Source: Nonomuraea deserti
GTDB taxonomy: Bacteria > Actinomycetota > Actinomycetes > Streptosporangiales > Streptosporangiaceae
Reading direction: 5' to 3'
Assembly: GCF_004348685.1 (NCBI RefSeq)
Contig: NZ_SMKO01000013.1
Span: 40,138-104,137, forward strand
DNA length: 64,000 nt
Under the pieces are notes generated by a model that was not told the DNA's origin, searched no databases, and saw only the letters and a program-made list of their open reading frames with translations. The position numbers and the translations under genes are program-made. Of the stretch, positions 1 through 64,000 are shown piece after piece. Numbering within the stretch: the first letter of the stretch is position 1; each line of letters opens with the position of its first letter.

Positions 1-385
1 GGATGATCGCGGACAGTTGCCGCTCGTCGAAGTGGTCGGCGACCTCGTCCCAGAGGTCGTCGGGCACGGCGTCCGCGGACCGGTCGGCGATCCGGGTGAC
101 GCACTCCGTGAGGGCCAGTGCGGCGCGTTCGACGTCGCTGTAGAACGGCGCCTCGCGCCAGGCGGCCACGTTGCCCACGCGCTCGTCGGACTCGCCGGAC
201 TTCTTGAGGTTCTGGATGTGGGCGTGGACGCAGGCGCCGCAGCCGTTGATCTGGCTGGCACGCAGGGCGACGATCTCCAGCAGTTCGCTGGGCGCGCCGC
301 CCTGGTTGATGCCCTTGTAGATCGACTGGATCCCCTTCATGGTCTCGGGGAGGACGAACGCCGGGTTCTTCATGCGGGCTTCCAT
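1..385 (-). CDS. Carboxymuconolactone decarboxylase family protein (AhpD fold), partial
   Basis: Only the first 128 codons are inside the window; the gene continues past base 1. The start is the ATG at 385, preceded by GAGGAG about 8 nt upstream. The N-terminus has the AhpD-type active site: a CxxC motif (Cys49, Cys52) followed by His56 (sequence INGCGACVHAHI), then a helical stretch ending DERQLSAII. In this family the CxxC/His unit gives thiol-dependent peroxidase activity in AhpD and decarboxylase activity in CMD; this protein is of the short AhpD-like type, so a role in redox or peroxide handling is more likely than aromatic catabolism. It is transcribed divergently from the SARP regulator across about 100 bp, so that regulator may control it; this is inference. 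Confidence 0.85.
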   Translation of the reverse strand, partial: MEARMKNPAFVLPETMKGIQSIYKGINQGGAPSELLEIVALRASQINGCGACVHAHIQNLKKSGESDERVGNVAAWREAPFYSDVERAALALTECVTRIADRSADAVPDDLWDEVADHFDERQLSAII

Positions 386-488
386 GATCGAAATCTCCTC
401 TCACCTGTGCACTCATCATGGGAAGCCGGGTTGATACATTCGCGATGCGTCCGCTATGGATGGATATGCGGCGCTGGGGGAGGTGAGG

Positions 489-3353
489 GTGGGCGTACGG
501 TTCGGTGTTCTCGGTCCCGTTCAGGTCATGGCCGACGGCCGGGAGCTGACCGGCCTGGCGCCGCGTCACCGTGCGGTGCTGGCGTACCTGCTGCTGCACG
601 CCCGCACTGTGCTCAGCGCCGACCAGCTGAGCGACGCGGTGTGGGGCGTGACGCCGCCGGACACCGCCCGCGCGCAGATCCAGGCCGCCGTCACCGCCAT
701 CCGCAGGGTGCTCCGCGAAGCGGGCGAGGCGCGGCTGCTCATGACCCGCTCGGGCGGATACCAGATCGAACCGGAACAGCTCGACCTGGAGGAGTTCATC
801 GGCCGGATGGCGGCTGTCCAGAAGGAGGCCGATCCGGACACCGCCGCCCGCCAGGTGCGCGATGCGCTCGCGCTGTGGCGGGGCCAGCCGCTGGCGGACG
901 TGCACGCCGACTACGTCGAGAGCGTGCGCAGCCGGCTGGAGCAGCGGCGGCTGGCCGCGATCGAGCGCCTGGCCGACCTGGAGCTGTCCCTGGGCCGGCA
1001 CGAGGACCTGATCGACGAGCTGTCCGCGCACGTGGCCGCGCACCCTCTGCGTGAGCGGCTGTCGGGCCAGCTGATGCTCGCACTGCACCGCGCGGGACGG
1101 CAGGCCGACGCGCTGTCGGTGGCCAGGGCGTTCCGCGGGTCGCTGGTGGAACAGCAGGGGCTGGATCCCGGCCGGGCGTTCGTGGCGATCGAGCAGGCCG
1201 TGCTGCGGGGCGATGCGGGCCCGCAGGCCCAGCCGCGGGACAAGCCCGCTGTACGGGAGCCCGGCCGGCGGGCGAATTTCCTGCCGTACGACATCCCCGA
1301 CTTCGCCGGCCGGGCCGTCGAGCTGGAGCGGATCGCCGGACTCCGGCCAGGGGCGACGATCTTGGCCATCGACGGGATGGCGGGCATCGGGAAGACCGCG
1401 CTGGCGATTCACGCCGCGCATCGGCTGGCCGGCCGGTACCCCGACGGGCAGCTGTTCGTCGACCTGCAGGCGCACACGGCGGGGCACGAGCCGATCGAGG
1501 CGGGCGCCGCGCTGGAGACGCTGTCGCGCCAGCTCGGGGTGCCGGCCGAACGTGTTCCCTCCTCGACCGCCGCGCGGGCCGCGCTGTGGCGGGCCGAGCT
1601 CGCCCAGCGCAGGGTCGTGATCGTCCTGGACAACGCCGCCGACACGGACCACGTCAGGCCCCTGCTGCCGGGCGCCTCCGACAGCCTCGTCCTGGTCACC
1701 AGCCGCCGCCGGCTGGTCGATCTCGACGGTGCCCGCACGCTGTCCATGGACGTGCTGCCGGCCAGGGACGGCCTGCGGCTGTTCACCTCGATCGTGGGGG
1801 AACGGGCGACGGCCGAACCGAGCGCGGTCCTCGACGTGCTGCAGCTGTGCGGGTTCCTGCCGCTGGCCGTGCGGATCGCCGCCGCGCGGCTGCATCATCG
1901 CCCGCGCTGGACCGTCGGCTACCTGGCCGGCCGGCTGCGGGACGAGCGCCGCCGGCTGGCGGAGCTGTCCACCCCGGACCGGGGTGTCGCGGCCGCGTTC
2001 ACCCTGTCGTACCGGCATCTGGATGCCGAGCGGCAACGGATGTTCCGGCTGCTGGGCCTGCATCCCGGGCGCGACGTCGATGTCCACGCCGCCGCCGCGC
2101 TGGCCGGAGTGGCCTGCGACCATGCGGAGACGTTGCTGGAGGACCTGCTGGACGCCCATGTCCTGGCGCAGCACGAGCCCGGGCGGTACACGTTCCACGA
2201 CCTGCTCCGCGAGCACGCGCGCGCCACCGCGTCCGCCGAGGAGACCGGTGAGGCCCGGCACGACGCCCTGACCCGCCTGCTCGACCATTACCTGCGCACG
2301 GCGGCCGCGGCGATCGCCGTTCTCTACCCGTTCGGCGGGCTGCGCAGGCCGTCACTCGCCGAGCCGGCGACCGTGTCGTTCCAGGACGACGCCGAGGCGG
2401 GCGCGTGGCTGGATGCCGAGCGCGCCAACCTCGTCGCCGCCGGCAGCCGGGCGGCCGACGGCGACTGGCCGGTGCACGCGGGCCGGCTGGCCACCATCGT
2501 GCATCCCTACCTCGACGGTCACGCCCACCACGCCGACGCGATCATCATGCACACGAAGGCGCTGGAGGCCGCCCGCCGTCGGGGCGACCCGGCAGGCGAG
2601 GCGCTGGCCCTGCTCGATCTGGCCTGGGTGCGCTGGCGGCAGGGCCGTTACGAGGACTCGTACGAGGTCTGCGGGCCGGCCCTGGACCTGTGCCGCGCGG
2701 TCGGCGACCGGCTGGGCGAGTCGCGGGCGCACAACACGCTCGGCAACGTGTGCCTGCGACGGCACGAGTACGAGCGGGCGGACCGTCATCTGGAGCAGGC
2801 CCTCGCTCTGAGCCGTGAGATCGGCAATCCCGTCGGGGAGGCCTACACGCTGAGCAGCCTCGGCGTCAGCCACCAGCGGCAGGGACGCCACCGCGCGGCG
2901 CTCGATCACCATCGCCGGGCCCTCGCGCTGCACCGCCGGCTGGGGAACCGGCGTGGTGAGGCCGGCGTGCTCGACCTTCTCGGCCAGGTCCACCGGGCGC
3001 AGGGGCAGTACGAGCGGGCCCGTGACCAGCACCGGCAAGCGCTGGAGCTCTATCGCGAGCTGGGCGGCCGGAGTGACGAGGCAGCGCCGCTCAACGGGCT
3101 GGGGGAGGCCGGCCGGTGCCTCGGCGATCACGACCAGGCCGTCGCGCGTCACTGTGACGCCCTCGCCATCGCGCGCGAGCTGGGCAACCGGGCCGAGGAG
3201 GCGCGCGCCCACGAGGGACTGGCGCGCGTCCATCACGATCGTGGCCGCGTCGACGCGGCGCGGGACCACGCGGAACGGGCCCTGCGCGTCTACGCCGACC
3301 TGGGCGTGCCCGAGGCCGCGGCGGTCGAGGCGTTCCTGGCGGAGCTCGGCTGA
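489..3353 (+). CDS. AfsR/SARP-family transcriptional regulator (SARP-BTAD-NB-ARC-TPR)
   Basis: Large signal-responsive transcription factor. Order of domains: OmpR-type winged helix (about residues 4-90, starting RFGVLGPVQV), bacterial transcriptional activator domain (about 95-240), NB-ARC ATPase with P-loop DGMAGIGKTA near residue 296 and a VIVLDNAAD Walker B, then C-terminal TPR units (about 690-950) with repeated HRRALALHRRLGN-type helices. I prefer the GTG at 489, which has GGAGG 5 nt upstream and places the conserved RFGVLGP at residue 4; an upstream ATG at 456 adds 11 residues but overlaps a TTGATA-N18-TATGGA promoter-like sequence. The family typically switches on secondary metabolism; possible targets here are the divergent AhpD-like gene or the downstream permease. 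Confidence 0.9.
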   Translation: MGVRFGVLGPVQVMADGRELTGLAPRHRAVLAYLLLHARTVLSADQLSDAVWGVTPPDTARAQIQAAVTAIRRVLREAGEARLLMTRSGGYQIEPEQLDLEEFIGRMAAVQKEADPDTAARQVRDALALWRGQPLADVHADYVESVRSRLEQRRLAAIERLADLELSLGRHEDLIDELSAHVAAHPLRERLSGQLMLALHRAGRQADALSVARAFRGSLVEQQGLDPGRAFVAIEQAVLRGDAGPQAQPRDKPAVREPGRRANFLPYDIPDFAGRAVELERIAGLRPGATILAIDGMAGIGKTALAIHAAHRLAGRYPDGQLFVDLQAHTAGHEPIEAGAALETLSRQLGVPAERVPSSTAARAALWRAELAQRRVVIVLDNAADTDHVRPLLPGASDSLVLVTSRRRLVDLDGARTLSMDVLPARDGLRLFTSIVGERATAEPSAVLDVLQLCGFLPLAVRIAAARLHHRPRWTVGYLAGRLRDERRRLAELSTPDRGVAAAFTLSYRHLDAERQRMFRLLGLHPGRDVDVHAAAALAGVACDHAETLLEDLLDAHVLAQHEPGRYTFHDLLREHARATASAEETGEARHDALTRLLDHYLRTAAAAIAVLYPFGGLRRPSLAEPATVSFQDDAEAGAWLDAERANLVAAGSRAADGDWPVHAGRLATIVHPYLDGHAHHADAIIMHTKALEAARRRGDPAGEALALLDLAWVRWRQGRYEDSYEVCGPALDLCRAVGDRLGESRAHNTLGNVCLRRHEYERADRHLEQALALSREIGNPVGEAYTLSSLGVSHQRQGRHRAALDHHRRALALHRRLGNRRGEAGVLDLLGQVHRAQGQYERARDQHRQALELYRELGGRSDEAAPLNGLGEAGRCLGDHDQAVARHCDALAIARELGNRAEEARAHEGLARVHHDRGRVDAARDHAERALRVYADLGVPEAAAVEAFLAELG

Positions 3354-3381
3354 GCCGGTGATCGGCGCTCGCCGGGTCCCG

Positions 3382-3399
3382 TGTCTACCGGCGTAGACA
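3382..3399. promoter_or_regulatory. Inverted repeat TGTCTAC-CGGC-GTAGACA
   Basis: Perfect 7-bp arms around a CGGC loop, 29 nt after the SARP regulator stop. It has no T-tract, so it is either a weak hairpin terminator or an operator. It lies just upstream of the first CGGAC-N4-GTCCG palindrome. Confidence 0.5.
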
Positions 3400-3418
3400 G
3401 GCGAGTCCAGCCATACTG

Positions 3419-3432
3419 CGGACAATTGTCCG
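3419..3432. promoter_or_regulatory. Palindromic operator candidate, copy A (CGGACAATTGTCCG)
   Basis: Perfect 14-bp palindrome, 30 bp upstream of the predicted -35 of the MFS gene. Two related copies lie downstream (3517 and 3540). Spacing and symmetry suggest a dimeric TetR/MarR-type repressor; no such regulator gene is visible in the window. Confidence 0.6.
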
Positions 3433-3461
3433 AGGTCGCTCCTCCTGGTGGGAACAGACCC

Positions 3462-3490
3462 TTGACAGGCGACTCTGCGCACATCATTCT
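3462..3490 (+). promoter_or_regulatory. Candidate promoter for the MFS gene
   Basis: TTGACA at 3462-3467, a 17-nt spacer, then CATTCT at 3485-3490. The -35 is consensus and the -10 is a partial match. It lies between palindrome copies A and B, so copies B and C would sit in the 5' leader. Confidence 0.5.
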
Positions 3491-3516
3491 GAGGCCAGCC
3501 CATGGTGACCACTGTA

Positions 3517-3530
3517 CGGACGAGTGTCCG
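3517..3530. promoter_or_regulatory. Palindromic operator candidate, copy B (CGGACGAGTGTCCG)
   Basis: Both CGGAC/GTCCG arms are identical to those of copy A, with a different 4-bp centre. It lies 98 bp downstream of copy A, just after the predicted transcription start. Confidence 0.6.
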
Positions 3531-3539
3531 CCTGACGCG

Positions 3540-3553
3540 CGGACGCGTGCCCG
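3540..3553. promoter_or_regulatory. Palindromic operator candidate, copy C (CGGACGCGTGCCCG)
   Basis: Third copy, with one mismatch in the right arm, 23 bp after copy B and 38 bp before the MFS start codon. Confidence 0.5.
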
Positions 3554-3591
3554 ACGGTGGTCTCGTGCCCTCCAGCGCATAGGAGCGCCAG

Positions 3592-4836
3592 ATGAGCAGC
3601 ACCACAGAGCGCCCTCAGGGCGGCGCCTCCCAGCAGGTGACGAAGGCCTCCGTCGCGATCGGGTTCGCGGTCCTGTGCGCGTCGTACATGCTCAACGCGA
3701 TGGACCGGCAGATCTTCTACCCCCTCCTGCCCGAGATCCGGACCGAGCTCGGCTTCTCCCTGGAGCAGGGCGGGCTGCTGGCCACCGGCTTCACGCTGGG
3801 GCTCGCGCTCGCCGGGCCCCCTGCCGGCTACCTGGCCGACCGGCTCTCCCGCAGGACGATCATCGTCATCAGCGTGCTGGTCTACTCCATCGGCACGCTG
3901 GCCATCCCGCTCGCCGTCGGGTTCGTAGACATGAGCATCTACCGCCTCGTCTCGGGCGTCGGCGAGGGCGTCCAGGCCACCGCACTCTACGCGGTGATCG
4001 GCGCGTTCTTCTTCCACCGGCGCGCGCTGGCCGCGGGCGTCGTGGGCGTGGCGTTCGGACTGGGCGTCTTCCTCGGCCCGCTCGTCGGCACGGGGCTCGC
4101 CGAGAGCTCCGGCACCTGGCGCACGCCGTTCTTCCTGTTCGCCGCCGCGGGTCTCGCCATGAGCCTGCTCATCGCGTTCACCGTGTCACGCAAGATGACC
4201 GAGGCGGTCACCGGAGCGGCCTCACAGGCCGACGCCGCGGCGTACGAGCACGTGCCGGCCTCCCCCTACAACCGCAACACCCTCGGCGTGGGCATCGCCT
4301 GCGCCGTGTCCGGCCTGGTCTTCTACGGCTATCTCGGGCTTTACCCGACCTTCCTCCGCGAAGCGCTCGGCTTCACCGCGGACCAGGCGGCCTTCGCGGT
4401 GTCCATGGGCGGTCTGGGCGCCATGATGGCCCTGCCGGCCGGCTGGCTGGGCGACCGGTTCAACCAGGCCCGCCTCCTGATGCTCGCCATGGTCGCCACG
4501 TCGGTCACCGCGTACCTCATGTACCAGGTCGCGACCGCGCCGCCGGCGCAGTACCTGCTCTCGTTCCTCATGGGCACCTTCGCCAGCGGCTTCCTGTTCA
4601 CCAACTGCTCCACCGCCATGCAGCGGGCCGTCCGCCCGCACCACGTCGGCCGGGGCGCGGGGCTGTTCATCCTCACCTACTACGTCGCCGCCGCCTTCTC
4701 CGGGCTGCTGTTCGCCCGTCTCGTCGGCGCGCTCGGCTGGGACGGCGCCGGCCTCTGGCAGCTCACCCTCCTGCCCGTGCTCGGCGTCGCGGGCCTCCTG
4801 CTGGTCGATCCCGCCAGGATGATCCTGCGGCGGTAG
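3592..4836 (+). CDS. MFS transporter, spinster-like
   Basis: A 414-residue permease with about 12 membrane segments. The N-terminus reads LNAMDRQIFYPLLPEI, a pattern seen in spinster-like and sugar-phosphate/anion-type MFS proteins. The MFS motif A loop GYLADRLSRRT is at about residues 79-89, and a second, weaker copy (GWLGDRFNQARLL) follows in the second half. The ATG at 3592 has AGGAG 6 nt upstream. The gene appears monocistronic: it has its own promoter candidate with three palindromes and a strong terminator. The substrate cannot be read from sequence. It would sit in the cytoplasmic membrane and may export the product controlled by the neighbouring SARP regulator, but that is only positional. 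Confidence 0.88.
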   Translation: MSSTTERPQGGASQQVTKASVAIGFAVLCASYMLNAMDRQIFYPLLPEIRTELGFSLEQGGLLATGFTLGLALAGPPAGYLADRLSRRTIIVISVLVYSIGTLAIPLAVGFVDMSIYRLVSGVGEGVQATALYAVIGAFFFHRRALAAGVVGVAFGLGVFLGPLVGTGLAESSGTWRTPFFLFAAAGLAMSLLIAFTVSRKMTEAVTGAASQADAAAYEHVPASPYNRNTLGVGIACAVSGLVFYGYLGLYPTFLREALGFTADQAAFAVSMGGLGAMMALPAGWLGDRFNQARLLMLAMVATSVTAYLMYQVATAPPAQYLLSFLMGTFASGFLFTNCSTAMQRAVRPHHVGRGAGLFILTYYVAAAFSGLLFARLVGALGWDGAGLWQLTLLPVLGVAGLLLVDPARMILRR

Positions 4837-4852
4837 GCCGGTCCGGCTCCAG

Positions 4853-4884
4853 AACGGCGGTGTCCCGGTGGACACCGCCGTTTT
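4853..4884 (+). terminator. Rho-independent terminator of the MFS gene
   Basis: AACGGCGGTGTCC, a CGGT loop, GGACACCGCCGTT, then TTTT overlapping the stem end: 13 paired bases with no mismatch, 17 nt after the MFS stop. Confidence 0.9.
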
Positions 4885-5118
4885 GCGTGATAAATCCGGC
4901 GCTAAACGTGGGATCAGCATCCGCCTGCTCAAATAATGGCCAAGGAAATGTTGCCGAGCGGCGCGGTGATTTCGCCCTTCACGTATTCGATTTTCGCCGG
5001 GCGGTGGAGCTACGATCAAGGCGCTCGCTGCGGGATTGTTCGCGTATTGCCTAGGAAAGCCCCTGCTCAACGCCTATGCCGCGGCTGGTTGCCGAAAAGG
5101 TGACTATGGGCTTCATGG
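4885..5118. other. AT-richer leader region upstream of the exopolysaccharide locus
   Basis: This gap has clearly lower GC than the surrounding coding DNA and holds no credible gene. TACGAT at 5011-5016 is a reasonable -10 element, but no convincing -35 sits at 16-18 nt. It most likely carries the promoter and a long leader for the polysaccharide genes. Confidence 0.45.
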
Positions 5119-6528
5119 GTGGACCGGATTGGCCGATTGAAGGTCAGTCCGGTCGAACGAGCTACGTCCGGAGAAGCAGTGGCTGTTAGCGTTGGGGGCG
5201 ACCGCCGGGCCGCGCGGCCGGCGGGGCGTCGGAGCTCACGACTATGGCGAGCAGCTCAGCCACTCGTCCTGGCCGGCGTCGACCTTTTGTGCATGGCCTT
5301 CACCGCCGCCCAGGTGGGCCGGGGCATCCCGCCCGTCGTCGTCGCGGGCGTCCTGGTCGTCGTGCTCAACGGCCTCGGCCGGGTGTACGCGCCGCGGGTC
5401 CTGCCCTCCAGCCTCGACCGTGGCGGCTGGATCGCGGGATCCGGCTTCGTGGCCGCCTGCGTGGCCTTCAAGGAGTCGGCGTCGTTCGTCACGATCGCGC
5501 TGTGCGCGCTGCTCTACACCTTCCTCGCCGTGTGCGGCAGGAGCATGCTCGCCTTCGCGGTCCGCAGAGCGCACCAGTACGCACGGTCGGCGCCCACGCT
5601 GGTGATCGGCGCGGGACCGCACGGTCACCGGCTGGCGGAGAGCCTGCTCGCCCACCCGGAGTACGGCCTGCTCCCCCTGGGCTTCCTGGACGAGGCGGCC
5701 GGAGACGACCCCGGCCTGCCCGTGCTCGGCCGCCCCAGCGAGGTCGCGCACATCATCCAGGCCTACGAGGTGCGCGCGGTGATCCTCGCGGGTCAGGGGC
5801 AGCAGCCGATCGCGCGGACGGCGCGGGCGTTGGGCTGCGACGTGTACCTCGCGCTCGACCTGAGCGAGCTGATCGTCGACTTCGTCACGCTGCGCGAGCA
5901 CGTACGCGGTTTCCCGCTGCTCCGCATGCGTCCCGCCGCGCAGCACAGCGCGCTCTGGCCGCTGAAGCGGGCACTCGACATCACGATCGCGCTGACCGGC
6001 CTCATCCTGACCGCGCCCGCCCTGGCGCTCTGCGCGCTGATCATCCGCGCGGAGGTCGGCCAGAGCCCGCTGTTCCGGCAGCGGCGGGTGGGCTACCAGG
6101 GGGAGCCGATCGAGGTGATCAAGCTCAGGACCATGAAACCCGCCGACGCGCACGAGTCGGCGACCCTGTGGAGCATCGCCCACGACAGCCGGGTCGGCCG
6201 GGTGGGCAGGCTGCTGCGCAGGACGTCGGTCGACGAGCTCCCGCAGTTGTGGAACGTTCTCAAGGGAGACATGAGCATCGTCGGCCCCCGGCCGGAACGC
6301 CCGCACTTCGTCGACGAGTTCTCCCGGACCGTTCCCGGCTACGGCCTGCGCCACCGGATGCCGGTCGGGATCACCGGGTGGGCCCAGATCCACGGCCTGC
6401 GCGGCGACACCTCGATCGAGGACCGCGCCCGTTTCGACAACCACTACATCGACGGGTGGTCCATCGGCGCCGACATCAAGATCATGATGCGGACCCTGTG
6501 GTCCCTGCTCCGGCTGGGCGGGAGCTGA
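5119..6528 (+). CDS. Polyprenyl glycosylphosphotransferase (priming sugar transferase)
   Basis: Initiating enzyme of exopolysaccharide synthesis: moves a sugar-1-phosphate from a nucleotide sugar to undecaprenyl phosphate. N-terminal membrane segments (about 35-135) are followed by a Rossmann-like CoA-binding-type domain (VIGAGPHGHRL near 161) and a C-terminal bacterial sugar transferase domain from KRALDITIALTG (about 281) to the end. Hallmarks present: FRQRRVGYQG, KLRTMKP, RRTSVDELPQLWNVL, DMSIVGPRPE and GITGWAQIHG. The start is uncertain: GTG at 5119 gives 469 residues, while GTG at 5179 has a closer GGAG. It is the first gene of a nearly gapless run ending at about 14 kb; only 3 nt separate it from the polymerase gene. 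Confidence 0.93.
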   Translation: MDRIGRLKVSPVERATSGEAVAVSVGGDRRAARPAGRRSSRLWRAAQPLVLAGVDLLCMAFTAAQVGRGIPPVVVAGVLVVVLNGLGRVYAPRVLPSSLDRGGWIAGSGFVAACVAFKESASFVTIALCALLYTFLAVCGRSMLAFAVRRAHQYARSAPTLVIGAGPHGHRLAESLLAHPEYGLLPLGFLDEAAGDDPGLPVLGRPSEVAHIIQAYEVRAVILAGQGQQPIARTARALGCDVYLALDLSELIVDFVTLREHVRGFPLLRMRPAAQHSALWPLKRALDITIALTGLILTAPALALCALIIRAEVGQSPLFRQRRVGYQGEPIEVIKLRTMKPADAHESATLWSIAHDSRVGRVGRLLRRTSVDELPQLWNVLKGDMSIVGPRPERPHFVDEFSRTVPGYGLRHRMPVGITGWAQIHGLRGDTSIEDRARFDNHYIDGWSIGADIKIMMRTLWSLLRLGGS

Positions 6529-6531
6529 CCC

Positions 6532-7809
6532 TTGAAAGCCCTTCACCGACCCAGCCTCGTGGCGGCCGCGACCGTGCTCCTGACCTGCCTGCCGGCGGGG
6601 CTCGACGGCCCCTTCGCCGAGGTGCGGGTGACGGCCGCCGACGTCGCCTCCGTCGCGCTGGCCGCCGTCGCGCTCGCCCTCCTGGTCGCGGGCCCGCGCG
6701 CGGCCGAACTGCCCGCCCGCGCGCTGGTGCTCGCACCCGTCGCGGGCGCGGCCGCCATCGCCGTGCTGGCCTCGCCCGACATGCTGGCGAGCGTGCCGGG
6801 CTACCTCAGGTACGTCCAGGTGTTCGTGATCGTCCCGCTGGCCGTCATGGTGACGGTGCGCGACCGCGCCGACGGCCTGATCGTGGGCGGGGCCGTCGTC
6901 GGCGCCGCGCTCGTGCAGGGCGTGGTCGGGTGCGTTCAGACGCTCACCGGCACCGGGGCGTCGTACGCCGGAGAGCGGGTGCGGGCCGTCGGCACGTTCG
7001 GCGCCCTCGACGTCATGGGCATGGCGAGCGTGGTCAGCTTCGGCGCGATCATCCTGCTGGGCGTGGGCCTCGCCGTACGCGGCCGGTGGCGCGCCGCCGC
7101 GCTCGCGGGCGCCGCCCTGCTCTGCGTCCCCCTCGCCCTGTCGCTCAGCCGGGGCGCCTGGCTCGCCCTGCTGTGCGCGGCACTGGTCATGCTCTTCATG
7201 CGCAGCCGGGTGCTCGCCGCCCGGGTGCTGCTCGCCGGCGCCGCCGCCGGGATCGTGCTCGTCGCCGGCCTCGGCACGGGATCGGACGTGCTGGGACGGC
7301 GGGTCGCCTCGATCGCCTCCGCCGTGACCCAGCCCGACCAGTCGCTGAGCGACCGGTACACCCTGTGGCGCACCGCCGCCGGCATGTGGCTCGACCACCC
7401 GCTGACCGGGGTCGGCCCGCGCCGGTTCGCGGAACTGCGCGACACGTACGCGCCCATCGAGCTGTCGTCCGGCAGCGACACCGACGACCCGGTGCACGGC
7501 TTCCAGCGCCGGCCGCTGCTCTCCCCGCACAACATGTACCTGCTGACCCTCAGCGAACAGGGCCTGCTCGGGCTGGCCGCCCTGGGCGTCTGCCTGGGGG
7601 CCATGGCGTGGTGGGCGGTCCGAGGGGGCGCGGTGATCGCGGCCGGGCTGCTGACCTGGCAGCTGGCCGACTTCGTCTACGGCGACATCGGCGGCCCTCC
7701 GACGCTGGTCATGTCGGTCGTCCTGGGACTGGTCCTGTCGCGCGTCACCAGGGGCGCGGCGCTGCCGCCGCTGAGCGGCGCCCCGGGCGGGCACGGCGGG
7801 GACCGATGA
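6532..7809 (+). CDS. O-antigen ligase/polymerase-like membrane protein (Wzy type)
   Basis: A 425-residue polytopic protein with about 10 membrane segments. The region around LSLSRGAWLALLCAALVML and the later extracytoplasmic motif DHPLTGVGPRRF, followed by HNMYLLTLSEQGLLGL, are the signature of the O-antigen ligase/polymerase family, which joins lipid-linked repeat units outside the membrane. The start is TTG at 6532 with GGGAG 7 nt upstream. Its last four bases (ATGA) are shared with the start of the flippase gene, indicating translational coupling. With the priming transferase before it and the flippase after it, a Wzx/Wzy-dependent polymer assembly role is the best call. Confidence 0.88.
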   Translation: MKALHRPSLVAAATVLLTCLPAGLDGPFAEVRVTAADVASVALAAVALALLVAGPRAAELPARALVLAPVAGAAAIAVLASPDMLASVPGYLRYVQVFVIVPLAVMVTVRDRADGLIVGGAVVGAALVQGVVGCVQTLTGTGASYAGERVRAVGTFGALDVMGMASVVSFGAIILLGVGLAVRGRWRAAALAGAALLCVPLALSLSRGAWLALLCAALVMLFMRSRVLAARVLLAGAAAGIVLVAGLGTGSDVLGRRVASIASAVTQPDQSLSDRYTLWRTAAGMWLDHPLTGVGPRRFAELRDTYAPIELSSGSDTDDPVHGFQRRPLLSPHNMYLLTLSEQGLLGLAALGVCLGAMAWWAVRGGAVIAAGLLTWQLADFVYGDIGGPPTLVMSVVLGLVLSRVTRGAALPPLSGAPGGHGGDR

Positions 7810-9311
7810 CGACGGCCACCTCGCCCGCGGTCAAGGCCGTCAGCGTCACCGCGCTGCTCATCGGGCTCGGCTCGCTGCTCGGCTTCGTCCGCGACCTGCT
7901 GCTGGGCACGACGTTCGGGGCCGACGCCGGCACCGACGCGTTCCTCGTCGCCTGGACGATCCCGGAGACCGCGGCGCCCCTGCTCATCGAGGGTGCGATG
8001 GCCTTCGTGCTGGTCCCGCTGTTCAGCCGGGCGGTGGAGGCGGGCGACGACCCGCGGGTCCTGGTGTCGTCGACGTTGCCGTATCTGTGTCTCGCGCTCG
8101 CGGCGCTGAGCGCGGTGGCCGCCGCGGGCGCGCCGTGGCTGGTCGGCGTGCTCGCCCCCGGCATACCGAGGGCCGACCTCGCGGCCGACTGCATGCGTGT
8201 CGCCTCGGTCACGATCCTGACGTTCGGGCTGGCCGGGTACCTCAGCGCGGCACTCCGCTCGCACCAGGCGTTCGCGCCGCCGGCCGCCATCTACGTCGCC
8301 TACAACCTGGGGATCATCGTCTGCCTGTGGTCGCTGCGCGACCAGGGCGCGTACGGCGCCGCGGTGGGCGTGGCCGTGGGCGGCGTGGGCATGGTGCTCG
8401 TCCAGGCCCCGGCGTTCGTCCGGCGCTTCGGCCCGCCCCGCCGCCCCACCCGCGGGGTGCCGCTGCCCCTGGCCGCGTTCCTGCCGATCGCGATCTTCAC
8501 GCTCGCGCGCCAGAGCCAGGTCTTCATCGAGAGGTTCGTCGGTTCCTCGTTGCCCGAGGGGTCGATCTCGCACCTCAACTACGCGCAGAAGATCGCGCAG
8601 GTGCCGATGGTGCTGTCGCTGATCGTGGCGACGGTGACCTTCCCCGACCTGGCCCGCGCCGTCGCCGCCGGTGACGGCGCGCAGGCGCGCAGGCGGCTGG
8701 TCGGGGACCTGGTCGCCGCCTCGGCGATCGTGCTGCCCGCCACGGCGGCGCTGCTGGTCTGCGCTCCCGACGTCGTGGCCGTCCTGCTGCGGTACGGCGC
8801 GTTCACCGAGGCGGACACCGCCGCCACCGCGCGGATCATGCAGGTGTACACGCTGGGGCTGCTCGGCCAGGCGGTGGTCGGGGTCGTGTGCCGTACGTAC
8901 TTCTGCGGGCCCCGCGCCTCCTGGTACCCGGCGCTCGCGATGGCCGCGGGGCTGGCCGCGACGGCCGTGCTGGCCCGGCCGGCGTGGGGGGTCACGGGGC
9001 TGGCCGCGGCCAACGCGGCCGGGATCACGCTGACCGGCGTGGTGCTGCTGGCCGGGCTGCGCAGGCGCGTCGTCGCCCTGCCGCTGCGCGCCGCCGCCAC
9101 GCCCGTCGGCGTGCTGCTCCTGGCCGCCGCGGCGGCCGCCGGAGCGGGCTGGGCGACGCGGCCGCTGCTGGCGGACCTGCCGCGGCCGGCGGCCCTGGGC
9201 CTGACCTGCGCCGCGATCGCCGCCGCCTTCTGCGCCGTCGCGGCCCTCGCGGGGGCCACGACCACGCTCACCGAAATCACCCGCTCGATCAGGACGCGAG
9301 GTCGCGGATGA
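7806..9311 (+). CDS. MurJ/Wzx-like lipid-linked oligosaccharide flippase
   Basis: A 501-residue MOP-superfamily membrane protein with about 14 hydrophobic segments. The N-terminus (GLGSLLGFVRDLLLGTTFGAD, then TDAFLVAWTIPE) matches the MurJ family, including the Arg-Asp pair of the first loop and the TDAF motif. In this operon it more likely flips the exopolysaccharide repeat unit than lipid II, because it sits between a Wzy-like polymerase and a polysaccharide deacetylase; a lipid II role cannot be excluded. Both ends overlap neighbours by ATGA (7806-7809 and 9308-9311). Confidence 0.87.
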   Translation: MTTATSPAVKAVSVTALLIGLGSLLGFVRDLLLGTTFGADAGTDAFLVAWTIPETAAPLLIEGAMAFVLVPLFSRAVEAGDDPRVLVSSTLPYLCLALAALSAVAAAGAPWLVGVLAPGIPRADLAADCMRVASVTILTFGLAGYLSAALRSHQAFAPPAAIYVAYNLGIIVCLWSLRDQGAYGAAVGVAVGGVGMVLVQAPAFVRRFGPPRRPTRGVPLPLAAFLPIAIFTLARQSQVFIERFVGSSLPEGSISHLNYAQKIAQVPMVLSLIVATVTFPDLARAVAAGDGAQARRRLVGDLVAASAIVLPATAALLVCAPDVVAVLLRYGAFTEADTAATARIMQVYTLGLLGQAVVGVVCRTYFCGPRASWYPALAMAAGLAATAVLARPAWGVTGLAAANAAGITLTGVVLLAGLRRRVVALPLRAAATPVGVLLLAAAAAAGAGWATRPLLADLPRPAALGLTCAAIAAAFCAVAALAGATTTLTEITRSIRTRGRG

Positions 9312-10009
9312 CCGCCATGCCGTACGTGCTCATGTACCACTCCGTCGAGAAGTGTGACGACGATCCCTTCCAGATCACCGTCTCGCCCGACCGCTTCGAC
9401 CGGCAGCTGCGCTGGCTGGCCCGGTGCGGCCTGACCGGCGTCTCCATGCGCGAGCTGCTGCGCGCCCACGCGGAGGGTGACGCCGGGCGCCTGGTCGGGC
9501 TCACTTTCGACGACGGGTACGCCGACTTCCTCGGCGAGGTCGTCCCCGCGCTGCTGGAGCGCGGGTTCACCGCCACGGTCTTCGTGGTGTCCGACCTGAT
9601 CGGCGAGCACAACGCCTGGGACGCCGCGGGGCCGCGCAAGCGCCTCATGGACGCCGACGGCGTGCGCCGGGCTGCGCGGCAGGGCATGGAGGTCGGCTCG
9701 CACTCGGCCGGGCACCGCTCGCTGACCGGCCTGAGCGAGGCCGACCTCTGGCACGAGGTGACGGCCGGCAAGGCGGCGCTGGAGAACCTGCTCGGCGAGC
9801 CGGTGAGCGGGTACTGCTACCCGTACGGGCACGCCGGCGCGCGCGAGGTGGACGCCGTCCGCAGGGCCGGCTACGGCTACGGCTGCGCGATCTGGAAGTC
9901 CGAGCTCAGCGGCCGCTACGCGCTGCCGCGTACCTACGTCGGCGAGCGGGACGGCGCGCTGCGGTTGCGCGCCAAGCGGATGCGTCACCGGGTCCGGTGG
10001 GGCTGGTGA
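9308..10009 (+). CDS. Polysaccharide deacetylase (NodB homology, CE4)
   Basis: A 233-residue CE4-type deacetylase. Metal and catalytic motifs are visible: motif 1 LTFDDGYADF (Asp-Asp near residues 68-69), motif 2 GSHSAGHRSL (His near 129 and 133), and a YPYGHAG motif 3 equivalent. Such enzymes remove N- or O-acetyl groups from GlcNAc-type polysaccharides. There is no signal peptide, so either it acts on cytoplasmic lipid-linked intermediates or export is by another route. The start ATG at 9308 overlaps the flippase stop by ATGA. Confidence 0.9.
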   Translation: MTAMPYVLMYHSVEKCDDDPFQITVSPDRFDRQLRWLARCGLTGVSMRELLRAHAEGDAGRLVGLTFDDGYADFLGEVVPALLERGFTATVFVVSDLIGEHNAWDAAGPRKRLMDADGVRRAARQGMEVGSHSAGHRSLTGLSEADLWHEVTAGKAALENLLGEPVSGYCYPYGHAGAREVDAVRRAGYGYGCAIWKSELSGRYALPRTYVGERDGALRLRAKRMRHRVRWGW

Positions 10010-11106
10010 AGGTCCTGCATGTCATCACCGGTCTGGCGGCGGGCGGCGCGGAGCAGCAGTTGCGCTTCCTGCTGCCGCACCTGCGGGCCCGGTGCGACGT
10101 CGCGGTCCTCACCGGCTCCGGCGTGGTCGCGGACGCCATCGCGCGTACCGGCGTGCCCGTCCACCAGGTCGGGATGCGCGGCAACCGGGACCTGCGGGCC
10201 GTCGGGCGGCTGGCCCGGCTCATACGCAGGCACCGCTACGAAGTGGTGCACACCCATCTGTACCGCGCCTGCGTGTACGGCAGGCTGGCCGCGCGGCTGG
10301 CGAACGTCCCCGCGATCGTGGCGACCGAGCACTCGATCGGCCGCGAGCACATCGAGGGGCGCCGCCTCACCCGCCCCGTCAGGGCGCTGTACCTCGCCAG
10401 CGAGCTGCTCGGGCACCTGACCGTGGCCGTCTCGCCGACCGTGGCCGACCGGCTGGCCGGCTGGGGCGTGCCGCGCTCGCGCATCGTGGTGATCCCCAAC
10501 GGCGTCGACGGCGGTGCGTTCGGCTTCGACGCGGGGCTGCGCCGGCGCACCCGTCAGCGGCTGGGCGTGCCCGCGCACGCCTTCGTGATCGGCGGGGTCG
10601 GCCGGCTGGAGCCGGGCAAACGTTTCGACGCGCTGATCGAGGCCCTGCCGGCGCTCGGATCCGCCGTCCTGCTCCTGGTCGGCTCGGGTTCGTGCGAGCC
10701 GCGCCTGCGGCAGCTGGCCGGTGCGGTGGGCGCGGGACACCGGGTGATCTTCGCCGGCGAGTCGACCGACGTCCGGGCGATGTTGTCGGCGATGGACGTG
10801 CTGGCCGCGCCGTCGGCGGAGGAGACGTTCGGGCTGGCGGTCGTCGAGGCGCTCGCCGCGGGCCTCCCGGTCCTGTACGACACCTGCCCGGCCGTCGACG
10901 ACCTGCCGCCGGGTTCGGCGCCCGGGGCCAGGCGCGTCCCGCCGGACCGGCTCGCCGCCGAACTGGCCGCGCTCGCCGCCCGCCCGCCCGGTCGCCTGAC
11001 CCCGCCCGACGCCGTCCGCCTCTACGACATCCGCCGCCAGGCCGACCGGCTGGAGTCGCTCTACCTGCGCCTGCTGGGCGCCGCACCCACGGAGGATCAA
11101 CGATGA
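10006..11106 (+). CDS. Glycosyltransferase family 4 protein
   Basis: A 366-residue GT-B-fold retaining glycosyltransferase. The N-terminus MKVLHVITGLAAGGAEQQ has the acceptor-side loop typical of GT4; the C-terminal domain carries the nucleotide-sugar motif EETFGLAVVEALAAG (E-x7-E, about residues 270-285). I chose GTG at 10006 because it makes a GTGA overlap with the deacetylase stop and leaves MKVLHV at the N-terminus; GTG at 9997 would add three residues. The likely role is addition of one sugar to the lipid-linked repeat unit on the cytoplasmic face. The sugar is not predictable. Confidence 0.9.
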   Translation: MKVLHVITGLAAGGAEQQLRFLLPHLRARCDVAVLTGSGVVADAIARTGVPVHQVGMRGNRDLRAVGRLARLIRRHRYEVVHTHLYRACVYGRLAARLANVPAIVATEHSIGREHIEGRRLTRPVRALYLASELLGHLTVAVSPTVADRLAGWGVPRSRIVVIPNGVDGGAFGFDAGLRRRTRQRLGVPAHAFVIGGVGRLEPGKRFDALIEALPALGSAVLLLVGSGSCEPRLRQLAGAVGAGHRVIFAGESTDVRAMLSAMDVLAAPSAEETFGLAVVEALAAGLPVLYDTCPAVDDLPPGSAPGARRVPPDRLAAELAALAARPPGRLTPPDAVRLYDIRRQADRLESLYLRLLGAAPTEDQR

Positions 11107-11678
11107 CATGGACCCGGGCCCGCATCATGGGCGTGCTCGCGCGATGGTGGCTGCCGCTGTCCCTGACGCTGGGGGCGGCGGGCGGGGCCGCGTACGCCGT
11201 GGCCAGGGACGCCGTCTACGCCGCCGACGCCTACGTCGTGGTGGTGGCGGGTGGCGACCCGGCGCAGGCGATCGACTTCGCCTCCGCCTACGCCCGGATC
11301 TCCGCCCACCCCGGCCTGCTTACCGGCGACGAGACCGAATGGGGCAGCCTGAGCGTGGCGGCCTCCCCGGACGCCCCGCTGGTGCGTCTCACGTCCGTGG
11401 CGCCCACCGGGTGGGAGGCCGCGGACCGCGCCAACCGGGCGGCCACCGCGCTGATCACGTACGCCAACAGGCACGCCACCGACACCCGCGTGCGGCTGGC
11501 GCCCTTCGCCAGCGCGTCCATCCCGACCCACCCCTCGGCCCCGGTGCCGCTGGTCAGCGTGGCCGTCGGCGCTTTCGGGGCGGGCCTGGTCGCCGGCCTG
11601 GTCCGCCTGGCCGCGCCGCAGGCGCTCCGGCAGGCGCGGCGCGAGCCTGCGCCGGTGCTGAGCGGGGCGGAGGCGTGA
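11103..11678 (+). CDS. Wzz-like chain-length/transport protein lacking a kinase domain
   Basis: A 191-residue protein with one membrane segment near residues 12-33 and a second near 145-167, enclosing a roughly 110-residue extracytoplasmic part that begins YAADAYVVVVAGG, as in Wzz/YveK-type polysaccharide co-polymerases. It is much shorter than standard Wzz proteins and has no Walker-type BY-kinase module; no separate tyrosine kinase gene is visible nearby. GGAGG is about 7 nt before the ATG at 11103, which overlaps the GT4 stop (ATGA). It probably modulates chain length with the Wzy-like enzyme; assignment rests on topology and context more than on motif. Confidence 0.65.
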   Translation: MTWTRARIMGVLARWWLPLSLTLGAAGGAAYAVARDAVYAADAYVVVVAGGDPAQAIDFASAYARISAHPGLLTGDETEWGSLSVAASPDAPLVRLTSVAPTGWEAADRANRAATALITYANRHATDTRVRLAPFASASIPTHPSAPVPLVSVAVGAFGAGLVAGLVRLAAPQALRQARREPAPVLSGAEA

Positions 11679-12838
11679 GCGCCGCGACGCCCGGCGCGTC
11701 CACGTCGAACAGCGCGCCGCCGCTCTCGCCCTCGCGCACCGCGCGGATCACGCTGCGGGTCGTGCCGCGGAACGCGCTCGCGGGGCTGTCGGAGGACTGG
11801 GCCGACCTGTACGCGCGCAGCTCGGCGGCCACGCCGTTCCAGTCGTACAGCTGGCTCTGCTCCTGGTGGCGGGCCTATGGAACCCCGGGGCGGCTGCGGG
11901 TGTTCCTGGCGTACCGGGGCGGGCGGCTGGTCGCGGCGGCGCCCCTCAGGCTGGAGTACCGGCTGGGCTGCCGGGTGCTGACGCCCGTCGGCGGCGGGCA
12001 GTCCGACTTCACGGACATCATGGTGGACGACGCCGAGGGGGACGCGGGCCTGCGCGAGTTGCGCGCCGGGCTGCTCGCCCAGCCGGGCTGGGACGTGATC
12101 GACCTGCCCGAGGCGCGGCCGGGCGCGGCCGTCCTGAGGCTGGCGGGGCTGTGGGGCGGAAGGGCCTGGACCCTGCCCGCGTCCACCTGCCTGCAGCTGC
12201 CGGGACGGCCGATCGAGCAGGTGATGGCCGGGCTCAACAGCCGGCGGGCGCGCCGGCTGCGGACGGCGTTGCGCAAGCTCGACGCGATGGACCTGTCGGT
12301 GGACGTGGTCGAGCCGGACCGCGTCGAGCACTCGGTGACCGAGCTGCTGCGGCTGCACACCCTGCAGTGGGAGAGCCGGGGGATCAACGTGCAGCACACG
12401 CAGCCGCAGTTCATGGACCACCTGACGCGGGCCACGCGGTCCCTGGTGGTGGAGGACCGCGCGGTGTTGAAGGAGTTCAGGGTACGCGGGCGGCTGCGGG
12501 CCTGCGATCTGACCGTGGTCGGCAAGGACTTCGTGGGCGGCTACCTGTACGGCGCCGATCCGGAGCTGCGCGCCGAGGCCGACGTCCTCACGATGTTGCT
12601 GCGCGACAACCTGGAGACGACCCACCGGCTGGGCAGGCCGGTGCTGAGCCTGCTGCGCGGCGACGAGCCCCACAAGGCGAAGTTCGGCTGCGAGGCGGTC
12701 GTCAACCAGCGGGTGATGCTCGGCCGCGGCGTCCGGTCCGCCGCCTACGCCGCGAGCGCCGGCGCCCGCGCGGCGGGCCAGGAACTGCTGAAGCGGCGCT
12801 GCCCGCGGCTGGCGGAGAGGTTCGCGTCATGGCGGTGA
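11675..12838 (+). CDS. CelD/BcsL-type GNAT acetyltransferase
   Basis: A 387-residue protein of the FemAB/CelD-like GNAT group. It has the N-terminal module FQSYSWLCSWWRAYG and, in the second half, the acetyltransferase region RGRLRACDLTVVGKDFVGGYLYGADPEL followed by LLRGDEPHKAKFGCE, both typical of exopolysaccharide-locus acyltransferases. It probably acylates a sugar of the repeat unit, counterbalancing the deacetylase. The start GTG at 11675 overlaps the Wzz-like stop by GTGA; its 3' end overlaps the next glycosyltransferase by 10 nt. The acyl donor and acceptor cannot be told from sequence. Confidence 0.82.
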   Translation: MSAATPGASTSNSAPPLSPSRTARITLRVVPRNALAGLSEDWADLYARSSAATPFQSYSWLCSWWRAYGTPGRLRVFLAYRGGRLVAAAPLRLEYRLGCRVLTPVGGGQSDFTDIMVDDAEGDAGLRELRAGLLAQPGWDVIDLPEARPGAAVLRLAGLWGGRAWTLPASTCLQLPGRPIEQVMAGLNSRRARRLRTALRKLDAMDLSVDVVEPDRVEHSVTELLRLHTLQWESRGINVQHTQPQFMDHLTRATRSLVVEDRAVLKEFRVRGRLRACDLTVVGKDFVGGYLYGADPELRAEADVLTMLLRDNLETTHRLGRPVLSLLRGDEPHKAKFGCEAVVNQRVMLGRGVRSAAYAASAGARAAGQELLKRRCPRLAERFASWR

Positions 12839-14016
12839 CGCCGCGCGTCCTGCACGTCACGCAGCCGGTGGACGGCGGCGTCGGCGCCTACGTGGCGACG
12901 GCCGCCGCCGATCAGGCGCGGCGGGGCTGGCGGGTCGCGGTCGCCTGCCCGCCGGCCGGTCCGCTGGCCGGCGAGCTGGCCGGCCTGGGGGTGCCCTGCC
13001 TGGCCTGGGCGGCGACCCGCGCGCCGGGGCTCGCCGACGCCGGGCAGGCGGCCCGGCTGGCGCGGATCGTCAGGGAGTTCGGCCCCGACGTGGTCCACCT
13101 GCACTCGTCCAAGGCCGGGCTGGCGGGCAGGGCAGCGCTGCGGGGACGGGTGCCCACGCTCTTCCAGCCGCACGGCTGGTCGTGGCTGGCGGCCCGCGGC
13201 GCGCTCGCCCCCGCGGCGCTGGGCTGGGAACGGCTGGCCGCGCGCTGGGCCGACCTGGTGATCTGCGTCGGTGCGGGCGAAGCGGCGCTGGCCAGGCGGC
13301 ACGGCGTGCCCGCCGAGCTCGTGGTGGTGCGCAACGGCGTGGACCTGCGCCGGTTCCGGCCCGCCGGCCCGGGGGAGCGCGCGGCGGCCCGCGCGGGCCA
13401 CGGCATCCCGGAGGGGACGCCGCTGGCGGTCTGCGTCGGCAGGGTCACCCGGCAGAAGGGCCAGGACCTGCTGCTGTCGGCGTGGGAGCGGGTGGCCGCG
13501 CGCGACGGCGCGGCCCGGCTGGTCGTCGTCGGCGACGGCCCGCTGCTGCCCGCGCTGCGGGCGCGGGCCGTGCCGCGCGTTCACTTCGCCGGCGACGTGG
13601 CCGACGCCAGGCCCTGGTACGTCGCGGCCGACGTGGTGGTGCTGCCCTCCCGCTGGGAGGGGTTGCCGTTCACGGCGCTGGAGGCGCTGGCCACGGGACG
13701 CTCCCTCATCGCCTGCGGGGTGCCGGGGATCTCGGAGCTGGTGTCCGCCGGAGTCGGCGCGGTCGTCGCGCCCGGCGACGTGGCGGCGTTGGCCGAGGCG
13801 CTGCTGCTCAGGCTCGGGAGCCCTTCGCTCGCCGCCGCGGAGGGGTCGGCCGCCGTGGCGCTGGCGGGCGGGTTCGACGTGGGCCGGTCGATGGACGCGC
13901 TCGCCTCGTGCACGCTCGGGCTGCTGGGGGTCGGTACGGGGAACGGGCGGCGATGCAGCCGCTCGCGGAAGACCTCCGCCGAGCGCGGGTTCGATGAGCA
14001 CTGCCAGATGCCGTGA
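12829..14016 (+). CDS. Glycosyltransferase family 4 protein
   Basis: A 395-residue GT-B enzyme. N-terminal TQPVDGGVGAYV acceptor loop, linker VVVRNGVDLRRF, and the C-terminal nucleotide-sugar site PSRWEGLPFTALEALATG (E-x7-E). Upstream it overlaps the acyltransferase by 10 nt. Its 3' end overlaps the oppositely oriented GH26-like gene: bases 13581-14016 are open on both strands. This part encodes the essential C-terminal GT domain, so the glycosyltransferase reading is certainly genuine to about residue 365; the last residues (RRCSRSRKTSAERGF onward) lie antisense to the glycosidase domain and look non-conserved, as if the original stop was lost. Confidence 0.9.
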   Translation: MAVTPRVLHVTQPVDGGVGAYVATAAADQARRGWRVAVACPPAGPLAGELAGLGVPCLAWAATRAPGLADAGQAARLARIVREFGPDVVHLHSSKAGLAGRAALRGRVPTLFQPHGWSWLAARGALAPAALGWERLAARWADLVICVGAGEAALARRHGVPAELVVVRNGVDLRRFRPAGPGERAAARAGHGIPEGTPLAVCVGRVTRQKGQDLLLSAWERVAARDGAARLVVVGDGPLLPALRARAVPRVHFAGDVADARPWYVAADVVVLPSRWEGLPFTALEALATGRSLIACGVPGISELVSAGVGAVVAPGDVAALAEALLLRLGSPSLAAAEGSAAVALAGGFDVGRSMDALASCTLGLLGVGTGNGRRCSRSRKTSAERGFDEHCQMP

Positions 14017-14921
14017 GGACAGTAATCGGAGATCGAGTGATAGAGCACGTTGTGACTGTCGATCCAGTCGAGCATCCGGCGCACGTAGTCGGGCCGGTCG
14101 CCGTGGCGGAACAACCCCCACTCGGGGAACGAGATGGCCTTGCCGTGCTGGGCGGCGAAGTCGGCGTGCGCCTGCAGCCCGTACGGCTGGTTGACGTAGT
14201 CGGAGAAGTCCTGGCCGGGCCCCTGGTCGTAGCTGTCCATGCCGATGATGTCGACGACGTCGTCACCCGGGTAGCACTCCGTCCAGGGGATCGCGTCGAG
14301 CCCGCGGCTGGGCGCGAAGTCGAAGCGGAACCGCTGGCCGGGCGCCGCGCGCATGGCCGCCACGATGCGCCGCCAGTACTGCTTCCACGCCTCCGGGTTC
14401 GGCGCGCAGCGGCTGGAGTAGGTCGTGCCGTTCATCTCCCAGCCGAGCACGATGATCGTGTCGCCGGCGCCGGCGGAGACCAGCTTCCTGCCGAGCTCCC
14501 CGAAATGGTGGTCGTGGTCGCCGCGCGCGCCCTCGGCCAGCCGCTGCGCCACTTCCGCGTCGGGCATCCCGGACTCGTTCGGAGCGATCATCGGCACGTT
14601 CAGCGCCAGGACCCGGTCCGGCTCGGCGGCTCGCCAGCGGGTCCAGGGGCCGAGGACGAACTCGGCCCCCTCGATCGACTCCCAGGTCTCGCCGGGCAGG
14701 TAGGTGCGTCCCACCGTCACGCTGCTCTTCAACCAGGACTCGAAGCGTTCCAGGTGCACGGGGCCGCGCGAGTCGGAGCCCAGGAAGACACCCAGCGCCG
14801 CGCCGTGACCTCGCCGGTCGTCCGGCGGGTCGTCGCCCCATGCGCCCAGGCCCAGCCACACCGCCGCCGCGATCGTGACGATCGCCAGCGAACAGCGCAG
14901 ATAGCCCTTTCTCATCACCAT
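13581..14921 (-). CDS. Secreted or membrane-anchored GH26-like glycoside hydrolase
   Basis: A 446-codon frame whose first 325 residues resemble family GH26 endo-glycanases (beta-mannanase fold). A signal/anchor segment (LRCSLAIVTIAAAVWLGLGAW) is followed by a TIM-barrel with likely acid/base Glu in VLGWEMNGTTY (near 161) and nucleophile Glu in ISFPEWGLF (near 268). Start ATG at 14921 has GGGGGA 6 nt upstream; ATG at 14951 adds ten residues. After FRERLHRR the frame continues as a Ser/Thr/Ala/Pro-rich tail antisense to the glycosyltransferase, probably stop-loss read-through. A glycosidase inside a Wzy-type locus may trim or release the polymer made by the same cluster. Confidence 0.85.
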   Translation of the reverse strand: MVMRKGYLRCSLAIVTIAAAVWLGLGAWGDDPPDDRRGHGAALGVFLGSDSRGPVHLERFESWLKSSVTVGRTYLPGETWESIEGAEFVLGPWTRWRAAEPDRVLALNVPMIAPNESGMPDAEVAQRLAEGARGDHDHHFGELGRKLVSAGAGDTIIVLGWEMNGTTYSSRCAPNPEAWKQYWRRIVAAMRAAPGQRFRFDFAPSRGLDAIPWTECYPGDDVVDIIGMDSYDQGPGQDFSDYVNQPYGLQAHADFAAQHGKAISFPEWGLFRHGDRPDYVRRMLDWIDSHNVLYHSISDYCPHGIWQCSSNPRSAEVFRERLHRRPFPVPTPSSPSVHEASASIDRPTSNPPASATAADPSAAASEGLPSLSSSASANAATSPGATTAPTPADTSSEIPGTPQAMRERPVASASSAVNGNPSQREGSTTTSAATYQGLASATSPAK

Positions 14922-15038
14922 CGCATATCCCCCGTCGGAGTTTTCCCTCATTCCCTACACCCCGAATAACGGCCGATCGGATACTCAACCTGCGATTTGC
15001 CGGATCAATAGCTTTTCGTAAGGAGTAGGACGTAAATC

Positions 15039-16199
15039 ATGCTCGATTGCACCGTCCCGGCGCTCGTGCTGCGACTGGACTCCAATGTCTTTCATCACGG
15101 GACGCTCGGCGCCATTCGCTCGCTCGGCAGGGCCGGAGTGGAGGTGCACGGGCTCGTCGAGGGCGCGCACGCGCCGACGTACCGCTCCCGGTATCTGGCG
15201 CGGATGCACACGTGGTTGCGCGGCCGGGACACCGTTCAGGCGCTCACGCGGGCCGCCGACCGCATCGGACGCCGGGCCGTGCTCCTGACGCTGGACGACG
15301 CGGGGGCCATCGCCGTCGCCGAGCACGCGGCCGATCTGCGTCCCTTCTACCTCATGCCCGACCAGACGCCCGGCCTGCCGCGCACGCTGGCGGACAAGCG
15401 CCTGCTGCACCAGCTCTGCTCCACGCTCGGCGTCGTCCAGCCGGAGACCCGCCTGATCACGGGCGCAGGCGACGCGGCGGCGGCCGTCGCCGACTTCGGG
15501 CTGCCGCTGGTCGCCAAGTGGGCGCAGCCGTGGCTCCTGCCCGCGGGCACGGGGCTGCGCAGGACCAGTCTGGTGCGCAGGGGCCAGCAGGTGGAGCGGC
15601 TGCTCCAGCACGTGGAGGGGCGCGAGCTGCTGTTCCAGCGCTTCGTGCCGGGAGGGCCGGGCGCGGACTGGTTCTTCCACGGCTATTTCGACGAGAACTC
15701 GCGCTGCCTGTACGGGGGCGCGGGACGGAAGGAGCGCGCCTACCCGAGAGGCGCCGGGCTCACCACCTGGGGACGGTGGCTGCCCAACCCGGTCGTGGAG
15801 GGCGCGGCGCGCGAGCTCGCGGTGACACTGGGGTATCGCGGGGTCGTCGACATCGACTTCCGCCACGACCCGGCGGCGAACATCTACCACCTGCTGGACT
15901 TCAATCCCCGGCTCGGCGCCCAGTTCCGCCTGTTCACCGACCGCGACGGCCTCGACCTCGTGCGCGCCGCCCACCTGCATCTCTCCGGCCGGTGGACGAC
16001 GCGGGGCCGGGCCGGTCACGGACGGACGTACGTGGTGGAGAACTACGACCTCTTCACGGCCGGCCCGAAAAGCCTGCGCGCCCTGTGCGCGGCCGATGAA
16101 TACGCCTGGTTGTCGGCCGACGACCTCCGGCCTTTCGTGGGAATGGCCGGACAGACGATAAAGCGTGGTTTCGCCCGGCTCGCCGGGCCGCGGAAATGA
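15039..16199 (+). CDS. ATP-grasp carboxylate-amine ligase-like protein
   Basis: A 386-residue protein with an ATP-grasp layout: N-terminal preATP domain (about 1-110, PALVLRLDSN), a lid (LPLVAKWAQPWLLP), and the metal-binding end of the active site VVDIDFRHDP then YHLLDFNPRLG, in which the acidic residues and Asn-Pro-Arg are those of the ATP-grasp family. Such enzymes join a carboxylate to an amine via an acylphosphate. AGGA is about 8 nt before ATG 15039. It is divergent from the GH26-like gene across an AT-richer gap and is followed after 13 nt by a flavin monooxygenase. A role in attaching an amino acid or amine to a sugar or secondary product of the locus is inference. Confidence 0.8.
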   Translation: MLDCTVPALVLRLDSNVFHHGTLGAIRSLGRAGVEVHGLVEGAHAPTYRSRYLARMHTWLRGRDTVQALTRAADRIGRRAVLLTLDDAGAIAVAEHAADLRPFYLMPDQTPGLPRTLADKRLLHQLCSTLGVVQPETRLITGAGDAAAAVADFGLPLVAKWAQPWLLPAGTGLRRTSLVRRGQQVERLLQHVEGRELLFQRFVPGGPGADWFFHGYFDENSRCLYGGAGRKERAYPRGAGLTTWGRWLPNPVVEGAARELAVTLGYRGVVDIDFRHDPAANIYHLLDFNPRLGAQFRLFTDRDGLDLVRAAHLHLSGRWTTRGRAGHGRTYVVENYDLFTAGPKSLRALCAADEYAWLSADDLRPFVGMAGQTIKRGFARLAGPRK

Positions 16200-16212
16200 C
16201 GATGGAGGAAAT

Positions 16213-17427
16213 TTGCGCACGCCGGTGATTGACGTGGCGATCGTGGGCGCGGGCCCGTACGGGCTTTCCGTGGCGGCTCACGCGCTGGGCGCGGGACTCG
16301 ACGTCCGGATATTCGGAAAACCGATGCGGGCGTGGGAATTCCACATGCCCCGTGGAATGCTGCTGAAGTCGGAGGCGGCCGCGTCCCATCTCGGCGACCC
16401 CGAGCGGCGCTACGGCCTCGACGCCTTCCACCGCTACGCGTACGGCGAGCCGGTGCCCGTGGAGCGGTTCGCCGCGTACGGCAAGTGGTTCCGCGCGCGG
16501 GCGGTGGGCCAGGCCCTGGACGAGTCGGAGGTGACGGCCGTCGGCTCCGAGGGGCACCTGTTCGCGCTCTCGTTGTCGTCGGGGGCGTCCGTGCTGGCCA
16601 GGAGCGCGGTGCTGGCCGTGGGGCATCTGCCCTTCGCCCACCGGCCCGGCGTCCTGGCCGGGCTGCCGCCCGAGGCGGCCACGCACAGCTGCGACCATCA
16701 CGATCTGGGCGCGTTCGCGGGCCGCGACGTGACCGTGCTGGGTGCGGGGCAGTCGGCGCTGGAGACCGCGACGCTGCTGGCGGAGGCGGGGGCGAGCGCC
16801 CGCATCGTGGCCAGGGCGGACGCGCTGGCCTGGAACGACGTCCCAGCGGAGCGGCGCTCGCTCCTCGACCGCGTACGGGCGCCCCGGTCCAGGCTCGGCG
16901 GCGGCTGGCCCTCCGTGGCCTGGTCGCGGTTGCCGGGCGCGATCAGGTACCTGCCGGACGCGACCCGCGACCACATCGTGCGCAACACGCTCGGACCCGC
17001 CGGCTCCTGGTGGTTGCGGGACCGCTTCGACGGCGCCGTCAAGGTGATCCTGGGCACGCGGCTGACCGGCGCCGAGCACGGTGACGGCGTCCGGCTGCAC
17101 CTGAGGGACCTGTCGGGAGCGGCCGGCACGCTCGACACCGAGCACGTGATCGCGGCCACCGGCTACCGGGTGGACGTGGAGAGGATCGCGATACTCCGGG
17201 AGGACCTGCGGCGCGCGGTGGCGTCGTCGGGCCCCGCGCCGCGGCTCAGCGCCACCTTCGAGACGCCCGTCGCCGGGCTCCACCTGGTCGGGCTGGCGGC
17301 GGCGGCCACGTTCGGGCCTTCCATGCGGTTCGTGTGCGGGTGCGACTTCGCCGCCCGCCGCGTGACCAGGGGTCTCGTGAGCCGCCTGCGCGGAGCGCGG
17401 CGTACGGCGAAATTGCCGATGTCTTGA
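16213..17427 (+). CDS. FAD/NAD(P)-binding monooxygenase (N-hydroxylase/FMO-like)
   Basis: A 404-residue two-dinucleotide-domain flavoprotein. The FAD site is IVGAGPYGLSVAAHAL at the N-terminus; the NAD(P)H site is VTVLGAGQSALETATLLAEAG (about residues 173-193); the ATGY motif (HVIAATGYRVD) is the FMO/N-hydroxylase linker signature. The start is probably TTG at 16213, with GGAGG 4 nt upstream; GTG at 16225 is the alternative. Members hydroxylate amines (ornithine/lysine N-hydroxylases) or soft nucleophiles. The 13-nt gap to the ATP-grasp gene implies one operon and a shared pathway, which would make a modified amine product plausible. Confidence 0.82.
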   Translation: MRTPVIDVAIVGAGPYGLSVAAHALGAGLDVRIFGKPMRAWEFHMPRGMLLKSEAAASHLGDPERRYGLDAFHRYAYGEPVPVERFAAYGKWFRARAVGQALDESEVTAVGSEGHLFALSLSSGASVLARSAVLAVGHLPFAHRPGVLAGLPPEAATHSCDHHDLGAFAGRDVTVLGAGQSALETATLLAEAGASARIVARADALAWNDVPAERRSLLDRVRAPRSRLGGGWPSVAWSRLPGAIRYLPDATRDHIVRNTLGPAGSWWLRDRFDGAVKVILGTRLTGAEHGDGVRLHLRDLSGAAGTLDTEHVIAATGYRVDVERIAILREDLRRAVASSGPAPRLSATFETPVAGLHLVGLAAAATFGPSMRFVCGCDFAARRVTRGLVSRLRGARRTAKLPMS

Positions 17428-17494
17428 CCGTGTCCCGCCGCCCGCGGATCAGGCAGGACGGTAGATCTGGATCACCAGCTTCGGGGGAGCAAGA

Positions 17495-18670
17495 ATGGCT
17501 TTTCGCGTGATGGTGGCCTGCACGGCCACGGCGTTCGTCGGCGTCTCGGGGGTCGCTCCCGTCGCGCGTGCCGACAGCGCGCCATCGTCGTTCACCAACT
17601 CGACCACGGTGGCCTCGGGCCGCACGCCGTCCGGTGTGACGGTGACGGTGCGTAAGGAGATGATCGGGACGGCGCGGGTGGCGTCGGCCGAGGCGTCGTC
17701 CGCCAACCCCGCGGCGCCCGACGACGAATACCTGGTCCCGGCCAACACCAAGACGTCCGCGGGTTTCGTCGACCTCTACGAGGGCTTCGCGGCCGAGGAC
17801 GGCGAGTGGAGCGACGTCGCCCTGCTGACGTTCACGTTCTCCAGGCCCGTACGCGACCCGCGGCTGCACGTGTTCGGCACGGGCGGCGCCTCGGGCGAGT
17901 CCAGGAAGCGCCGCGACGACTACTGGCCCGCCGTCGAGCTGGTCGGCGGCGTACCTGCCAGGCCCACCTTCTCGTGGGCGGCCGGGTTCCCCGGGTACCG
18001 CGTCACGAGCGACGCGATCACCCCGGAGAGGGTCTACTCCGCCCGTTCCACGACCTGCGGGGTCGTCTACACCTGCGGCACGGCCAAGGTGAACGGCACG
18101 GTCAGCACGTTCACGGTCAAGCTGAAGGCGCATGACGTGCGCCACGGGCGTGGCGGGTCCATGCCGCAGTTGTGGGCAGCGTTCAAGCTGTCGCTGGCCG
18201 AGGACGTCTCCGACGCGCCCACCTCGTACGGCGTGGCCTCCCACGCGATCACCGACTCCCATCTGGGGTGGTCCGTCAGCGACGACCACACCGGCGCGGT
18301 GAGCATGACCCCGCGCGCCCTGCCCCTGGACACGGGCGACGACGCCATGGAGGCCGGGGAGGAGCGGAGCGTGCTCAGCGGCCGGAGGTGCAGGATCTCG
18401 GTGCCCGTGACCGCGGGATCGCCGTCGAAGGTCGCCGGCTGGATCGACTTCGACCGTGACGGCCGCTTCGACGCCGACGAGCGGGCCACCACGCTGGCCG
18501 ACGAGGGCGCCACGGACGCCGAGCTGACCTGGCTCCTTCCCGAGTCGCTGCCGGCCGGCCCCGTCTGGATGCGGCTGCGCCTGGTCGCAAGGGCGGAGTC
18601 CGTGGACTCGGCGACGGGCTGGGCCGACAGCGGCGAGGTCGAGGACCACCAGATCCAGTTCGTCGAGTGA
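17495..18670 (+). CDS. Secreted GEVED-domain protein
   Basis: A 391-residue exported protein: a signal peptide to about residue 27 (VSGVAPVARADSA), a beta-rich middle with FTFSRPVRDPRLHVFGTGG, and a C-terminal GEVED module with the Asp-rich loop GWIDFDRDGRFDADERA and the terminal SGEVEDHQIQF that names the family. The Asp-rich loop suggests calcium binding. GEVED domains occur in surface and adhesion-type proteins; function here is unknown. GGGGAG lies about 8 nt before ATG 17495. It stands alone, same strand, 67 nt after the monooxygenase, so it could belong to the exopolysaccharide unit as a matrix protein. Confidence 0.8.
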   Translation: MAFRVMVACTATAFVGVSGVAPVARADSAPSSFTNSTTVASGRTPSGVTVTVRKEMIGTARVASAEASSANPAAPDDEYLVPANTKTSAGFVDLYEGFAAEDGEWSDVALLTFTFSRPVRDPRLHVFGTGGASGESRKRRDDYWPAVELVGGVPARPTFSWAAGFPGYRVTSDAITPERVYSARSTTCGVVYTCGTAKVNGTVSTFTVKLKAHDVRHGRGGSMPQLWAAFKLSLAEDVSDAPTSYGVASHAITDSHLGWSVSDDHTGAVSMTPRALPLDTGDDAMEAGEERSVLSGRRCRISVPVTAGSPSKVAGWIDFDRDGRFDADERATTLADEGATDAELTWLLPESLPAGPVWMRLRLVARAESVDSATGWADSGEVEDHQIQFVE

Positions 18671-18772
18671 GCCTCGTGACCGCCGCCGACAATTAGGCGA
18701 GATGTCACCCGTGTCACAACTTGCACGCGTAACGTGTCACGCATCCCTTACCTCACATGTCAAGGAGATGCG

Positions 18773-19609
18773 ATGTTGCGTCGAACCCTCGGCGTGCTGG
18801 TCGCGGCAGGAACCATGCTGCTGGCGGCCGCTCCCGCTCAGGCGGCCGGCCGGCCGGAGCCGCTGCCACGTGCCCACGCGCACAACGACTACGAGCACGA
18901 GCGGCCGCTCCTTGACGCGCTCGACCACGGGTTCACGAGCGTCGAGGCCGACATCTACCTGGTGGACGGCGAACTGCGGGTCGGGCACGACCCCGAGGAC
19001 CTGCGGCCCGGCCGCACGCTGCAGTCGCTCTACCTCGACCCGCTGATCCGCCGGGCCCGCCACGGAAGCGTCTTCCCCGGCACCCGGCAGCGGCTCCAGC
19101 TGCTCGTGGACATCAAGAACAACGGGGAGGCCACGTACACCGAGCTCGACCGGGTGCTCAAGGCGTACAAGAGGATGCTCACCACCTACCACAAGGGCAA
19201 GGTGCGGCCCGGCGCGGTGACCGTGGTGGTCAGCGGCGAACGGCCGCGCGAACTCATGGCCGGCCAGGATCGGCGCTACGCCTTCTACGACGGCCGCATG
19301 GACGACTTGGGGCAGGGCAACCCGGGCCTGATCCCGCTCATCAGCGACAACTGGACCAACCACTTCAGCTGGCTGGGCGAGGGCGAGATGCCCGACGCGG
19401 AGCGGGCCAAGCTGCGCCAGATCGTGGCGACCGCCCACCGCGACGGGCAGAGGGTGCGGTTCTGGGCCACCCCCGACACGGCCGGTCCCGCGCGTGACGC
19501 GCTCTGGCGAGAGCTCGTCGCGGCCGACGTGGACCACGTCAACACCGACGACCTGGCGGGACTCCGGGACTTCCTGCGCGAGCACGACCGCGAGCGCGCC
19601 GCTGCGTAG
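18773..19609 (+). CDS. Secreted PLC-like phosphodiesterase
   Basis: A 278-residue exported protein with signal peptide LVAAGTMLLAAAPAQAAG. The mature N-terminus carries the metal/catalytic set of the PLC-like phosphodiesterase (GDPD/AIM6-type) TIM barrel: HAHNDYEHERPL, SVEADIYLVDG (Glu-Ala-Asp) and LRVGHDPEDL, and later LLVDIKNN. The C-terminus ends DVDHVNTDDLAGLRDFL, a normal barrel end for the family. AAGGAG is 6 nt before the ATG at 18773. Likely substrate: extracellular phosphodiesters (glycerophosphodiesters or phosphoinositol-like headgroups). Upstream, two GTGTCAC repeats (about 18711 and 18734) lie in the leader and could be regulatory. Confidence 0.82.
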   Translation: MLRRTLGVLVAAGTMLLAAAPAQAAGRPEPLPRAHAHNDYEHERPLLDALDHGFTSVEADIYLVDGELRVGHDPEDLRPGRTLQSLYLDPLIRRARHGSVFPGTRQRLQLLVDIKNNGEATYTELDRVLKAYKRMLTTYHKGKVRPGAVTVVVSGERPRELMAGQDRRYAFYDGRMDDLGQGNPGLIPLISDNWTNHFSWLGEGEMPDAERAKLRQIVATAHRDGQRVRFWATPDTAGPARDALWRELVAADVDHVNTDDLAGLRDFLREHDRERAAA

Positions 19610-19710
19610 GCCCCGCGCGGACCATCATGACCGCCCGGTCGGGCCTGACCGGCCCCGCCGGGCGGTTGGCCGGGGGTGGCAGATGCCGGGATCTGGCTAC
19701 TCTGTCTGCG

Positions 19711-21561
19711 ATGGACGGCGACCGGGTCATAGGCGGGTACGCGCTGCGGCGCGTCCTCGGCCGGGGCGGCATGGGAGAGGTGCACCTCGCGGCCACGCCC
19801 ACCGGCGGCCTGGCCGCGGTCAAGCTCATCCACCCCGCGCTGGCCAGGGATCCGGCCTTCCGCCGGCGGTTCGAGCGGGAGGTGGCGGCGGCCCGCCGGG
19901 TGGCCAGGTTCTGCACCGCGCCCGTCCTGGACGCCGGCATCGACGGCGACGTCGCCTACCTCGTCACCGAATACGTCAAAGGGCCCGACCTCGCGCAGGC
20001 CGTACACGACCAGGGGCCGCTGTCGGGCGGCAACCTGGAGGCGCTGGCGGTGGGCATCGCGACCGCGCTGAGCGCCATCCACGGGGCCGGGGTGATCCAC
20101 CGCGACCTCAAACCGTCCAACGTGCTCCTTTCGCCGCTCGGCCCCCGCGTCATCGACTTCGGCATCGCCCAGCTCGTGGACAACGACAGCCTGGCCAGCC
20201 AGGCGATCCTCGGGACGCCCGCCTTCATGGCGCCGGAACAGGTGCGCGGGGAACCGCTCACCCCCGCCGCCGACGTGTTCGCCTTCGGCGGGGTGATCGC
20301 CTTCGCGGGGACGGGACGGCTGCCGTTCGGGGGCGGACCCCCAGGGGAGGTCCTCTACCGGATCATGCAGGACGGGCCCCGGCTGGACGGGCTGGAGGAG
20401 GGCATCAGGGGGATCGTGGAGCGTACCCTGGCCAAGGACCCCCGCCTGCGGCCGGGCGCGCAGGCCCTGCTGTCGGAGCTGGTGGGCGGCACCCGGCTCG
20501 CCGCCGCCACCGAAGTGGTCGAGCGCACCTGGACGGGCACGGTCCCCACCGGCCCCCGCCCCATCCCGGACACCCGGATCCTGGAGCCCTCCCACGAGCC
20601 GCCGCCCCCCGACGGTCACGCCCGACCACGGGACCTCCCAGAAGGCCGGCCTCCCGCCGGGCCTGAGGACCACCCCGAACGTCAGCCTCTCGCCTGGCCG
20701 GGGGATCTTCGTGAGGGTCGGCCTCCTGTCGGGCCGGGGGATCACCGCGAGCGTCTGTCTCCCGTCCGGCCTGAGGACCACCGCGAGAGCCGGTCTCCCG
20801 AGCGGCCTGGGAATCGTGAGGGCCGGTTCCCCGTCAGGCCGGGGGACGGGCGTGAGGGATGGCCGCCCGACGGGCCCGGAGGCGGCCATGAAGGACGGGC
20901 GCCGGTCCGGCCGGGTGCCTGGCGGGGGAAGCGGTGGTGGCCGTGGGTGGCGGGCGCGGCCGTGCTCGTGGCCGCCGTCACCGCCGCCGCGACCGTGCCC
21001 GGCCTCTGGCGGGTGAGCTGGCCGTACGAGGCCGGCTTCGGGGAGTCCTGGGCGGTCGGCCCGTCGGAGGGCGGGAACGCCCGGCTGGCGGGCCCGGCGT
21101 ACGAGCTGACCGTGAAACCGTCATGGCGGTTGTGGAAGTCGGCGCCCCGGCGCGAGCCGGACGGCGGCGTGATCATCAGCGCGAAGGCCACGCTGGAGGA
21201 GGGAGCCGGGGAGTACGGTGTGTGGTGCCATGGCTCGGCCCGATCCGGAGATCGTTACGAGTTCGCGGTGAGCGGTTCGGGCAGGGTCACGATCGTCAAG
21301 CGCCGTACGGGCACCCGAGGCCAGACCCTGTTCGGCCCGGCGGATGTGGAGAAGGCGGCCGGCAACCGCATCGTGGCGGAGTGCGGCCAGAGCGGGGGCA
21401 AGGTGACGCTGCGCATGTGGCTCAACGAACGCCTGGTCGTGGAGGCGTCCGACGCCGACGCTCCCTATGGGCCCGACGAGGCCGGCGTGCACGCGGCCTC
21501 CGGCGACGCCGAGCCCGCCCGCGTGCGCTTCGACTCCTTCGCGCTCAGGCCCGTGGGCTAG
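19711..21561 (+). CDS. Membrane Ser/Thr protein kinase with extracellular sensor domain
   Basis: A 616-residue Hanks-type kinase. Gly loop LGRGGMGEVHLA, catalytic Lys in AAVKLIHP (near 39), HRDLKPSN (Asp near 132), DFG (near 150) and a PEQ activation-end motif. A charged Pro-rich linker of about nine 12-residue repeats (about 305-407) leads to one membrane helix (WVAGAAVLVAAVTAAATV) and an extracellular C-terminal beta domain ending VRFDSFALRP, resembling LamG/3-keto-disaccharide hydrolase-like folds. ATG 19711 has no Shine-Dalgarno, but TACTCT at 19698-19703 lies 7 nt upstream, suggesting a leaderless mRNA. It is followed after 16 nt by an AfsR-type regulator, recalling the AfsK-AfsR phosphorelay. 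Confidence 0.9.
   Translation: MDGDRVIGGYALRRVLGRGGMGEVHLAATPTGGLAAVKLIHPALARDPAFRRRFEREVAAARRVARFCTAPVLDAGIDGDVAYLVTEYVKGPDLAQAVHDQGPLSGGNLEALAVGIATALSAIHGAGVIHRDLKPSNVLLSPLGPRVIDFGIAQLVDNDSLASQAILGTPAFMAPEQVRGEPLTPAADVFAFGGVIAFAGTGRLPFGGGPPGEVLYRIMQDGPRLDGLEEGIRGIVERTLAKDPRLRPGAQALLSELVGGTRLAAATEVVERTWTGTVPTGPRPIPDTRILEPSHEPPPPDGHARPRDLPEGRPPAGPEDHPERQPLAWPGDLREGRPPVGPGDHRERLSPVRPEDHRESRSPERPGNREGRFPVRPGDGREGWPPDGPGGGHEGRAPVRPGAWRGKRWWPWVAGAAVLVAAVTAAATVPGLWRVSWPYEAGFGESWAVGPSEGGNARLAGPAYELTVKPSWRLWKSAPRREPDGGVIISAKATLEEGAGEYGVWCHGSARSGDRYEFAVSGSGRVTIVKRRTGTRGQTLFGPADVEKAAGNRIVAECGQSGGKVTLRMWLNERLVVEASDADAPYGPDEAGVHAASGDAEPARVRFDSFALRPVG
20622..20927 (+). repeat. In-frame 36-bp repeats in the kinase linker
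   Basis: About nine imperfect 12-codon units of consensus P-(G/E)-D-x-R-E-x-R-x-P-V-(R/G), for example PGDLREGRPPVG, PGDHRERLSPVR and PEDHRESRSPER. One unit has lost a codon. They form the juxtamembrane linker and should be length-variable between strains. Confidence 0.8.
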
Positions 21562-21577
21562 TGATGCGGAAAGGTGC

Positions 21578-24379
21578 GTGAACGTGCGGTTCGGTGTGCT
21601 CGGGCCGCTGCGGGTCGAGGGCCTGCAGGCGCCGGGGCCGGCCAAGCACCGGGCGTTGCTGGCCGCGCTGCTGCTGGAGGCCCGCGAGCAGGTGCCGGTC
21701 GAGCGGCTGATGTCCGTGGTCTGGGACGACCGGCCGCCCGCGTCGGCGGAGTCGGTGCTCAGGGTGTACGTCAGCGCGCTGCGCAAGCTGGTCGACGGCA
21801 TCCGTACGGTGCCCGGCGGCTACCTGCTGGACGTGGAGCCGGACGACGTCGACTGCCACCGGTTCGAGCGGCTGGTCGCGGAGGCCAGGCGGCGGCGGGA
21901 GGAGGGGCGGATCGCGGAGGCGGCCGACGGGTTCAGGGCGGCCCTGGGGTTGTGGCGAGGCCGGGCGCTGGCCGATGTCGAGTCGTCCGTGCTGCGCAGG
22001 TCGCACGCCGTGCCGCTGGAGGAGCTGCGCCTGGCGGCGATCGAGGAGCGGGTGCGGCTGGACCTGAGCCTGGGCAGGGGCGCCGAGGTGGTCGGGGAGC
22101 TGCGGGCGCTGGTGGGCGCCCATCCGCTGCGCGAGCGGGCGTGGGTACGCCTCATCGAGGCGCTGCACCAGGCGGGCCGCCGGTCCGAGGCGCTCGGGGC
22201 CTACCAGGACGCGCGCCGCACGCTGGTCGAGGAGCTGGGGCTGGAGCCGGGCGCCGAGCTGGCCGAGGCGCACCGGCGGGTGTTGTCGGATGAGCAGCCG
22301 GGGCCAGCCGGCCGGCGGAGCCGCGAGGACGCGGCGCCGATCAACGAGCTGCCGCCGGACGTCTCCGACTTCGCCGGGCGCCGGCAGGTGCTCGACTGGA
22401 TCGGCACGGCGGCCCGCGAGCAGGCGGCCGCCCCCGTGCACCTGGTGCTGCACGGCCCTCCCGGCTGCGGGAAGTCGGCCGTCGCCGTGCACGCCGCCGC
22501 CGGGATCGAGCGTCCCGGCGGCCGCCTCTACGCCGCGCTCGGCGCCCGGCCGCCCGGCGCCGTGCTCGAGGACCTGCTGCGCTCGCTGGGCTGCCCCGAC
22601 GGCGCGGTCCCGCCCGCGCTGGACGAGCGGGTCCGGCTCTACCGCAGCATGACGGCGGGCAGGCGGCTGCTCGTGCTGCTGGACGCCGCCGCCGACGAGG
22701 CCCAGGTGCGCCCGCTGCTGCCGACGGGTCCCGGCAGCCTGACGCTGGTCACGAGCCGGTCGCCGCTGGCCGGGCTGGAGGCGGCGCGGGCGTACGAGCT
22801 GGGGGTGCTCGACGACGACGAGGCCGTGGCCATGCTCGGCGGGGTGACAGGTCACGACCGGGTGCGCGCGGAGCCGGAGGCGGCCCTGCGCATCGTCCGG
22901 CTCTGCGGAGGGCTGCCCCTGGCCCTGCGCATCGCCGGGTCCCGGCTGGCCAGGAAGCCGGGCTGGACGCTCGATCATCTCGCGGGACGGCTGGGCGACG
23001 AGCGGCGCAGGCTCGACGAGCTCAGCGCGGGCGACCTGGCCGTACGCGGCAGCCTCGCGCTCGGCTACCGCGGTCTCCCCGATCCGGAGCGGCGGCTGCT
23101 GCGCGAGCTCGGCGCCCTGTCCGCGCCGGACTTCGCGCCGTGGGTCCTGGGGGCGGACCTGGAACCGCTGGTGGAGGCGGGCCTGCTGCAGTCGCGCGGT
23201 CTGGACGAAGCGGGCCAGGAACGTTACGGCTGGCACGACCTGACCCGGCTCTACGCCGCCGAGCGCCTGGCCGAGGAGGGCGGCGGCGCCCGTACGATCC
23301 TGGAGGCCAGGGCGGCGACCGTCCTGGAGCGGACGAGGCAGGCCAGGGCCGCCCTCCTGCCCGCGGAGCCGGGCACGGGCCGCACGGAGATCCACCCGCC
23401 CGGCCGGACCGGCGCCCCGCCGGAGGCAGCCGACTGGGACGCCGGCTTCAGCCGCTGGCCCTTCACGGGCTCGGCTCTGACAGGCTCGGCTCCTACCGGG
23501 GCGGGGCTTGGTGGGCCCGGGCGTGGGTCCGGGCTGGAGACCGGGTGGGCGCGGCGGGAGGCGCGGTGGCTGAGCGCCGAGCGCCGGTTCCTGGTGGCCA
23601 CCGTCGACGACTTCTATCGGGCCGGCCTGTACGAGGCCGCATGGCGGCTGGCGTTCTACCTGACCCCGCTGTTCGAGCTGGGCGCGCACCACGACGACTG
23701 GCACGCCACGACGGCGACCGGCCTCGACGCGGCCAGGGCGGCGGGCCACCGGCAGGGCGAGGCGCTGCTGCTGCGCGGCCTGGCCGATCTGCACAGGGCC
23801 GAAGGGCGCACCGAGGCGGCCGCGGCGGCGTTGCGGGCGGCGCAGCCGCTGGTCGAGGGGCTGGAGCTGGCCCGGATCACGTTGCGGCTCGGCCTGGTCC
23901 AGACGCGCGCGGACGAGGCCGAGCGGGCCTTCACCCGTGCGCTCCAGGTCTTCGATGAGGCGGGTGACCGGCGCGGCAGGGCCGACGCCTTACGCGCTCT
24001 CGGCGCGCTGCGCATGGACGCGGGTCCGCTGGAGGCGAGCCTGGCCGCGTACCGGGAGCTGGGTGACCCGCTGGGTGAGGCGGGGGTGCTGCTCGTGCTG
24101 GCCGAGCTCTCCAGGACGGAGGGGGTTCCCGCCGAGGCGGCGGCCTCGGCGCGGGCGGCGCTGAAGACCTTCACCGCGTACGGGGACCGGAGGGGCGCCG
24201 CGCAGGCCCTGCTGGCCCTGGCCCGGGCGATGCTCGACCTGGCCGATCTCGAAGGGGCACTTGAGGCCCTTGTGAGTGCTATGGGAGAGTTTGACGGCCT
24301 CGGAGATGAACAGGGCAAGGCCGAGGCCCAGCGGCTCGCACAGGAAACGCGCAGGCGACGCGGACTATGCACATCCTGA
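21578..24379 (+). CDS. AfsR/SARP-family regulator (SARP-BTAD-NB-ARC-TPR) next to a kinase
   Basis: A 933-residue regulator. Winged helix (from NVRFGVLGPLRVEG), BTAD (about 95-240), NB-ARC with P-loop HGPPGCGKSAVAV near 294 and LLVLLDAAAD Walker B, then weak TPR-like helices from about 690. Domain order matches AfsR of Streptomyces, whose DNA binding is enhanced by Ser/Thr phosphorylation by AfsK. Start GTG at 21578 follows a GGAAAGG; GTG 21584 is equally possible. It lies 16 nt behind the Ser/Thr kinase gene, so co-expression and direct phosphorylation are likely. A low-complexity Ala/Gly-rich insertion (TGSALTGSAPTGAGLGGPG) separates NB-ARC from the TPRs. Confidence 0.9.
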   Translation: MNVRFGVLGPLRVEGLQAPGPAKHRALLAALLLEAREQVPVERLMSVVWDDRPPASAESVLRVYVSALRKLVDGIRTVPGGYLLDVEPDDVDCHRFERLVAEARRRREEGRIAEAADGFRAALGLWRGRALADVESSVLRRSHAVPLEELRLAAIEERVRLDLSLGRGAEVVGELRALVGAHPLRERAWVRLIEALHQAGRRSEALGAYQDARRTLVEELGLEPGAELAEAHRRVLSDEQPGPAGRRSREDAAPINELPPDVSDFAGRRQVLDWIGTAAREQAAAPVHLVLHGPPGCGKSAVAVHAAAGIERPGGRLYAALGARPPGAVLEDLLRSLGCPDGAVPPALDERVRLYRSMTAGRRLLVLLDAAADEAQVRPLLPTGPGSLTLVTSRSPLAGLEAARAYELGVLDDDEAVAMLGGVTGHDRVRAEPEAALRIVRLCGGLPLALRIAGSRLARKPGWTLDHLAGRLGDERRRLDELSAGDLAVRGSLALGYRGLPDPERRLLRELGALSAPDFAPWVLGADLEPLVEAGLLQSRGLDEAGQERYGWHDLTRLYAAERLAEEGGGARTILEARAATVLERTRQARAALLPAEPGTGRTEIHPPGRTGAPPEAADWDAGFSRWPFTGSALTGSAPTGAGLGGPGRGSGLETGWARREARWLSAERRFLVATVDDFYRAGLYEAAWRLAFYLTPLFELGAHHDDWHATTATGLDAARAAGHRQGEALLLRGLADLHRAEGRTEAAAAALRAAQPLVEGLELARITLRLGLVQTRADEAERAFTRALQVFDEAGDRRGRADALRALGALRMDAGPLEASLAAYRELGDPLGEAGVLLVLAELSRTEGVPAEAAASARAALKTFTAYGDRRGAAQALLALARAMLDLADLEGALEALVSAMGEFDGLGDEQGKAEAQRLAQETRRRRGLCTS

Positions 24380-24433
24380 AGGTCGCTTTCCTACGGTGAG
24401 GGTCACATCCCCGAAGACGAAGGTGATCACGAT

Positions 24434-25036
24434 ATGCGTAAGACGATCGCGTTGACCCTCGCGGCCGTCGCACTGGCGGGCTGCGGCGTGCTTCCCGGCC
24501 AGCCGGGCGGCGGAGGCGAGGAGAGGCAGCCGCGGACCGCCGCCCCGGAGGCGCCGGCGTCCTCCGCCGCGGTCGACCGGCAGAGCCCGCCCGCGGGGCA
24601 GCAGAGCGCGCCCCCGCAGGAGACCGAGGCGATCTCCACCCGGGAGACGAACGTGGGCGCCGGCGACACGTACGGCAGGGCCAAGGTCGACATCACCGGG
24701 CTGAAGCGCCAGGGCAGGACGATCAGCCTCAACTGGACGGTCACCGCCCTCGACGGGAAGGTCAACCTGCACAACGGCATGAGCGGGGGTCCGCTCGACT
24801 ACACGGTGGCGGCCGTCTCCCTGATCGACCCGGTCAACGCCAAGCGTTACCGGGTGGCCCGCAACGGCACGGGCGAGGACGCGGAGTGCGTGTGCTCGGG
24901 CACGCAGGGCCAGTTCCTGGAGAAGGGCGACTCGTCCACGTTGTACGCGGTCTTCGCCGCCCCGCCCGCCGACGTCACGAAGATCAACGTCGAGATGCCG
25001 ATGTTCGGCGTGTTCACCGATGTTCCGATCTCTTAG
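24434..25036 (+). CDS. Putative lipoprotein, function unknown
   Basis: A 200-residue lipoprotein with signal peptide and lipobox LAGC (Cys17). A Gly/Gln/Pro-rich spacer of about 50 residues follows, then a beta-rich domain from GDTYGRAKVDITGLKRQG containing a CVC pair (ECVCSG) and ending EMPMFGVFTDVPI. This looks like the solute-exposed beta domain found upstream of OmpA-type proteins in actinomycetes, but I do not assign a function. Its 3' end overlaps the OmpA-like gene by 17 nt, so the two are translationally coupled and probably form a cell-surface pair. Confidence 0.8.
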   Translation: MRKTIALTLAAVALAGCGVLPGQPGGGGEERQPRTAAPEAPASSAAVDRQSPPAGQQSAPPQETEAISTRETNVGAGDTYGRAKVDITGLKRQGRTISLNWTVTALDGKVNLHNGMSGGPLDYTVAAVSLIDPVNAKRYRVARNGTGEDAECVCSGTQGQFLEKGDSSTLYAVFAAPPADVTKINVEMPMFGVFTDVPIS

Positions 25037-25556
25037 CCTCGCGCTGTCCCTCGTGCTGTCGCCGGCGCCCAGCACGCCTCCGGACGCGACCGGGGCGGTG
25101 GAGGACCTGGTGCTGCCCGTGGAGGACGTCATCGGCGAGGTCGAGTCGCTGGACGGCACGCAGAGCGAGACCAAGCAGGGCCGCGAGGTGACGGTCGCGC
25201 TCACCAGCGACGTGCTGTTCGAGCTGGACGAGTGGAAGCTGACCGGCAAGGCCGGGCAGCGGCTCGAGCAGGTGGCCGGGAAGATCGACGCTGAGGGCGC
25301 GGGCGGCGTCGTCAGGATCGAGGGGCACACGGACGACCAGGGGAGCGACTCCTACAACGTCACGCTCTCGCAGCGCCGGGCGCGGGCCGTCCAGACGGCC
25401 ATGCGCGGGTTGCTGACCGGCTCTGGCGTGACGCTCCAGGCGAAGGGGTACGGCGAGAGCCGGCCCAAGCTGCCCAACCTGGTGGACGGCAAGCCCATGG
25501 AGAAGAACCGGGCCAAGAACCGCCGCGTCGAGATCGTCTTCACCGCCAAGCAGTGA
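25020..25556 (+). CDS. OmpA-family peptidoglycan-associated protein
   Basis: A 178-residue protein with a hydrophobic N-terminal segment (FRSLSLALSLVLSPAPS) and an OmpA-like domain from about residue 55 to the end. The peptidoglycan-contact motif is visible: SDVLFELDEWKLT, IEGHTDDQGSDSYNVTLSQRRARAV and GYGESRPKLPN...RAKNRRVEI, including the Asp and Arg residues used to bind diaminopimelate in this fold. It overlaps the upstream lipoprotein gene by 17 nt. In Gram-positive actinomycetes such proteins anchor to peptidoglycan from the outside. The 3' end faces the htrA-type gene across 69 nt. Confidence 0.88.
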   Translation: MFRSLSLALSLVLSPAPSTPPDATGAVEDLVLPVEDVIGEVESLDGTQSETKQGREVTVALTSDVLFELDEWKLTGKAGQRLEQVAGKIDAEGAGGVVRIEGHTDDQGSDSYNVTLSQRRARAVQTAMRGLLTGSGVTLQAKGYGESRPKLPNLVDGKPMEKNRAKNRRVEIVFTAKQ

Positions 25557-25567
25557 TTCCGGGGGTC

Positions 25568-25653
25568 ACTCGCCCTTCACCGCCCCGGCGTCGCTCGCCC
25601 TTCACTGCCCCGGCGTCATGGTGGGTCACTCGCCCTGCAACTGCCCCAGCGTC
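25568..25653. repeat. Degenerate 25-bp tandem repeat copying the 3' end of the HtrA-type gene
   Basis: Two near-identical 25-bp units (25568-25592 and 25593-25617, one difference at the first base and one inside) are followed after 10 nt by a third, diverged unit (25628-25653) that is the last coding segment and stop of the protease gene. The stop codon is inside the repeat, so the copies lie downstream of the gene. Confidence 0.75.
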
Positions 25654-26711
25654 ACGGTGATCGTCTCTCTCTTCCCGCCCGAGCGGATGACCCCCACGCG
25701 CACCTTGTCGCCGGGTTTGAGCGCCGTGATGGCCTCGGCCAGCTCGGCCATGGTCGGAGTCTCCTCGTCGTTGATCGAGACGATCACGTCGCCCGCCCGG
25801 ATGCCGGCCTTCTCCGCGCCCCCGCCGCGCTCGACCCTGGCGACGCCCACACCGGCGGGCTGCCCGTCGTCGCCGACGATCGTGCTGCCCCTGATGCCCA
25901 GCGCCGCCCGGTGGGTGTTGGTGACCTTGCCGTCCTTGACGATCTGGGCGGCGATGTCGGTGGCGGTGTTGCTGGGGATCGCGAAGCCGATGCCGGGAGC
26001 GGCGCCACCGCCGAGGTCGGGGTCCGTGGCGGCGAGGGTCGGGATGCCGATCACCTGGCCCGACAGGTCGACGAGCGCGCCCCCGCTGTTGCCGGGGTTG
26101 ATCGCGGCCGAAGTCTGGATCGCCCCGGCGATCGTGGCTCCGGGCGAGCCGGCCGACTGCGGTTCCGTGACCGTACGGCCGAGCGCCGAGACGATGCCGT
26201 TCGTCACGCTGCCCGAGAAGCCCAGCGGGTTGCCCATGGCGAGGACGATCTGCCCGACCCGCAGGCTCGACGAGTCGCCGAACTTCGCCGGCCGCAGGCC
26301 GTCGGGCCGGTCCACCTTGATCACCGCGAGGTCTCCCGCGGGGAACGACTCGACGAGCTCGGCCGGGCGCGGCGGGCCGCCGCTGGCGAGCGTGACCTCC
26401 ATCTTCTCGGCCTGGCCGACCACGTGCGCGTTGGTGACGATGTGCCCGGCCCTGTCGAACACGACGCCGGATCCGAGGCCCACCTTCGTGGTGATCTGCA
26501 CGATGGACGGCAGGACGTTCGTGATGACCTGCTCGTACGCCGCCTCGAGCGGGAGCCGCGACACCGTGGGGGAGGCGGTCGGGGAGGCGGTCTCCGCCGG
26601 CGAGGTGGCGCCCGTTCCTGTCGGCGCGGCGGCACCCGGTGACGGCGGGGCCGATCCGCAGCCTGCGAGCAGCATCGCGGCGGCCGCCAGTGCTGCGACG
26701 AACTCCCTCAT
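25626..26711 (-). CDS. HtrA/DegP-type serine protease lipoprotein with PDZ domain
   Basis: A 361-residue extracytoplasmic protease. Lipobox LLAGC (Cys18) and a Thr/Pro/Ala linker precede a trypsin-like domain with catalytic His in TNAHVVG (near 96), Asp in GDLAVIKV (near 127) and Ser in NPGNSGGAL (near 209), then a C-terminal PDZ domain (about 265-355: AGIRAGDVIVSINDEE). The lipid anchor replaces the transmembrane helix usual in actinobacterial HtrA/PepD proteins. Likely role: envelope protein quality control. It is convergent with the OmpA-like gene and shares its strand with the acyl-CoA synthetase, whose stop is only 19 nt upstream, so the two may be co-transcribed. Confidence 0.92.
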   Translation of the reverse strand: MREFVAALAAAAMLLAGCGSAPPSPGAAAPTGTGATSPAETASPTASPTVSRLPLEAAYEQVITNVLPSIVQITTKVGLGSGVVFDRAGHIVTNAHVVGQAEKMEVTLASGGPPRPAELVESFPAGDLAVIKVDRPDGLRPAKFGDSSSLRVGQIVLAMGNPLGFSGSVTNGIVSALGRTVTEPQSAGSPGATIAGAIQTSAAINPGNSGGALVDLSGQVIGIPTLAATDPDLGGGAAPGIGFAIPSNTATDIAAQIVKDGKVTNTHRAALGIRGSTIVGDDGQPAGVGVARVERGGGAEKAGIRAGDVIVSINDEETPTMAELAEAITALKPGDKVRVGVIRSGGKRETITVTLGQLQGE

Positions 26712-26730
26712 ACAGGGCTTTGTGCCCAGC

Positions 26731-28161
26731 TCACGGTGAAAGATACGCTTCTCGGACGTTACGCCTGCTCAGCTTGCCTGTCGGCGTACGCGGCAACGAC
26801 TCGCGGTATTCGATCACTCGAGGATGCTTCATCCGGGCCAGCCGGGGCTCGCAGTGGCGCAGCAGATCGGCCGTGAGCTCCGCGCCACCCGGGACGCCCG
26901 CCGCGGGCTGCACGAGCGCCACCACCTTCTGCCCCCACTCGGGGTCGGGCACGCCGATCACCGCGACGTCCGCCACGGACGGGTGCTCCAGCAGCGCCGC
27001 CTCGATCTCGGCCGGATAGACGTTGACCCCGCCGGAGATGATCAGGTCGGTCCGGCGGTCGAGCAGGAACAGGTAGCCGTCGTCGTCGAGATAGCCGATG
27101 TCCCCCGGCGTGTACGCCCGCCCGCGCATGGCCGCCGCCGTCTTGCCGGGGTCGCGGTGGTATTCGAACCGGTTGATCCCGTCGACGTACACCTGGCCCG
27201 GCGAGCCGGGCGGCACCTCCCGGCCGTCCTCGCCGACGATCGTGAACGTCATGCCGTCCAGCGCCCTGCCGACCGTGCCCGGCCTGGCCAGCCACTCCTG
27301 CGAGGACACCATGGTCACCACGGCCGCCTCGGTGGAGCCGTAGTACTCCCACAACACCGGCCCCAGCCAGTCGATCATCGCCTTCTTGACGGCCGGCGGG
27401 CACGGCGCGGCGCCGTGGTAGAGGTGGGTGAGGGACGACAGGTCGTACGACTCCCGATCGGGCACCCCGAGCAGCCGGTGGAACATCGTGGGCACCATGA
27501 AGGCATTCGTCACCCGGTGCCGCTCGATCAGCCGCAGCGCGCCGGCCGCCTCGAACCGTTCCGGCGCCACGATCGTGTGCCCGAACTGCAGCGCCATCAT
27601 CGCCTGCCCGTACGGCGCCGAGTGGTAGAGCTGCGAGCACACCAGGTGCACCCCGCCCGCCGGCAGACCGAAGTGCCGCCAGCTCTTGCGCATCAGGATC
27701 GGGTACAGCTCCTCGGGCGTCAGGTCCAGCAGCCGCCGCCGCACGCCCTTGGGCCGGCCCGTGGTGCCCGAGGTGTAGAGCATCATCGATCCGGCCCTGC
27801 GGTGCTCGGGAGCGACGGCGGGCGAGCCGGTCACGAGCTCGCCGACCGTGAGCGCGTCCGGCGCGATCACCACGGTGGCGCCGCAGTCGGTCACGATGTA
27901 GTCGATCTCCTCGGCCGTGAAGTGCCAGTTGACCGGAACCAGGTACGCGCCGATCTGGTAGGTCGCCAGCATCATGGTCAGGGCGTCGAGCCCGTTCTTC
28001 AGCACGGTGACCACGCAGTCGCCAGGGCCGGTCCCGCGCGCGGTCAGCCCGTTGGACGCGCGGTTCACCCGGTCGAGCAGCGCTCCGTAGGTGACCTCGT
28101 TGTCGCCGAGCAGGGCGGGGCGTTCAGGGTCGTCGGCCGCGATCTCGTAGAAACCCCTCAT
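26731..28161 (-). CDS. AMP-forming acyl-CoA synthetase (FadD-type)
   Basis: A 476-residue ANL-superfamily enzyme activating a carboxylic acid to its CoA thioester via an acyl-adenylate. Motifs: P-loop MLYTSGTTGRPKGVRR, YGSTEA (A5), the A7/A8 hinge DIGYLDDDGYLFLLDRRTDLIISGG, and A10 catalytic Lys in PRTPTGKLSRR near the C-terminus. The N-terminus is short, as in the FadD3/FadD17 class of steroid-metabolite ligases, and the protein resembles the synthetase at 54276 in this window. Its promoter region has the AGAA-N5-TTCT operator also found before the fused acyl-CoA dehydrogenase, so both probably serve one acyl-CoA degradation pathway. The exact substrate is unknown. Confidence 0.9.
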   Translation of the reverse strand: MRGFYEIAADDPERPALLGDNEVTYGALLDRVNRASNGLTARGTGPGDCVVTVLKNGLDALTMMLATYQIGAYLVPVNWHFTAEEIDYIVTDCGATVVIAPDALTVGELVTGSPAVAPEHRRAGSMMLYTSGTTGRPKGVRRRLLDLTPEELYPILMRKSWRHFGLPAGGVHLVCSQLYHSAPYGQAMMALQFGHTIVAPERFEAAGALRLIERHRVTNAFMVPTMFHRLLGVPDRESYDLSSLTHLYHGAAPCPPAVKKAMIDWLGPVLWEYYGSTEAAVVTMVSSQEWLARPGTVGRALDGMTFTIVGEDGREVPPGSPGQVYVDGINRFEYHRDPGKTAAAMRGRAYTPGDIGYLDDDGYLFLLDRRTDLIISGGVNVYPAEIEAALLEHPSVADVAVIGVPDPEWGQKVVALVQPAAGVPGGAELTADLLRHCEPRLARMKHPRVIEYRESLPRTPTGKLSRRNVREAYLSP

Positions 28162-28175
28162 GTTCGCTGACCTTA

Positions 28176-28190
28176 CAGAATAAGATTCTG
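28176..28190. promoter_or_regulatory. Operator candidate CAGAATAAGATTCTG
   Basis: Perfect 6-bp arms around AAG, 15 bp upstream of the synthetase start. It matches 12 of 15 bases of the element at 29586-29600 in front of the acyl-CoA dehydrogenase, so one repressor likely controls both. Confidence 0.65.
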
Positions 28191-28241
28191 CAAGGGGAAT
28201 AGAGGATTTATGCCTCGCCGGGGTGACGTAATCTCAAGGCC

Positions 28242-29570
28242 ATGGCGGACGTCGGCGACCAGAGACCTGAACATGATCCACCCACCACCCCGTTCCGCAA
28301 GATCGTCCTGCCCGCCGAGGAGACGGTCCAGATCGCCCGGCCGTCGGCGCAGGGGTCGTCCACTCCGGTGAAGCCCGCTGGTCAACCCGCGCAGCAGCCC
28401 CAGAGCCGGCTCGGCGGCCAGCCGCCCGGGCAGGGCGGCGGCCTGCCGCAGAACCAGCCGCCGGGCCAGGCCGGGAACCAGGCGCCGAACGCCAGGAACC
28501 AGGCGCCGAACGCCGGGAACCAGGCGCCGGGCCGGGCTGGTAACCAGCCTCCGAGCGCCGGCAGCCAGCCTCCGAACCCAGGGAACCAGCCTCCGAACCC
28601 AGGGAACCAGCCCCCGAACCCAGGGAACCAGCCCCCGAACGCCGGAAGCCGCCCCCCGGGCGCCGCGAACCCGTCCCAGGGCGGCCAGGGTGGTCACCAG
28701 CCTCCGCGGCCCCCCTACCAGCCTCCGCGCCAGCCTCCGAACCAGCCGCCACCCGCGCAGCCGTTCATGCAGCCGCAGGCTCATCCGGTGCCGCAGCGCA
28801 CGGCCAAGCCGGCCTCCCGCGGTCTCGGCGACATCCCGATCAAGGTCGTCTACCTGGCCGGCGCCAGCCTGGCGACCGTCCTGGCCGTGCTGCTGGTCTT
28901 CGTGGTCTTCTCCGGCGACGTTCCCGCCAACCAGGAGCAGCCGGAGGAGGTGGTCGCCGTCGCTCCCGTGCCGAGTTCGGCCACCCCGTCGGCGACACCC
29001 AGCCCGACCGTCAGCGAGAGCCCGGTCGTGCTGCCGCCGGTGCCGGAGAGCAAGAAGTTCCCGACGCTGTCCGGCAAGGCGGCCAAGGTCACCGGCACCA
29101 TCACCGACAAGAACACCGGGATCAAATATCCGCGCCTGGGCGCACCGTGGAAGGCCAGGGACTTCCCGCCGTTCTCGATCGCGCAGCGGATCGGCGAGGT
29201 GGCCATTCCGCACACGCTCATCGCCTCGGCGAAATACCCCGCCGACGTGCCGGACAAGAAGCCGTCCTCCAGCGCCGACTACCGCGCGATCGCCACGGAG
29301 GCGGCCCGCTGGACCATCCGCACGCAATATCCCAAGGGCGCCACGCTCGCGTGGACGGCCTCGCAGAAGATCCCGGTCGGCAAGGGGTGGACGCTCGGCT
29401 ACAAGGTCACCTACACCTTCGACGGCAAGGAGCAGGTCGCCCAGGCCATGGTGACGGTGGTCGAGGTGGGAAGGACGAAGCCGACGCTGCTCATGGCCTC
29501 CATCCCCGAGACGAACAAGGAGCGCTGGCGTGACCTGAGCACCATCGTGAAGCAGGTTCGCCCCCTCTAG
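28242..29570 (+). CDS. Proline-rich single-pass membrane protein
   Basis: A 442-residue protein not recognised by family. Residues 1-200 are a disordered Gln/Pro/Asn/Gly-rich cytoplasmic part with heptad repeats (NQPPNPG, NQAPNAG). One membrane helix follows (VVYLAGASLATVLAVLLVFVVF, about 203-224), then a Pro/Ser/Thr spacer and a roughly 170-residue extracytoplasmic domain starting FPTLSGKAAKVTGTI and ending STIVKQVRPL. The topology resembles actinobacterial envelope or division-associated proteins whose Pro-rich tails recruit partners. It sits between two genes of acyl-CoA catabolism with which it has no obvious functional link; it is divergent from the synthetase. Confidence 0.8.
   Translation: MADVGDQRPEHDPPTTPFRKIVLPAEETVQIARPSAQGSSTPVKPAGQPAQQPQSRLGGQPPGQGGGLPQNQPPGQAGNQAPNARNQAPNAGNQAPGRAGNQPPSAGSQPPNPGNQPPNPGNQPPNPGNQPPNAGSRPPGAANPSQGGQGGHQPPRPPYQPPRQPPNQPPPAQPFMQPQAHPVPQRTAKPASRGLGDIPIKVVYLAGASLATVLAVLLVFVVFSGDVPANQEQPEEVVAVAPVPSSATPSATPSPTVSESPVVLPPVPESKKFPTLSGKAAKVTGTITDKNTGIKYPRLGAPWKARDFPPFSIAQRIGEVAIPHTLIASAKYPADVPDKKPSSSADYRAIATEAARWTIRTQYPKGATLAWTASQKIPVGKGWTLGYKVTYTFDGKEQVAQAMVTVVEVGRTKPTLLMASIPETNKERWRDLSTIVKQVRPL
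28468..28660 (+). repeat. 21-bp tandem repeats coding for NQPPNPG heptads
   Basis: Near-perfect units at 28569-28589, 28590-28610 and 28611-28631, differing only by silent C/T changes, with more diverged heptads on both sides. The third-position identity shows recent expansion. Confidence 0.8.
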
Positions 29571-29585
29571 GCCAGAAGCATCCTC

Positions 29586-29600
29586 TAGAATATGGTTCTG
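29586..29600. promoter_or_regulatory. Operator candidate TAGAATATGGTTCTG
   Basis: AGAA-N5-TTCT element 32 nt upstream of the acyl-CoA dehydrogenase start, matching the element at 28176-28190 at 12 of 15 positions. Its TAGAAT could also be the -10 box, which would make the site a promoter-overlapping repressor target. Confidence 0.6.
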
Positions 29601-29631
29601 GCATGGCGCCGGAGCTGGCGGGAGGATGAGC

Positions 29632-31869
29632 ATGGCGATCGGTTTGAGCGAGGAGCACGGTGCGCTCCGCGAGTCGGTGAGCGGCTGGGCGGAGCGCAAC
29701 ATCCCGGCGGAGCTGCAGCGCGCCGAGGCGGACGGCCGCCCGCCGTTCTGGCCGGGCCTCGCCGAGCAGGGGCTGCTCGGCCTGCACCTGCCCGAGGAGT
29801 CGGGCGGGTCCGGCTACGGGCTGCTGGAGGCCGCCGTGGCCGTGGAGGCGCTGGCCGAGCGGATGGCGCCGGGGCCGTTCGTGCCGACCGTGCTGGCCGG
29901 CGCGGTGATCCATGCCTCCAAGCGGCACGACCTCCTGGAGGGCCTCGGCGACGGCACGCTCACCGGCGCGGTCGCTCTCACCGGCTCCCTGACCGGCATC
30001 CGTGACGACGACGGCTCCCTGGTCGTCGCCGGCACGGCCGAGCCCGTGCTCGGCGGCTCCCTGGCGGACGTGCTGGTGCTGCCGGTGACCACGCCGGAGG
30101 GCGAGGAGTGGGTCGCGGTCGACGCCTCCGCCGCCACGGTCACCGCGCTCCCGTCGCTCGACCTGACCAGGCCGGTGGCCAGGGTGGAGCTCGTGGCCAC
30201 GGCCGTGCCCGCGGAGCGGGTGCTCGACGGCGTCGAGGGCGCCGACGTCCGCAACCTGGCGGCGATCGTGCTCGGGGCGGAGGCGGCGGGACTGGCCTCG
30301 TGGTGCGTCACGGCGGCCGCGGAGTACGCCAAGGTACGCGTGCAGTTCGGCCGCCCGATCGGGCAATTCCAGGGCATCAAGCACAAGCTCTCCCGCATGC
30401 TGGTCGCGCTGGAGCAGGCCCGTGCCACCGTCTGGGACGCCACCAGGGCGGCGGAGCGGCGCTCCGGTCCCGAGGAGCCGGTGGAGGCCCCGGAGAGCGC
30501 GACCGTCAGCGCGGCGAAGGAGCTGGAGCTCGCCGCGGCCGTCGCCGGCGTGATGGCACCCGACGCGGCCGTCCAGTGCGCGAAGGACGCCATCCAGACG
30601 TTCGGCGGCATCGGCTACACCTTCGAGCACGACGTGCACCTCTACTACCGTCGCGCGCTCACGCTGCGGGCCCTGCTCGGCTCGTCGTCCGAGTGGGCCG
30701 CCACGGTCGCCTCGCTCTCCCTGCAGGGCGTCTTCCGCCCGATGGAGATCGACCTGCCGGAGGACGCGGGGGAGCTGCGCGAGTCGATCCGCGCCGAGAT
30801 CGCGGAGATCGCCGGGCTGGAGGGCAAGGAGCAGAAGCGGGCGCTCGCCTCCCGCGGTTTCGTCATGCCCCATCTCCCCAGGCCGTGGGGCCGCGACGCC
30901 AGGCCGCTCGAGCAGGTGCTGATCGCGCAGGAGCTCAGGGCCGCGAAGGTCCGGCTGCCCCAGATGATCATCGGTGCCTGGGTGGTGCCGTCCATCGCCA
31001 CGTACGGCACCCAGGAGCAGCAGGAACGGTTCCTGCCCAAGACGCTCAGCGGCGAGATGATCTGGTGCCAGCTGTTCTCCGAGCCCGGCGCCGGATCCGA
31101 CCTCGCCTCGCTGCAGATGAAGGCGGAGCGGGTCGAGGGCGGCTGGAAGCTCAACGGCCAGAAGATCTGGACCTCCGTCGCCCACGTGGCCGAGTGGGGC
31201 ATCTGCATCGCCCGTAATTCCAGCGAGGGCTCCAAGCACGAGGGCATCACGTACTTCCTGGTCGACATGAAGGCGCCGGGCGTCACGGTCCGGCCGCTGA
31301 CCGAGATGACCGGCGAGAACCTGTTCAACGAGGTCTTCCTCGACGACGTGTTCGTCCCTGACGACCTGGTCGTGGGCGAGGTCGGCGAGGGGTGGAAGGT
31401 CGCCCGCAACACGCTGTCCAACGAGCGGGTCTCGTTGTCGTCCGGCTCGGGCGGCACCGGCTCCTCCGTGCCCGACCTGCTCGGCCTGGCCGGGCGGCTC
31501 GGCCGCGAGCTGTCGCCCGTGGAGGCGCAGCGGGTGGCCGGGGTGGTCTGCGAGGGCCACTCCATCAACGCGCTGTCGCTGCGGGTCACCCTCAAGCAGC
31601 TGGCCGGCTCCGAGCCGGGCGCGGACGCCTCCGTACGCAAACTGCTGTCGACCTCCCACGCCCAGCACGTGTCCGAGACCGCCGTGGAACTGCTCGGCCC
31701 GGCGGCGGTGACGGCCGCCGACATGAAGCTCGGCGACGCCGGCTACTGGAACCGGGCGGTGCTCGCCACCCGCGCGATGACCATCTACGGCGGCACCACC
31801 GAGGTGCAGCTCAACATCATCGGCGAGCGCATGCTGGGCCTGCCGAGAGACCCTGAGCCCGGTAAGTAA
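29632..31869 (+). CDS. Fused two-domain acyl-CoA dehydrogenase (FadE34-like)
   Basis: A 745-residue protein holding two complete acyl-CoA dehydrogenase domains in tandem (about 1-365 and 375-745), as in mycobacterial FadE34/ChsE3, which oxidises the steroid side-chain CoA ester. The first half has YAKVRVQFGRPIGQFQGIKHKL and TFGGIGYTFEHDVHLYYRR; the second has LFSEPGAGSDLAS, GQKIWTSVAH and the C-terminal IYGGTTEVQLNIIGERMLGLPR. In both halves the MCAD-type Tyr-Glu-Gly is Tyr/Ile-Gly-Gly, so the base must be elsewhere, as in isovaleryl-CoA dehydrogenase. Start: ATG 29632 has GGAGG 6 nt upstream; ATG 29626 abuts the GGAGG and is less likely. Confidence 0.92.
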   Translation: MAIGLSEEHGALRESVSGWAERNIPAELQRAEADGRPPFWPGLAEQGLLGLHLPEESGGSGYGLLEAAVAVEALAERMAPGPFVPTVLAGAVIHASKRHDLLEGLGDGTLTGAVALTGSLTGIRDDDGSLVVAGTAEPVLGGSLADVLVLPVTTPEGEEWVAVDASAATVTALPSLDLTRPVARVELVATAVPAERVLDGVEGADVRNLAAIVLGAEAAGLASWCVTAAAEYAKVRVQFGRPIGQFQGIKHKLSRMLVALEQARATVWDATRAAERRSGPEEPVEAPESATVSAAKELELAAAVAGVMAPDAAVQCAKDAIQTFGGIGYTFEHDVHLYYRRALTLRALLGSSSEWAATVASLSLQGVFRPMEIDLPEDAGELRESIRAEIAEIAGLEGKEQKRALASRGFVMPHLPRPWGRDARPLEQVLIAQELRAAKVRLPQMIIGAWVVPSIATYGTQEQQERFLPKTLSGEMIWCQLFSEPGAGSDLASLQMKAERVEGGWKLNGQKIWTSVAHVAEWGICIARNSSEGSKHEGITYFLVDMKAPGVTVRPLTEMTGENLFNEVFLDDVFVPDDLVVGEVGEGWKVARNTLSNERVSLSSGSGGTGSSVPDLLGLAGRLGRELSPVEAQRVAGVVCEGHSINALSLRVTLKQLAGSEPGADASVRKLLSTSHAQHVSETAVELLGPAAVTAADMKLGDAGYWNRAVLATRAMTIYGGTTEVQLNIIGERMLGLPRDPEPGK

Positions 31870-31892
31870 CGCATGTGAGTCTGTGGCGGCTA

Positions 31893-31931
31893 CTCTCCCC
31901 TGTGCCTGGAATGTCCGAGGACAGGGGAGAG
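31893..31931. terminator. Hairpin after the acyl-CoA dehydrogenase gene
   Basis: CTCTCCCCTGT, a 17-nt loop, ACAGGGGAGAG: 11 perfect pairs, 24 nt after the stop. There is no U-tract, so it is a terminator only in the GC-rich actinobacterial sense, or an operator for the next gene. Confidence 0.5.
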
Positions 31932-32008
31932 GCGGTGCCGCCGTGGACGTCGAGCGGTCGTCGCACGTGCCCCCGGCACCCGTCCGCTCCCGCCTGACGC
32001 TCGCCCCG

Positions 32009-32080
32009 ATGTAGGCGCGGATGAAGGCGCGGATGAAGGCGCGGATGAAGGCGCGGATGAGGGCACGGATGAGGGCGCGT
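32009..32080 (+). repeat. 12-bp tandem repeat of start codons (ATGAAGGCGCGG, six units)
   Basis: Six head-to-tail units at 12-bp steps (32009, 32021, 32033, 32045, 32057, 32069). Units 2-4 are identical; unit 1 has an in-frame TAG after its ATG; units 5 and 6 have GAG for AAG. Each unit carries ATG plus an AAGG or AGGG that lies 5 nt before the next ATG, so each can act as a ribosome-binding site for the following copy. Confidence 0.85.
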
Positions 32081-33559
32081 CCGACGCTTGCCCGGGTGGC
32101 GCCCGCGCTGCTCGGCGCGGCCCTGGCGGCGCTGGCCCTGGGGCCCGCACTGGGCTGGGGCCTGGTGCTCCGGTACGACCTGCTCTTCGTGCCCGACGCG
32201 CCGCTGCTGCCGGACCGCGGCGGATTCCCCCGCGCCGTGCCCAGCGACCTGGTCGTGGCGGTCCTGTCCCGGGTGCTGCCCGTGGAGATCGTGCAGAAGG
32301 GGATGCTGGCCGGGATCTTCGTGCTGGCCGCGACCGGAGCGGCGGCGCTGGTGCCCCCGGAGCGCAGGCCGGCCCGGCTGGTCGCCGCCGCCTGCTTCGC
32401 CTGGAACATCTACCTCGCGCAGCGGCTCATGCTCGGCCAGTGGGCGCTGCTGCTCGGCGTGGCCGGCCTGCCGTGGGCGGTGCGGGCCACGGGACTGCGC
32501 TGGACCCGCCTGGCGGCCGCGCTGCTCCCCGCGGCGATCGGCGGGTTCCAGGCGATGCTGATCTCGGCGCTCACGCTGATGCCGATCGCCGTCGCGCGTC
32601 GCAGAGTGCCCGTGGTGGCCGGGATCCTGGTCGTGTACAGCCTGCCGTGGGCGCTTCCCGCGCTCGGCTCTGGCGCGGTGACGGACCCGGCGGGGGTGGA
32701 CGCGTTCGCGGCCCGCGCCGACGGTCCCTTCGGCGTGCTGGTCAGCCTGTTCTCGCTGGGCGGCATCTGGAGCGCCGACGCGGGGCTGCCCGGGCAGGAG
32801 TCGTGGTGGTCCGCCACCACGCGCCTGCTCCTGGTCGCGGCCGGCGTCTTCGGGTACGCCCGGCTCCGCTCCCGCCCCGACCGGCCCGCGTGGTGGGGCG
32901 GGCTCGCCGTGGCAGCCGCGGCCGGGTTCTGCGTCGCCGCGCTGGGGGCGTTCCCGGCGGGGCGGGAGGCGCTCAAAGGGCTCGTCGCGCTGTGGCCGGG
33001 GTTCGGGCCGCTGCGCGACGGCCAGGTCTATCTGGCGCCGCTCGTCCTGGTGGCGGCGGTCGGCCTGGCCGCGGCGCTGCGGTCGGGGGCGCCGGCGCTC
33101 GTGGGGGTGGTGGCGCCGGTGCTGGTGTTGCCCACGCTGGCGTTCGGGGCGTTCGGGCGGCTGGCCGTGACCACGTACCCGCCCGAGTGGCGGGCCGTGC
33201 AGCGGATCGTCAACGACGACCCGGCCCCCGGCGCGCTGGTGTCGTTGCCCTGGGGCGCGCACCGGGCCTTCGCCTGGAACGGCGGCCGGGTCGTGCTCGA
33301 CCCGGCGACCAAGCTCTTCCAGCGCCGGGTGATCGCGGACGACACCCTCTTCGTCGGCCTGCCGGACGGTGGGCGGTTGCGCGTACGCGGCGAGGACGCG
33401 CTCAACCGGCGCGTCGCCGGGCTCCTCGTCGCCGGTGACTACGCGGGCCTGCCCGCCAGGTACGTCCTGGTGGCGGCGAGCCAGAACGAGTTCTCCCTTG
33501 AACCGGCCGGCTGGAAGACCGTTTTCCGCGGTGAAGAGCTCCACTTGCTGCGGCGCTGA
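32021..33559 (+). CDS. Polytopic membrane protein, GT-C-like, unassigned
   Basis: A 512-residue integral membrane protein with about 11 hydrophobic segments and a roughly 120-residue C-terminal extracytoplasmic part from VTTYPPEWRAVQRIVNDD. The first luminal loop has acidic residues (RYDLLFVPDAPLLPDR) and a later loop has FGPLRDGQVYLAP, features of GT-C-fold lipid-dependent glycosyltransferases. It is unrelated in detail to the paralogous pair at 39353 and 42972. Any of five in-frame ATG codons in the 12-bp repeat may be the start, giving an N-terminus of one to five MKAR/MRAR units; the cytoplasmic positive charge would favour N-in topology. It precedes the AftD locus and probably belongs to it. 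Confidence 0.75.
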   Translation: MKARMKARMKARMRARMRARPTLARVAPALLGAALAALALGPALGWGLVLRYDLLFVPDAPLLPDRGGFPRAVPSDLVVAVLSRVLPVEIVQKGMLAGIFVLAATGAAALVPPERRPARLVAAACFAWNIYLAQRLMLGQWALLLGVAGLPWAVRATGLRWTRLAAALLPAAIGGFQAMLISALTLMPIAVARRRVPVVAGILVVYSLPWALPALGSGAVTDPAGVDAFAARADGPFGVLVSLFSLGGIWSADAGLPGQESWWSATTRLLLVAAGVFGYARLRSRPDRPAWWGGLAVAAAAGFCVAALGAFPAGREALKGLVALWPGFGPLRDGQVYLAPLVLVAAVGLAAALRSGAPALVGVVAPVLVLPTLAFGAFGRLAVTTYPPEWRAVQRIVNDDPAPGALVSLPWGAHRAFAWNGGRVVLDPATKLFQRRVIADDTLFVGLPDGGRLRVRGEDALNRRVAGLLVAGDYAGLPARYVLVAASQNEFSLEPAGWKTVFRGEELHLLRR

Positions 33560-33590
33560 CCGGCTGTTTCATGATATACCGGAGGGTAAC

Positions 33591-33619
33591 TTGCTTTATC
33601 ACGGTTTGACCAATGTTAT
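33591..33619 (+). promoter_or_regulatory. Candidate promoter of the DUF2613-AftD unit
   Basis: TTGCTT (33591-33596), a 17-nt spacer, TGTTAT (33614-33619) in an AT-rich gap between the membrane protein and the DUF2613 gene. Confidence 0.5.
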
Positions 33620-33683
33620 GGCTTCAAGGCGGAACAGGTTCTAGTCTCGGCACACTGCGCCACAGATCGGAAGGAGTGCTCTG

Positions 33684-33815
33684 TTGTTGCGACTTCTCGT
33701 GGCCCTGGCCATCGGAGCTCTGCTGGCGGTCGGAGCCTCCGTCGCCGTGGTCAATGTGGCGTCACCCGCCCTGACCCCGCCGAACCAGCCGCTCTACAAC
33801 TACGGCACCAGGTGA
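33684..33815 (+). CDS. DUF2613-family micro-protein
   Basis: A 43-residue protein, too short for most gene callers. It has an N-terminal membrane helix (LVALAIGALLAVGASVAVVNV) and ends TPPNQPLYNYGTR; the PNQPLYNYG tail is the hallmark of the actinobacterial DUF2613 small secreted proteins, and in mycobacteria such a gene (Rv0236A) lies beside aftD. TTG at 33684 is the likely start, with AAGGAG 7 nt upstream; TTG at 33687 is alternative. Here it precedes a GT4 gene and the AftD homologue on the same strand, so the association is conserved. Function unknown; it may be a small subunit of the AftD enzyme. Confidence 0.8.
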   Translation: MLRLLVALAIGALLAVGASVAVVNVASPALTPPNQPLYNYGTR

Positions 33816-33912
33816 TCCCGCCCTTTTGACGGGTCGTACCAGCTCGACAGCGTCGTACCAGCTCCACAGCACAGGGGCTGGCTTCGCCATGCCCGCGCGC
33901 CCGCTGTGAGGA

Positions 33913-35142
33913 GTGACGGTGGTCTTTACCGGTGAGCCGGAGGCGGCGGCCCCGCCCGTGCCGCGGGCCGGCGGCGAAGGGGGAGAGCGGCCTCTCGCGG
34001 GAATCCGCGTCGCCATGCTGAACTTCCGCGAGCCCCGGCAGTCGACCGCCGGCGGCGCCGAGGAGTACGCCTGGCAGGTCAGCCGGTTCCTGCTGGCCCA
34101 GGGGGCCGTGGTGACCTTCGTGACCGGCCGCCAGCGGGGACAGCGGCGCGCCGAGGTCCTGGAGGGCATCCGGCTGCGCAGGATGGGCAACCCCTACCTG
34201 GTCTACGTGCTGGTGCCGCTCTGGTTGCTGTTCCACCGGCGCCGGGTCGACGCCGTCATCGACACGATGAACGGCATCCCCTTCTTCTCGCCCCTCGTGG
34301 TACGCCGGCGCACCCCCGTGCTCTGCCTCGTCCACCACGTCCACGACCGGCAGTTCCACGCCTTCCTCCCGCGCTGGCTGGCCAGGATCGGCTGCTTCGT
34401 CGAAGGGCCGGTCGCCCGGCTGCTCTACCGCCGCTGCCTGACGATCACCGTCTCGGAGTCGTCCAAGCATGAGCTGGCCGGGAAGCTGCGCTGGCTCGCC
34501 CCGATCACCGTCGTGCCCAACGGCTGCGCCGAGCCCGAGACGGTCGCGCCGGAGCCGGGACGGGGGGAGCCCGCGGTCGCGCCGACCCTTGTGTACGCGG
34601 GGCGGCTCGTCGGGCACAAGCGCATCGAGCGGGTCGTCGATCTGGCCGCCCACCTTGACGCGTCGTGGCCGGGGCTGACCGTGCACGTCATCGGGCGCGG
34701 CCCGGAACAGGGCCCGCTGGCCCGGCGGATCGCGGACAACGGGCTCCACGGGCGGGCCGTGCTGCACGGATACCTGCCGGCGGCGCGCAAGAACGCGCTG
34801 CTCGGCGCCGCGCGCCTCAACGTGACGGCCTCGGAGTTCGAAGGCTGGGGGCTGACCGTGATCGAGGCCGCCGCCCTCGGGGTCCCGACGGTGGCCTATG
34901 ACGTGGCGGGCCTGCGCGACTCCGTACGCCACGGCGTCACCGGATGGCTCGTGGGCGAGGACGAGTGCCTGGCCGACGTGGTCGAACGGGCGCTGAAGGA
35001 ACTGTCGGACCCGTGCCGCAGGGCCGAGGTGGCCGACGCCTGCCGGGCCTGGGCGCGGGAATTTACGTGGGCCCGAACTGGGGCTAGCATAACCGGACTT
35101 ATCCTGGCGAAACTCCAAGATCGCGGCGGAGCCTATCAGTGA
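33913..35142 (+). CDS. Glycosyltransferase family 4 protein
   Basis: A 409-residue GT-B glycosyltransferase. After a Pro/Gly-rich N-terminal extension of about 30 residues, the acceptor loop reads FREPRQSTAGGAEEYAWQV; the donor domain has LVYAGRLVGHKRIERVV and the E-x7-E motif SEFEGWGLTVIEAAALG. It is predicted cytoplasmic or membrane-peripheral. The start is GTG 33913; GTG 33919 has better spacing to GAGGAG. The stop is shared (GTGA) with the AftD homologue, showing tight coupling. It probably makes a lipid-linked glycan that AftD then arabinosylates on the outside; the order is inference. Confidence 0.88.
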   Translation: MTVVFTGEPEAAAPPVPRAGGEGGERPLAGIRVAMLNFREPRQSTAGGAEEYAWQVSRFLLAQGAVVTFVTGRQRGQRRAEVLEGIRLRRMGNPYLVYVLVPLWLLFHRRRVDAVIDTMNGIPFFSPLVVRRRTPVLCLVHHVHDRQFHAFLPRWLARIGCFVEGPVARLLYRRCLTITVSESSKHELAGKLRWLAPITVVPNGCAEPETVAPEPGRGEPAVAPTLVYAGRLVGHKRIERVVDLAAHLDASWPGLTVHVIGRGPEQGPLARRIADNGLHGRAVLHGYLPAARKNALLGAARLNVTASEFEGWGLTVIEAAALGVPTVAYDVAGLRDSVRHGVTGWLVGEDECLADVVERALKELSDPCRRAEVADACRAWAREFTWARTGASITGLILAKLQDRGGAYQ

Positions 35143-38100
35143 CCCAAGCCTCGCCTGGACTCCACGAAGAGCTCGCGGAGCCCGCCGCCGAGAGCTACGA
35201 GATCCGGGTCAGGCACAGGCTGCGGCTGTTCGCCTCCTGCCTCCTGCTCGGCGCCATCGCGTTCAACACCGCGACCGAGAAGATCATCCCCGAGACCAAG
35301 CTCGACATGGCGGTCAACCCGCTGGGATTCCTCGGCCGGGCCCTGCACCTGTGGGACGGCGCCTACTTCGGCCACCTGCAGAACCAGGCCTACGGCTACC
35401 TCTTCCCCATGGGACCGTTCTACGCGCTCTGCCTCAAGCTGGGCATGGACTCCTGGATGGTCCAGCGGTTGTGGATGTCCCTGGTCCTCTGCACCGCCTT
35501 CCTCGGCGTGGTGCAGCTCGCCCGCGCCTTACGCGTCGGCGGCCCGTACACCCGCGTGATCGCCGGCTTCGTGTACGCGCTCGCACCGCACGCGCAGGCG
35601 CTCATCGGCATCAACTCCTCGGAGTTCCTGCCCAGCGCGGTCCTGCCGTGGATCGTTCTCCCCCTGGTCAAGGGCGCCAGAGGCGAGCTGTCGGCCCGCC
35701 GGGCGGCCGGATTGTCGGCGCTCGCCTTCCTCTTCTGCGGGGGCGTCAACGCCGTGGCCGAGTACGCCGTGCTCGCCGTGCCGCTGCTCTACCTGCTGAC
35801 GCGGCGCGGCGGGCCGGACAAACGGCGGCTCGTCGCCTGGTGGCTGCCGCTCATCGTGTTCGCCTCGATGTGGTGGCTCGCCCCGCTGCTGACGCTCGGC
35901 GGCTACATCTTCTCCTTCCTGCCCTACATCGAGACGGCCAGCGCGACGACCGGCGTCACCTCGCTGGTCAACACGTTGCGCGGGACGTCGAGCTGGCTCA
36001 GCTTCCTGAACGTGGACGGGCAGACCTGGCTGCCGGACGCCCACCAGCAGTCCACGGTCCCGTGGCTGATCGTGGTCACCGCCGCCGTGTCGGCGACGGG
36101 CCTGGCCGGTCTCGTCTCCCGCAGGATGCCGGAGCGGCCCTTCCTCCTGATCAGCCTGCTGTGCGGGGTCGCCGTCATCACCACGGGCCACCCGGGCACC
36201 CCCCACCACGAGCTCATGGTCCAGCTGCTGGACGGACCCCTCGCCGCCTTCCGCAACCTGCACAAGTTCGACGCGCTGATCAGGTTGCCCGTGGCGCTCG
36301 GGGTCGCCGGTCTCCTGGCCACGGCGCGCCCGCGCCTGCGCGTGCCCCTGACCGCCGTCACGGCCGGGCTCGTGGCATTGTCGGGCCTGCCCATCCTGTA
36401 CGCCGGGCTCGCGCCGGCCGGCGGCTTCACCACGATCCCCGACTACTGGAAGCAGGCCATCTCCTGGGTCGGCCGCAACGCCGGCGACGGGATGGTGCTG
36501 GCCGTGCCGGGGTCCAAACGCGGCGAGTACCTCTGGGGGCGCCCGCTCGACGAGCCGCTGCAGGCGCTCTCGCAGGTCCGCTGGGCCACGCACACCATCG
36601 TGCCGTGGGGGTCGGCCGGCATCTCGCGGCTGATGGCGGCCGTCGACGAGCGCCTGTCCGCCGGCGTGGGGTCCGCGGGGCTCACGGCCACGCTGCGCCG
36701 CATGGGGGTGACGTACCTGGTGGTCCGTAACGACCTGGATCGCGCCACCATCGGCACCGCCTGGCCGGCGCGCGTGCACCAGGCGCTGGAGGACTCGCCC
36801 GGCATCGAGCTCGCGGCCCAGATGGGCCCGGGCGTGGGCATCGGCCAGCACGGCAAGGCCGCCGCCTGGCTGGACCAGCCCTACCCCGCGGTCGAGATCT
36901 ACAGGGTGCCCGGGGCGGCGCCGCTCGTCGGCACCGTCGACGCCACCCGCCCGCTGCGCGTCGGAGGAGCTCCCGAGGCCGTGCTCGACCTGGCCGAGCA
37001 GGGACTCCTGGACGACGACAGGCCCGTGCTGCTCAACGACGACGACGGCCGCGTCGAGGTGCCCGGGCGCGACACCGTACTGACCGACACGCTGCGCCGG
37101 CGCGAGATCGCCTACCCCGACCTGCGCCGCAACTCCAGCGCCACGCTCACCGCGGCCGAGCCGTTCCGTGGCGACTCGCCGTCGAACGACATCCTGGACC
37201 CGGGCTGGGAGCGGTATCTCAGCACGGCCACGTTCACCGGGATCGCGAGCGTCACGGCGTCCAGCTCCGAGGCGGACGTCACGGCGGCCCCGCGGAGCAG
37301 GGAGCCCGGCCACCAGCCGTTCGCCGCGCTCGACGGCGACCGGCGCACCAGCTGGCGCTCCACCGGCTGGAACGGCGCGGCCGGCGAGTGGATCGAGGTC
37401 GCCTTCACCGAGCCGCTGGACGTCGCCACGATCCAGGTCGCCTTCGAGAACTCGCCCATCGGCCCTCCGCCCGGCGAAGTGGTGGTGGAGACCGACACCG
37501 GCGCGCTGCGCCAGAAGGTGCGCGCCACCTCGGACGCCCAGGAGCTGGTCGTGCCGGACGGCCCGGTCAGCCGGCTGCGCCTGGAGGTGGTGTCCACCGC
37601 CCACGAGCCGGAGAGCAGGCTCGGCGGCCGGGTCGGGATCACGGAGCTGACCGTGCCAGGGGTGCACCCCACCCGCTCGATCACCGTGCCGGACCCGGGC
37701 ACAGAACCGGCCGTGCCGGATCCGGGCACGGAACCGGCCGTGCCGGACCCGGGCACGGAACGGCCCGAGCCGGACAAGGGCCCGGGCTCCGGCGAGCCCG
37801 CCGTGGTCGCGTTCAGCAGGACCGGTGACGTTCCCGGCTGCGTCAGGGGCTCGCTCGCCTGGAGCTGTGCCCAGGGCCACGAGGTCCTGGGCGACGACGG
37901 TCACGGATTCGACCGCTCCTTCACCGTCAGGAAGGACGGCTCGTACGAGCTCTCCGGCCGTACGGTGCTCACCGAGCGCACGGCCATCGAGCGGCTGACC
38001 ACGCTGCCCGGCGACGCCGTGAAGGTGCGGGCGTCCTCGACGGCGGTCGAGCACGGCGCGGCCGCCGGCCGGTGGGCGTTCGACGGGGACCCGAAGACCG

Positions 38101-39356
38101 CGTGGTTCGCCGACCCGCTCGACCCGAAGCCCACGCTGAGCGTCGAGCTGGCCCGTAAGACGCGGTTGTCGCACATCCGCGTCGTCACGCCCGACTCCTA
38201 CCTCGGGGCCCCTCCTGTCCGGGTGACGATCCGCGCCGAGGGCGGCGTCAGGCAGAGCTGGGTGGGCCAGGACGGCATCGTCCGCTTCCCCGCCATGGAG
38301 GCGAGGAAGGTCGAGCTGGAGTTCGGCGCGTCGGGCGGCCGCCCCGTCGAGATCAGCGACGTCTCCTTCCCCGGGGTACGCCCGCTCGGCGCCCTGACCG
38401 GCTTCCCGCTCCGCGTGCCCTGCGGGTTCGGGCCGACGTTCACCGCCGGTGGCGAGACCGTGCACACCAGGATCGTCGACGGCTCGCTGAACGACGTGGT
38501 CACCGGCAGGCCGGTTGCGTTCGAGAGCTGCGAGCCGCTGAGGCTGGCGTCGGGCCAGGCGCGGTTGTCCCTGCGGCGGGGCGACGCCTACCGCGTCGAG
38601 TCGGCGATCGTCCGCCACGAGGACGGCGGCCAGGAGGCCGCGCCCGTGGAGATGAGCGAGGTGGCCGTGACGTCGTGGGAGGACGGGGAGCGCGTGGTCC
38701 AGGTCGGCGTCACGAAGGACTCCTACCTGGTCGTCAACGAGAACTTCAACCCCGGCTGGCGGGCCAGACTGGGCGCCGTCGAGCTCAAGCCGGTCCGGCT
38801 CGACGGCTGGCGGCAGGCGTGGTTCCTCCCGTCGCACGTCGCGGGCGCGGTCACGCTCACGTACGAGCCCGACTCCCGCTACCGCGCGGGGCTGGCCGCG
38901 GGCGGCGGGCTGGCGCTGCTGGTCGTGCTGCTGGCCCTGGTCAGGACGGCCCCGCCCGCGCGCCACCGTGCCCTGGTCCGTCCCGCACGCCTGCGCGCCG
39001 CGCACCTCGCGCCGTTCGCCGTCGCGCTGGGCTTCTGGGTGGGCGGGCCGGTGGGCGCCGGGGTGGCGGGCGCCTTCTACGCGCTGGGGGCGTGGTCGCG
39101 TTCGCTGCGCGCGGCCGAGCACGCGCGCGTGCCGCGGTGGCGGCGCCTGCTGCTCGGGCCACCGGGCGGCGTCGCCCTCTTCATGGCCGCCGCGGTCCTG
39201 GTGGCCGCCGGCGTCGACGGCCGCTGGCCGCAGCTCCTCTGCCTGCCCCTCCTCGCGCAGTCGCTCGCCGAGATCCCCGCCAGGCGGGCCGCGCGGACGT
39301 CCGAACTTCCCGTACCCGTCGCCGCGGGCGGCCCGACCATGACGAGTGTTCCGTGA
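35139..39356 (+). CDS. aftD: AftD-like alpha-(1->3)-arabinofuranosyltransferase (DUF3367)
   Basis: A 1405-residue protein, the same length class as mycobacterial AftD (about 1400). The N-terminal GT-C membrane domain (about 1-440) has LDMAVNPLGFLGRALHLWDGAYFGHLQNQAYGYLF-type first-loop sequence and FRNLHKFDALIRLPVALG, both typical of AftD. A long periplasmic part contains two discoidin/NPCBM-like carbohydrate-binding domains (about 690-840 and 970-1075) separated by a PDPGTEPAV repeat linker, and membrane helices return near 1245. The donor for AftD is decaprenyl-phosphoryl-arabinofuranose; the genes for making it (UbiA, DprE1, DprE2) lie 8-15 kb downstream. Start GTG 35139 overlaps the GT4 stop (GTGA). 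Confidence 0.9.
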   Translation: MTQASPGLHEELAEPAAESYEIRVRHRLRLFASCLLLGAIAFNTATEKIIPETKLDMAVNPLGFLGRALHLWDGAYFGHLQNQAYGYLFPMGPFYALCLKLGMDSWMVQRLWMSLVLCTAFLGVVQLARALRVGGPYTRVIAGFVYALAPHAQALIGINSSEFLPSAVLPWIVLPLVKGARGELSARRAAGLSALAFLFCGGVNAVAEYAVLAVPLLYLLTRRGGPDKRRLVAWWLPLIVFASMWWLAPLLTLGGYIFSFLPYIETASATTGVTSLVNTLRGTSSWLSFLNVDGQTWLPDAHQQSTVPWLIVVTAAVSATGLAGLVSRRMPERPFLLISLLCGVAVITTGHPGTPHHELMVQLLDGPLAAFRNLHKFDALIRLPVALGVAGLLATARPRLRVPLTAVTAGLVALSGLPILYAGLAPAGGFTTIPDYWKQAISWVGRNAGDGMVLAVPGSKRGEYLWGRPLDEPLQALSQVRWATHTIVPWGSAGISRLMAAVDERLSAGVGSAGLTATLRRMGVTYLVVRNDLDRATIGTAWPARVHQALEDSPGIELAAQMGPGVGIGQHGKAAAWLDQPYPAVEIYRVPGAAPLVGTVDATRPLRVGGAPEAVLDLAEQGLLDDDRPVLLNDDDGRVEVPGRDTVLTDTLRRREIAYPDLRRNSSATLTAAEPFRGDSPSNDILDPGWERYLSTATFTGIASVTASSSEADVTAAPRSREPGHQPFAALDGDRRTSWRSTGWNGAAGEWIEVAFTEPLDVATIQVAFENSPIGPPPGEVVVETDTGALRQKVRATSDAQELVVPDGPVSRLRLEVVSTAHEPESRLGGRVGITELTVPGVHPTRSITVPDPGTEPAVPDPGTEPAVPDPGTERPEPDKGPGSGEPAVVAFSRTGDVPGCVRGSLAWSCAQGHEVLGDDGHGFDRSFTVRKDGSYELSGRTVLTERTAIERLTTLPGDAVKVRASSTAVEHGAAAGRWAFDGDPKTAWFADPLDPKPTLSVELARKTRLSHIRVVTPDSYLGAPPVRVTIRAEGGVRQSWVGQDGIVRFPAMEARKVELEFGASGGRPVEISDVSFPGVRPLGALTGFPLRVPCGFGPTFTAGGETVHTRIVDGSLNDVVTGRPVAFESCEPLRLASGQARLSLRRGDAYRVESAIVRHEDGGQEAAPVEMSEVAVTSWEDGERVVQVGVTKDSYLVVNENFNPGWRARLGAVELKPVRLDGWRQAWFLPSHVAGAVTLTYEPDSRYRAGLAAGGGLALLVVLLALVRTAPPARHRALVRPARLRAAHLAPFAVALGFWVGGPVGAGVAGAFYALGAWSRSLRAAEHARVPRWRRLLLGPPGGVALFMAAAVLVAAGVDGRWPQLLCLPLLAQSLAEIPARRAARTSELPVPVAAGGPTMTSVP
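37686..37766 (+). repeat. 27-bp tandem repeat in the AftD linker (PDPGTEPAV x3)
   Basis: Three nearly identical 27-bp units at 37686, 37713 and 37740, differing by only a few base changes. They encode a flexible Pro/Asp-rich hinge between two carbohydrate-binding domains. Confidence 0.85.
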
Positions 39357-41203
39357 GCCAGACGACCGAGCCGCGCACCGGGATGGTCATCACCGTCCCG
39401 GCCCCCATCGCCCGCGCCGCCGCGGCGGCGTCCCGGTGGGCCGGGCGGCACGGGGTGCTGCTGGCCGCGCTCCTGCTCGTCGGCGCGGCCATGGCGTGGA
39501 AGGCGGCCATCGCCCGGAACGCCTACTTCAAGGAGGACGACTTCGAGTTCGTGGCCAGGGCGATGGAGAACGACCTCTCCTTCGACTACCTGACCCGCAT
39601 CCACTTCGGGCAGTTCATGCCGGGCGGTTTCCTGCTCGCCTGGATCTCGGCCAGGCTGGAGCCCTTCGGCTGGGGGTACGCGGCGGGCATGGTCCTGGCG
39701 CTGCACGCCTGCGCCGCCCTCGCCGTGCTGCGCATGCTCCGCGTCGTGTTCGGCGCACGGCCCGCGATCCTCGCGCCGCTCCTCGTCTTCCTCGTCGCGC
39801 CCGTCACCGTGCCCGTGCTCGCGTGGTGGGCGGCGGGGCTCAACACCGTCTTCCTGCAGATCGCCCTGCCCATGGCGGTCGCCTCGCACTGGCACCACCT
39901 GCGGACCGGCCGGCTGCGGCACGCCGTGGCCGCCGCGCTGTGGGTGCTGTTCGGGCTGCTGGGGTTCGTCAAGGGCTTCGCGCTGCCGCTGGTGCTGCTC
40001 GCCCTCACGGCGATCTATCACGGCGGTCTCCGCCGCGCGCTGCGCGGGCACGTGGCGGCCTGGTCGATGCAGCTGGTCGTGCTGGCGGGCTTCGGCGCGC
40101 TCTACGTCCAGCGGTCGTTGTCGGCGCCCAACACCGGGGCTCTGCCGATCTTCGATCAGGCGGCGGGCTTCCTGTGGGAGTTGCTGGGCCGCACCTTCGC
40201 CACGACCGTGCTGGGCGGCCCGTGGCGGTGGTTCGCCGGCAACGACTGGGGGGTCGTCTCGCCGCCGCTGCCCGTCGTGATCGCCTCCCTCGTGACCCTC
40301 GCGGCCATGGTGGCGGTCACCACGTACTACCGCAGGCGCGCCGGCCTGGCGTGGGCGCTGCTTCTCGGCTACGTGCTCGTCGCCGACGCCCTTCCGGTGC
40401 TCTGGGGCCGGGTCCACCTGCTCGGCTCGTTCGCCGGCACGGACACGCGCTACGTCGCCGACGCCGTCCCGCTGGTCGCCCTGGTAGCCGGGCTCGTGCT
40501 GCTGCCGCTCCCGGGCGAGGCGGAGCCGTACCGGCGGGCGCTGCCCGCGAGAGAACGGGTGAGCGGGGTCTGCGGCGCGGCGCTCGGGCTGTTCGTGGGC
40601 GCGTCGCTGGTGTCGGTCTCGGTCTTCGCCGGGCACCTGGGCGCGGAGCGGCGCCACCGCTACATCGAGACGGCCCGCGCCGAGCTGGCCAGGGCGGCGC
40701 CCGGCACGGTGATCTACGACCGGCTCGTGCCACCCGACGTGCTGCCGAGCAGCTACGGCGCCTACAGCCTGACGTCGAAGGTGCTGGGCGCGCTGGCCCC
40801 GCCGCGGCTCAGGGCCACGATGCAGGCGCCCCCCGCGGCGCTCGAAGGCATGGTCTTCGACGATCAGGGTCGCCTGCGCCCCGTGGACGTGCAGGGTGTC
40901 CCGCTCGCTCCGCGCACCCGGGACCGGTGCTGGCCGGTCACCGGCGGGACCGTGCAGGTGCCGCTGGACAACCGCGTCACCCGCGCGGAGGGCACCCTGG
41001 TCAGGCTCGGGTACGCCGCCCGCGCGGACACGAAGGTCACCCTGTGGATGGCGGACCGCGCCACCGACGTGGCGCTGCGGGCCGGCCTCGGCCGGGTGTT
41101 CGTGCTCGCGGAGCCGGGCGCCGACCGCATCGTCGTCGACGACCTGCCACCGGGCGTGTGCATCGGCGACGTGACACCGGGGCAGGCGGTGCCGCGACCG
41201 TGA
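39353..41203 (+). CDS. GT-C-like membrane protein, paralogue 1
   Basis: A 616-residue protein with about 11-12 membrane segments in residues 30-430 and a roughly 180-residue extracytoplasmic C-terminal domain. The first outer loop holds the acidic motif NAYFKEDDFEFVARAM followed by FDYLTRIHFGQFMPGG, as expected for a GT-C glycosyltransferase catalytic loop. It is clearly paralogous to the protein at 42972 (same EDDF, LTR-H-GxxMPG, AWWAA-LN and TRYVADA motifs). The start GTG 39353 overlaps the AftD stop, and the stop overlaps the DUF3068 gene (GTGA at both ends), so all are one operon. Likely role: transfer of a lipid-linked sugar outside the membrane; the sugar is unknown. Confidence 0.78.
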   Translation: MSQTTEPRTGMVITVPAPIARAAAAASRWAGRHGVLLAALLLVGAAMAWKAAIARNAYFKEDDFEFVARAMENDLSFDYLTRIHFGQFMPGGFLLAWISARLEPFGWGYAAGMVLALHACAALAVLRMLRVVFGARPAILAPLLVFLVAPVTVPVLAWWAAGLNTVFLQIALPMAVASHWHHLRTGRLRHAVAAALWVLFGLLGFVKGFALPLVLLALTAIYHGGLRRALRGHVAAWSMQLVVLAGFGALYVQRSLSAPNTGALPIFDQAAGFLWELLGRTFATTVLGGPWRWFAGNDWGVVSPPLPVVIASLVTLAAMVAVTTYYRRRAGLAWALLLGYVLVADALPVLWGRVHLLGSFAGTDTRYVADAVPLVALVAGLVLLPLPGEAEPYRRALPARERVSGVCGAALGLFVGASLVSVSVFAGHLGAERRHRYIETARAELARAAPGTVIYDRLVPPDVLPSSYGAYSLTSKVLGALAPPRLRATMQAPPAALEGMVFDDQGRLRPVDVQGVPLAPRTRDRCWPVTGGTVQVPLDNRVTRAEGTLVRLGYAARADTKVTLWMADRATDVALRAGLGRVFVLAEPGADRIVVDDLPPGVCIGDVTPGQAVPRP

Positions 41204-42177
41204 TCGTCATGAGTCGCAGGAACCTCGCGCTGGTGCTGGCCGGCGTGGGCGCCTTCCTGCTGACGCTCATCCCCCTGACCCGCCTGTACGTGACCGCCCA
41301 GGTGCTCAAAGCGCCGTTGGAGCAGCAGAGCATGACCCGGTCGGTGGCGGAGTCGGCGACCTACCTCGATCCGGCCACGATGCGGCCGGTGGTGGGCGAG
41401 CTGGTGCGGACCCGCTGGCTGATCGGCGACGTGCTGGCCGGCGACGAGGACCGCGCGGTGTGGGGCGAGTCGGTCTCCCTGGCCACGCGGGAGGAGGAGC
41501 GGCTTGACTACCACGAGCGGCGCCTGGCCTTCGACCGCCGTACGGGCGCGATCATCAACTGCTGCGGCGAGTACCTGGACGAGGACACCACGATCCGGCA
41601 GTCCGGCCAGGCGTTCCGCTGGCCCTTCAACGCGCAGCGCCGCGACTACACGCTGTTCGACCTGCGGCTGCGCGTGCCGGTCACGGCCGCCTTCGACGGG
41701 GTCGAGCAGATCGGCGGCGTCGAGACCTACCGCTACGTCCAGCGCACGCCGCGCCGGCCGGTGCCGGGGGAGACGGCGCCGCTGCCGCGCCGCCTCGTCG
41801 GGCTGCCCGGCAAGGGCGACGTCGGGCTGGCCCGCTACGCCGAGATCCGGCGTACGTACTGGGTCGAGCCGGTCAGCGGGCAGCCGGTCAGGACGGTGGA
41901 AGAGGTGAAGGAGACGCTGGTCACGGCCGACGGGCGGGGCCGGCTGACCGCGCTGGAGGCGACGTTCCGCACCAGCGAGGCCGACGTCGTGGCGGCGCTG
42001 GACACGGCGGCGGCCTATCGTCGCTGGATCGTGCTGCTGGGCACGGTCGCGCCGGTGGGCGGCGGCGTGGCGGGCGCGGGCTGCGTCGTGGCCGCGCTCC
42101 TGCTCGTGCGGCGGCGCTCACCTGCGGCGCAGGACGAGGAGCAGGTTCCAGGTGACAAGCTCGCGGACGCCAGGTAG
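41200..42177 (+). CDS. DUF3068 (PorA-like) membrane protein, copy 1
   Basis: A 325-residue protein with an N-terminal helix (LALVLAGVGAFLLTLIPLTRLYV), a large extracytoplasmic domain with FDRRTGAIINCCGEYLDED, and a C-terminal helix (about 280-305). The Cys-Cys pair in INCCGEY recurs in copy 2 (LNCCGVS) at 46111 and marks the DUF3068 family, common in the envelope loci of high-GC actinobacteria and of unknown biochemical role. Start GTG 41200 (GTGA overlap) or ATG 41209. The 3' 60 nt overlap the end of the convergent methyltransferase. Each DUF3068 gene in this window is near a GT-C-like paralogue, suggesting a functional pair. Confidence 0.83.
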   Translation: MIVMSRRNLALVLAGVGAFLLTLIPLTRLYVTAQVLKAPLEQQSMTRSVAESATYLDPATMRPVVGELVRTRWLIGDVLAGDEDRAVWGESVSLATREEERLDYHERRLAFDRRTGAIINCCGEYLDEDTTIRQSGQAFRWPFNAQRRDYTLFDLRLRVPVTAAFDGVEQIGGVETYRYVQRTPRRPVPGETAPLPRRLVGLPGKGDVGLARYAEIRRTYWVEPVSGQPVRTVEEVKETLVTADGRGRLTALEATFRTSEADVVAALDTAAAYRRWIVLLGTVAPVGGGVAGAGCVVAALLLVRRRSPAAQDEEQVPGDKLADAR

Positions 42178-42858
42178 GTGGACGACGTGCCGGGCCCAGC
42201 GGGGATGGTAGCGGGGGACCGCGTCCAGCAGGTCGGCGTCGGGGCAGCGCCTGGCCCAGGCCAGCGGGCGGGCCACCCCGACGGCGAACATGCTCTCGCC
42301 GTAGACGTTCTTCGGCCGCCTGCCGTGCCTGCGTGTGTACCGCCGGGCGGCGTAGTGGCCGCCCAGGTAGTGCCAGGGGGAGGTCTCGTGGCCGCCCCAC
42401 AACGAGAGCCACACCGTGTACGACAGGTAGACGATCCCGCCGGGCCGGGTGACCCTGACCATCTCGGCGGCCATCCTGATCGGGTCTGGGACGTGCTCCA
42501 GCACGTTGGACGAGAAGCACACGTCCACCGAGCCCGTGGCGAGCGGCAGGTCGAGCGCGCTGCCCAGCACGGCCTCGCGCGGCGGCCGGCCGTCGCGCAG
42601 GCGCATCTCGCCCGCGTCGCAGTCGACGCACACCGGGCGCGCCCCGGCCGCGCGCAGCGCGTCGGCGAAGTAGCCGGGACCGCCCCCGACGTCGGCCACC
42701 GTGGCGCCCGCCAGCCCCGTGTACGTGCCGAGCTGGGCGACCGTGTCCATGGCCAGGGTGCCGTAGAAGAAGTCCGGATCGCTCTGCTCCAGACGGAAGG
42801 CGCGCAGCAGCCGGACGGACCTGCCGAGATCCGCTCGGAACGGTACGGGGGTGTCCAC
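42118..42858 (-). CDS. Class I SAM-dependent methyltransferase
   Basis: About 246 residues with the Rossmann methyltransferase core: motif I VADVGGGPGYFADALRAAG, motif II region VCVDCDAGEM, motif post-I CFSSNVLEHVPDP, and motif III MVRVTRPGGIVYLSYT. The C-terminal half (SPWHYLGGHYAARRY, HPRWARHVVHLPGVRELVTWNLLLVLRR) is the variable acceptor side. The start is not certain: GTG 42858 is preferred because conserved sequence begins there; ATG 42936 would add 26 unlikely residues. The 3' end overlaps the DUF3068 gene by 60 nt in convergent orientation. It may O-methylate a sugar of this glycan; madurose (3-O-methylgalactose) is a known cell sugar of this order, but that link is a guess. Confidence 0.85.
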   Translation of the reverse strand: MDTPVPFRADLGRSVRLLRAFRLEQSDPDFFYGTLAMDTVAQLGTYTGLAGATVADVGGGPGYFADALRAAGARPVCVDCDAGEMRLRDGRPPREAVLGSALDLPLATGSVDVCFSSNVLEHVPDPIRMAAEMVRVTRPGGIVYLSYTVWLSLWGGHETSPWHYLGGHYAARRYTRRHGRRPKNVYGESMFAVGVARPLAWARRCPDADLLDAVPRYHPRWARHVVHLPGVRELVTWNLLLVLRRR

Positions 42859-42971
42859 GGCGCGGAGCCTACCAACAAGCACCCCGCCTACTGGCCTGCC
42901 GTGGACGTGCCTGGCAGGGCCGTCACGGCAGTCCACTCGGGGGATCTCTGACGCAGCGGAAGGAAACGACG

Positions 42972-44801
42972 ATGGTGGAAGGCGCCAAGAGCTCCGAACC
43001 CGTGCGGATCACGCTGCCCTCGATCCGCACCGGGCCGATCATGGGCGTCGGCCTGCTGCTCATCCTGGTCTCGCTGATCTTCAGGGCCCACGTCCTCAGC
43101 AAGGCGTACTTCGTCGAGGACGACTTCCTGTTCGTGGCCGCGGCCGGCGACAGCGGGCTCACCTGGGACTACCTGACCCGCGTGCACAAGGGGCATCTCA
43201 TGCCCGGCTCGCTGGCCCTGGTGTGGCTGCTCACCTGGGTGGCGCCGTACAGCTGGGCGCTGGTGTCGTTCGTGACGCTCGCGCTCCAGGCGGCCGCCTC
43301 GATCGTGTTCCTGGTGCTGCTGCGGCGGCTCTTCGGCGACCGCGCCGTGGTGCTGGCCGCCCTCGCCGTCTACGCGTTCGCGCCGCTCACCGTTCCCGCG
43401 ATGAGCTGGTGGGCGGCGGCGCTCAACGCGGTGCCGCTGCAGCTCGCGCTGGTCGCCGCGCTCGCGGCGCACGTCAGGTACGTACGCGAGGGCAAGGGCC
43501 GGTGGCACGCCCTGATCTGGGCCGCCGCCGGGATGGCCTGCTCCACGAAGGGGGTGTTCATTCCCTTCGTGGTGCTGGGGGTCACCAGCGCCTACCTCGG
43601 AAGGGGCCTGTGGCTGCGGGCGCTGGCGGCCGAGCTGCGCAGGCCGGTCTGGTGGGCGCACGGAGCGCTGCTGGCCGGATACGCCGTGCTCTACCTGCTG
43701 CGCCGCGACACCGCCGGCTCGGACGCGCTGACCGGGCCAAAGGCCGAGGTGGTGCCGGGGCTGCTGCGCAGGCTGCTGGGGGAGACCTTTCCCACCGGCG
43801 CGGTCGGCGGCCCGCTGCGCTGGGGCGGGCTCACCTCCACCGGCGGGCTGGCCGACCCGGCCCAGGCCACCGTGATCGCGGCATGGGCGCTGCTCGCGCT
43901 GCTGGTCGTGATCACGTGCGTGTACCGCAGGCGGGCGTGGCGGGCGTGGGCGATCCTGGCCGCATACGTCGTCGTGGCCGACGCGATCCCCACCACGATC
44001 GCGCGGGCGACCGCGTGGGACCTCGTGGGCGCGGAGACGCGGTACGTCGCCGACGCCGCGGTGTTGTTCGCCCTCTGCCTGGCGCTGGCCTGGCACCCGG
44101 TCGAGGGCGAGCCGGACGCCCGCCGCCGGCCGGTGGGCGGCGGCCTGTCCATGGCCGCGAGCGCGCTGACCGTGGCCGTGCTCGCCGCGTCGCTGGTGTC
44201 GATCAACGCCTACGGCGACACTCTCAGCGGCGACAAGGTCAGGAGCTACCTGGGCAACGCGCGTGCCTCGCTGGCCACCGCCGCGCCGGGGACCGACATC
44301 TACCCGCGTCCCGTGCCGCCGGAGGTCGTCCTGCCGTGGAACGGCTCCCGCAGGCTGACGTCGTACGTGCTCGCGCCGCTGGCCGAGCCCGGGACCCGGC
44401 GGCGCATGCGCGACCCGCGGCCCTCGGCGAAGCCGTACGTCTTCGACTCCACGGGCAAGCTCGTCCCGGTGGGCCGGGTGACGCCGTTCTTCGACGCGGT
44501 GAAGGGCGAGAAGTGTTACGCGGAGGACGAAGTCTTCCCCGTCGAGTCCCTCGGCGGCCCCGGCATGGTGGTGGCCCTGGCCTACACCAGTCCCCGGCAG
44601 GTGCACGTGGTGGTGGATCTCGGCGGCACCGAGCGGGCGGCCACGCTGCCGGCGACCGGAGAGACGGGCGCGCTCTACTACGTGCCGCACGACGGGTCGG
44701 GCAAGGGGATGCGGATCAGCGCGGCGGGCGGCCAGGGTCAGGCATTCTGCCTGAGGGCCGCGGCCTTCGGGGAGCCGGGGCCGGCTCCTCCCGCCGCGTG
44801 A
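42972..44801 (+). CDS. GT-C-like membrane protein, paralogue 2
   Basis: A 609-residue protein with the same layout as the protein at 39353: acidic first loop KAYFVEDDFLFVAAAG, then WDYLTRVHKGHLMPGS, a SWWAAALNAVPLQLAL segment, TRYVADAAVL, and an extracytoplasmic C-terminal domain ending with YYVPHDGSGKGMRIS. GGAAGGA precedes ATG 42972 by 7 nt. Sequence similarity across the whole length shows duplication and divergence from the same ancestor. Its last 64 nt overlap the convergent acyltransferase. It probably adds a different sugar or linkage from its paralogue. Confidence 0.78.
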   Translation: MVEGAKSSEPVRITLPSIRTGPIMGVGLLLILVSLIFRAHVLSKAYFVEDDFLFVAAAGDSGLTWDYLTRVHKGHLMPGSLALVWLLTWVAPYSWALVSFVTLALQAAASIVFLVLLRRLFGDRAVVLAALAVYAFAPLTVPAMSWWAAALNAVPLQLALVAALAAHVRYVREGKGRWHALIWAAAGMACSTKGVFIPFVVLGVTSAYLGRGLWLRALAAELRRPVWWAHGALLAGYAVLYLLRRDTAGSDALTGPKAEVVPGLLRRLLGETFPTGAVGGPLRWGGLTSTGGLADPAQATVIAAWALLALLVVITCVYRRRAWRAWAILAAYVVVADAIPTTIARATAWDLVGAETRYVADAAVLFALCLALAWHPVEGEPDARRRPVGGGLSMAASALTVAVLAASLVSINAYGDTLSGDKVRSYLGNARASLATAAPGTDIYPRPVPPEVVLPWNGSRRLTSYVLAPLAEPGTRRRMRDPRPSAKPYVFDSTGKLVPVGRVTPFFDAVKGEKCYAEDEVFPVESLGGPGMVVALAYTSPRQVHVVVDLGGTERAATLPATGETGALYYVPHDGSGKGMRISAAGGQGQAFCLRAAAFGEPGPAPPAA

Positions 44802-45991
44802 GGGACGAGCCGGATGAGCCGCCGGGCGGGCTCCTCCACGTAGCGATGCGTGAGCCCGGCGAGGGCGACGGACAGGGCGCTGATCGCGACGAGGTTGAGG
44901 ATCAGGTTGCCGGTCCACGGCCGCTGGCCGGTGAAGTCGTACCAGAGGTAGATGACCACGAACTGCCAGAGGAAGACCCCGTACGAGATCCGGCCGAGAT
45001 AGCTCATGACCCGGCCGCCGAGCAGCTCGCCCAGCCGGGTGGACCGCTCGGACTCCAGGGCGGCGGGCGCCACGAGGCAGAGCGCGACGAGCGTGTAGAG
45101 GGCCTGCTCGGAGAAGGCCGTCCAGATGCCGCCCAGGCCGACGAAGCGCGGCCCGGTCACCGGGGTGGAGGCGATCAGGTAGGCGAGCCCGGCGATCAGC
45201 CACAGCGTGCCCCACGAGCCGGCCAGGGCCGCGCAGAGGCGGCGTACCCGTCCGTCCTCCGCCCTGGCCCAGACGGTCAGGACCGCCAGCGCCATGCCGG
45301 GCACGAAGAACGTCCACGAGCGCGGCAGCCACACGTTCATCCACGGGCGGTACTCGGGGAAGTACTCGAAGATCGTGTACACGTACGACAGGGCGCCGAA
45401 GGCGGCCAGCCCGATCAGCAGGCGCCTGGCCCTGGCCCGCAGGTCGGCTCCCGCGCGCAGCGCGAACCAGCGCAGCGCCGCCGCCATCAGCGGGAGCGTG
45501 AGGTAGAAGGTCAGCTCGACCGCCAGGCTCCACATCTGCCCGAGCCCCTTGGGCCCGAGGCCGAACCACCACGGGGTCAGGTCGTAGGTGTGCACGAGGA
45601 ACGCCAGTTGCGCCCACGTCCACGGGTCGGACCGGTGGGCCTCGCCCCACAGCAGCAGGGCCACGGCCACCACCAGCCAGTAGGCGGGGACGATGCGGAA
45701 GAAGCGCCGCCACAGGTAGCGGCGCGTGTCCGGGGCCCGCTCGCCGGTCAGCACCTCCGCCGCCCACGGGCGGTACAGCAGCAGGCCGGAGAGCGTGAAG
45801 AAGATCGGCACCCCGATCTCGCCCCGCGACAGCACGCCGCCGAGGAACCCTGGCTCCAGCGCCGTTCCCGCCTCCATTGCGACGTGGAAGAGCAGCACGG
45901 CGAAGGCGGCCACGGCGCGGATGCCGTCGAGCGCGGCCTGGCGGCCGGAGATCGCCGGCAGCCGCGCCGATGTAGAACCTGTTTCGGTCAC
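44738..45991 (-). CDS. Acyltransferase family 3 membrane protein (OafA-like)
   Basis: A 417-residue protein with about 10 membrane segments. The N-terminal signature ALDGIRAVAAFAVLLFHVAME (Arg and His of the acyltransferase-3 active site) and IFFTLSGLLLYRPW identify the family, which O-acylates sugars of surface polysaccharides at the membrane. The start is GTG 45991, only weakly preceded by GGGATGCGGA. Its 3' end overlaps the paralogue-2 gene by 64 nt. It is divergent from the DUF3068 copy 2 gene across an AT-rich gap of about 120 bp that must hold both promoters. Probable substrate: an arabinan or galactan-like glycan assembled by the same locus. Confidence 0.9.
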   Translation of the reverse strand: MTETGSTSARLPAISGRQAALDGIRAVAAFAVLLFHVAMEAGTALEPGFLGGVLSRGEIGVPIFFTLSGLLLYRPWAAEVLTGERAPDTRRYLWRRFFRIVPAYWLVVAVALLLWGEAHRSDPWTWAQLAFLVHTYDLTPWWFGLGPKGLGQMWSLAVELTFYLTLPLMAAALRWFALRAGADLRARARRLLIGLAAFGALSYVYTIFEYFPEYRPWMNVWLPRSWTFFVPGMALAVLTVWARAEDGRVRRLCAALAGSWGTLWLIAGLAYLIASTPVTGPRFVGLGGIWTAFSEQALYTLVALCLVAPAALESERSTRLGELLGGRVMSYLGRISYGVFLWQFVVIYLWYDFTGQRPWTGNLILNLVAISALSVALAGLTHRYVEEPARRLIRLVPHAAGGAGPGSPKAAALRQNA

Positions 45992-46110
45992 GTTTCCGCA
46001 TCCCTGGTGACGATGGTCACTCCCCGCAATAACATACCGGCGAGTAGAAACTTGGTTTCAGTACTTAACCACCCAGACAGGCGTCCGTGCACCTGGCACA
46101 TGGAGGGTCG

Positions 46111-47031
46111 ATGAACCGGGTCGTCGTTGGCAGCGTCCTCATCGCCGTCGGGGCATTCCTCGTGGTTCTGGCCCCTCTGGTGCGCTTCCAGGTGGCGCCC
46201 GCGCTCATGAGCGCCAAAGGCGACCAGTACGGGATCAGCAAGCTCCGCGCGACCGGCGCACAATACTTCAGCGTCGCCGACGGCAAGGTGCTGACCGCCG
46301 ACCTCGACATCATCGTCACCACGCGCGGAGACGTGAAGGAGGCGTCCGGCGACCGGGTCGTGTGGGACGAGTTCACCGCCGTGAACGACGTCACCAACGG
46401 CAAGCCCGGCATCGACTTCACCGAGCGGCGCAGCGCCTTCGACAAACGCTCGGGCGTCGGGCTCAACTGCTGCGGCGTCAGCATCGACAAGGAGCCGGTG
46501 GAGCTGCAGGGGCAGATCTACAAGTTCCCGTTCGACGTGGAGAAGAAGAGCTACATGGTCTTCAACTCCACGGCGGGCAAGGCGTTCGAGGCCAAGTTCG
46601 TCGGCGAGGAGCAGGTCGGCGGGCTGAACACGTACAAGTTCGAGCAGGTCGTCCCCGAGACCAGGACCCAGACGCTCACCGCGCCCGCCGACTGGTTCGG
46701 CATGGGCGAGTCGGGCGACGTGCAACTCGACCGCGTCTACTCCGGCACCAACACCTTCTGGATCGAGCCCACCACCGGCGCCCCCGTCCGCCAGGAGCAG
46801 CAGCGCAACGAGGTGCTCAAGAGCGACGACGGCGTCGAGCGCTCCAAGGCGTTCGTGGCCACGGCCAAGATGACCGACGACACCGTCGACGGGCTCGTGA
46901 AGAGCGCGCAAGAGGGCAAGAGCCAGATCGACCTGATCAGGGTCACGCTGCCCGTCGTGCTGGGTGTGGTGGGCGTCGTGCTGTTCGTCGCCGGCCTCCT
47001 GCTGACCCTGCGCGGCCGCAGGACCACATGA
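46111..47031 (+). CDS. DUF3068 (PorA-like) membrane protein, copy 2
   Basis: A 306-residue protein with an N-terminal helix (VVVGSVLIAVGAFLVVLAPLV), an extracytoplasmic beta-rich domain that includes FDKRSGVGLNCCGVS and FWIEPTTGAPVRQ, and a C-terminal helix near 280-300. The layout and the Cys-Cys motif match copy 1 at 41200. ATG 46111 with GGAGG 4 nt upstream is the start; ATG 46087 lacks a ribosome-binding site. The stop overlaps the UbiA start (ATGA), so it is the first gene of the DUF3068-UbiA-DprE1-DprE2 operon, tying the family to arabinose donor synthesis. Confidence 0.86.
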   Translation: MNRVVVGSVLIAVGAFLVVLAPLVRFQVAPALMSAKGDQYGISKLRATGAQYFSVADGKVLTADLDIIVTTRGDVKEASGDRVVWDEFTAVNDVTNGKPGIDFTERRSAFDKRSGVGLNCCGVSIDKEPVELQGQIYKFPFDVEKKSYMVFNSTAGKAFEAKFVGEEQVGGLNTYKFEQVVPETRTQTLTAPADWFGMGESGDVQLDRVYSGTNTFWIEPTTGAPVRQEQQRNEVLKSDDGVERSKAFVATAKMTDDTVDGLVKSAQEGKSQIDLIRVTLPVVLGVVGVVLFVAGLLLTLRGRRTT

Positions 47032-47915
47032 GCCAGGGCGTGGTGGCGAGCCCCCGGGCGGCCACCCCGGCGCTGGCGCTGATCAGGGCCGCCAGGCCCC
47101 GCCAATGGCTGAAGAACGTCCTGGTCCTCGCCGCGCCGATGGCCGCGGGGGTGCTGGGCGAGCCGCGCTACCTGCTCGCCGCGCTGCTGGTGCTCGCCGC
47201 GTTCTGCCTGGCCGCGAGCGGCTCGTACCTGATCAACGACGCCTCCGACGTGCGGGCCGACCGGCTGCATCCGCGCAAGCGGCGGCGGGCCGTCGCGGCG
47301 GGGGCGGTGTCGGTGCGGGCCGCCCGGGTGACCGGCGTCGTGCTGCTGCTCCTGGCGCCCGCCGTCGCCGCGCTCACCGGGAGCTGGAAGCCGCCCGCCG
47401 TGGTCGCCGGCTACCTCGTCCTGACGTTGTCGTACACGCTGTGGCTCAAGCACCAGGAGGTCGTGGACCTGATCGCGGTCGCCGGGTGCCACGTGATCAG
47501 GGCATACGCCGGAGCCGTGGCGGTCGACGTGCCGGTGACCGGGTGGTTCCTGGTGGTCGTCTCGCTGGCCGCGCTGCAGCTGGTGGCGGGCAAACGCGAG
47601 GCGGAGCTGCGGCTCGTGGAGGCGGCGGGGACGCGCGCGACGCTGGCCGCCTACTCGCCCGCCTACCTCGCCCAGGTGCGGACCATGTGCTCGGGCGCGA
47701 TGATCGTGACGTACTGCCTGTGGGCGCTCAACGCGCACGACGACCTGTTCTACGGGCTCAGCATCGTCCCCTTCGTGCTGCTCGTGCTCCGGCACAACCT
47801 GCTTGTGGAGCGCGGGGGAGGCGAGGAGCCGGAGGAGCTCGCCCTGCGCGACCGGCCGACCCTGCTGTTCGCCGCCGTGCTCGTCGCCCTCGTCGGTCTG
47901 GGGATCTACGCGTGA
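47028..47915 (+). CDS. ubiA: Decaprenyl-phosphate phosphoribosyltransferase (UbiA family)
   Basis: A 295-residue UbiA-superfamily enzyme with about 9 membrane helices, corresponding to Rv3806c. It moves 5-phosphoribose from PRPP to decaprenyl phosphate, the committed step of decaprenyl-phosphoryl-arabinose synthesis. First Asp-rich motif YLINDASDVRADRLHPRKRRR (NDxxDxxxD) and second motif KHQEVVDLIAVAGCHVIRAYAGA are present; the N-terminus RAARPRQWLKNVLVLAAP is typical. The start ATG 47028 overlaps the DUF3068 stop (ATGA) and its stop overlaps dprE1 (GTGA). The phosphatase that follows in mycobacteria (Rv3807c) is not in the window. Confidence 0.93.
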   Translation: MSQGVVASPRAATPALALIRAARPRQWLKNVLVLAAPMAAGVLGEPRYLLAALLVLAAFCLAASGSYLINDASDVRADRLHPRKRRRAVAAGAVSVRAARVTGVVLLLLAPAVAALTGSWKPPAVVAGYLVLTLSYTLWLKHQEVVDLIAVAGCHVIRAYAGAVAVDVPVTGWFLVVVSLAALQLVAGKREAELRLVEAAGTRATLAAYSPAYLAQVRTMCSGAMIVTYCLWALNAHDDLFYGLSIVPFVLLVLRHNLLVERGGGEEPEELALRDRPTLLFAAVLVALVGLGIYA

Positions 47916-49231
47916 CCACGTTCCTGACCGGCTGGGGGCGTACGGCGCCCACGCCCGCGCGGCTCGCCAGGCCCCGCTCCGTCGGGCAGCTGCGCGAGCT
48001 GGTCGCGTCCGCGCCGCGCCGGGGCGTGGTGGCGCGGGGCCTCGGCCGCTCGTACGGCGACGCGGCGCAGAACGCCGGCGGGCTCGTCGTCGACTGCACC
48101 GGCCTGGACGCGTGGACCTTCGACGAGGGCAGCGGCCTGGTGACAGCCTCCGGCGGGGTGAGCCTGCACACGCTGATGACGGCGCTCGTCCCGCAGGGCT
48201 GGTTCGTCCCCGTCAGCCCCGGCACGCGGCACGTCACCGTCGGCGGAGCCGTCGCCGCCGACGTCCACGGCAAGAACCACCACCGCGACTCCTCGTTCGG
48301 CGCGCACGTCCGCTCGCTGACCCTGGTGACCGCGGGAGGCGAGGTCCTGACCCTCCGTCCCGGCCACCCGCTCTTCGCGGCCACGGTCGGCGGCATGGGG
48401 CTGACCGGGGTGATCGCCGAGGTCACGTTCGGCTGCGTGCCGATCAGGACGTCCATGATGCGGGTGGACGTCCAGCGCACCGCGGACCTGGACGAGACGA
48501 TGGCGGTCATGGCGGACAGCGACCACCGTCACCGCTACACGGTGGCCTGGATCGACCTGATCGCCCGGGGCCGCCGGATGGGGCGCAGCGTGCTCACCAG
48601 GGGCGATCACGCGACGCCTGCCGAGGTGAAGGAGGCGCCGCCGTTCGCGCCGGGCGCGCTGGCGCGGGCCCCCGCGTGGGTGCCCGGCGGGCTGCTCAAC
48701 GGGCTGAGCCTGCGCGCGTTCAACGAGCTCTGGTACCGCAGGGCGCCGCGCCGCCGGACCCTCACACAGGGCATCGCGCCGTTCTTCCATCCGCTCGACG
48801 GCGTGGAGGGCTGGAACCGCATGTACGGCCCGCGAGGGTTCGTCCAGTACCAGTTCGTGGTGCCCTTGGGCGCGGAGGAGACGCTGCGCGGGATCGTCGC
48901 GACCCTGTCGGAGCACGGCAGCCCGTCATTCCTGACCGTGCTCAAGAGGTTCGGGCCCGGCTCGGGCGGCCTGCTGTCGTTCCCCATGCCCGGCTGGACC
49001 CTGGCCCTGGACCTGCCCGCCGGTGGGCGCGGGCTGAGCGGCCTGCTGCGCGGCTTCGACCGGCGGGTGGCGGGCGCGGGCGGTCGCGTCTATCTCGCCA
49101 AGGACGCGCGGCTGGGCGCTGCCATGATGGCGGAGATGTATCCCGAACTGGAGCGGTGGCGGCGGATCAGGGACGAGGCCGATCCCGCCGGGCTGTTCCG
49201 CTCCGACCTGGCCAGGAGGCTGCGGTTGTGA
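47912..49231 (+). CDS. dprE1: Decaprenylphosphoryl-beta-D-ribose 2-oxidase (DprE1)
   Basis: A 439-residue VAO-type FAD enzyme oxidising decaprenylphosphoryl-ribose at C2, the first half of the epimerisation to arabinose. FAD-binding motifs GLGRSYGDAAQNAGG and ADVHGKNHHRDSSFG, and active-site Lys in VYLAKDARL, match mycobacterial DprE1. The benzothiazinone-modified Cys387 of M. tuberculosis lies in GWNICVDFP; here the segment is GWTLALDLP, with Ala365 in that position (codon 49004-49006), so covalent benzothiazinones should not be able to react. The GTG start overlaps ubiA (GTGA) and the stop overlaps dprE2 (GTGA), giving a coupled operon. Confidence 0.95.
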   Translation: MTTFLTGWGRTAPTPARLARPRSVGQLRELVASAPRRGVVARGLGRSYGDAAQNAGGLVVDCTGLDAWTFDEGSGLVTASGGVSLHTLMTALVPQGWFVPVSPGTRHVTVGGAVAADVHGKNHHRDSSFGAHVRSLTLVTAGGEVLTLRPGHPLFAATVGGMGLTGVIAEVTFGCVPIRTSMMRVDVQRTADLDETMAVMADSDHRHRYTVAWIDLIARGRRMGRSVLTRGDHATPAEVKEAPPFAPGALARAPAWVPGGLLNGLSLRAFNELWYRRAPRRRTLTQGIAPFFHPLDGVEGWNRMYGPRGFVQYQFVVPLGAEETLRGIVATLSEHGSPSFLTVLKRFGPGSGGLLSFPMPGWTLALDLPAGGRGLSGLLRGFDRRVAGAGGRVYLAKDARLGAAMMAEMYPELERWRRIRDEADPAGLFRSDLARRLRL

Positions 49232-49965
49232 AGAACGCGCTTGGCGGGGTCGACACCGTCCTGCTGCTCGGCGGGCGCAGCGAGATCGGCCTGGAGATCG
49301 TCAGGCTGCTGGCAGGGCTGGGCGCGGGCCGGGTGGTGCTGGCCGCGCGGGACGGGTTCGACCCGCCCGACCTCGGCGCGGAGGTCCACGTCGTGCCGTT
49401 CGACGCGCTGGACGTGCACGGGCACGGCGCCGTCTTCGCCAGGGCGACGGAGCTGGTGGGGGATCTCGACGTGGTGATCTCCGCGTTCGGCGTGCTGGGG
49501 ACCCAGGAGCGCTACGACGCCGATCCCGCGGCCGCCGCCGAGGCCGTGGCGGTCAACTACGGCGCGCACGTGTCGGTGGGGCTGCACGCGGCCAGGGTGC
49601 TGCGCGAGCAGGGCCACGGCACGCTCGTGGTGTTGTCGTCGGTGGCGGGCGCGCGCGTGCGCAAGGCCAACTTCGTGTACGGCTCGGCCAAGGCCGGGCT
49701 CGACGGGTTCGCCCAGGGCCTGGGCGACGCCCTGCACGGGTCGGGCGCGAGGGTGCTGATCGTGCGGCCGGGCTTCGTGATCGGGCGGATGACGAAAGGG
49801 CTGGCACCCGCGCCGATGTCCTCGACGCCGCGGCAGGTGGCGCTGGCCACGGTGGCCGCGCTGCGTGCCGGCGCGCCCTCCGTCTGGGTGCCGCGGGCGC
49901 TCGGGCCCGCCTTCCGCGTGTTGCGGCTGCTGCCTCGCGCCCTCTGGCGCAGGCTGCCTCGCTAG
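49228..49965 (+). CDS. dprE2: Decaprenylphosphoryl-2-keto-ribose reductase (DprE2)
   Basis: A 245-residue short-chain dehydrogenase that reduces the DprE1 product to decaprenylphosphoryl-beta-D-arabinose. NAD-binding VLLLGGRSEIGLEIVRLL, the SDR catalytic Ser in LVVLSSVAG, and Tyr/Lys in NFVYGSAKAGLDG are present; the C-terminus (VPRALGPAFRVLRLLPRALWRRLPR) is basic as in DprE2. The start GTG 49228 overlaps dprE1 (GTGA). The stop at 49963-49965 lies inside a KstR-like box that belongs to the next gene. It completes UbiA-DprE1-DprE2, the whole prenyl-linked part of the arabinose donor route except the phosphatase. Confidence 0.93.
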   Translation: MKNALGGVDTVLLLGGRSEIGLEIVRLLAGLGAGRVVLAARDGFDPPDLGAEVHVVPFDALDVHGHGAVFARATELVGDLDVVISAFGVLGTQERYDADPAAAAEAVAVNYGAHVSVGLHAARVLREQGHGTLVVLSSVAGARVRKANFVYGSAKAGLDGFAQGLGDALHGSGARVLIVRPGFVIGRMTKGLAPAPMSSTPRQVALATVAALRAGAPSVWVPRALGPAFRVLRLLPRALWRRLPR

Positions 49966-49976
49966 AACGCATTCCA
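49963..49976. promoter_or_regulatory. KstR-like box 1 (TAGAACGCATTCCA)
   Basis: Matches the published KstR consensus TnnAACnnGTTnnA with one mismatch (ATT for GTT). It overlaps the dprE2 stop codon, 42 bp upstream of box 2. Confidence 0.5.
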
Positions 49977-50004
49977 TCAGGGTGACCGAGTGAACGTTCT
50001 AGAG

Positions 50005-50018
50005 TAGAACGCGTTGCA
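50005..50018. promoter_or_regulatory. KstR-like box 2 (TAGAACGCGTTGCA)
   Basis: A full match to TnnAACnnGTTnnA, the operator of the mycobacterial/rhodococcal cholesterol-catabolism repressor KstR. It overlaps the -35 box of the nitronate monooxygenase promoter, as a repressor site should. Between the boxes is a perfect GAACGTTC (49992-49999). Confidence 0.7.
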
Positions 50019-50042
50019 GTACAGCTTTCCCGGACTTATGGT
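50014..50042 (+). promoter_or_regulatory. Promoter of the nitronate monooxygenase gene, leaderless
   Basis: TTGCAG (50014-50019), a 17-nt spacer, TATGGT (50037-50042). The ATG at 50049 is 7 nt after the -10 box, so transcription should start at or within a base or two of the start codon. No Shine-Dalgarno is present, in agreement. Confidence 0.65.
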
Positions 50043-50048
50043 CGGTCC

Positions 50049-51161
50049 ATGCGGACACGGGTCACGGACATGTTCGGAATCGAACTCCCGATCTTCGCCT
50101 TCAGCCACTGCAGGGACGTGGTCGCCGCCGTCAGCCGCGCGGGCGGCATGGGGGTGCTGGGGGCTCTCTACTTCACGCCGGAAGAGCTCGAGATGGAGCT
50201 CAAGTGGATCGACGACCACGTGGACGGCAGGCCGTACGGGGTGGACGTCGTCATGCCGGCCTCGTACGAGGGCGCGGACTTCGCCCCTGAGGAGCTGGTC
50301 GGCCGCCTCCAGTCGATGATCCCCGACGGGCACCGCGCGTTCGTGGAGAACCTGCTGTCCAGGCACGGGGTGCCGCCGCTGTCCTCGGACGCCGACCCCG
50401 GGAGGGTGCTGCTCGGCTGGACGGACGCCACAGCCCGGCCCCAGGTCGAGGTGGCCCTGCGGCACCCGATCGCGCTGCTGGCCAACGCGCTCGGCCCGCC
50501 GCCCGCCGACGTGGTGGACCTCGCCCACGCTCGGGGCGTCAAGGTCGCCGCGCTCGCCTCGACGCCCCGCCACGCGCTCAAGCAGGTGGAGGTGGGCGTG
50601 GACGTCGTGGTCGCCCAGGGCACGGAGGCCGGCGGGCACACCGGCGAGATCTCCACGATGGTGCTGATCCCGCAGGTCGTGGACGCCGTGGACGTGCCCG
50701 TGCTGGCGGCGGGCGGCATCGGCAACGGCCGCCAGATGGCGGCGGGGATGGCGCTGGGGGCGGAGGGCGTGTGGACCGGATCCCTGTGGCTCACGGTAGA
50801 GGAGGCGGACACGCCGGAGATGGCCAAGCGGCGCATCCTGGCGGCCACGTCCCGGGACACGGTGCGCTCGCGCAGCTGGACCGGCAAGCCGGCGCGGCTG
50901 CTCAGGAACGAGTGGACCGAGGCGTGGGAGTCGGAGGATTCGCCGGGCACGCTGTCGATGCCGCTGCAGTTCATGCTGGTGTCGGACGCGCTGCGCCGCA
51001 TCGGCCGCTCGGACGTGTCGGAGCTGGCCACCTTCCCCGCCGGCCAGATCATCGGCGTCACCAACCAGGTCAGGTCGACCAAGGACGTGGTGTTCGGGCT
51101 GCTGGAGGAGTACGCCGAGACGCTGGAACGCCTCGGCCGCATCACCGGCGACCGGCCCTGA
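50049..51161 (+). CDS. Nitronate monooxygenase / 2-nitropropane dioxygenase family flavoprotein
   Basis: A 370-residue FMN TIM-barrel enzyme. N-terminal DMFGIELPIFAFSHCRDVVAAVSRAGGMGVLGA, the phosphate-binding region VVVAQGTEAGGHTGEISTMVLIPQVVDAV, AAGGIGNGRQMAAGMALGAEGVWTGSLWL and the GTEAGGH signature define the class. It is longer than usual bacterial members because of an insertion around residues 60-130 and a C-terminal helical part. In mycobacteria related flavoproteins (e.g. IpdC) act in the degradation of steroid CD rings; the KstR-like boxes in its promoter support a sterol role here, but the natural substrate is not fixed by sequence. Confidence 0.88.
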   Translation: MRTRVTDMFGIELPIFAFSHCRDVVAAVSRAGGMGVLGALYFTPEELEMELKWIDDHVDGRPYGVDVVMPASYEGADFAPEELVGRLQSMIPDGHRAFVENLLSRHGVPPLSSDADPGRVLLGWTDATARPQVEVALRHPIALLANALGPPPADVVDLAHARGVKVAALASTPRHALKQVEVGVDVVVAQGTEAGGHTGEISTMVLIPQVVDAVDVPVLAAGGIGNGRQMAAGMALGAEGVWTGSLWLTVEEADTPEMAKRRILAATSRDTVRSRSWTGKPARLLRNEWTEAWESEDSPGTLSMPLQFMLVSDALRRIGRSDVSELATFPAGQIIGVTNQVRSTKDVVFGLLEEYAETLERLGRITGDRP

Positions 51162-51458
51162 TCCACCGGCGCCGGCGCGCCAGGTGAGTCACGGTCTTCC
51201 GCGCCGCCACGGCAGTTCGCCGACGCGGCCCCGGCCGGGATCTGGTCCGTGCGGTCATCGGTCAGCCGGTCGGCGGGGGCGAAGATCAGGTCGGCCTTTC
51301 CCGACCGGCCACGGGCCCCCAGCTCGTTGCCCCCTGTGCTCTCCTCGTCCCAGCCGGGGGGCACACGGCCTCGCGGTCGTCGAGCTCGTGACAGCGGCCG
51401 GTGTCGCCGTGATTGGCGTGCACCTGGCCCGGCAGGACCGGTGACGATCAGGACAGGT
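51162..51458. other. Gap without a credible gene, possibly a gene remnant
   Basis: On the minus strand, short stretches have plausible coding composition (for example ADLIFAPADRLTDDRTDQIP near 51240-51300) but are split between frames with no usable start and end, as in a decayed gene. No terminator or promoter stands out. Confidence 0.4.
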
Positions 51459-52667
51459 TCACGACGAGCGGCGGCCGGAGGTCGTGATGGCGATGGCGGT
51501 CAGGATACCCGCGGCAGCGCAGGTGGCGATCGCGAGGTGAGCGCCCAGCAGATCGCCCAGCAGGCCGGCCAGCAGGACGCCGAGCCCTTGACCCCCGATG
51601 AGGCCCGCCGAGCCCACGCCGATCACCTGGCCCCTGCGATCGTCCGGGGCCGTTCTGATGAAACCGGTGTGGGCCAGGACCATGTAGCTCGACAGGAACC
51701 CGGTGGCTCCCAGCAGGAGCAGAGAAAGCGGCAGGCCCGGCTGGAAGGCGAACAGCAGCAAGGGGAAGCCCACGGCCAGCGCCATCGGGGCGAGCAGGCG
51801 TGCGCGGCCGGCCTCCGGCACGAGCCGGGTGATCAGCAGGGTTCCCACCGCGGAGCAGACAGGGTCGGCGGCCATGAAGAGCCCGACGTAGGCGGTGCTC
51901 TCGCCGATCTGCGCGAAGTACGGCACCGCCAGCGCCTCCGGGACCACGAAGAACGAGTACAGCCACGACAGGGTGGCGAAATAGCGCAGCCGGCGGTTGG
52001 TCCAGACCATGCGGATGCCGCCCAGTGCCGAGCGGGTGAGGCGGTTGTTCGCGTGCTCGGAGGAGGACGAGGCTGGACGGTGGCGGACGAAGGCGCGGAT
52101 CACCGCTGCCGAGACGACGAAGGTGGCGGCGTTGGCCACGAGCGCGACGTTCGGCCCCAGCATGGCCACGATCAGCCCGCCCCCGCCGAACCCGAGCAAC
52201 TGCACAGCCTGCTGCGTCGTGCTGGTGATTCCCATGCCGATCGGGTGCTGGGCGGCCGGCAGGACGTCGGCCAGGCTCGCCAATCGTGCGGCGTTGAAGG
52301 GCGCGTTCAGCATCACCACGGCCACCACGAGCACGCCGACCACCGGCAGCGGCAGCCCCGGACAGGCCATGGCCAGGACGAGCGCCGCCCGCACGACGTC
52401 CGCCACGATCATCACCTGGCGTCGGGGATGGCGATCGGCCAGGCCTGCCAGCAGGGGGCCGCTGATCAGCGCGGGAACGAGGGTGAGCGCGTACGTGAGC
52501 GCCGTCAGTGAGATGGAGCCCGTCCGGCCGAAGACCAGCACGGCGATGGCGACCCTGGCGATCTGGTCCCCGGCCAGGGACAGGGCGTGGGCCAGCCACA
52601 GCGCTCGGAACTCGCCGTAGGCCAGCACCTGGCCGATGGTGGCTCGCGAGGCGTTGTCGGTTGTCAT
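51459..52667 (-). CDS. MFS exporter (EntS/drug efflux-like)
   Basis: A 402-residue permease with about 12 membrane helices. The N-terminus GEFRALWLAHALSLAGDQIARVAIAVLVFGRTGS and motif A LAGLADRHPRRQVMIVADVVRA are those of the EntS/antibiotic-efflux MFS group. The conserved part begins at ATG 52667 (MTTDNASRATIG); no Shine-Dalgarno is near it. An upstream in-frame ATG at 52823 would add 52 residues of unlikely composition. The intervening region has a long inverted repeat (52709-52758) and a short ORF with a strong ribosome-binding site, suggesting leader control. The cargo is unknown. Confidence 0.85.
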   Translation of the reverse strand: MTTDNASRATIGQVLAYGEFRALWLAHALSLAGDQIARVAIAVLVFGRTGSISLTALTYALTLVPALISGPLLAGLADRHPRRQVMIVADVVRAALVLAMACPGLPLPVVGVLVVAVVMLNAPFNAARLASLADVLPAAQHPIGMGITSTTQQAVQLLGFGGGGLIVAMLGPNVALVANAATFVVSAAVIRAFVRHRPASSSSEHANNRLTRSALGGIRMVWTNRRLRYFATLSWLYSFFVVPEALAVPYFAQIGESTAYVGLFMAADPVCSAVGTLLITRLVPEAGRARLLAPMALAVGFPLLLFAFQPGLPLSLLLLGATGFLSSYMVLAHTGFIRTAPDDRRGQVIGVGSAGLIGGQGLGVLLAGLLGDLLGAHLAIATCAAAGILTAIAITTSGRRSS

Positions 52668-52708
52668 CACGTTGAGCGGGTTTTCCGGTTCTGGGTCGGT
52701 TCGACACG

Positions 52709-52758
52709 GCCGCCCCCTGCCAGGCAGCTGGTTACGCATGTGACTGGCCGGGGGCGGC
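52709..52758 (-). promoter_or_regulatory. Long inverted repeat in the leader of the MFS exporter
   Basis: GCCGCCCCC (52709-52717) pairs with GGGGGCGGC (52750-52758) across 32 nt; inside, CTGCC-A-GGCAG (52717-52727) forms a second small hairpin. It lies about 45-90 nt upstream of the MFS start and could act as an attenuator or translation-control element. Confidence 0.5.
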
Positions 52759-52873
52759 AGGCTGAACGGTCGGTGGCAACCCGACAGCGCTGTAAGGCTC
52801 TCCGATCCCGCGGCGCCGTCCATGGTGTCCCGAGCCGATCACCTTTCCGACCGGTCAGCGTGTCGGCCGTCGA

Positions 52874-52909
52874 TCAGTACTCGCGGTCACGCAGACGCGG
52901 CTTGGTCAT
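52874..52909 (-). CDS. 11-residue ORF with strong ribosome-binding site
   Basis: Reads MTKPRLRDREY then TGA. It has AGGAGG 4 nt before the ATG, the best Shine-Dalgarno of the whole region, and its ATG overlaps (ATGA) the stop of an upstream 31-codon reading frame (52906-53001). It is either a leader peptide controlling the MFS gene 200 nt downstream, a micro-peptide, or a truncated gene. I do not recognise it; no Cys or repeated rare residue suggests ordinary amino-acid attenuation. Confidence 0.35.
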   Translation of the reverse strand: MTKPRLRDREY

Positions 52910-53135
52910 GTGTCCTCCTCCCCACGATGTCCGCCATGCTCGTGACCGGCTTGCCCTTCGCCTGCCGCAGGGGCGGCCAGCCACATCGGTACAGCCTTCA
53001 TCGCCGGGGAAGCCGGGACAAGGGCGGCTGCCGGACATTGAGCGGACGCTTCGGGGAATGCCTTGTCCGGTGTCCGTGGCTCGGCATGGGCGTCGAGGCC
53101 TGACGTCCGTCCGACGCTGCCGGTGATCGCCTGGC

Positions 53136-53945
53136 CTAGAGGGCGCGGTAGACCGGGGGCCGTTTCTCGCGGAAGGCGCGGGTGCCCTCCTTGGCGTCCT
53201 CCGAGCCGATCACCGGCCAGCCGAGCTCGTCCGAGACCTTCAGCGCCTCGGGCTCGGCCAGGCCCAGCGTGTCGCGGTAGGTGCGCAGGATCGCCCGGAC
53301 CGCCAGCGGGCCCGAGGCGGCGACGTCCTCGGCCAGCTCGCGGGCGGCCGCGAGTGCCTGCCCGTCGGGGACCACCCGGTTGACCAGGCCCATGGACAGG
53401 GCTTCCGCCGCCGTGATCGGGCGCCCGGTGAGCAGCAGGTCCATGGCGTGGCAGTACGGGATCTGCCGGGGCAGGCGTACGGCGCTGCCGCCCATGGGGA
53501 ACAGGGCGCGTCTGGCCTCGAACAGGCCCAGCGTGGCCGACTCCGCCACCACCCGCAGGTCGGTGCCCACCAGCAACTCCGTGCCGCCCGCGACCGCGTA
53601 GCCCTCGACCGCGCTGATGACCGGCGTGGCAGGCAGCTCCTCGCGCAGCAGCCCCTTCCAGTGGTAGTTGGGGATCTGCGCGGCCCTGGCCTGGACCTCG
53701 GGGTCGGTGGACGGCTGGCCCATGGCTTTGAGGTCGGCCCCGGAGCAGAACGTGCCCTCGGCGCCCGTGAGGATCGCGACCCGGATCTCCGGCTCCGCCG
53801 ACGCGTACGCCCATGCCGAGGCCAGGCCGACCAGCATGTCCGAGGAGAGCGCGTTGCGGGCCTCCGGCCGGTTCATGGTGACGGTCAGGACGTGGCCGTC
53901 GCGTTCGACCCGGCAGTGGGGGGTGCTGATCGGCAGGAGCTCCAC
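53136..53945 (-). CDS. Enoyl-CoA hydratase/isomerase (EchA19-like crotonase)
   Basis: A 269-residue crotonase-fold enzyme that hydrates an enoyl-CoA in side-chain beta-oxidation. Oxyanion-hole loops TGAEGTFCSGADLKAMG and VISAVEGYAVAGGTELLVGTDLR are present. The first catalytic Glu corresponds to GLFEARRALFPMGG; the second position is Asp (CHAMDLLLTG), so it may differ in mechanism from the two-Glu hydratases. The start is GTG 53945 with GGAGG 5 nt upstream. It is divergent from the FadD-DUF35-Ltp operon with a KstR2-like box in the shared region; in M. tuberculosis echA19 (Rv3516) lies beside fadD19 and near ltp3/ltp4, the same association. Confidence 0.9.
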   Translation of the reverse strand: MELLPISTPHCRVERDGHVLTVTMNRPEARNALSSDMLVGLASAWAYASAEPEIRVAILTGAEGTFCSGADLKAMGQPSTDPEVQARAAQIPNYHWKGLLREELPATPVISAVEGYAVAGGTELLVGTDLRVVAESATLGLFEARRALFPMGGSAVRLPRQIPYCHAMDLLLTGRPITAAEALSMGLVNRVVPDGQALAAARELAEDVAASGPLAVRAILRTYRDTLGLAEPEALKVSDELGWPVIGSEDAKEGTRAFREKRPPVYRAL

Positions 53946-53965
53946 GGATGCCTCCGATTTGCTGA

Positions 53966-53979
53966 ATCAAGCGCTTGCT
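53966..53979. promoter_or_regulatory. KstR2-like box (ATCAAGCGCTTGCT)
   Basis: A full match to the KstR2 consensus AnCAAGnnCTTGnT known from mycobacterial cholesterol ring-degradation genes; the centre is the 10-bp palindrome CAAGCGCTTG. It lies 21 nt upstream of the EchA19-like start and downstream of a TATCCT -10 (54000-53995, minus strand), suiting repression. Confidence 0.7.
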
Positions 53980-54019
53980 ACAAACTTTCGCCCCAGGATA
54001 CGCTCCCCCCATCAAACGA

Positions 54020-54035
54020 GAACAGGTTCCTGTTC
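54020..54035. promoter_or_regulatory. Palindrome GAACAGGTTCCTGTTC
   Basis: Perfect 6-bp arms (GAACAG/CTGTTC) around GTTC, containing the KstR core AACnnGTT (54021-54028) but lacking its outer T and A. It is placed near the -35 of the minus-strand promoter, between the divergent genes. Confidence 0.5.
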
Positions 54036-54047
54036 GACCCCCGTGAT

Positions 54048-54263
54048 GTGAGGGAGCGCCGTCGCCTGGAGGAGCGGCGGGAGCGTAGCGACCAGAGCGG
54101 GGGAAGGTGGCGGCATCGGGCGACCGAGCCCGCCGAACGGAGTGAGGCCATGAGCCCGTGAGGGAGCGCCGTCGCCTGGAGGAGCGGCGGGAGCGTAGCG
54201 ACCGGGGGGAGATGGCGGCATCAAGGGCGACCGAACCCGCCTCCACGGAGTGGAGGCCATGAG
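54048..54263 (+). repeat. 110-bp tandem duplication in the leader of the FadD operon
   Basis: Two units start at 54048 and 54158. The first 46 bp (54048-54093 and 54158-54203) are identical, and the rest is diverged with small indels (Arg/Glu-rich if translated: VRERRRLEERRERSD). Unit 2 ends with the hairpin CCTCCAC-GGA-GTGGAGG (54240-54256), which is absent from unit 1. Both units lie between the operators and the FadD start codon. Confidence 0.8.
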
Positions 54264-54275
54264 TAGGGGGAGTAG

Positions 54276-55823
54276 ATGGGGACGCTCGGTTTCTGGAGGC
54301 TCGCGCAGGCCGACCCCGAGTGGATCGCGGCCGTGGACCCCGACGGTACGGAGCACCGCGCCGGCGACCTGCTGGCCCGCTCGAACCGGCTCGTGCACGG
54401 CCTGCGCGGTCTCGGGCTGGAACCCGGCGACGGCATCTGCGGCCTGGCCCCCAACGGCGTCGACGGTCTCGTCCTCTACCTGGCCGCGCTGCAGGCCGGG
54501 TGGTACTACACCCCGGTCAACTGGCATCTGACCGGCCCCGAGATCGCGTACATCGTGTCCGACAGCGAGGCTAAGGCGTTCTTCGTGCACCCGCGTTTCC
54601 TCCAGGAGGGCGCGAGGGGCGCGGAGGCCATCGAGCCGGGGCGCCGGTTCGTGCTCGGCGAGCGGGCCGGCGGGTTCCGCCCGGTGGTCGAGCTGACCGC
54701 CGGGCAGCCGGACACCGCGCCCGAGGACCGCACCGCCGGTGCCACCATGCACTACACCTCGGGCACCACCGGCAAGCCCAAGGGCGTCAGGCGCCGCCTG
54801 AGCGGGCTCGATCCCGACGACTCGGCCGAGTTGATGACGTTCCTGCTCGGGTTGTTCGGCATCACGCCGGGCCGCCCCAACGCCCACCTGGTGACCTCGC
54901 CGAGTTACCACACGGCGGTGACCCAGTTCGGCGGGTCCGCCCTGCACATGGGTCACACGCTCGTCTACATGGACCGGTGGGACGCCGAGGAGATGCTGCG
55001 GCTGTGCGAGCGGCACCGCGTCACCAGCTCCCACATGGTCCCGACCCACTTCAAGCGGCTCCTCGCCCTGCCCGAGGAGACCAGGCGCGCGTACGACCTC
55101 TCCTCGCTGAGATGGATGATCCACGCCGCCGCGCCTTGCCCGGTCCCGGTGAAGTGGGCGATGTTCGAGTGGTGGGGTGACTGCGTGTACGAGTACTACG
55201 CGGCCACCGAGGGCGGCGGCACCCTGGCCACGCCCGAGGGCTGGAAGGCGCACCCGGGCACGGTGGGCTCGGCCTGGCCGATCAGCGAGCTGCTCGTCGT
55301 GGACGACCAGGGCGAGCCGGTGCCGGCCGGCACCCCCGGGACGATCTACATGAAGATGGTGGGCGTCCCGTTCGAGTACAAGGGCGATCCCGCCAAGACC
55401 GCCGCCAACCGGCTCAAGGACTACTTCACCGTTGGGGACATCGGATACCTGGACGAGGAGGGCTTCCTCTACCTCTGCGACCGCAAGGCCGACATGATCA
55501 TTTCGGGTGGCGCCAACATCTACCCGGCCGAGATCGAGAACGAGCTCATGGTCCATCCGAAGGTGGCGGACGTGGCCGTGTTCGGCATCCCGGACGAGGA
55601 GTGGGGCGAGCAGATCAAGGCCGTGGTCGAGGCCGCGCCCGGCGTCGAGCCGGGGCCGGAGCTGGCCGCCGAGCTGCTCGCGTCGCTGGAGGGCCGCCTG
55701 GCCAGGATGAAGTGGCCCAGGAGCATCGACTTCATAGCGGAGATGCCCCGCGAGCCCAACGGCAAGCTGCTCAAACGCAAGCTACGCGACCCGTACTGGG
55801 AGGGACACGACCGTGCCATCTGA
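54276..55823 (+). CDS. AMP-forming acyl-CoA synthetase (FadD-type), first gene of sterol operon
   Basis: A 515-residue ANL ligase. Motifs MHYTSGTTGKPKGVRRR (P-loop), VYEYYAATEGGG (A5), DIGYLDEEGFLYLCDRKADMIISGG (hinge) and REPNGKLLKRKL (A10 Lys) are all present. It shares the short N-terminus and the TPVNWHLTGPEIAYIVSD region with the synthetase at 26731, so the two are paralogues. It starts at ATG 54276 with GGGGGAG 5 nt upstream and overlaps the DUF35 gene by 11 nt. Expected role: CoA activation of a sterol-derived acid before beta-oxidation, by analogy with the FadD enzymes of the KstR regulons. Confidence 0.9.
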   Translation: MGTLGFWRLAQADPEWIAAVDPDGTEHRAGDLLARSNRLVHGLRGLGLEPGDGICGLAPNGVDGLVLYLAALQAGWYYTPVNWHLTGPEIAYIVSDSEAKAFFVHPRFLQEGARGAEAIEPGRRFVLGERAGGFRPVVELTAGQPDTAPEDRTAGATMHYTSGTTGKPKGVRRRLSGLDPDDSAELMTFLLGLFGITPGRPNAHLVTSPSYHTAVTQFGGSALHMGHTLVYMDRWDAEEMLRLCERHRVTSSHMVPTHFKRLLALPEETRRAYDLSSLRWMIHAAAPCPVPVKWAMFEWWGDCVYEYYAATEGGGTLATPEGWKAHPGTVGSAWPISELLVVDDQGEPVPAGTPGTIYMKMVGVPFEYKGDPAKTAANRLKDYFTVGDIGYLDEEGFLYLCDRKADMIISGGANIYPAEIENELMVHPKVADVAVFGIPDEEWGEQIKAVVEAAPGVEPGPELAAELLASLEGRLARMKWPRSIDFIAEMPREPNGKLLKRKLRDPYWEGHDRAI

Positions 55824-56712
55824 CCCGCTGGTAGCCCAGCACGTTCTGGAGTTCCCGGGCGGTTACACGCGCACCACGGGCCCGGTGATCGGGCGGTTCC
55901 TCAGCGAATTACGCGGCCGCCGCATCGTCGGGGTGCGCACGAAGGAGGGCAAGGTGCTCGTGCCGCCCCTCGAGTACGACCCCGCGACCGGCGAACCGGT
56001 CACCGGCGAGTTCGTCGAGGTCGGCCCGGCGGGAACGGTGACGACGTGGGCGTTCGTGCCCGAGCCCGGCGCGGGCCACCCGCTCGACCGCCCCTTCGCC
56101 TGGGCGCTGATCAAGCTCGACGGCGCGGACACCGCGCTCGTGCACGCCGTGGACGCGGGTGATCCCAAGAGGCTGCGGGCGGGCATGCGGGTGTGGCCGG
56201 TCTGGAACGACCACCCCACCGGTCAGATCACCGACATTTCGTGTTTCGTCCCTGAAGTCACCGACATCGTGGCCAACGTCCGCACCGAATACCGCCTCCA
56301 GGCGGGCGGTGCCCTCCGCGTCTTCCTGGAGGGCATCGAACGCGGCGTCTTCCTCGGCGGCCGCTGCGACACCTGCGCCAAGGTGTACGTGCCGTACCGG
56401 CTGACCTGCCCCGAATGCGGAAACGCCATCCCTGAGACGCTCGAACTCCCCGACACCGGGACGATCACCACGTTCGCCATCAACAACCTGCCCGACCCGC
56501 GGGCCCCCGAGGTGCCGTTCGTGTCGGCGTACATCCTGCTCGACGGCAGCGACATCCCCGTGATCGCCCTGATCGGGGACGTACCCGCCCACGAGGTACG
56601 CCAGGGTATGCGCGTCAGGGCCGTCTGGGTCCCCGAGCCCGAACGAACGGCGTCCATGGCGAACATCCGCTGGTTCGCCCCCACCGGCGAGCCCGACGTG
56701 GAGCAGCCATGA
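55813..56712 (+). CDS. Tandem DUF35 OB-fold protein (Rv3521-like)
   Basis: A 299-residue protein with two OB-fold DUF35 domains. The first (about 20-140) has the KEGKVLVPPLEYDPATGE entry but no zinc ribbon; the second (about 165-290) has a complete rubredoxin-like ribbon CDTCAKVYVPYRLTCPECG (two CxxC pairs) and ends IRWFAP. Length and content correspond to Rv3521 of M. tuberculosis. DUF35 proteins form complexes with Ltp aldolases/thiolases and help bind acyl-CoA, as shown for Ltp2 with ChsH2. The start GTG 55813 has GGGAGGG upstream; the stop overlaps the Ltp4-like gene (ATGA). Confidence 0.87.
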   Translation: MPSDPLVAQHVLEFPGGYTRTTGPVIGRFLSELRGRRIVGVRTKEGKVLVPPLEYDPATGEPVTGEFVEVGPAGTVTTWAFVPEPGAGHPLDRPFAWALIKLDGADTALVHAVDAGDPKRLRAGMRVWPVWNDHPTGQITDISCFVPEVTDIVANVRTEYRLQAGGALRVFLEGIERGVFLGGRCDTCAKVYVPYRLTCPECGNAIPETLELPDTGTITTFAINNLPDPRAPEVPFVSAYILLDGSDIPVIALIGDVPAHEVRQGMRVRAVWVPEPERTASMANIRWFAPTGEPDVEQP

Positions 56713-57728
56713 GAGACGTAGCGATCGTCGCGTTCGCCCAGACGCGGCACACGGGCCACGACACCGGCCTGACCGAGCCCGAGCTCATCGGCCCCGTGAT
56801 CGGCGAGGTCAAGGAGCGCACCGGGCTCAAGCGGTTCGGCTTCACCTGCTCGGGCAGTTGCGACTACCTGGCGGGCGCCCCGTTCTCGTTCGTGTCGGCC
56901 CTCGACGCGCTCGCCGCCTGGCCGCCCATCTCCGAGAGCCACGTCGAGATGGACGGCGCCTGGGCCCTGTACGAGGCATGGGTGCGCCTCCAGCACGGCG
57001 ACATCGACTCGGCCCTGGTCTACGGCTTCGGCAAGTCGTCGCTGGGCGACCTGCGCACGATCATGACCCTCCAGCTCGACCCGTACTACCTGGCGCCGCT
57101 CGGGCTCGACCAGCTCTCCTACGCCGCGCTCCAGGCGAACGCGGCCGGAGCCGACCGGGCCGAGCTGGACCAGATCGTCAGGCGCAGCCGGGCGGACGGG
57201 CGGCGCAACCCGTACGCGCTCGACCTGCCGGACCCGGAGGGCGAGGACGTCGCGGTGCGGCCGCTGAAAGCGACGGACGTGCCGCCCATCACGGACGGCG
57301 CCGCCGCGATCGTGCTCGCGGCGGGCGACCTGGCGAGCCGGCTGTGCCCCCGGCCCGCCTACATCCGGGGGATCGCCCACCGCACAGAGCCCCACTACCT
57401 GGGCATGCGCGACCTGGCCCGGTCCGACTCCGCCGCCGACGCCGCACGCGCCGCGGGGGTCGGCAAGGGCCCCGTCGAGGTGGCGGAGCTGCACGCCCAG
57501 TTCCCGCACGAGGAGATCATCCTGCGGGAGGCGCTCGGCCTGCGCGACGACACGGAGATCAACCCGTCCGGCGGCCCGCTGGCCGCCAACCCGGTCATGG
57601 CCACGGGCCTCATCCGCATCGGCGAGGCCGCGCGGCGCGTCCACGACGGCGCCGCCCGCCGCACCGTCGGGCACGCCACGAGCGGCCCCTGCCTGCAGCA
57701 GAACCTCGTCACCGTGTTGGAGGCGTGA
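56709..57728 (+). CDS. Lipid-transfer protein / thiolase-fold enzyme (Ltp4-like)
   Basis: A 339-residue thiolase-superfamily protein of the SCP-x/Ltp branch, shorter than true thiolases (about 390). N-terminal RDVAIVAFAQTRHTGHD, a Cys-containing loop GFTCSGSCDYLAGAPFSF, AVRPLKATDVPPITDGAAAIVLA and GHATSGPCLQQN near the end are visible. It corresponds to Ltp4 (Rv3522) by order and length. In Rhodococcus, Ltp3 and Ltp4 are aldol-lyases for C24-branched sterol side chains. ATG 56709 overlaps the DUF35 stop (ATGA); its stop overlaps the next gene by 1 nt, so DUF35, Ltp4 and Ltp3 are translationally coupled. Confidence 0.87.
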   Translation: MRDVAIVAFAQTRHTGHDTGLTEPELIGPVIGEVKERTGLKRFGFTCSGSCDYLAGAPFSFVSALDALAAWPPISESHVEMDGAWALYEAWVRLQHGDIDSALVYGFGKSSLGDLRTIMTLQLDPYYLAPLGLDQLSYAALQANAAGADRAELDQIVRRSRADGRRNPYALDLPDPEGEDVAVRPLKATDVPPITDGAAAIVLAAGDLASRLCPRPAYIRGIAHRTEPHYLGMRDLARSDSAADAARAAGVGKGPVEVAELHAQFPHEEIILREALGLRDDTEINPSGGPLAANPVMATGLIRIGEAARRVHDGAARRTVGHATSGPCLQQNLVTVLEA

Positions 57729-58876
57729 TGGGAAACCGTTGTGCTGTCATCGGCATCGGGCAGACGCGCTACCGCAGCCGGCGTACGGACATGTCGATCG
57801 CCGGGCTGGTGCGCGAGGCGGCGCTGCGGGCGCTGGAGGACGCCGGGCTGACGTTCAAGGACATCGACGCCGTCGTCATCGGCAAGGCGCCCGACCTGTT
57901 CGAGGGCGTGATGATGCCCGAGTCGTACCTGGCGGACGCGCTCGGCGCGGCGGGCAAGCCGATGATGCGGGTGCACACCGCGGGCAGCGTCGGCGGCTCG
58001 ACGGCGCTCGTCGGCGCCTCGCTGATCCAGGGCGGCGTGCACGAGCGGGTGCTGGTCGTGGCGTTCGAGAAACAGTCGGAATCCAACGCCACCTGGGCGC
58101 TCTCCACGCACCTGCCGTTCAGCGCGTCGCTGGTGGTGGGCGCGGGCGGCTACTTCGCGCCGCACATCCGCGAGTACATGCGCACGTCGGGAGCCCCCGA
58201 CCACATCGGCACGCTCGTCGCGGTCAAGGACCGGCTGAACGCGCTGAAGAACCCGTACGCCCACCTGAGGATCCCCGGCATCGACCGGGCCATGGTCGAG
58301 TCCACGCCCATGCTCTGGGAGCCCATCCGCTACCTGGAGACCTGCCCGTCCAGCGACGGCGCCTGCGCCATGGTGCTGTCGTCGGAGGGGGCGATCACCG
58401 GCACCCCCGCCTGGGTGCACGGCACGGCCATGCGCTCGGAGCCGATCTTCCGCGCCGGGCGTGACACGGTCAGCCCGCAGGCGGGCAAGGACTGCGCGGC
58501 CGACGTCTACCGCCAGGCCGGCATCTCCGACCCGCGCCGCGACATCGACGTGGCCGAAGTGTACGTGCCGTTCTCCTGGTACGAGCCGATGTGGCTGGAG
58601 AACCTGGGCTTCGCGGCGGAAGGGGAGGGATGGAAGCTCACCGAGTCGGGCGCCACGGCACTCGACGGTGACATCCCGTGGAACGCCTCGGGCGGCGTGC
58701 TGTCCAGCAACCCCATCGGGGCGTCCGGGCTGATCAGGTTCGCCGAGGCCGCGCTGCAGGTGCGCGGGACGGCGGGCGAGCACCAGGTGGACGGCGCCCG
58801 CACGGCGCTCGGCCACGCCTACGGCGGAGGATCCCAGTTCTTCGCGATGTGGATCGTCGGACGCGACAAACCCTGA
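57728..58876 (+). CDS. Lipid-transfer protein / thiolase-fold aldolase (Ltp3-like)
   Basis: A 382-residue SCP-x thiolase-like protein. N-terminus CAVIGIGQTRYRSRR, the thiolase loop VHTAGSVGGSTALVGAS, PCSSDGACAM-like TCPSSDGACAMVLSSEGA, and the C-terminal GHAYGGGSQFFAMW. The Cys nucleophile expected in the loop (CxxGSTA of SCP-x thiolases) is absent, and the His of the thiolase HxxF motif is replaced in YVPFSWYEP by a Tyr-containing segment, as in the Ltp2 retro-aldolases. It most likely cleaves a beta-hydroxy steroid-CoA rather than doing thiolysis. It shares one base with the Ltp4-like gene and is followed by a hairpin. Confidence 0.88.
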   Translation: MGNRCAVIGIGQTRYRSRRTDMSIAGLVREAALRALEDAGLTFKDIDAVVIGKAPDLFEGVMMPESYLADALGAAGKPMMRVHTAGSVGGSTALVGASLIQGGVHERVLVVAFEKQSESNATWALSTHLPFSASLVVGAGGYFAPHIREYMRTSGAPDHIGTLVAVKDRLNALKNPYAHLRIPGIDRAMVESTPMLWEPIRYLETCPSSDGACAMVLSSEGAITGTPAWVHGTAMRSEPIFRAGRDTVSPQAGKDCAADVYRQAGISDPRRDIDVAEVYVPFSWYEPMWLENLGFAAEGEGWKLTESGATALDGDIPWNASGGVLSSNPIGASGLIRFAEAALQVRGTAGEHQVDGARTALGHAYGGGSQFFAMWIVGRDKP

Positions 58877-58878
58877 CC

Positions 58879-58895
58879 TGCGGGGACACCCCGCA
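58879..58895 (+). terminator. Hairpin between Ltp3-like and FadD19-like genes
   Basis: TGCGGGG-ACA-CCCCGCA: 7 perfect pairs with a 3-nt loop, immediately after the stop at 58876 and without a U-tract. It may terminate or attenuate the upstream operon; the FadD19-like gene starts 49 nt later. Confidence 0.5.
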
Positions 58896-58944
58896 TACCC
58901 CGAACCGAGAAAAGGGCCTCTGACCGGCAAGAGGAAGGGTCGCC

Positions 58945-60546
58945 ATGGAGTTCAACCACGCTGACCTGTTCGAAGGGCTCGCGGACACGGTCGGGGACAG
59001 AACGGCCGTCGTCTGCGGCCAGGACCGGCGCACCTACGCCGAACTCGACGCCGAGGCCAACCGGCTCGCCCACTACCTCACCGACCTGGGCGTCCAGCCG
59101 GGCCAGCACGTCGGGATCCAGCTCTACAACGGCGTCCCGTACGTCGCGGGCGTGCTCGCCGCGCTGAAGATCCGGGCCGTGCCGATCAACGTCAACTACC
59201 GCTACGTCGAGGCCGAACTGCTCTACCTGTACCGCGACTCCGACATCAGGGCGCTGATCTACGACGTGGAGTTCGACCCGAGGGTGACCGCGGTGGCCGG
59301 TGAGGCGCCGCTGCTCGAGCACCTGATCGCGGTCGGCGGGCCGTCGTCGATCGGCTCCGCGGTGCCGTACGCGACGGCCCTCGAACGCGGCAAGCCGGAA
59401 CGGGGGTTCCCGCCGCGCTCCGGCCAGGACGTCTACATCATCTACACCGGCGGCACCACCGGACTGCCCAAGGGCGCGATGTGGCACGTCGAGGACCTGT
59501 TCATGGGCTTCGGCGGCGGCAACCCGTACGGCGAGCCGCGCGCCACCCCGCAGGAGGTCGTCGACGAGGCGGTCAAGGCCAACCCGATGGTGATGATGGC
59601 CGCACCCCCGCTCATGCACGGGGCCGCGCAGATGGCCACGTTCATCGCCTGGTGGATGGGCTCGGCCATGGTGTACGTGCGCAAGTTCGACGCCCCCGAG
59701 GTGTGGCGGACGGTCGAGCGGGAACGCGTGTTCACCCTGAACATCACCGGCGACGCCATGGCCAGGCCGCTGGCGGACGCGCTGGAGGGCGGCGGCCACG
59801 ACGTCTCCTCGCTCCTCGTGGTCAGCTCGACCGGGGCCATCCTGTCGGGCGCCGTACGCGACCGGCTGCAGGAGCTGCTCCCGAACGTCATGATCCTCGA
59901 CAACTTCGGCTCCACCGAGTCCGGCTACACGGCGTCGGGCGTGGCCGGCTCCTCGCCGGAGAAGGGCCTGCGCTACCAGCCCAACTCCGTGGTCAAGCTG
60001 GCCGTACTCGACGAACGGCTCAGACCCGTCGAGCCCGGCTCCGGGCAGATGGGGACGGTGGCCAGGTCGGGCCGGGTGGCGTTCGGCTACTACAACGACC
60101 CCGCCAAGACGGTCCGCACGTTCGTCACCGACGAGGAGGGCACCCGCTGGCTGCTCACCGGCGACCTCGCGACCGTCGAGACCGACGGCACGGTGAACGT
60201 GTTCGGCCGGGGTTCGCAGTGCATCAACACCGGCGGGGAGAAGGTGTTCCCCGAAGAGGTCGAGGCGGTGCTCAAGGGGCATCCGGCGGTGTTCGACGCG
60301 GTGGTGACCGGGGTGCCGGACGAACGCTGGGGGAGCAGGGTGGCGGCCGTGGTCGAGCCACGGGAGGGCGTCGAGGTCACGGAGGAGGAACTCGACGCGC
60401 ACTGCAGGAAGTTGTTGTCGGGGTACAAGGTGCCCCGGTCGTACGCATTCGTGGCGGAGATGGTGCGCTCACCGGCAGGCAAGGCCGACTACCGCTGGGC
60501 ACGGGAGACGGTGGAGGGCGGCTCGCCCGAAGCTTCGCACGGGTGA
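58945..60546 (+). CDS. Acyl-CoA synthetase, FadD19-like (steroid side chain)
   Basis: A 533-residue ANL ligase. Its P-loop is YTGGTTGLPKGAMW, with Gly-Gly replacing the usual Ser-Gly, as in the FadD19 group of steroid C27/C24-branched CoA ligases. Other motifs: DNFGSTESG (A5), VFGRGSQCINTGGEKVFPEEVE (hinge and A8), and SPAGKADYRW (A10 Lys). Length matches FadD19 (Rv3515c, about 548). GAGGAAGGG lies 6-8 nt before ATG 58945. It is preceded by a hairpin that may separate it from the Ltp operon, and is convergent with the giant TPR gene (18 nt between stops). FadD19 of Rhodococcus is needed for degradation of C24-branched sterols. Confidence 0.88.
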   Translation: MEFNHADLFEGLADTVGDRTAVVCGQDRRTYAELDAEANRLAHYLTDLGVQPGQHVGIQLYNGVPYVAGVLAALKIRAVPINVNYRYVEAELLYLYRDSDIRALIYDVEFDPRVTAVAGEAPLLEHLIAVGGPSSIGSAVPYATALERGKPERGFPPRSGQDVYIIYTGGTTGLPKGAMWHVEDLFMGFGGGNPYGEPRATPQEVVDEAVKANPMVMMAAPPLMHGAAQMATFIAWWMGSAMVYVRKFDAPEVWRTVERERVFTLNITGDAMARPLADALEGGGHDVSSLLVVSSTGAILSGAVRDRLQELLPNVMILDNFGSTESGYTASGVAGSSPEKGLRYQPNSVVKLAVLDERLRPVEPGSGQMGTVARSGRVAFGYYNDPAKTVRTFVTDEEGTRWLLTGDLATVETDGTVNVFGRGSQCINTGGEKVFPEEVEAVLKGHPAVFDAVVTGVPDERWGSRVAAVVEPREGVEVTEEELDAHCRKLLSGYKVPRSYAFVAEMVRSPAGKADYRWARETVEGGSPEASHG

Positions 60547-60564
60547 TCCGGAACTCACCGGCCC

Positions 60565-63500
60565 TCACGGAGCCTGCGCGCGGGTGAGGCGGCGCAGCTC
60601 GTCCTGGATCGCCGTCGCCTCGTCGTCCCGCCCGGCCCGCTCCATGAGCCGCAGCCGCCCGTGCAGCACGTCACGCAGGAGATCCGCCGGCCCCGCGCCA
60701 CGTTCGATGATCAGCAGGTCGCGGAGCAGCCCCGCGGAGACCCGCAGCGCGGCGTCGGCGGCGTCGTCCCTGGCCAGCTCCTCCTGGCAGAGGCCGAGCT
60801 TGGCGTGCGCCACGGCTCTGGACAGCGTGTCCCGCGTCACCTGCGTGGCCCGGTGGAAGACCAGCCCGGCCTCCAGCGCCCGGCCCGCCTCCATGAGGGC
60901 GTCGCCCAGCATGAGCATCGCCCTGGACAGCAGGCCGACCAGCATGGGATGGCCGGAGCCGTGGCGTTCGAGCGCCGCGACCGCCTCCCGCAGCGGCTGG
61001 ATCGCGTCGGCGGCCATGCCCCGCATCCTGAGCGCCGAGGCCAGCGCCAGGCAGGCGCCCGCACGGCCCGTGTGCACGGCCTGCGCGTCCATGCCGCCGG
61101 CCAGCAACTCGTCGTAGAGCGCTGTCGCCTCCCGCGCTCTCGACTCCGCCTCCGTCCCGCCGTCCAGCCGCAGCAGGGGCAGCAGCTCCGAGCTCTGCGC
61201 CAGCGAGTCGGCGAGGATCGCCCGGTGCGTGAGGTCGTCCGGCCACCGCCTGGCCATCGGGATCAGCTGTTCCACGAGCGCGTTGGCCTCGGTGAGCTCG
61301 CCGAGCACCAGGTGGCACCTGGCCAGCCGCTGGGTGGCCAGCGCGTGCTTGACGGTGCCGGTGGCGTACCCGGTCGCGGCAGCCCTGGCGTACTCGGTGG
61401 CCTCCTCGGCCCGCCCCGACGCCAGCAGGTCGTCGGCGATCGTCGCGGCGGTCTCGGCGGCGGCCTCCGTGTCGGACAGCCGGGTGAACAGTCCCAGCGC
61501 CTCCACCAGATGCGCCAGCGCCTCATGCCCCCTCCCGAACGCCCGCAGCACCTGCCCGCGTACCCGGATGGCCTGGGCCCGCACGTGCGGCAGCTCCTGA
61601 CCCGACGCCGCGGCCCGGTCCAGCTCCGCCAGCGACCAGGTGATCGCCTCCAGCGCGGCCTGCGGCCGGTCGAGCACGGCCAGGCCGGTGCCGAGCCGGG
61701 CGTAGGTGACGGCGGCGAGGGCCGGGTCGTCCAGCTCGTCGCAGAGATCGGCGGCGCGCTCGCAGTGGGCCAGGGCCTCGACGGCGCGGCCCTCTTCGAG
61801 CAGCCGGCCGGCATAACGGTCGAGCACGTCGACCAGCGCACCGCCCGGCCGGTGGAGCGCGTCGTCCGGCCGGCGGAGCGCGCTGTCCGGCGGTTCGGCG
61901 AGGAGGTCGATGGCCTGCTCCATGACGGCGAGGTCGGCGTGGCCGAGCCTGGCCAGGGCGGCCAGCGCGAGGCCGAGCTCCGTACGGTGCCCACCCGACG
62001 TCGCGGCGAGGTTCCGGTGGACGCGGACGGCGAGATCGGCGGCCAGTTCGCCGGCCGCGCGTGCGGTCCCGTCGTCTCCCGCCCGCGCTGCAGCGTCACC
62101 GAACCCCGAGAGGCAGCGCCCGTACTTCGCGTGCAGCTCGGCGCCGGTGCCGCTCAGCGGCACCTCCCGCTCCAGAGCGTCGGTGAACGCCGCCAGCGCC
62201 AGCCCCAAATCCGATATGTCGCCCGTGAAACCGGCCAGGGCCTCGACCAGGACCTCCAGTACGTCCACCCCCGGCAACGGCCGCATGTCGAGAATCCGCG
62301 ACCACAGAGCCACCCCGGAGGCGGGCCCCTCCTCCGCCACGCGCAGCCCGGCCAGCGTGATCAGGGCCGGCACGTGCACGTCGACGAGATCCGGCGGGAC
62401 ACGACCGTGCTCCGCCATCGACGCCGCCCCCTCCGTCAGCTTCGCCCTGGCCGCGTCGCTCTGGCCGAGCTCGGCCAGGCACAGCCCGCCCAGTTCCAGG
62501 CAGGTGGCGACCAGCAGCCCGCCGCCGGACGCCGCGCCCGTGATGTCGAGCGCCCGGGTGACCGACTGGAGCGCGCCCCCGGCGTTTCGCCGGGCGAAGC
62601 GGATGCCGCCCTGGAGCCGCAGCGCCCCGGCGAGCGCCAGGGGAGCATGGAGCCCGTCCGCCACGAGCCCCTCGTACAGCCCGACCAGCCGGTCGGCGGC
62701 GGCCTCCGCGTCCGACGGGCAGCCGGCACGGGACAGCGCGACGGTCTCCAGAATGAGAAGTTCGGCCAGCTCCGTCCGGAACGCTGCGCTCGTGCCGGTC
62801 TGCGGTTCGTAGGACTCGATCGCGGTGAGCAGGTGCGGAATGGCCTCCTTGTGGCGGCCGAGCCCGGCCAGCGAGCGCCCGAGCGCCGCCTCGACCATGC
62901 CCACGGCGATCGCGTGCGGCCGATCCGGTACGGGATACCGCTGCAGCAGCTCGGCCGCCTGCATCGCGAGCGCGAAGCCGTCCCCGGCCCGCCCCGCGTC
63001 CGCCCACGCGCGGGCGAGCGTCGCCTGGGCGGCCAGGTAGGCGTGGATCTCCTCCAGCCCCGGTACGCCCGCGCTCTCGAAGGACTGCCTGCACTCCGCC
63101 AGGCGCCGTTCCGCACCGGCCACGGCCTGCTCGGGATCGCGGGTGACCATCGCCAGCAGCCAGGGCCGCTCGCCGTCGCGCACGTCCGGCGCCGTGCGCA
63201 TCCGGTCCAGCCTGGCCCGTACCCCGGCCGCGTGCCGCGCGTGGCCGCCGGCCACGTCGTACAGCTCGGCGGCGATCTCCAGCTGCGCCACGCCGTCGGC
63301 GGTCCTGCCGAGCTCGTCCAGGCACAGGCCGAGCAGCCTCCGCGCGTTCGCCTGCGTCGCGGTGTGCCGCTCCGCCACCACGCACATGACCTCCTGCAAC
63401 GGGCCAAGCGCCGCCTCGGGCCGGTCGTCCGCCAGCATCAACTCGCCCAGCACCAGCAGCTGGTCGGCCAGGCGGGCGCGATGCCCGCCAGGGTCGAGCG

Positions 63501-64000
63501 CGACCAGGGCACGCAGACTCCGTACGGCCTCCGCCGCCGATCGTGCGGCGGCGTCCAGGTCATCCAGCCGCGCATGGAGCCGGGCCAGCATGCTCACGGT
63601 CGCCGCCAGCATGGACCGCAGCCCGGGCTCCTCGGCGGCCAGGCCGCGCAGCCGTACGACGGCCTCCCCCGCGGGGACCAGGGCGTCGGCCGGCTTGTCC
63701 CGCGCTTCGAGCCAGGCGGCGAGAAGGTGGAGGCGGTGGGTCACGTCCCTGCTCGCCGGTGCCGCGTGCTCGACGGCGGCGGTGGCGGCCCTGGCCAGGC
63801 ACGCGGCCAGCTCGGGCACCGCCGCGGGATCCGGCCCGTCGAACCGCAGCAACGGCGCGGGCGCCGCGACGGCGTCCGTCGTCGGGAAACCCGTGTCCCC
63901 GATCGGGACGCCGAACGCCCGCACACCGCCCGGCGCCGCCAACCCCGGCACCGACGACACCGCCCCACCGGCCCAGACAAGCCCCGTCCCAGGCCCGGCC
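60565..64000 (-). CDS. Giant helical-repeat (TPR-like) protein, N-terminus outside window
   Basis: More than 1,140 residues of Ala/Leu/Arg-rich tandem helical hairpins. Many TPR-like units can be seen (for example EALAHLVEALGLFTRLSDTEAA, DALMEAGRALEAGLVFHRATQ, EAVAALERHGSGHPMLV). No catalytic motif, signal peptide or membrane helix is found. The frame stays open to base 64000 without any stop, so the true start is probably beyond the window; a GTG at 63960 is the first start codon met inside. The architecture resembles TPR-containing CHAT- or NB-ARC-associated proteins, which would carry their effector domain at the missing end. Function unknown. Confidence 0.85.
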   Translation of the reverse strand, partial: AGPGTGLVWAGGAVSSVPGLAAPGGVRAFGVPIGDTGFPTTDAVAAPAPLLRFDGPDPAAVPELAACLARAATAAVEHAAPASRDVTHRLHLLAAWLEARDKPADALVPAGEAVVRLRGLAAEEPGLRSMLAATVSMLARLHARLDDLDAAARSAAEAVRSLRALVALDPGGHRARLADQLLVLGELMLADDRPEAALGPLQEVMCVVAERHTATQANARRLLGLCLDELGRTADGVAQLEIAAELYDVAGGHARHAAGVRARLDRMRTAPDVRDGERPWLLAMVTRDPEQAVAGAERRLAECRQSFESAGVPGLEEIHAYLAAQATLARAWADAGRAGDGFALAMQAAELLQRYPVPDRPHAIAVGMVEAALGRSLAGLGRHKEAIPHLLTAIESYEPQTGTSAAFRTELAELLILETVALSRAGCPSDAEAAADRLVGLYEGLVADGLHAPLALAGALRLQGGIRFARRNAGGALQSVTRALDITGAASGGGLLVATCLELGGLCLAELGQSDAARAKLTEGAASMAEHGRVPPDLVDVHVPALITLAGLRVAEEGPASGVALWSRILDMRPLPGVDVLEVLVEALAGFTGDISDLGLALAAFTDALEREVPLSGTGAELHAKYGRCLSGFGDAAARAGDDGTARAAGELAADLAVRVHRNLAATSGGHRTELGLALAALARLGHADLAVMEQAIDLLAEPPDSALRRPDDALHRPGGALVDVLDRYAGRLLEEGRAVEALAHCERAADLCDELDDPALAAVTYARLGTGLAVLDRPQAALEAITWSLAELDRAAASGQELPHVRAQAIRVRGQVLRAFGRGHEALAHLVEALGLFTRLSDTEAAAETAATIADDLLASGRAEEATEYARAAATGYATGTVKHALATQRLARCHLVLGELTEANALVEQLIPMARRWPDDLTHRAILADSLAQSSELLPLLRLDGGTEAESRAREATALYDELLAGGMDAQAVHTGRAGACLALASALRMRGMAADAIQPLREAVAALERHGSGHPMLVGLLSRAMLMLGDALMEAGRALEAGLVFHRATQVTRDTLSRAVAHAKLGLCQEELARDDAADAALRVSAGLLRDLLIIERGAGPADLLRDVLHGRLRLMERAGRDDEATAIQDELRRLTRAQAP

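Follow-up and report, generated by a model that had tools for sequence, protein, structure and literature searches.

Genes for making and using decaprenyl-phosphate-arabinose lie together in the 64,000-nucleotide stretch of DNA analyzed here (referred to as the window), and raise the question of what they serve in an actinomycete that probably makes no mycolic acids. A sequence-only reading of the window had argued that, if the host belongs to the Streptosporangiales, a different arabinofuranose (Araf)-containing glycan must exist in it, and that the genes around the donor pathway may define it as a new polymer. We address this question by considering in turn the gene block, its host, its relatives in other actinomycetes, and the glycan on which it may act.

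Gene content of the block and the arabinose-donor pathway

Codon-position GC and family searches resolved one dense block of 18 kb (32021-49965), in which the genes follow each other in the order of Table 1 and leave no free open reading frame of 70 amino acids or more. Overlaps of 4 nt chain GT4, AftD, and GT-C1 (the junction with GT-C1 only if the latter starts at 39353), and likewise chain PgfA2, UbiA, DprE1, and DprE2. A 943-amino-acid open reading frame at 39346-42177 was rejected as a single protein; it is coding only at its end, from 41209 (PgfA1), and the GT-C protein is encoded in another frame. The block had been taken to begin at 35139; the genes named from this position onward are all present, but the unit opens upstream, with MmpA (32021) and GT4 (33913).

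Table 1. Genes of the block, with positions in the window and the evidence for each assignment.
Gene product	Positions	Strand	Evidence
MmpA relative, polytopic membrane protein	32021..33559	+	NF053599, 319 bits (cut-off 210); linked to AftD in other genomes
GT4-family glycosyltransferase, positional counterpart of cg3166	33913..35142	+	PF00534/PF13439; 4-nt overlap with AftD
AftD arabinofuranosyltransferase homolog, GT-C domain with F5/8- and CBM_AftD-type modules	35139..39356	+	PF11847, 734 bits (cut-off 26); PF24607; PDB 6wbx
GT-C-like protein 1 (GT-C1), start 39353 or 39383	39353..41203	+	Frame and starts; 41% identity to GT-C2
PgfA/LmcA 1 (PgfA1; DUF3068, PorA in Pfam)	41209..42177	+	NF053601, 240 bits (cut-off 160)
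MtrP-like class-I methyltransferase, start uncertain (42936, 42882, 42858, or 42750)	42118..42936	-	PF08241; match to query from locus L072
GT-C-like protein 2 (GT-C2), C-terminal CBM35-like domain	42972..44801	+	Folded structure is GT-C
TmaT-like acyltransferase-3 (AT3)	44738..45991	-	PF01757; match to query from locus L072
PgfA/LmcA 2 (PgfA2; DUF3068)	46087..47031	+	NF053601, 285 bits (cut-off 160); LmcA 7n3v, E 4e-17; 4-nt overlap with ubiA
UbiA-type decaprenyl-phosphate phosphoribosyltransferase	47028..47915	+	NF008978, 352 bits (cut-off 207); PDB 8j8j
DprE1 decaprenylphosphoryl-ribose oxidase	47912..49231	+	PDB 4aut, E 1e-116; FAD_binding_4
DprE2 keto-reductase	49228..49965	+	NF053786, 260 bits (cut-off 250)

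UbiA, DprE1, DprE2, and AftD, which the sequence-only reading had named, are confirmed by family profiles over cut-off, by PDB matches, or by both, and its two DUF3068/PorA proteins, class-I methyltransferase, and acyltransferase-3 by family profiles. The two GT-C-like proteins it had noted are likewise present; they share their 41% identity over 463 positions, and the second is predicted to adopt a GT-C fold.

Immediately upstream of MmpA, a 747-amino-acid protein with two acyl-CoA dehydrogenase units is encoded at 29626-31869, as is also the case in three Nonomuraea and in some loci of the window's family (referred to as f1). Downstream of the block, genes of a lipid or steroid catabolism type (50049-60546) include an NMO, an enoyl-CoA hydratase close to EchA19, acyl-CoA ligases, a ChsH2-like OB-fold protein, and a thiolase-like protein. 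Elsewhere in the window are a separate exopolysaccharide-type group (5119-12838), consisting of a PF02397 initiating sugar transferase, an O-antigen ligase (Wzy_C), a GT4, a GNAT-type acetyltransferase, and a polysaccharide deacetylase (8888-10009), and two large SARP-like regulators with BTAD and NB-ARC domains (456-3353 and 21467-24379).

The three donor enzymes match by family and PDB those of the mycobacterial decaprenyl-phosphate-arabinose route (Rv3806c, DprE1, and DprE2), and their motifs are present: NDxxDxxxD at residue 70 of UbiA, HGKNHH and AKD in DprE1, and YxxxK in DprE2. AftD matches the M. abscessus-type AftD structures 6wbx and 6w98 (E about 1e-133), and its residue E265 is kept throughout an alignment of 64 AftD rows, 63 distinct, which include genomes without the donor synthase. 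Unlike the mycobacterial route, the window genes are coupled to PgfA2 and lie near AftD without emb, and DprE1 carries Ala at residue 365, where the aligned M. smegmatis residue is the Cys attacked by benzothiazinones, so that this enzyme would be ill suited to probing with a covalent benzothiazinone. The mycobacterial route also includes a 5'-phosphate phosphatase and a flippase. The earlier description of the donor route as complete is therefore slightly overstated: the phosphoribosyltransferase, DprE1, and DprE2 are present, but for these two further functions the block has no room, and Pfam found no candidate among the other window open reading frames scanned. In combining a polyprenyl phosphoribose synthase with a CBM-bearing GT-C, the locus resembles the three-component pentofuranose systems, whose Araf versions include DprE1/E2 homologs (Kelly 2024, PMC11127046); it differs from them in the lack of a recognized flippase in the window and in the addition of the lipid-transport genes of the tmaT locus.

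Host affiliation and cell wall genes of the source genome

The host looks like a Nonomuraea-like member of the Streptosporangiaceae: AftD is 81% identical to those of three Nonomuraea, with which it groups in the AftD tree (support 100), and GT-C2 is 94% identical to its counterpart in Nonomuraea sp. B5E05. The source genome (10.69 Mb, 470 contigs, 99.97% complete) was searched for cell wall genes by a loose first pass followed by HMM scoring, with C. glutamicum as a working positive control. No match was found in the whole genome, window included, for EmbA/B/C (PF04602), and none in the genome for the priming enzyme AftA (PF12249) or the galactan polymerase GlfT2 (PF17994), all of which were recovered over cut-off from the control. 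For the mycolate condensase Pks13 (NF040607), which is over cut-off in C. glutamicum, the top match in the source genome scores 762 bits, under the cut-off of 2100, and sits in a 3249-amino-acid frame that is likely an ordinary modular PKS. Since Emb, AftA, and GlfT2 gave no match and Pks13 stays under its cut-off, a mycobacterial-type mycolyl-arabinogalactan does not appear to be encoded in its known form. These results agree with the earlier suggestion of a likely non-mycolate host, perhaps of the Streptosporangiales, with no Emb-type transferases in the window, and they supply, for embA-C, aftA, and pks13, the genome search that had been proposed as a check on it.

N. corallina is described as lacking mycolic acids in the part of its description drawn on here (PMC10694255). 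The whole-cell sugar lists of N. corallina and N. composti give madurose, ribose, mannose, and glucose, arabinose being absent from both, and mannose and PIM are reported for N. composti.

The AftD/PgfA/MmpA locus within and beyond the Corynebacterineae

The DUF3068 proteins, methyltransferase, and acyltransferase had been suggested as possibly defining the new polymer, which is not supported, as they are relatives of genes in a published corynebacterial and mycobacterial locus. In the accounts available to us from that work, this locus contains tmaT, lmcA (NCgl2760), mmpA, and mtrP; lmcA is required for LM/LAM synthesis, and acetyl-TMCM is lost in C. glutamicum mutants of tmaT, mmpA, or mtrP, three genes on which both the acetylation and the transport of trehalose corynomycolate depend (PMC8698533). 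The C. glutamicum genes are listed as cg3161 (AftD), cg3163 (TmaT), cg3164 and cg3165 (hypothetical membrane proteins), cg3166 (putative glycosyltransferase), and cg3168 (MtrP) in the relevant portion of PMC7775120. Rv0227c (PgfA) is reported to interact with TmaT and AftD, and MmpL3 with AftD (PMC6656915, in the parts cited), and an M. smegmatis PgfA relative is described as having a barrel with a possible lipid-binding function (PMC8972800, in part). As far as the cited sections go, the role of PgfA/LmcA is unsettled between trehalose-mycolate transport and LM/LAM synthesis (PMC9678360, PMC8698533).

All six gene kinds (aftD, tmaT, pgfA/lmcA, mmpA, GT4, and mtrP) are found at 32021-47031 of the window, clustered as in the Corynebacterineae (NCgl2759-2764; cg3161-cg3168; Rv0226c-Rv0228 plus Rv0236c). 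For TmaT and MtrP the assignment comes from one-way searches, with queries that were picked by position, rather than by name, from the locus (L072) of an Emb- and Pks13-containing genome. The acyltransferase query has the window AT3 as its sole match in the source genome (35% identity, E 1.9e-34), and the methyltransferase query has 16 matches there, topped by the window gene (57% identity, 254 bits, E 5e-75) with the next at 50 bits. The window differs from the Corynebacterineae locus in that PgfA is duplicated, a GT-C pair is added, and ubiA-dprE1-dprE2 lies inside, and in that Pks13, Emb, AftA, and GlfT2 were not detected in its host. As Pks13 is not over cut-off, a mycolate cargo is unlikely. 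Judged by gene content, the window thus holds the AftD/PgfA/MmpA locus of the Corynebacterineae with an arabinose donor built in, and not a new-polymer cassette of novel genes.

The passages of PMC8698533 on MmpA state that it has no homologs outside corynebacteria and mycobacteria. In 296 sampled genomes of the class (counts at E<=0.001), we found AftD in 150 (149 over cut-off), MmpA in 116 (112 over cut-off), and Emb in 27; the donor synthase is over cut-off in 105, and Pks13 in 28, one of which was discarded as an artefact. The remaining 27 Pks13-containing genomes are identical to the 27 with Emb, and all belong to family f4. Among the 269 Emb-free genomes, AftD is present in 123 and MmpA in 89 (85 over cut-off), with both in 82 genomes of 11 families, AftD only in 41, MmpA only in 7, and neither in 139, a table for which a Fisher test ignores relatedness. 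Of the 89 Emb-free MmpA genomes, 7 lack AftD and one has a weak AftD match without listed place, which leaves 81 for which the AftD position is listed; in 77 of these, AftD and MmpA share a contig and are at most 9.3 kb apart (median 4.2 kb), and in the other 4 they are on different contigs. Whereas Emb and Pks13 are limited to 27 genomes, AftD and MmpA are linked in Emb-free ones, and this "mycolate" locus is therefore not tied to mycolates.

The gene content around these pairs was examined in 37 neighborhoods of up to 20 kb, hand-chosen from the hit lists for spread; some reach contig ends, which makes the counts of their genes lower bounds. The 32 Emb-free neighborhoods with MmpA all contain GT4 and AftD, and at least 29 contain PgfA, 27 an MtrP-like gene, 26 AT3, and 21 all six; in f4, all six are present in two of three. 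Two further loci, from families f15 and f16, have AftD but no MmpA, together with GT4 (both), an MtrP-like gene (one), and PgfA (one). AftD without MmpA is seen in f15 (28 genomes, each with two or three AftD matches) and f16 (12 genomes) as a whole.

Gene order varies between families. Most Emb-free loci outside f1 (12 of 18) read MmpA>, GT4<, MtrP>, AftD>, AT3<, PgfA>, some with interspersed genes, and relative to these the two halves are swapped in f4 (AftD>, AT3<, PgfA>, MmpA>, GT4<, MtrP>). In f1, GT4 is inverted and MtrP, found in 10 of 14 loci, sits behind AftD. The AftD tree shows 18 family changes for 18 labels (minimum 17) and the MmpA tree 16 (minimum 15); in both, f4 is confined to one side of a branch, and a few families are split. 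That the trees track the families fits mostly vertical descent and disfavors a recent export from f4, while giving no date for the locus. One sampled genome sharing the window's genus code carries a different version of the locus (L061, G284:C49:309200-329199, AftD at about 5819). Its AftD is 41% identical to that of the window and groups with Actinomadura/Thermomonospora; the MtrP-like and donor genes were not found in the fetched stretch, and the donor synthase is not over cut-off anywhere in that genome.

Possible function of the locus

How closely the arabinose donor is tied to this locus differs among the genomes. In the 37 Emb-free genomes that contain AftD, MmpA, and the synthase, no more than 16 kb separate the synthase from AftD or MmpA in 20, spread over four families; it is on the same contig but distant in 4, and on another contig in 13. 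PgfA-UbiA-DprE1-DprE2 forms one block in all five of the f1 loci that show donor genes (14 f1 loci fetched); DprE1 was found in the fetched stretch of none of the 18 non-f1 Emb-free loci. Of the 82 Emb-free genomes that carry both AftD and MmpA, 45 have no synthase over cut-off, including 14 of 14 in f17, 6 of 6 in f28, and 5 of 28 in the window's family. The core of the locus thus cannot always depend on decaprenyl-phosphate-arabinose: either AftD uses something else in these genomes, as may be the case in f17 and f28, or the synthase escaped the search. At the window locus, the physical coupling of the donor genes to PgfA2 favors arabinose as the sugar.

On balance, we lean slightly toward the view that the window genes make decaprenyl-phosphate-arabinose and place Araf on an envelope glycan, likely of the lipoglycan type, with a core that predates mycolates. 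UbiA would transfer phosphoribose from PRPP to decaprenyl phosphate, some phosphatase would remove the 5'-phosphate of the product, DprE1 and DprE2 would epimerize C2 to give the arabinose donor, and some flippase would export it. Outside the membrane, AftD, probably together with GT-C1 and GT-C2, would transfer Araf. PgfA1 and PgfA2 would bind either the donor on its lipid carrier or the lipoglycan as it grows, and how the lipid intermediate is acylated and passed on would be controlled by MmpA, MtrP, and TmaT. The lipoglycan acceptor is one that we infer from the action of LmcA on LM/LAM in C. glutamicum, the mannose and PIM of N. composti, the failure to find GlfT2, and an MptB-like glycosyltransferase elsewhere in the source genome (55 bits, cut-off 40, a match spanning only 136 of 553 positions); for the MptA family, the source genome gives 53.6 bits, far under the cut-off of 439.4. 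For C. glutamicum, the portion of PMC2884958 consulted reports a LAM whose terminal Araf occurs as single residues, and arabinosylation on this scale could be missed by whole-cell sugar tests. The claim that a new Araf glycan must exist is stated too firmly, and we put it forward as a prediction only; given the two sugar lists without arabinose, such a glycan in Nonomuraea would be minor or conditional.

Three other explanations were weighed against a lipoglycan acceptor. The donor genes and AftD might be mere neighbors, with AftD and the core handling another polyprenyl-linked sugar while UbiA-DprE1-DprE2 serve a separate arabinosylation, e.g., of a protein or a secondary metabolite. The Emb-free genomes that have AftD and MmpA without a synthase over cut-off would fit this, as would 34 Emb-free genomes that contain the synthase without AftD. 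We nevertheless judge it unlikely for the window, where PgfA2, ubiA, dprE1, and dprE2 overlap, and given the linkage of synthase and locus in four families; the conservation of E265 in AftD also speaks against it, weakly, as it extends to synthase-free genomes.

The other two would change the product rather than uncouple the genes. Chemotype IV actinomycetes have an arabinogalactan-like wall polymer without mycolates, and a polymer of this fashion would account for a donor route and an AftD that belong to the arabinan half of the arabinogalactan pathway; it is improbable here, however, as AftA, Emb, and GlfT2 were not found in the source genome and neither Nonomuraea species lists arabinose. 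Just as doubtful is the export of an acyl-trehalose lipid by the locus in the manner of the Corynebacterineae; fatty acids, ordinary or branched, would here replace the mycolates, and arabinose would be a side activity. MmpA and the TmaT- and MtrP-like genes do stay together, and it is acetyl-TMCM that the C. glutamicum mutants in these three genes lose, but with Pks13 not over cut-off, no mycolate motif is expected for TmaT to acetylate.

Returning to the lipoglycan reading, the core of the locus would predate mycolic acids and likely was reused for trehalose mycolates in the mycolate makers. More tentatively, and with somewhat less than even confidence, we propose that AftD-TmaT-PgfA-MmpA-GT4-MtrP is an ancient actinobacterial machine for the assembly and export of lipid-anchored glycans, to which mycolates were added later, and that Streptosporangiaceae make a D-Araf lipoglycan. 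As the donor genes are wired in through PgfA2, PgfA would then originally have carried either the arabinose donor in its polyprenyl-linked form or a lipoglycan bearing arabinose.

The more interesting part of these findings is how common the locus is in actinomycetes free of Emb and Pks13. A mycolate-free host that carries the whole gene set is a clean setting in which to study the role of the locus in the absence of mycolates, and for Nonomuraea-type actinomycetes an undescribed arabinose-bearing glycan is predicted.
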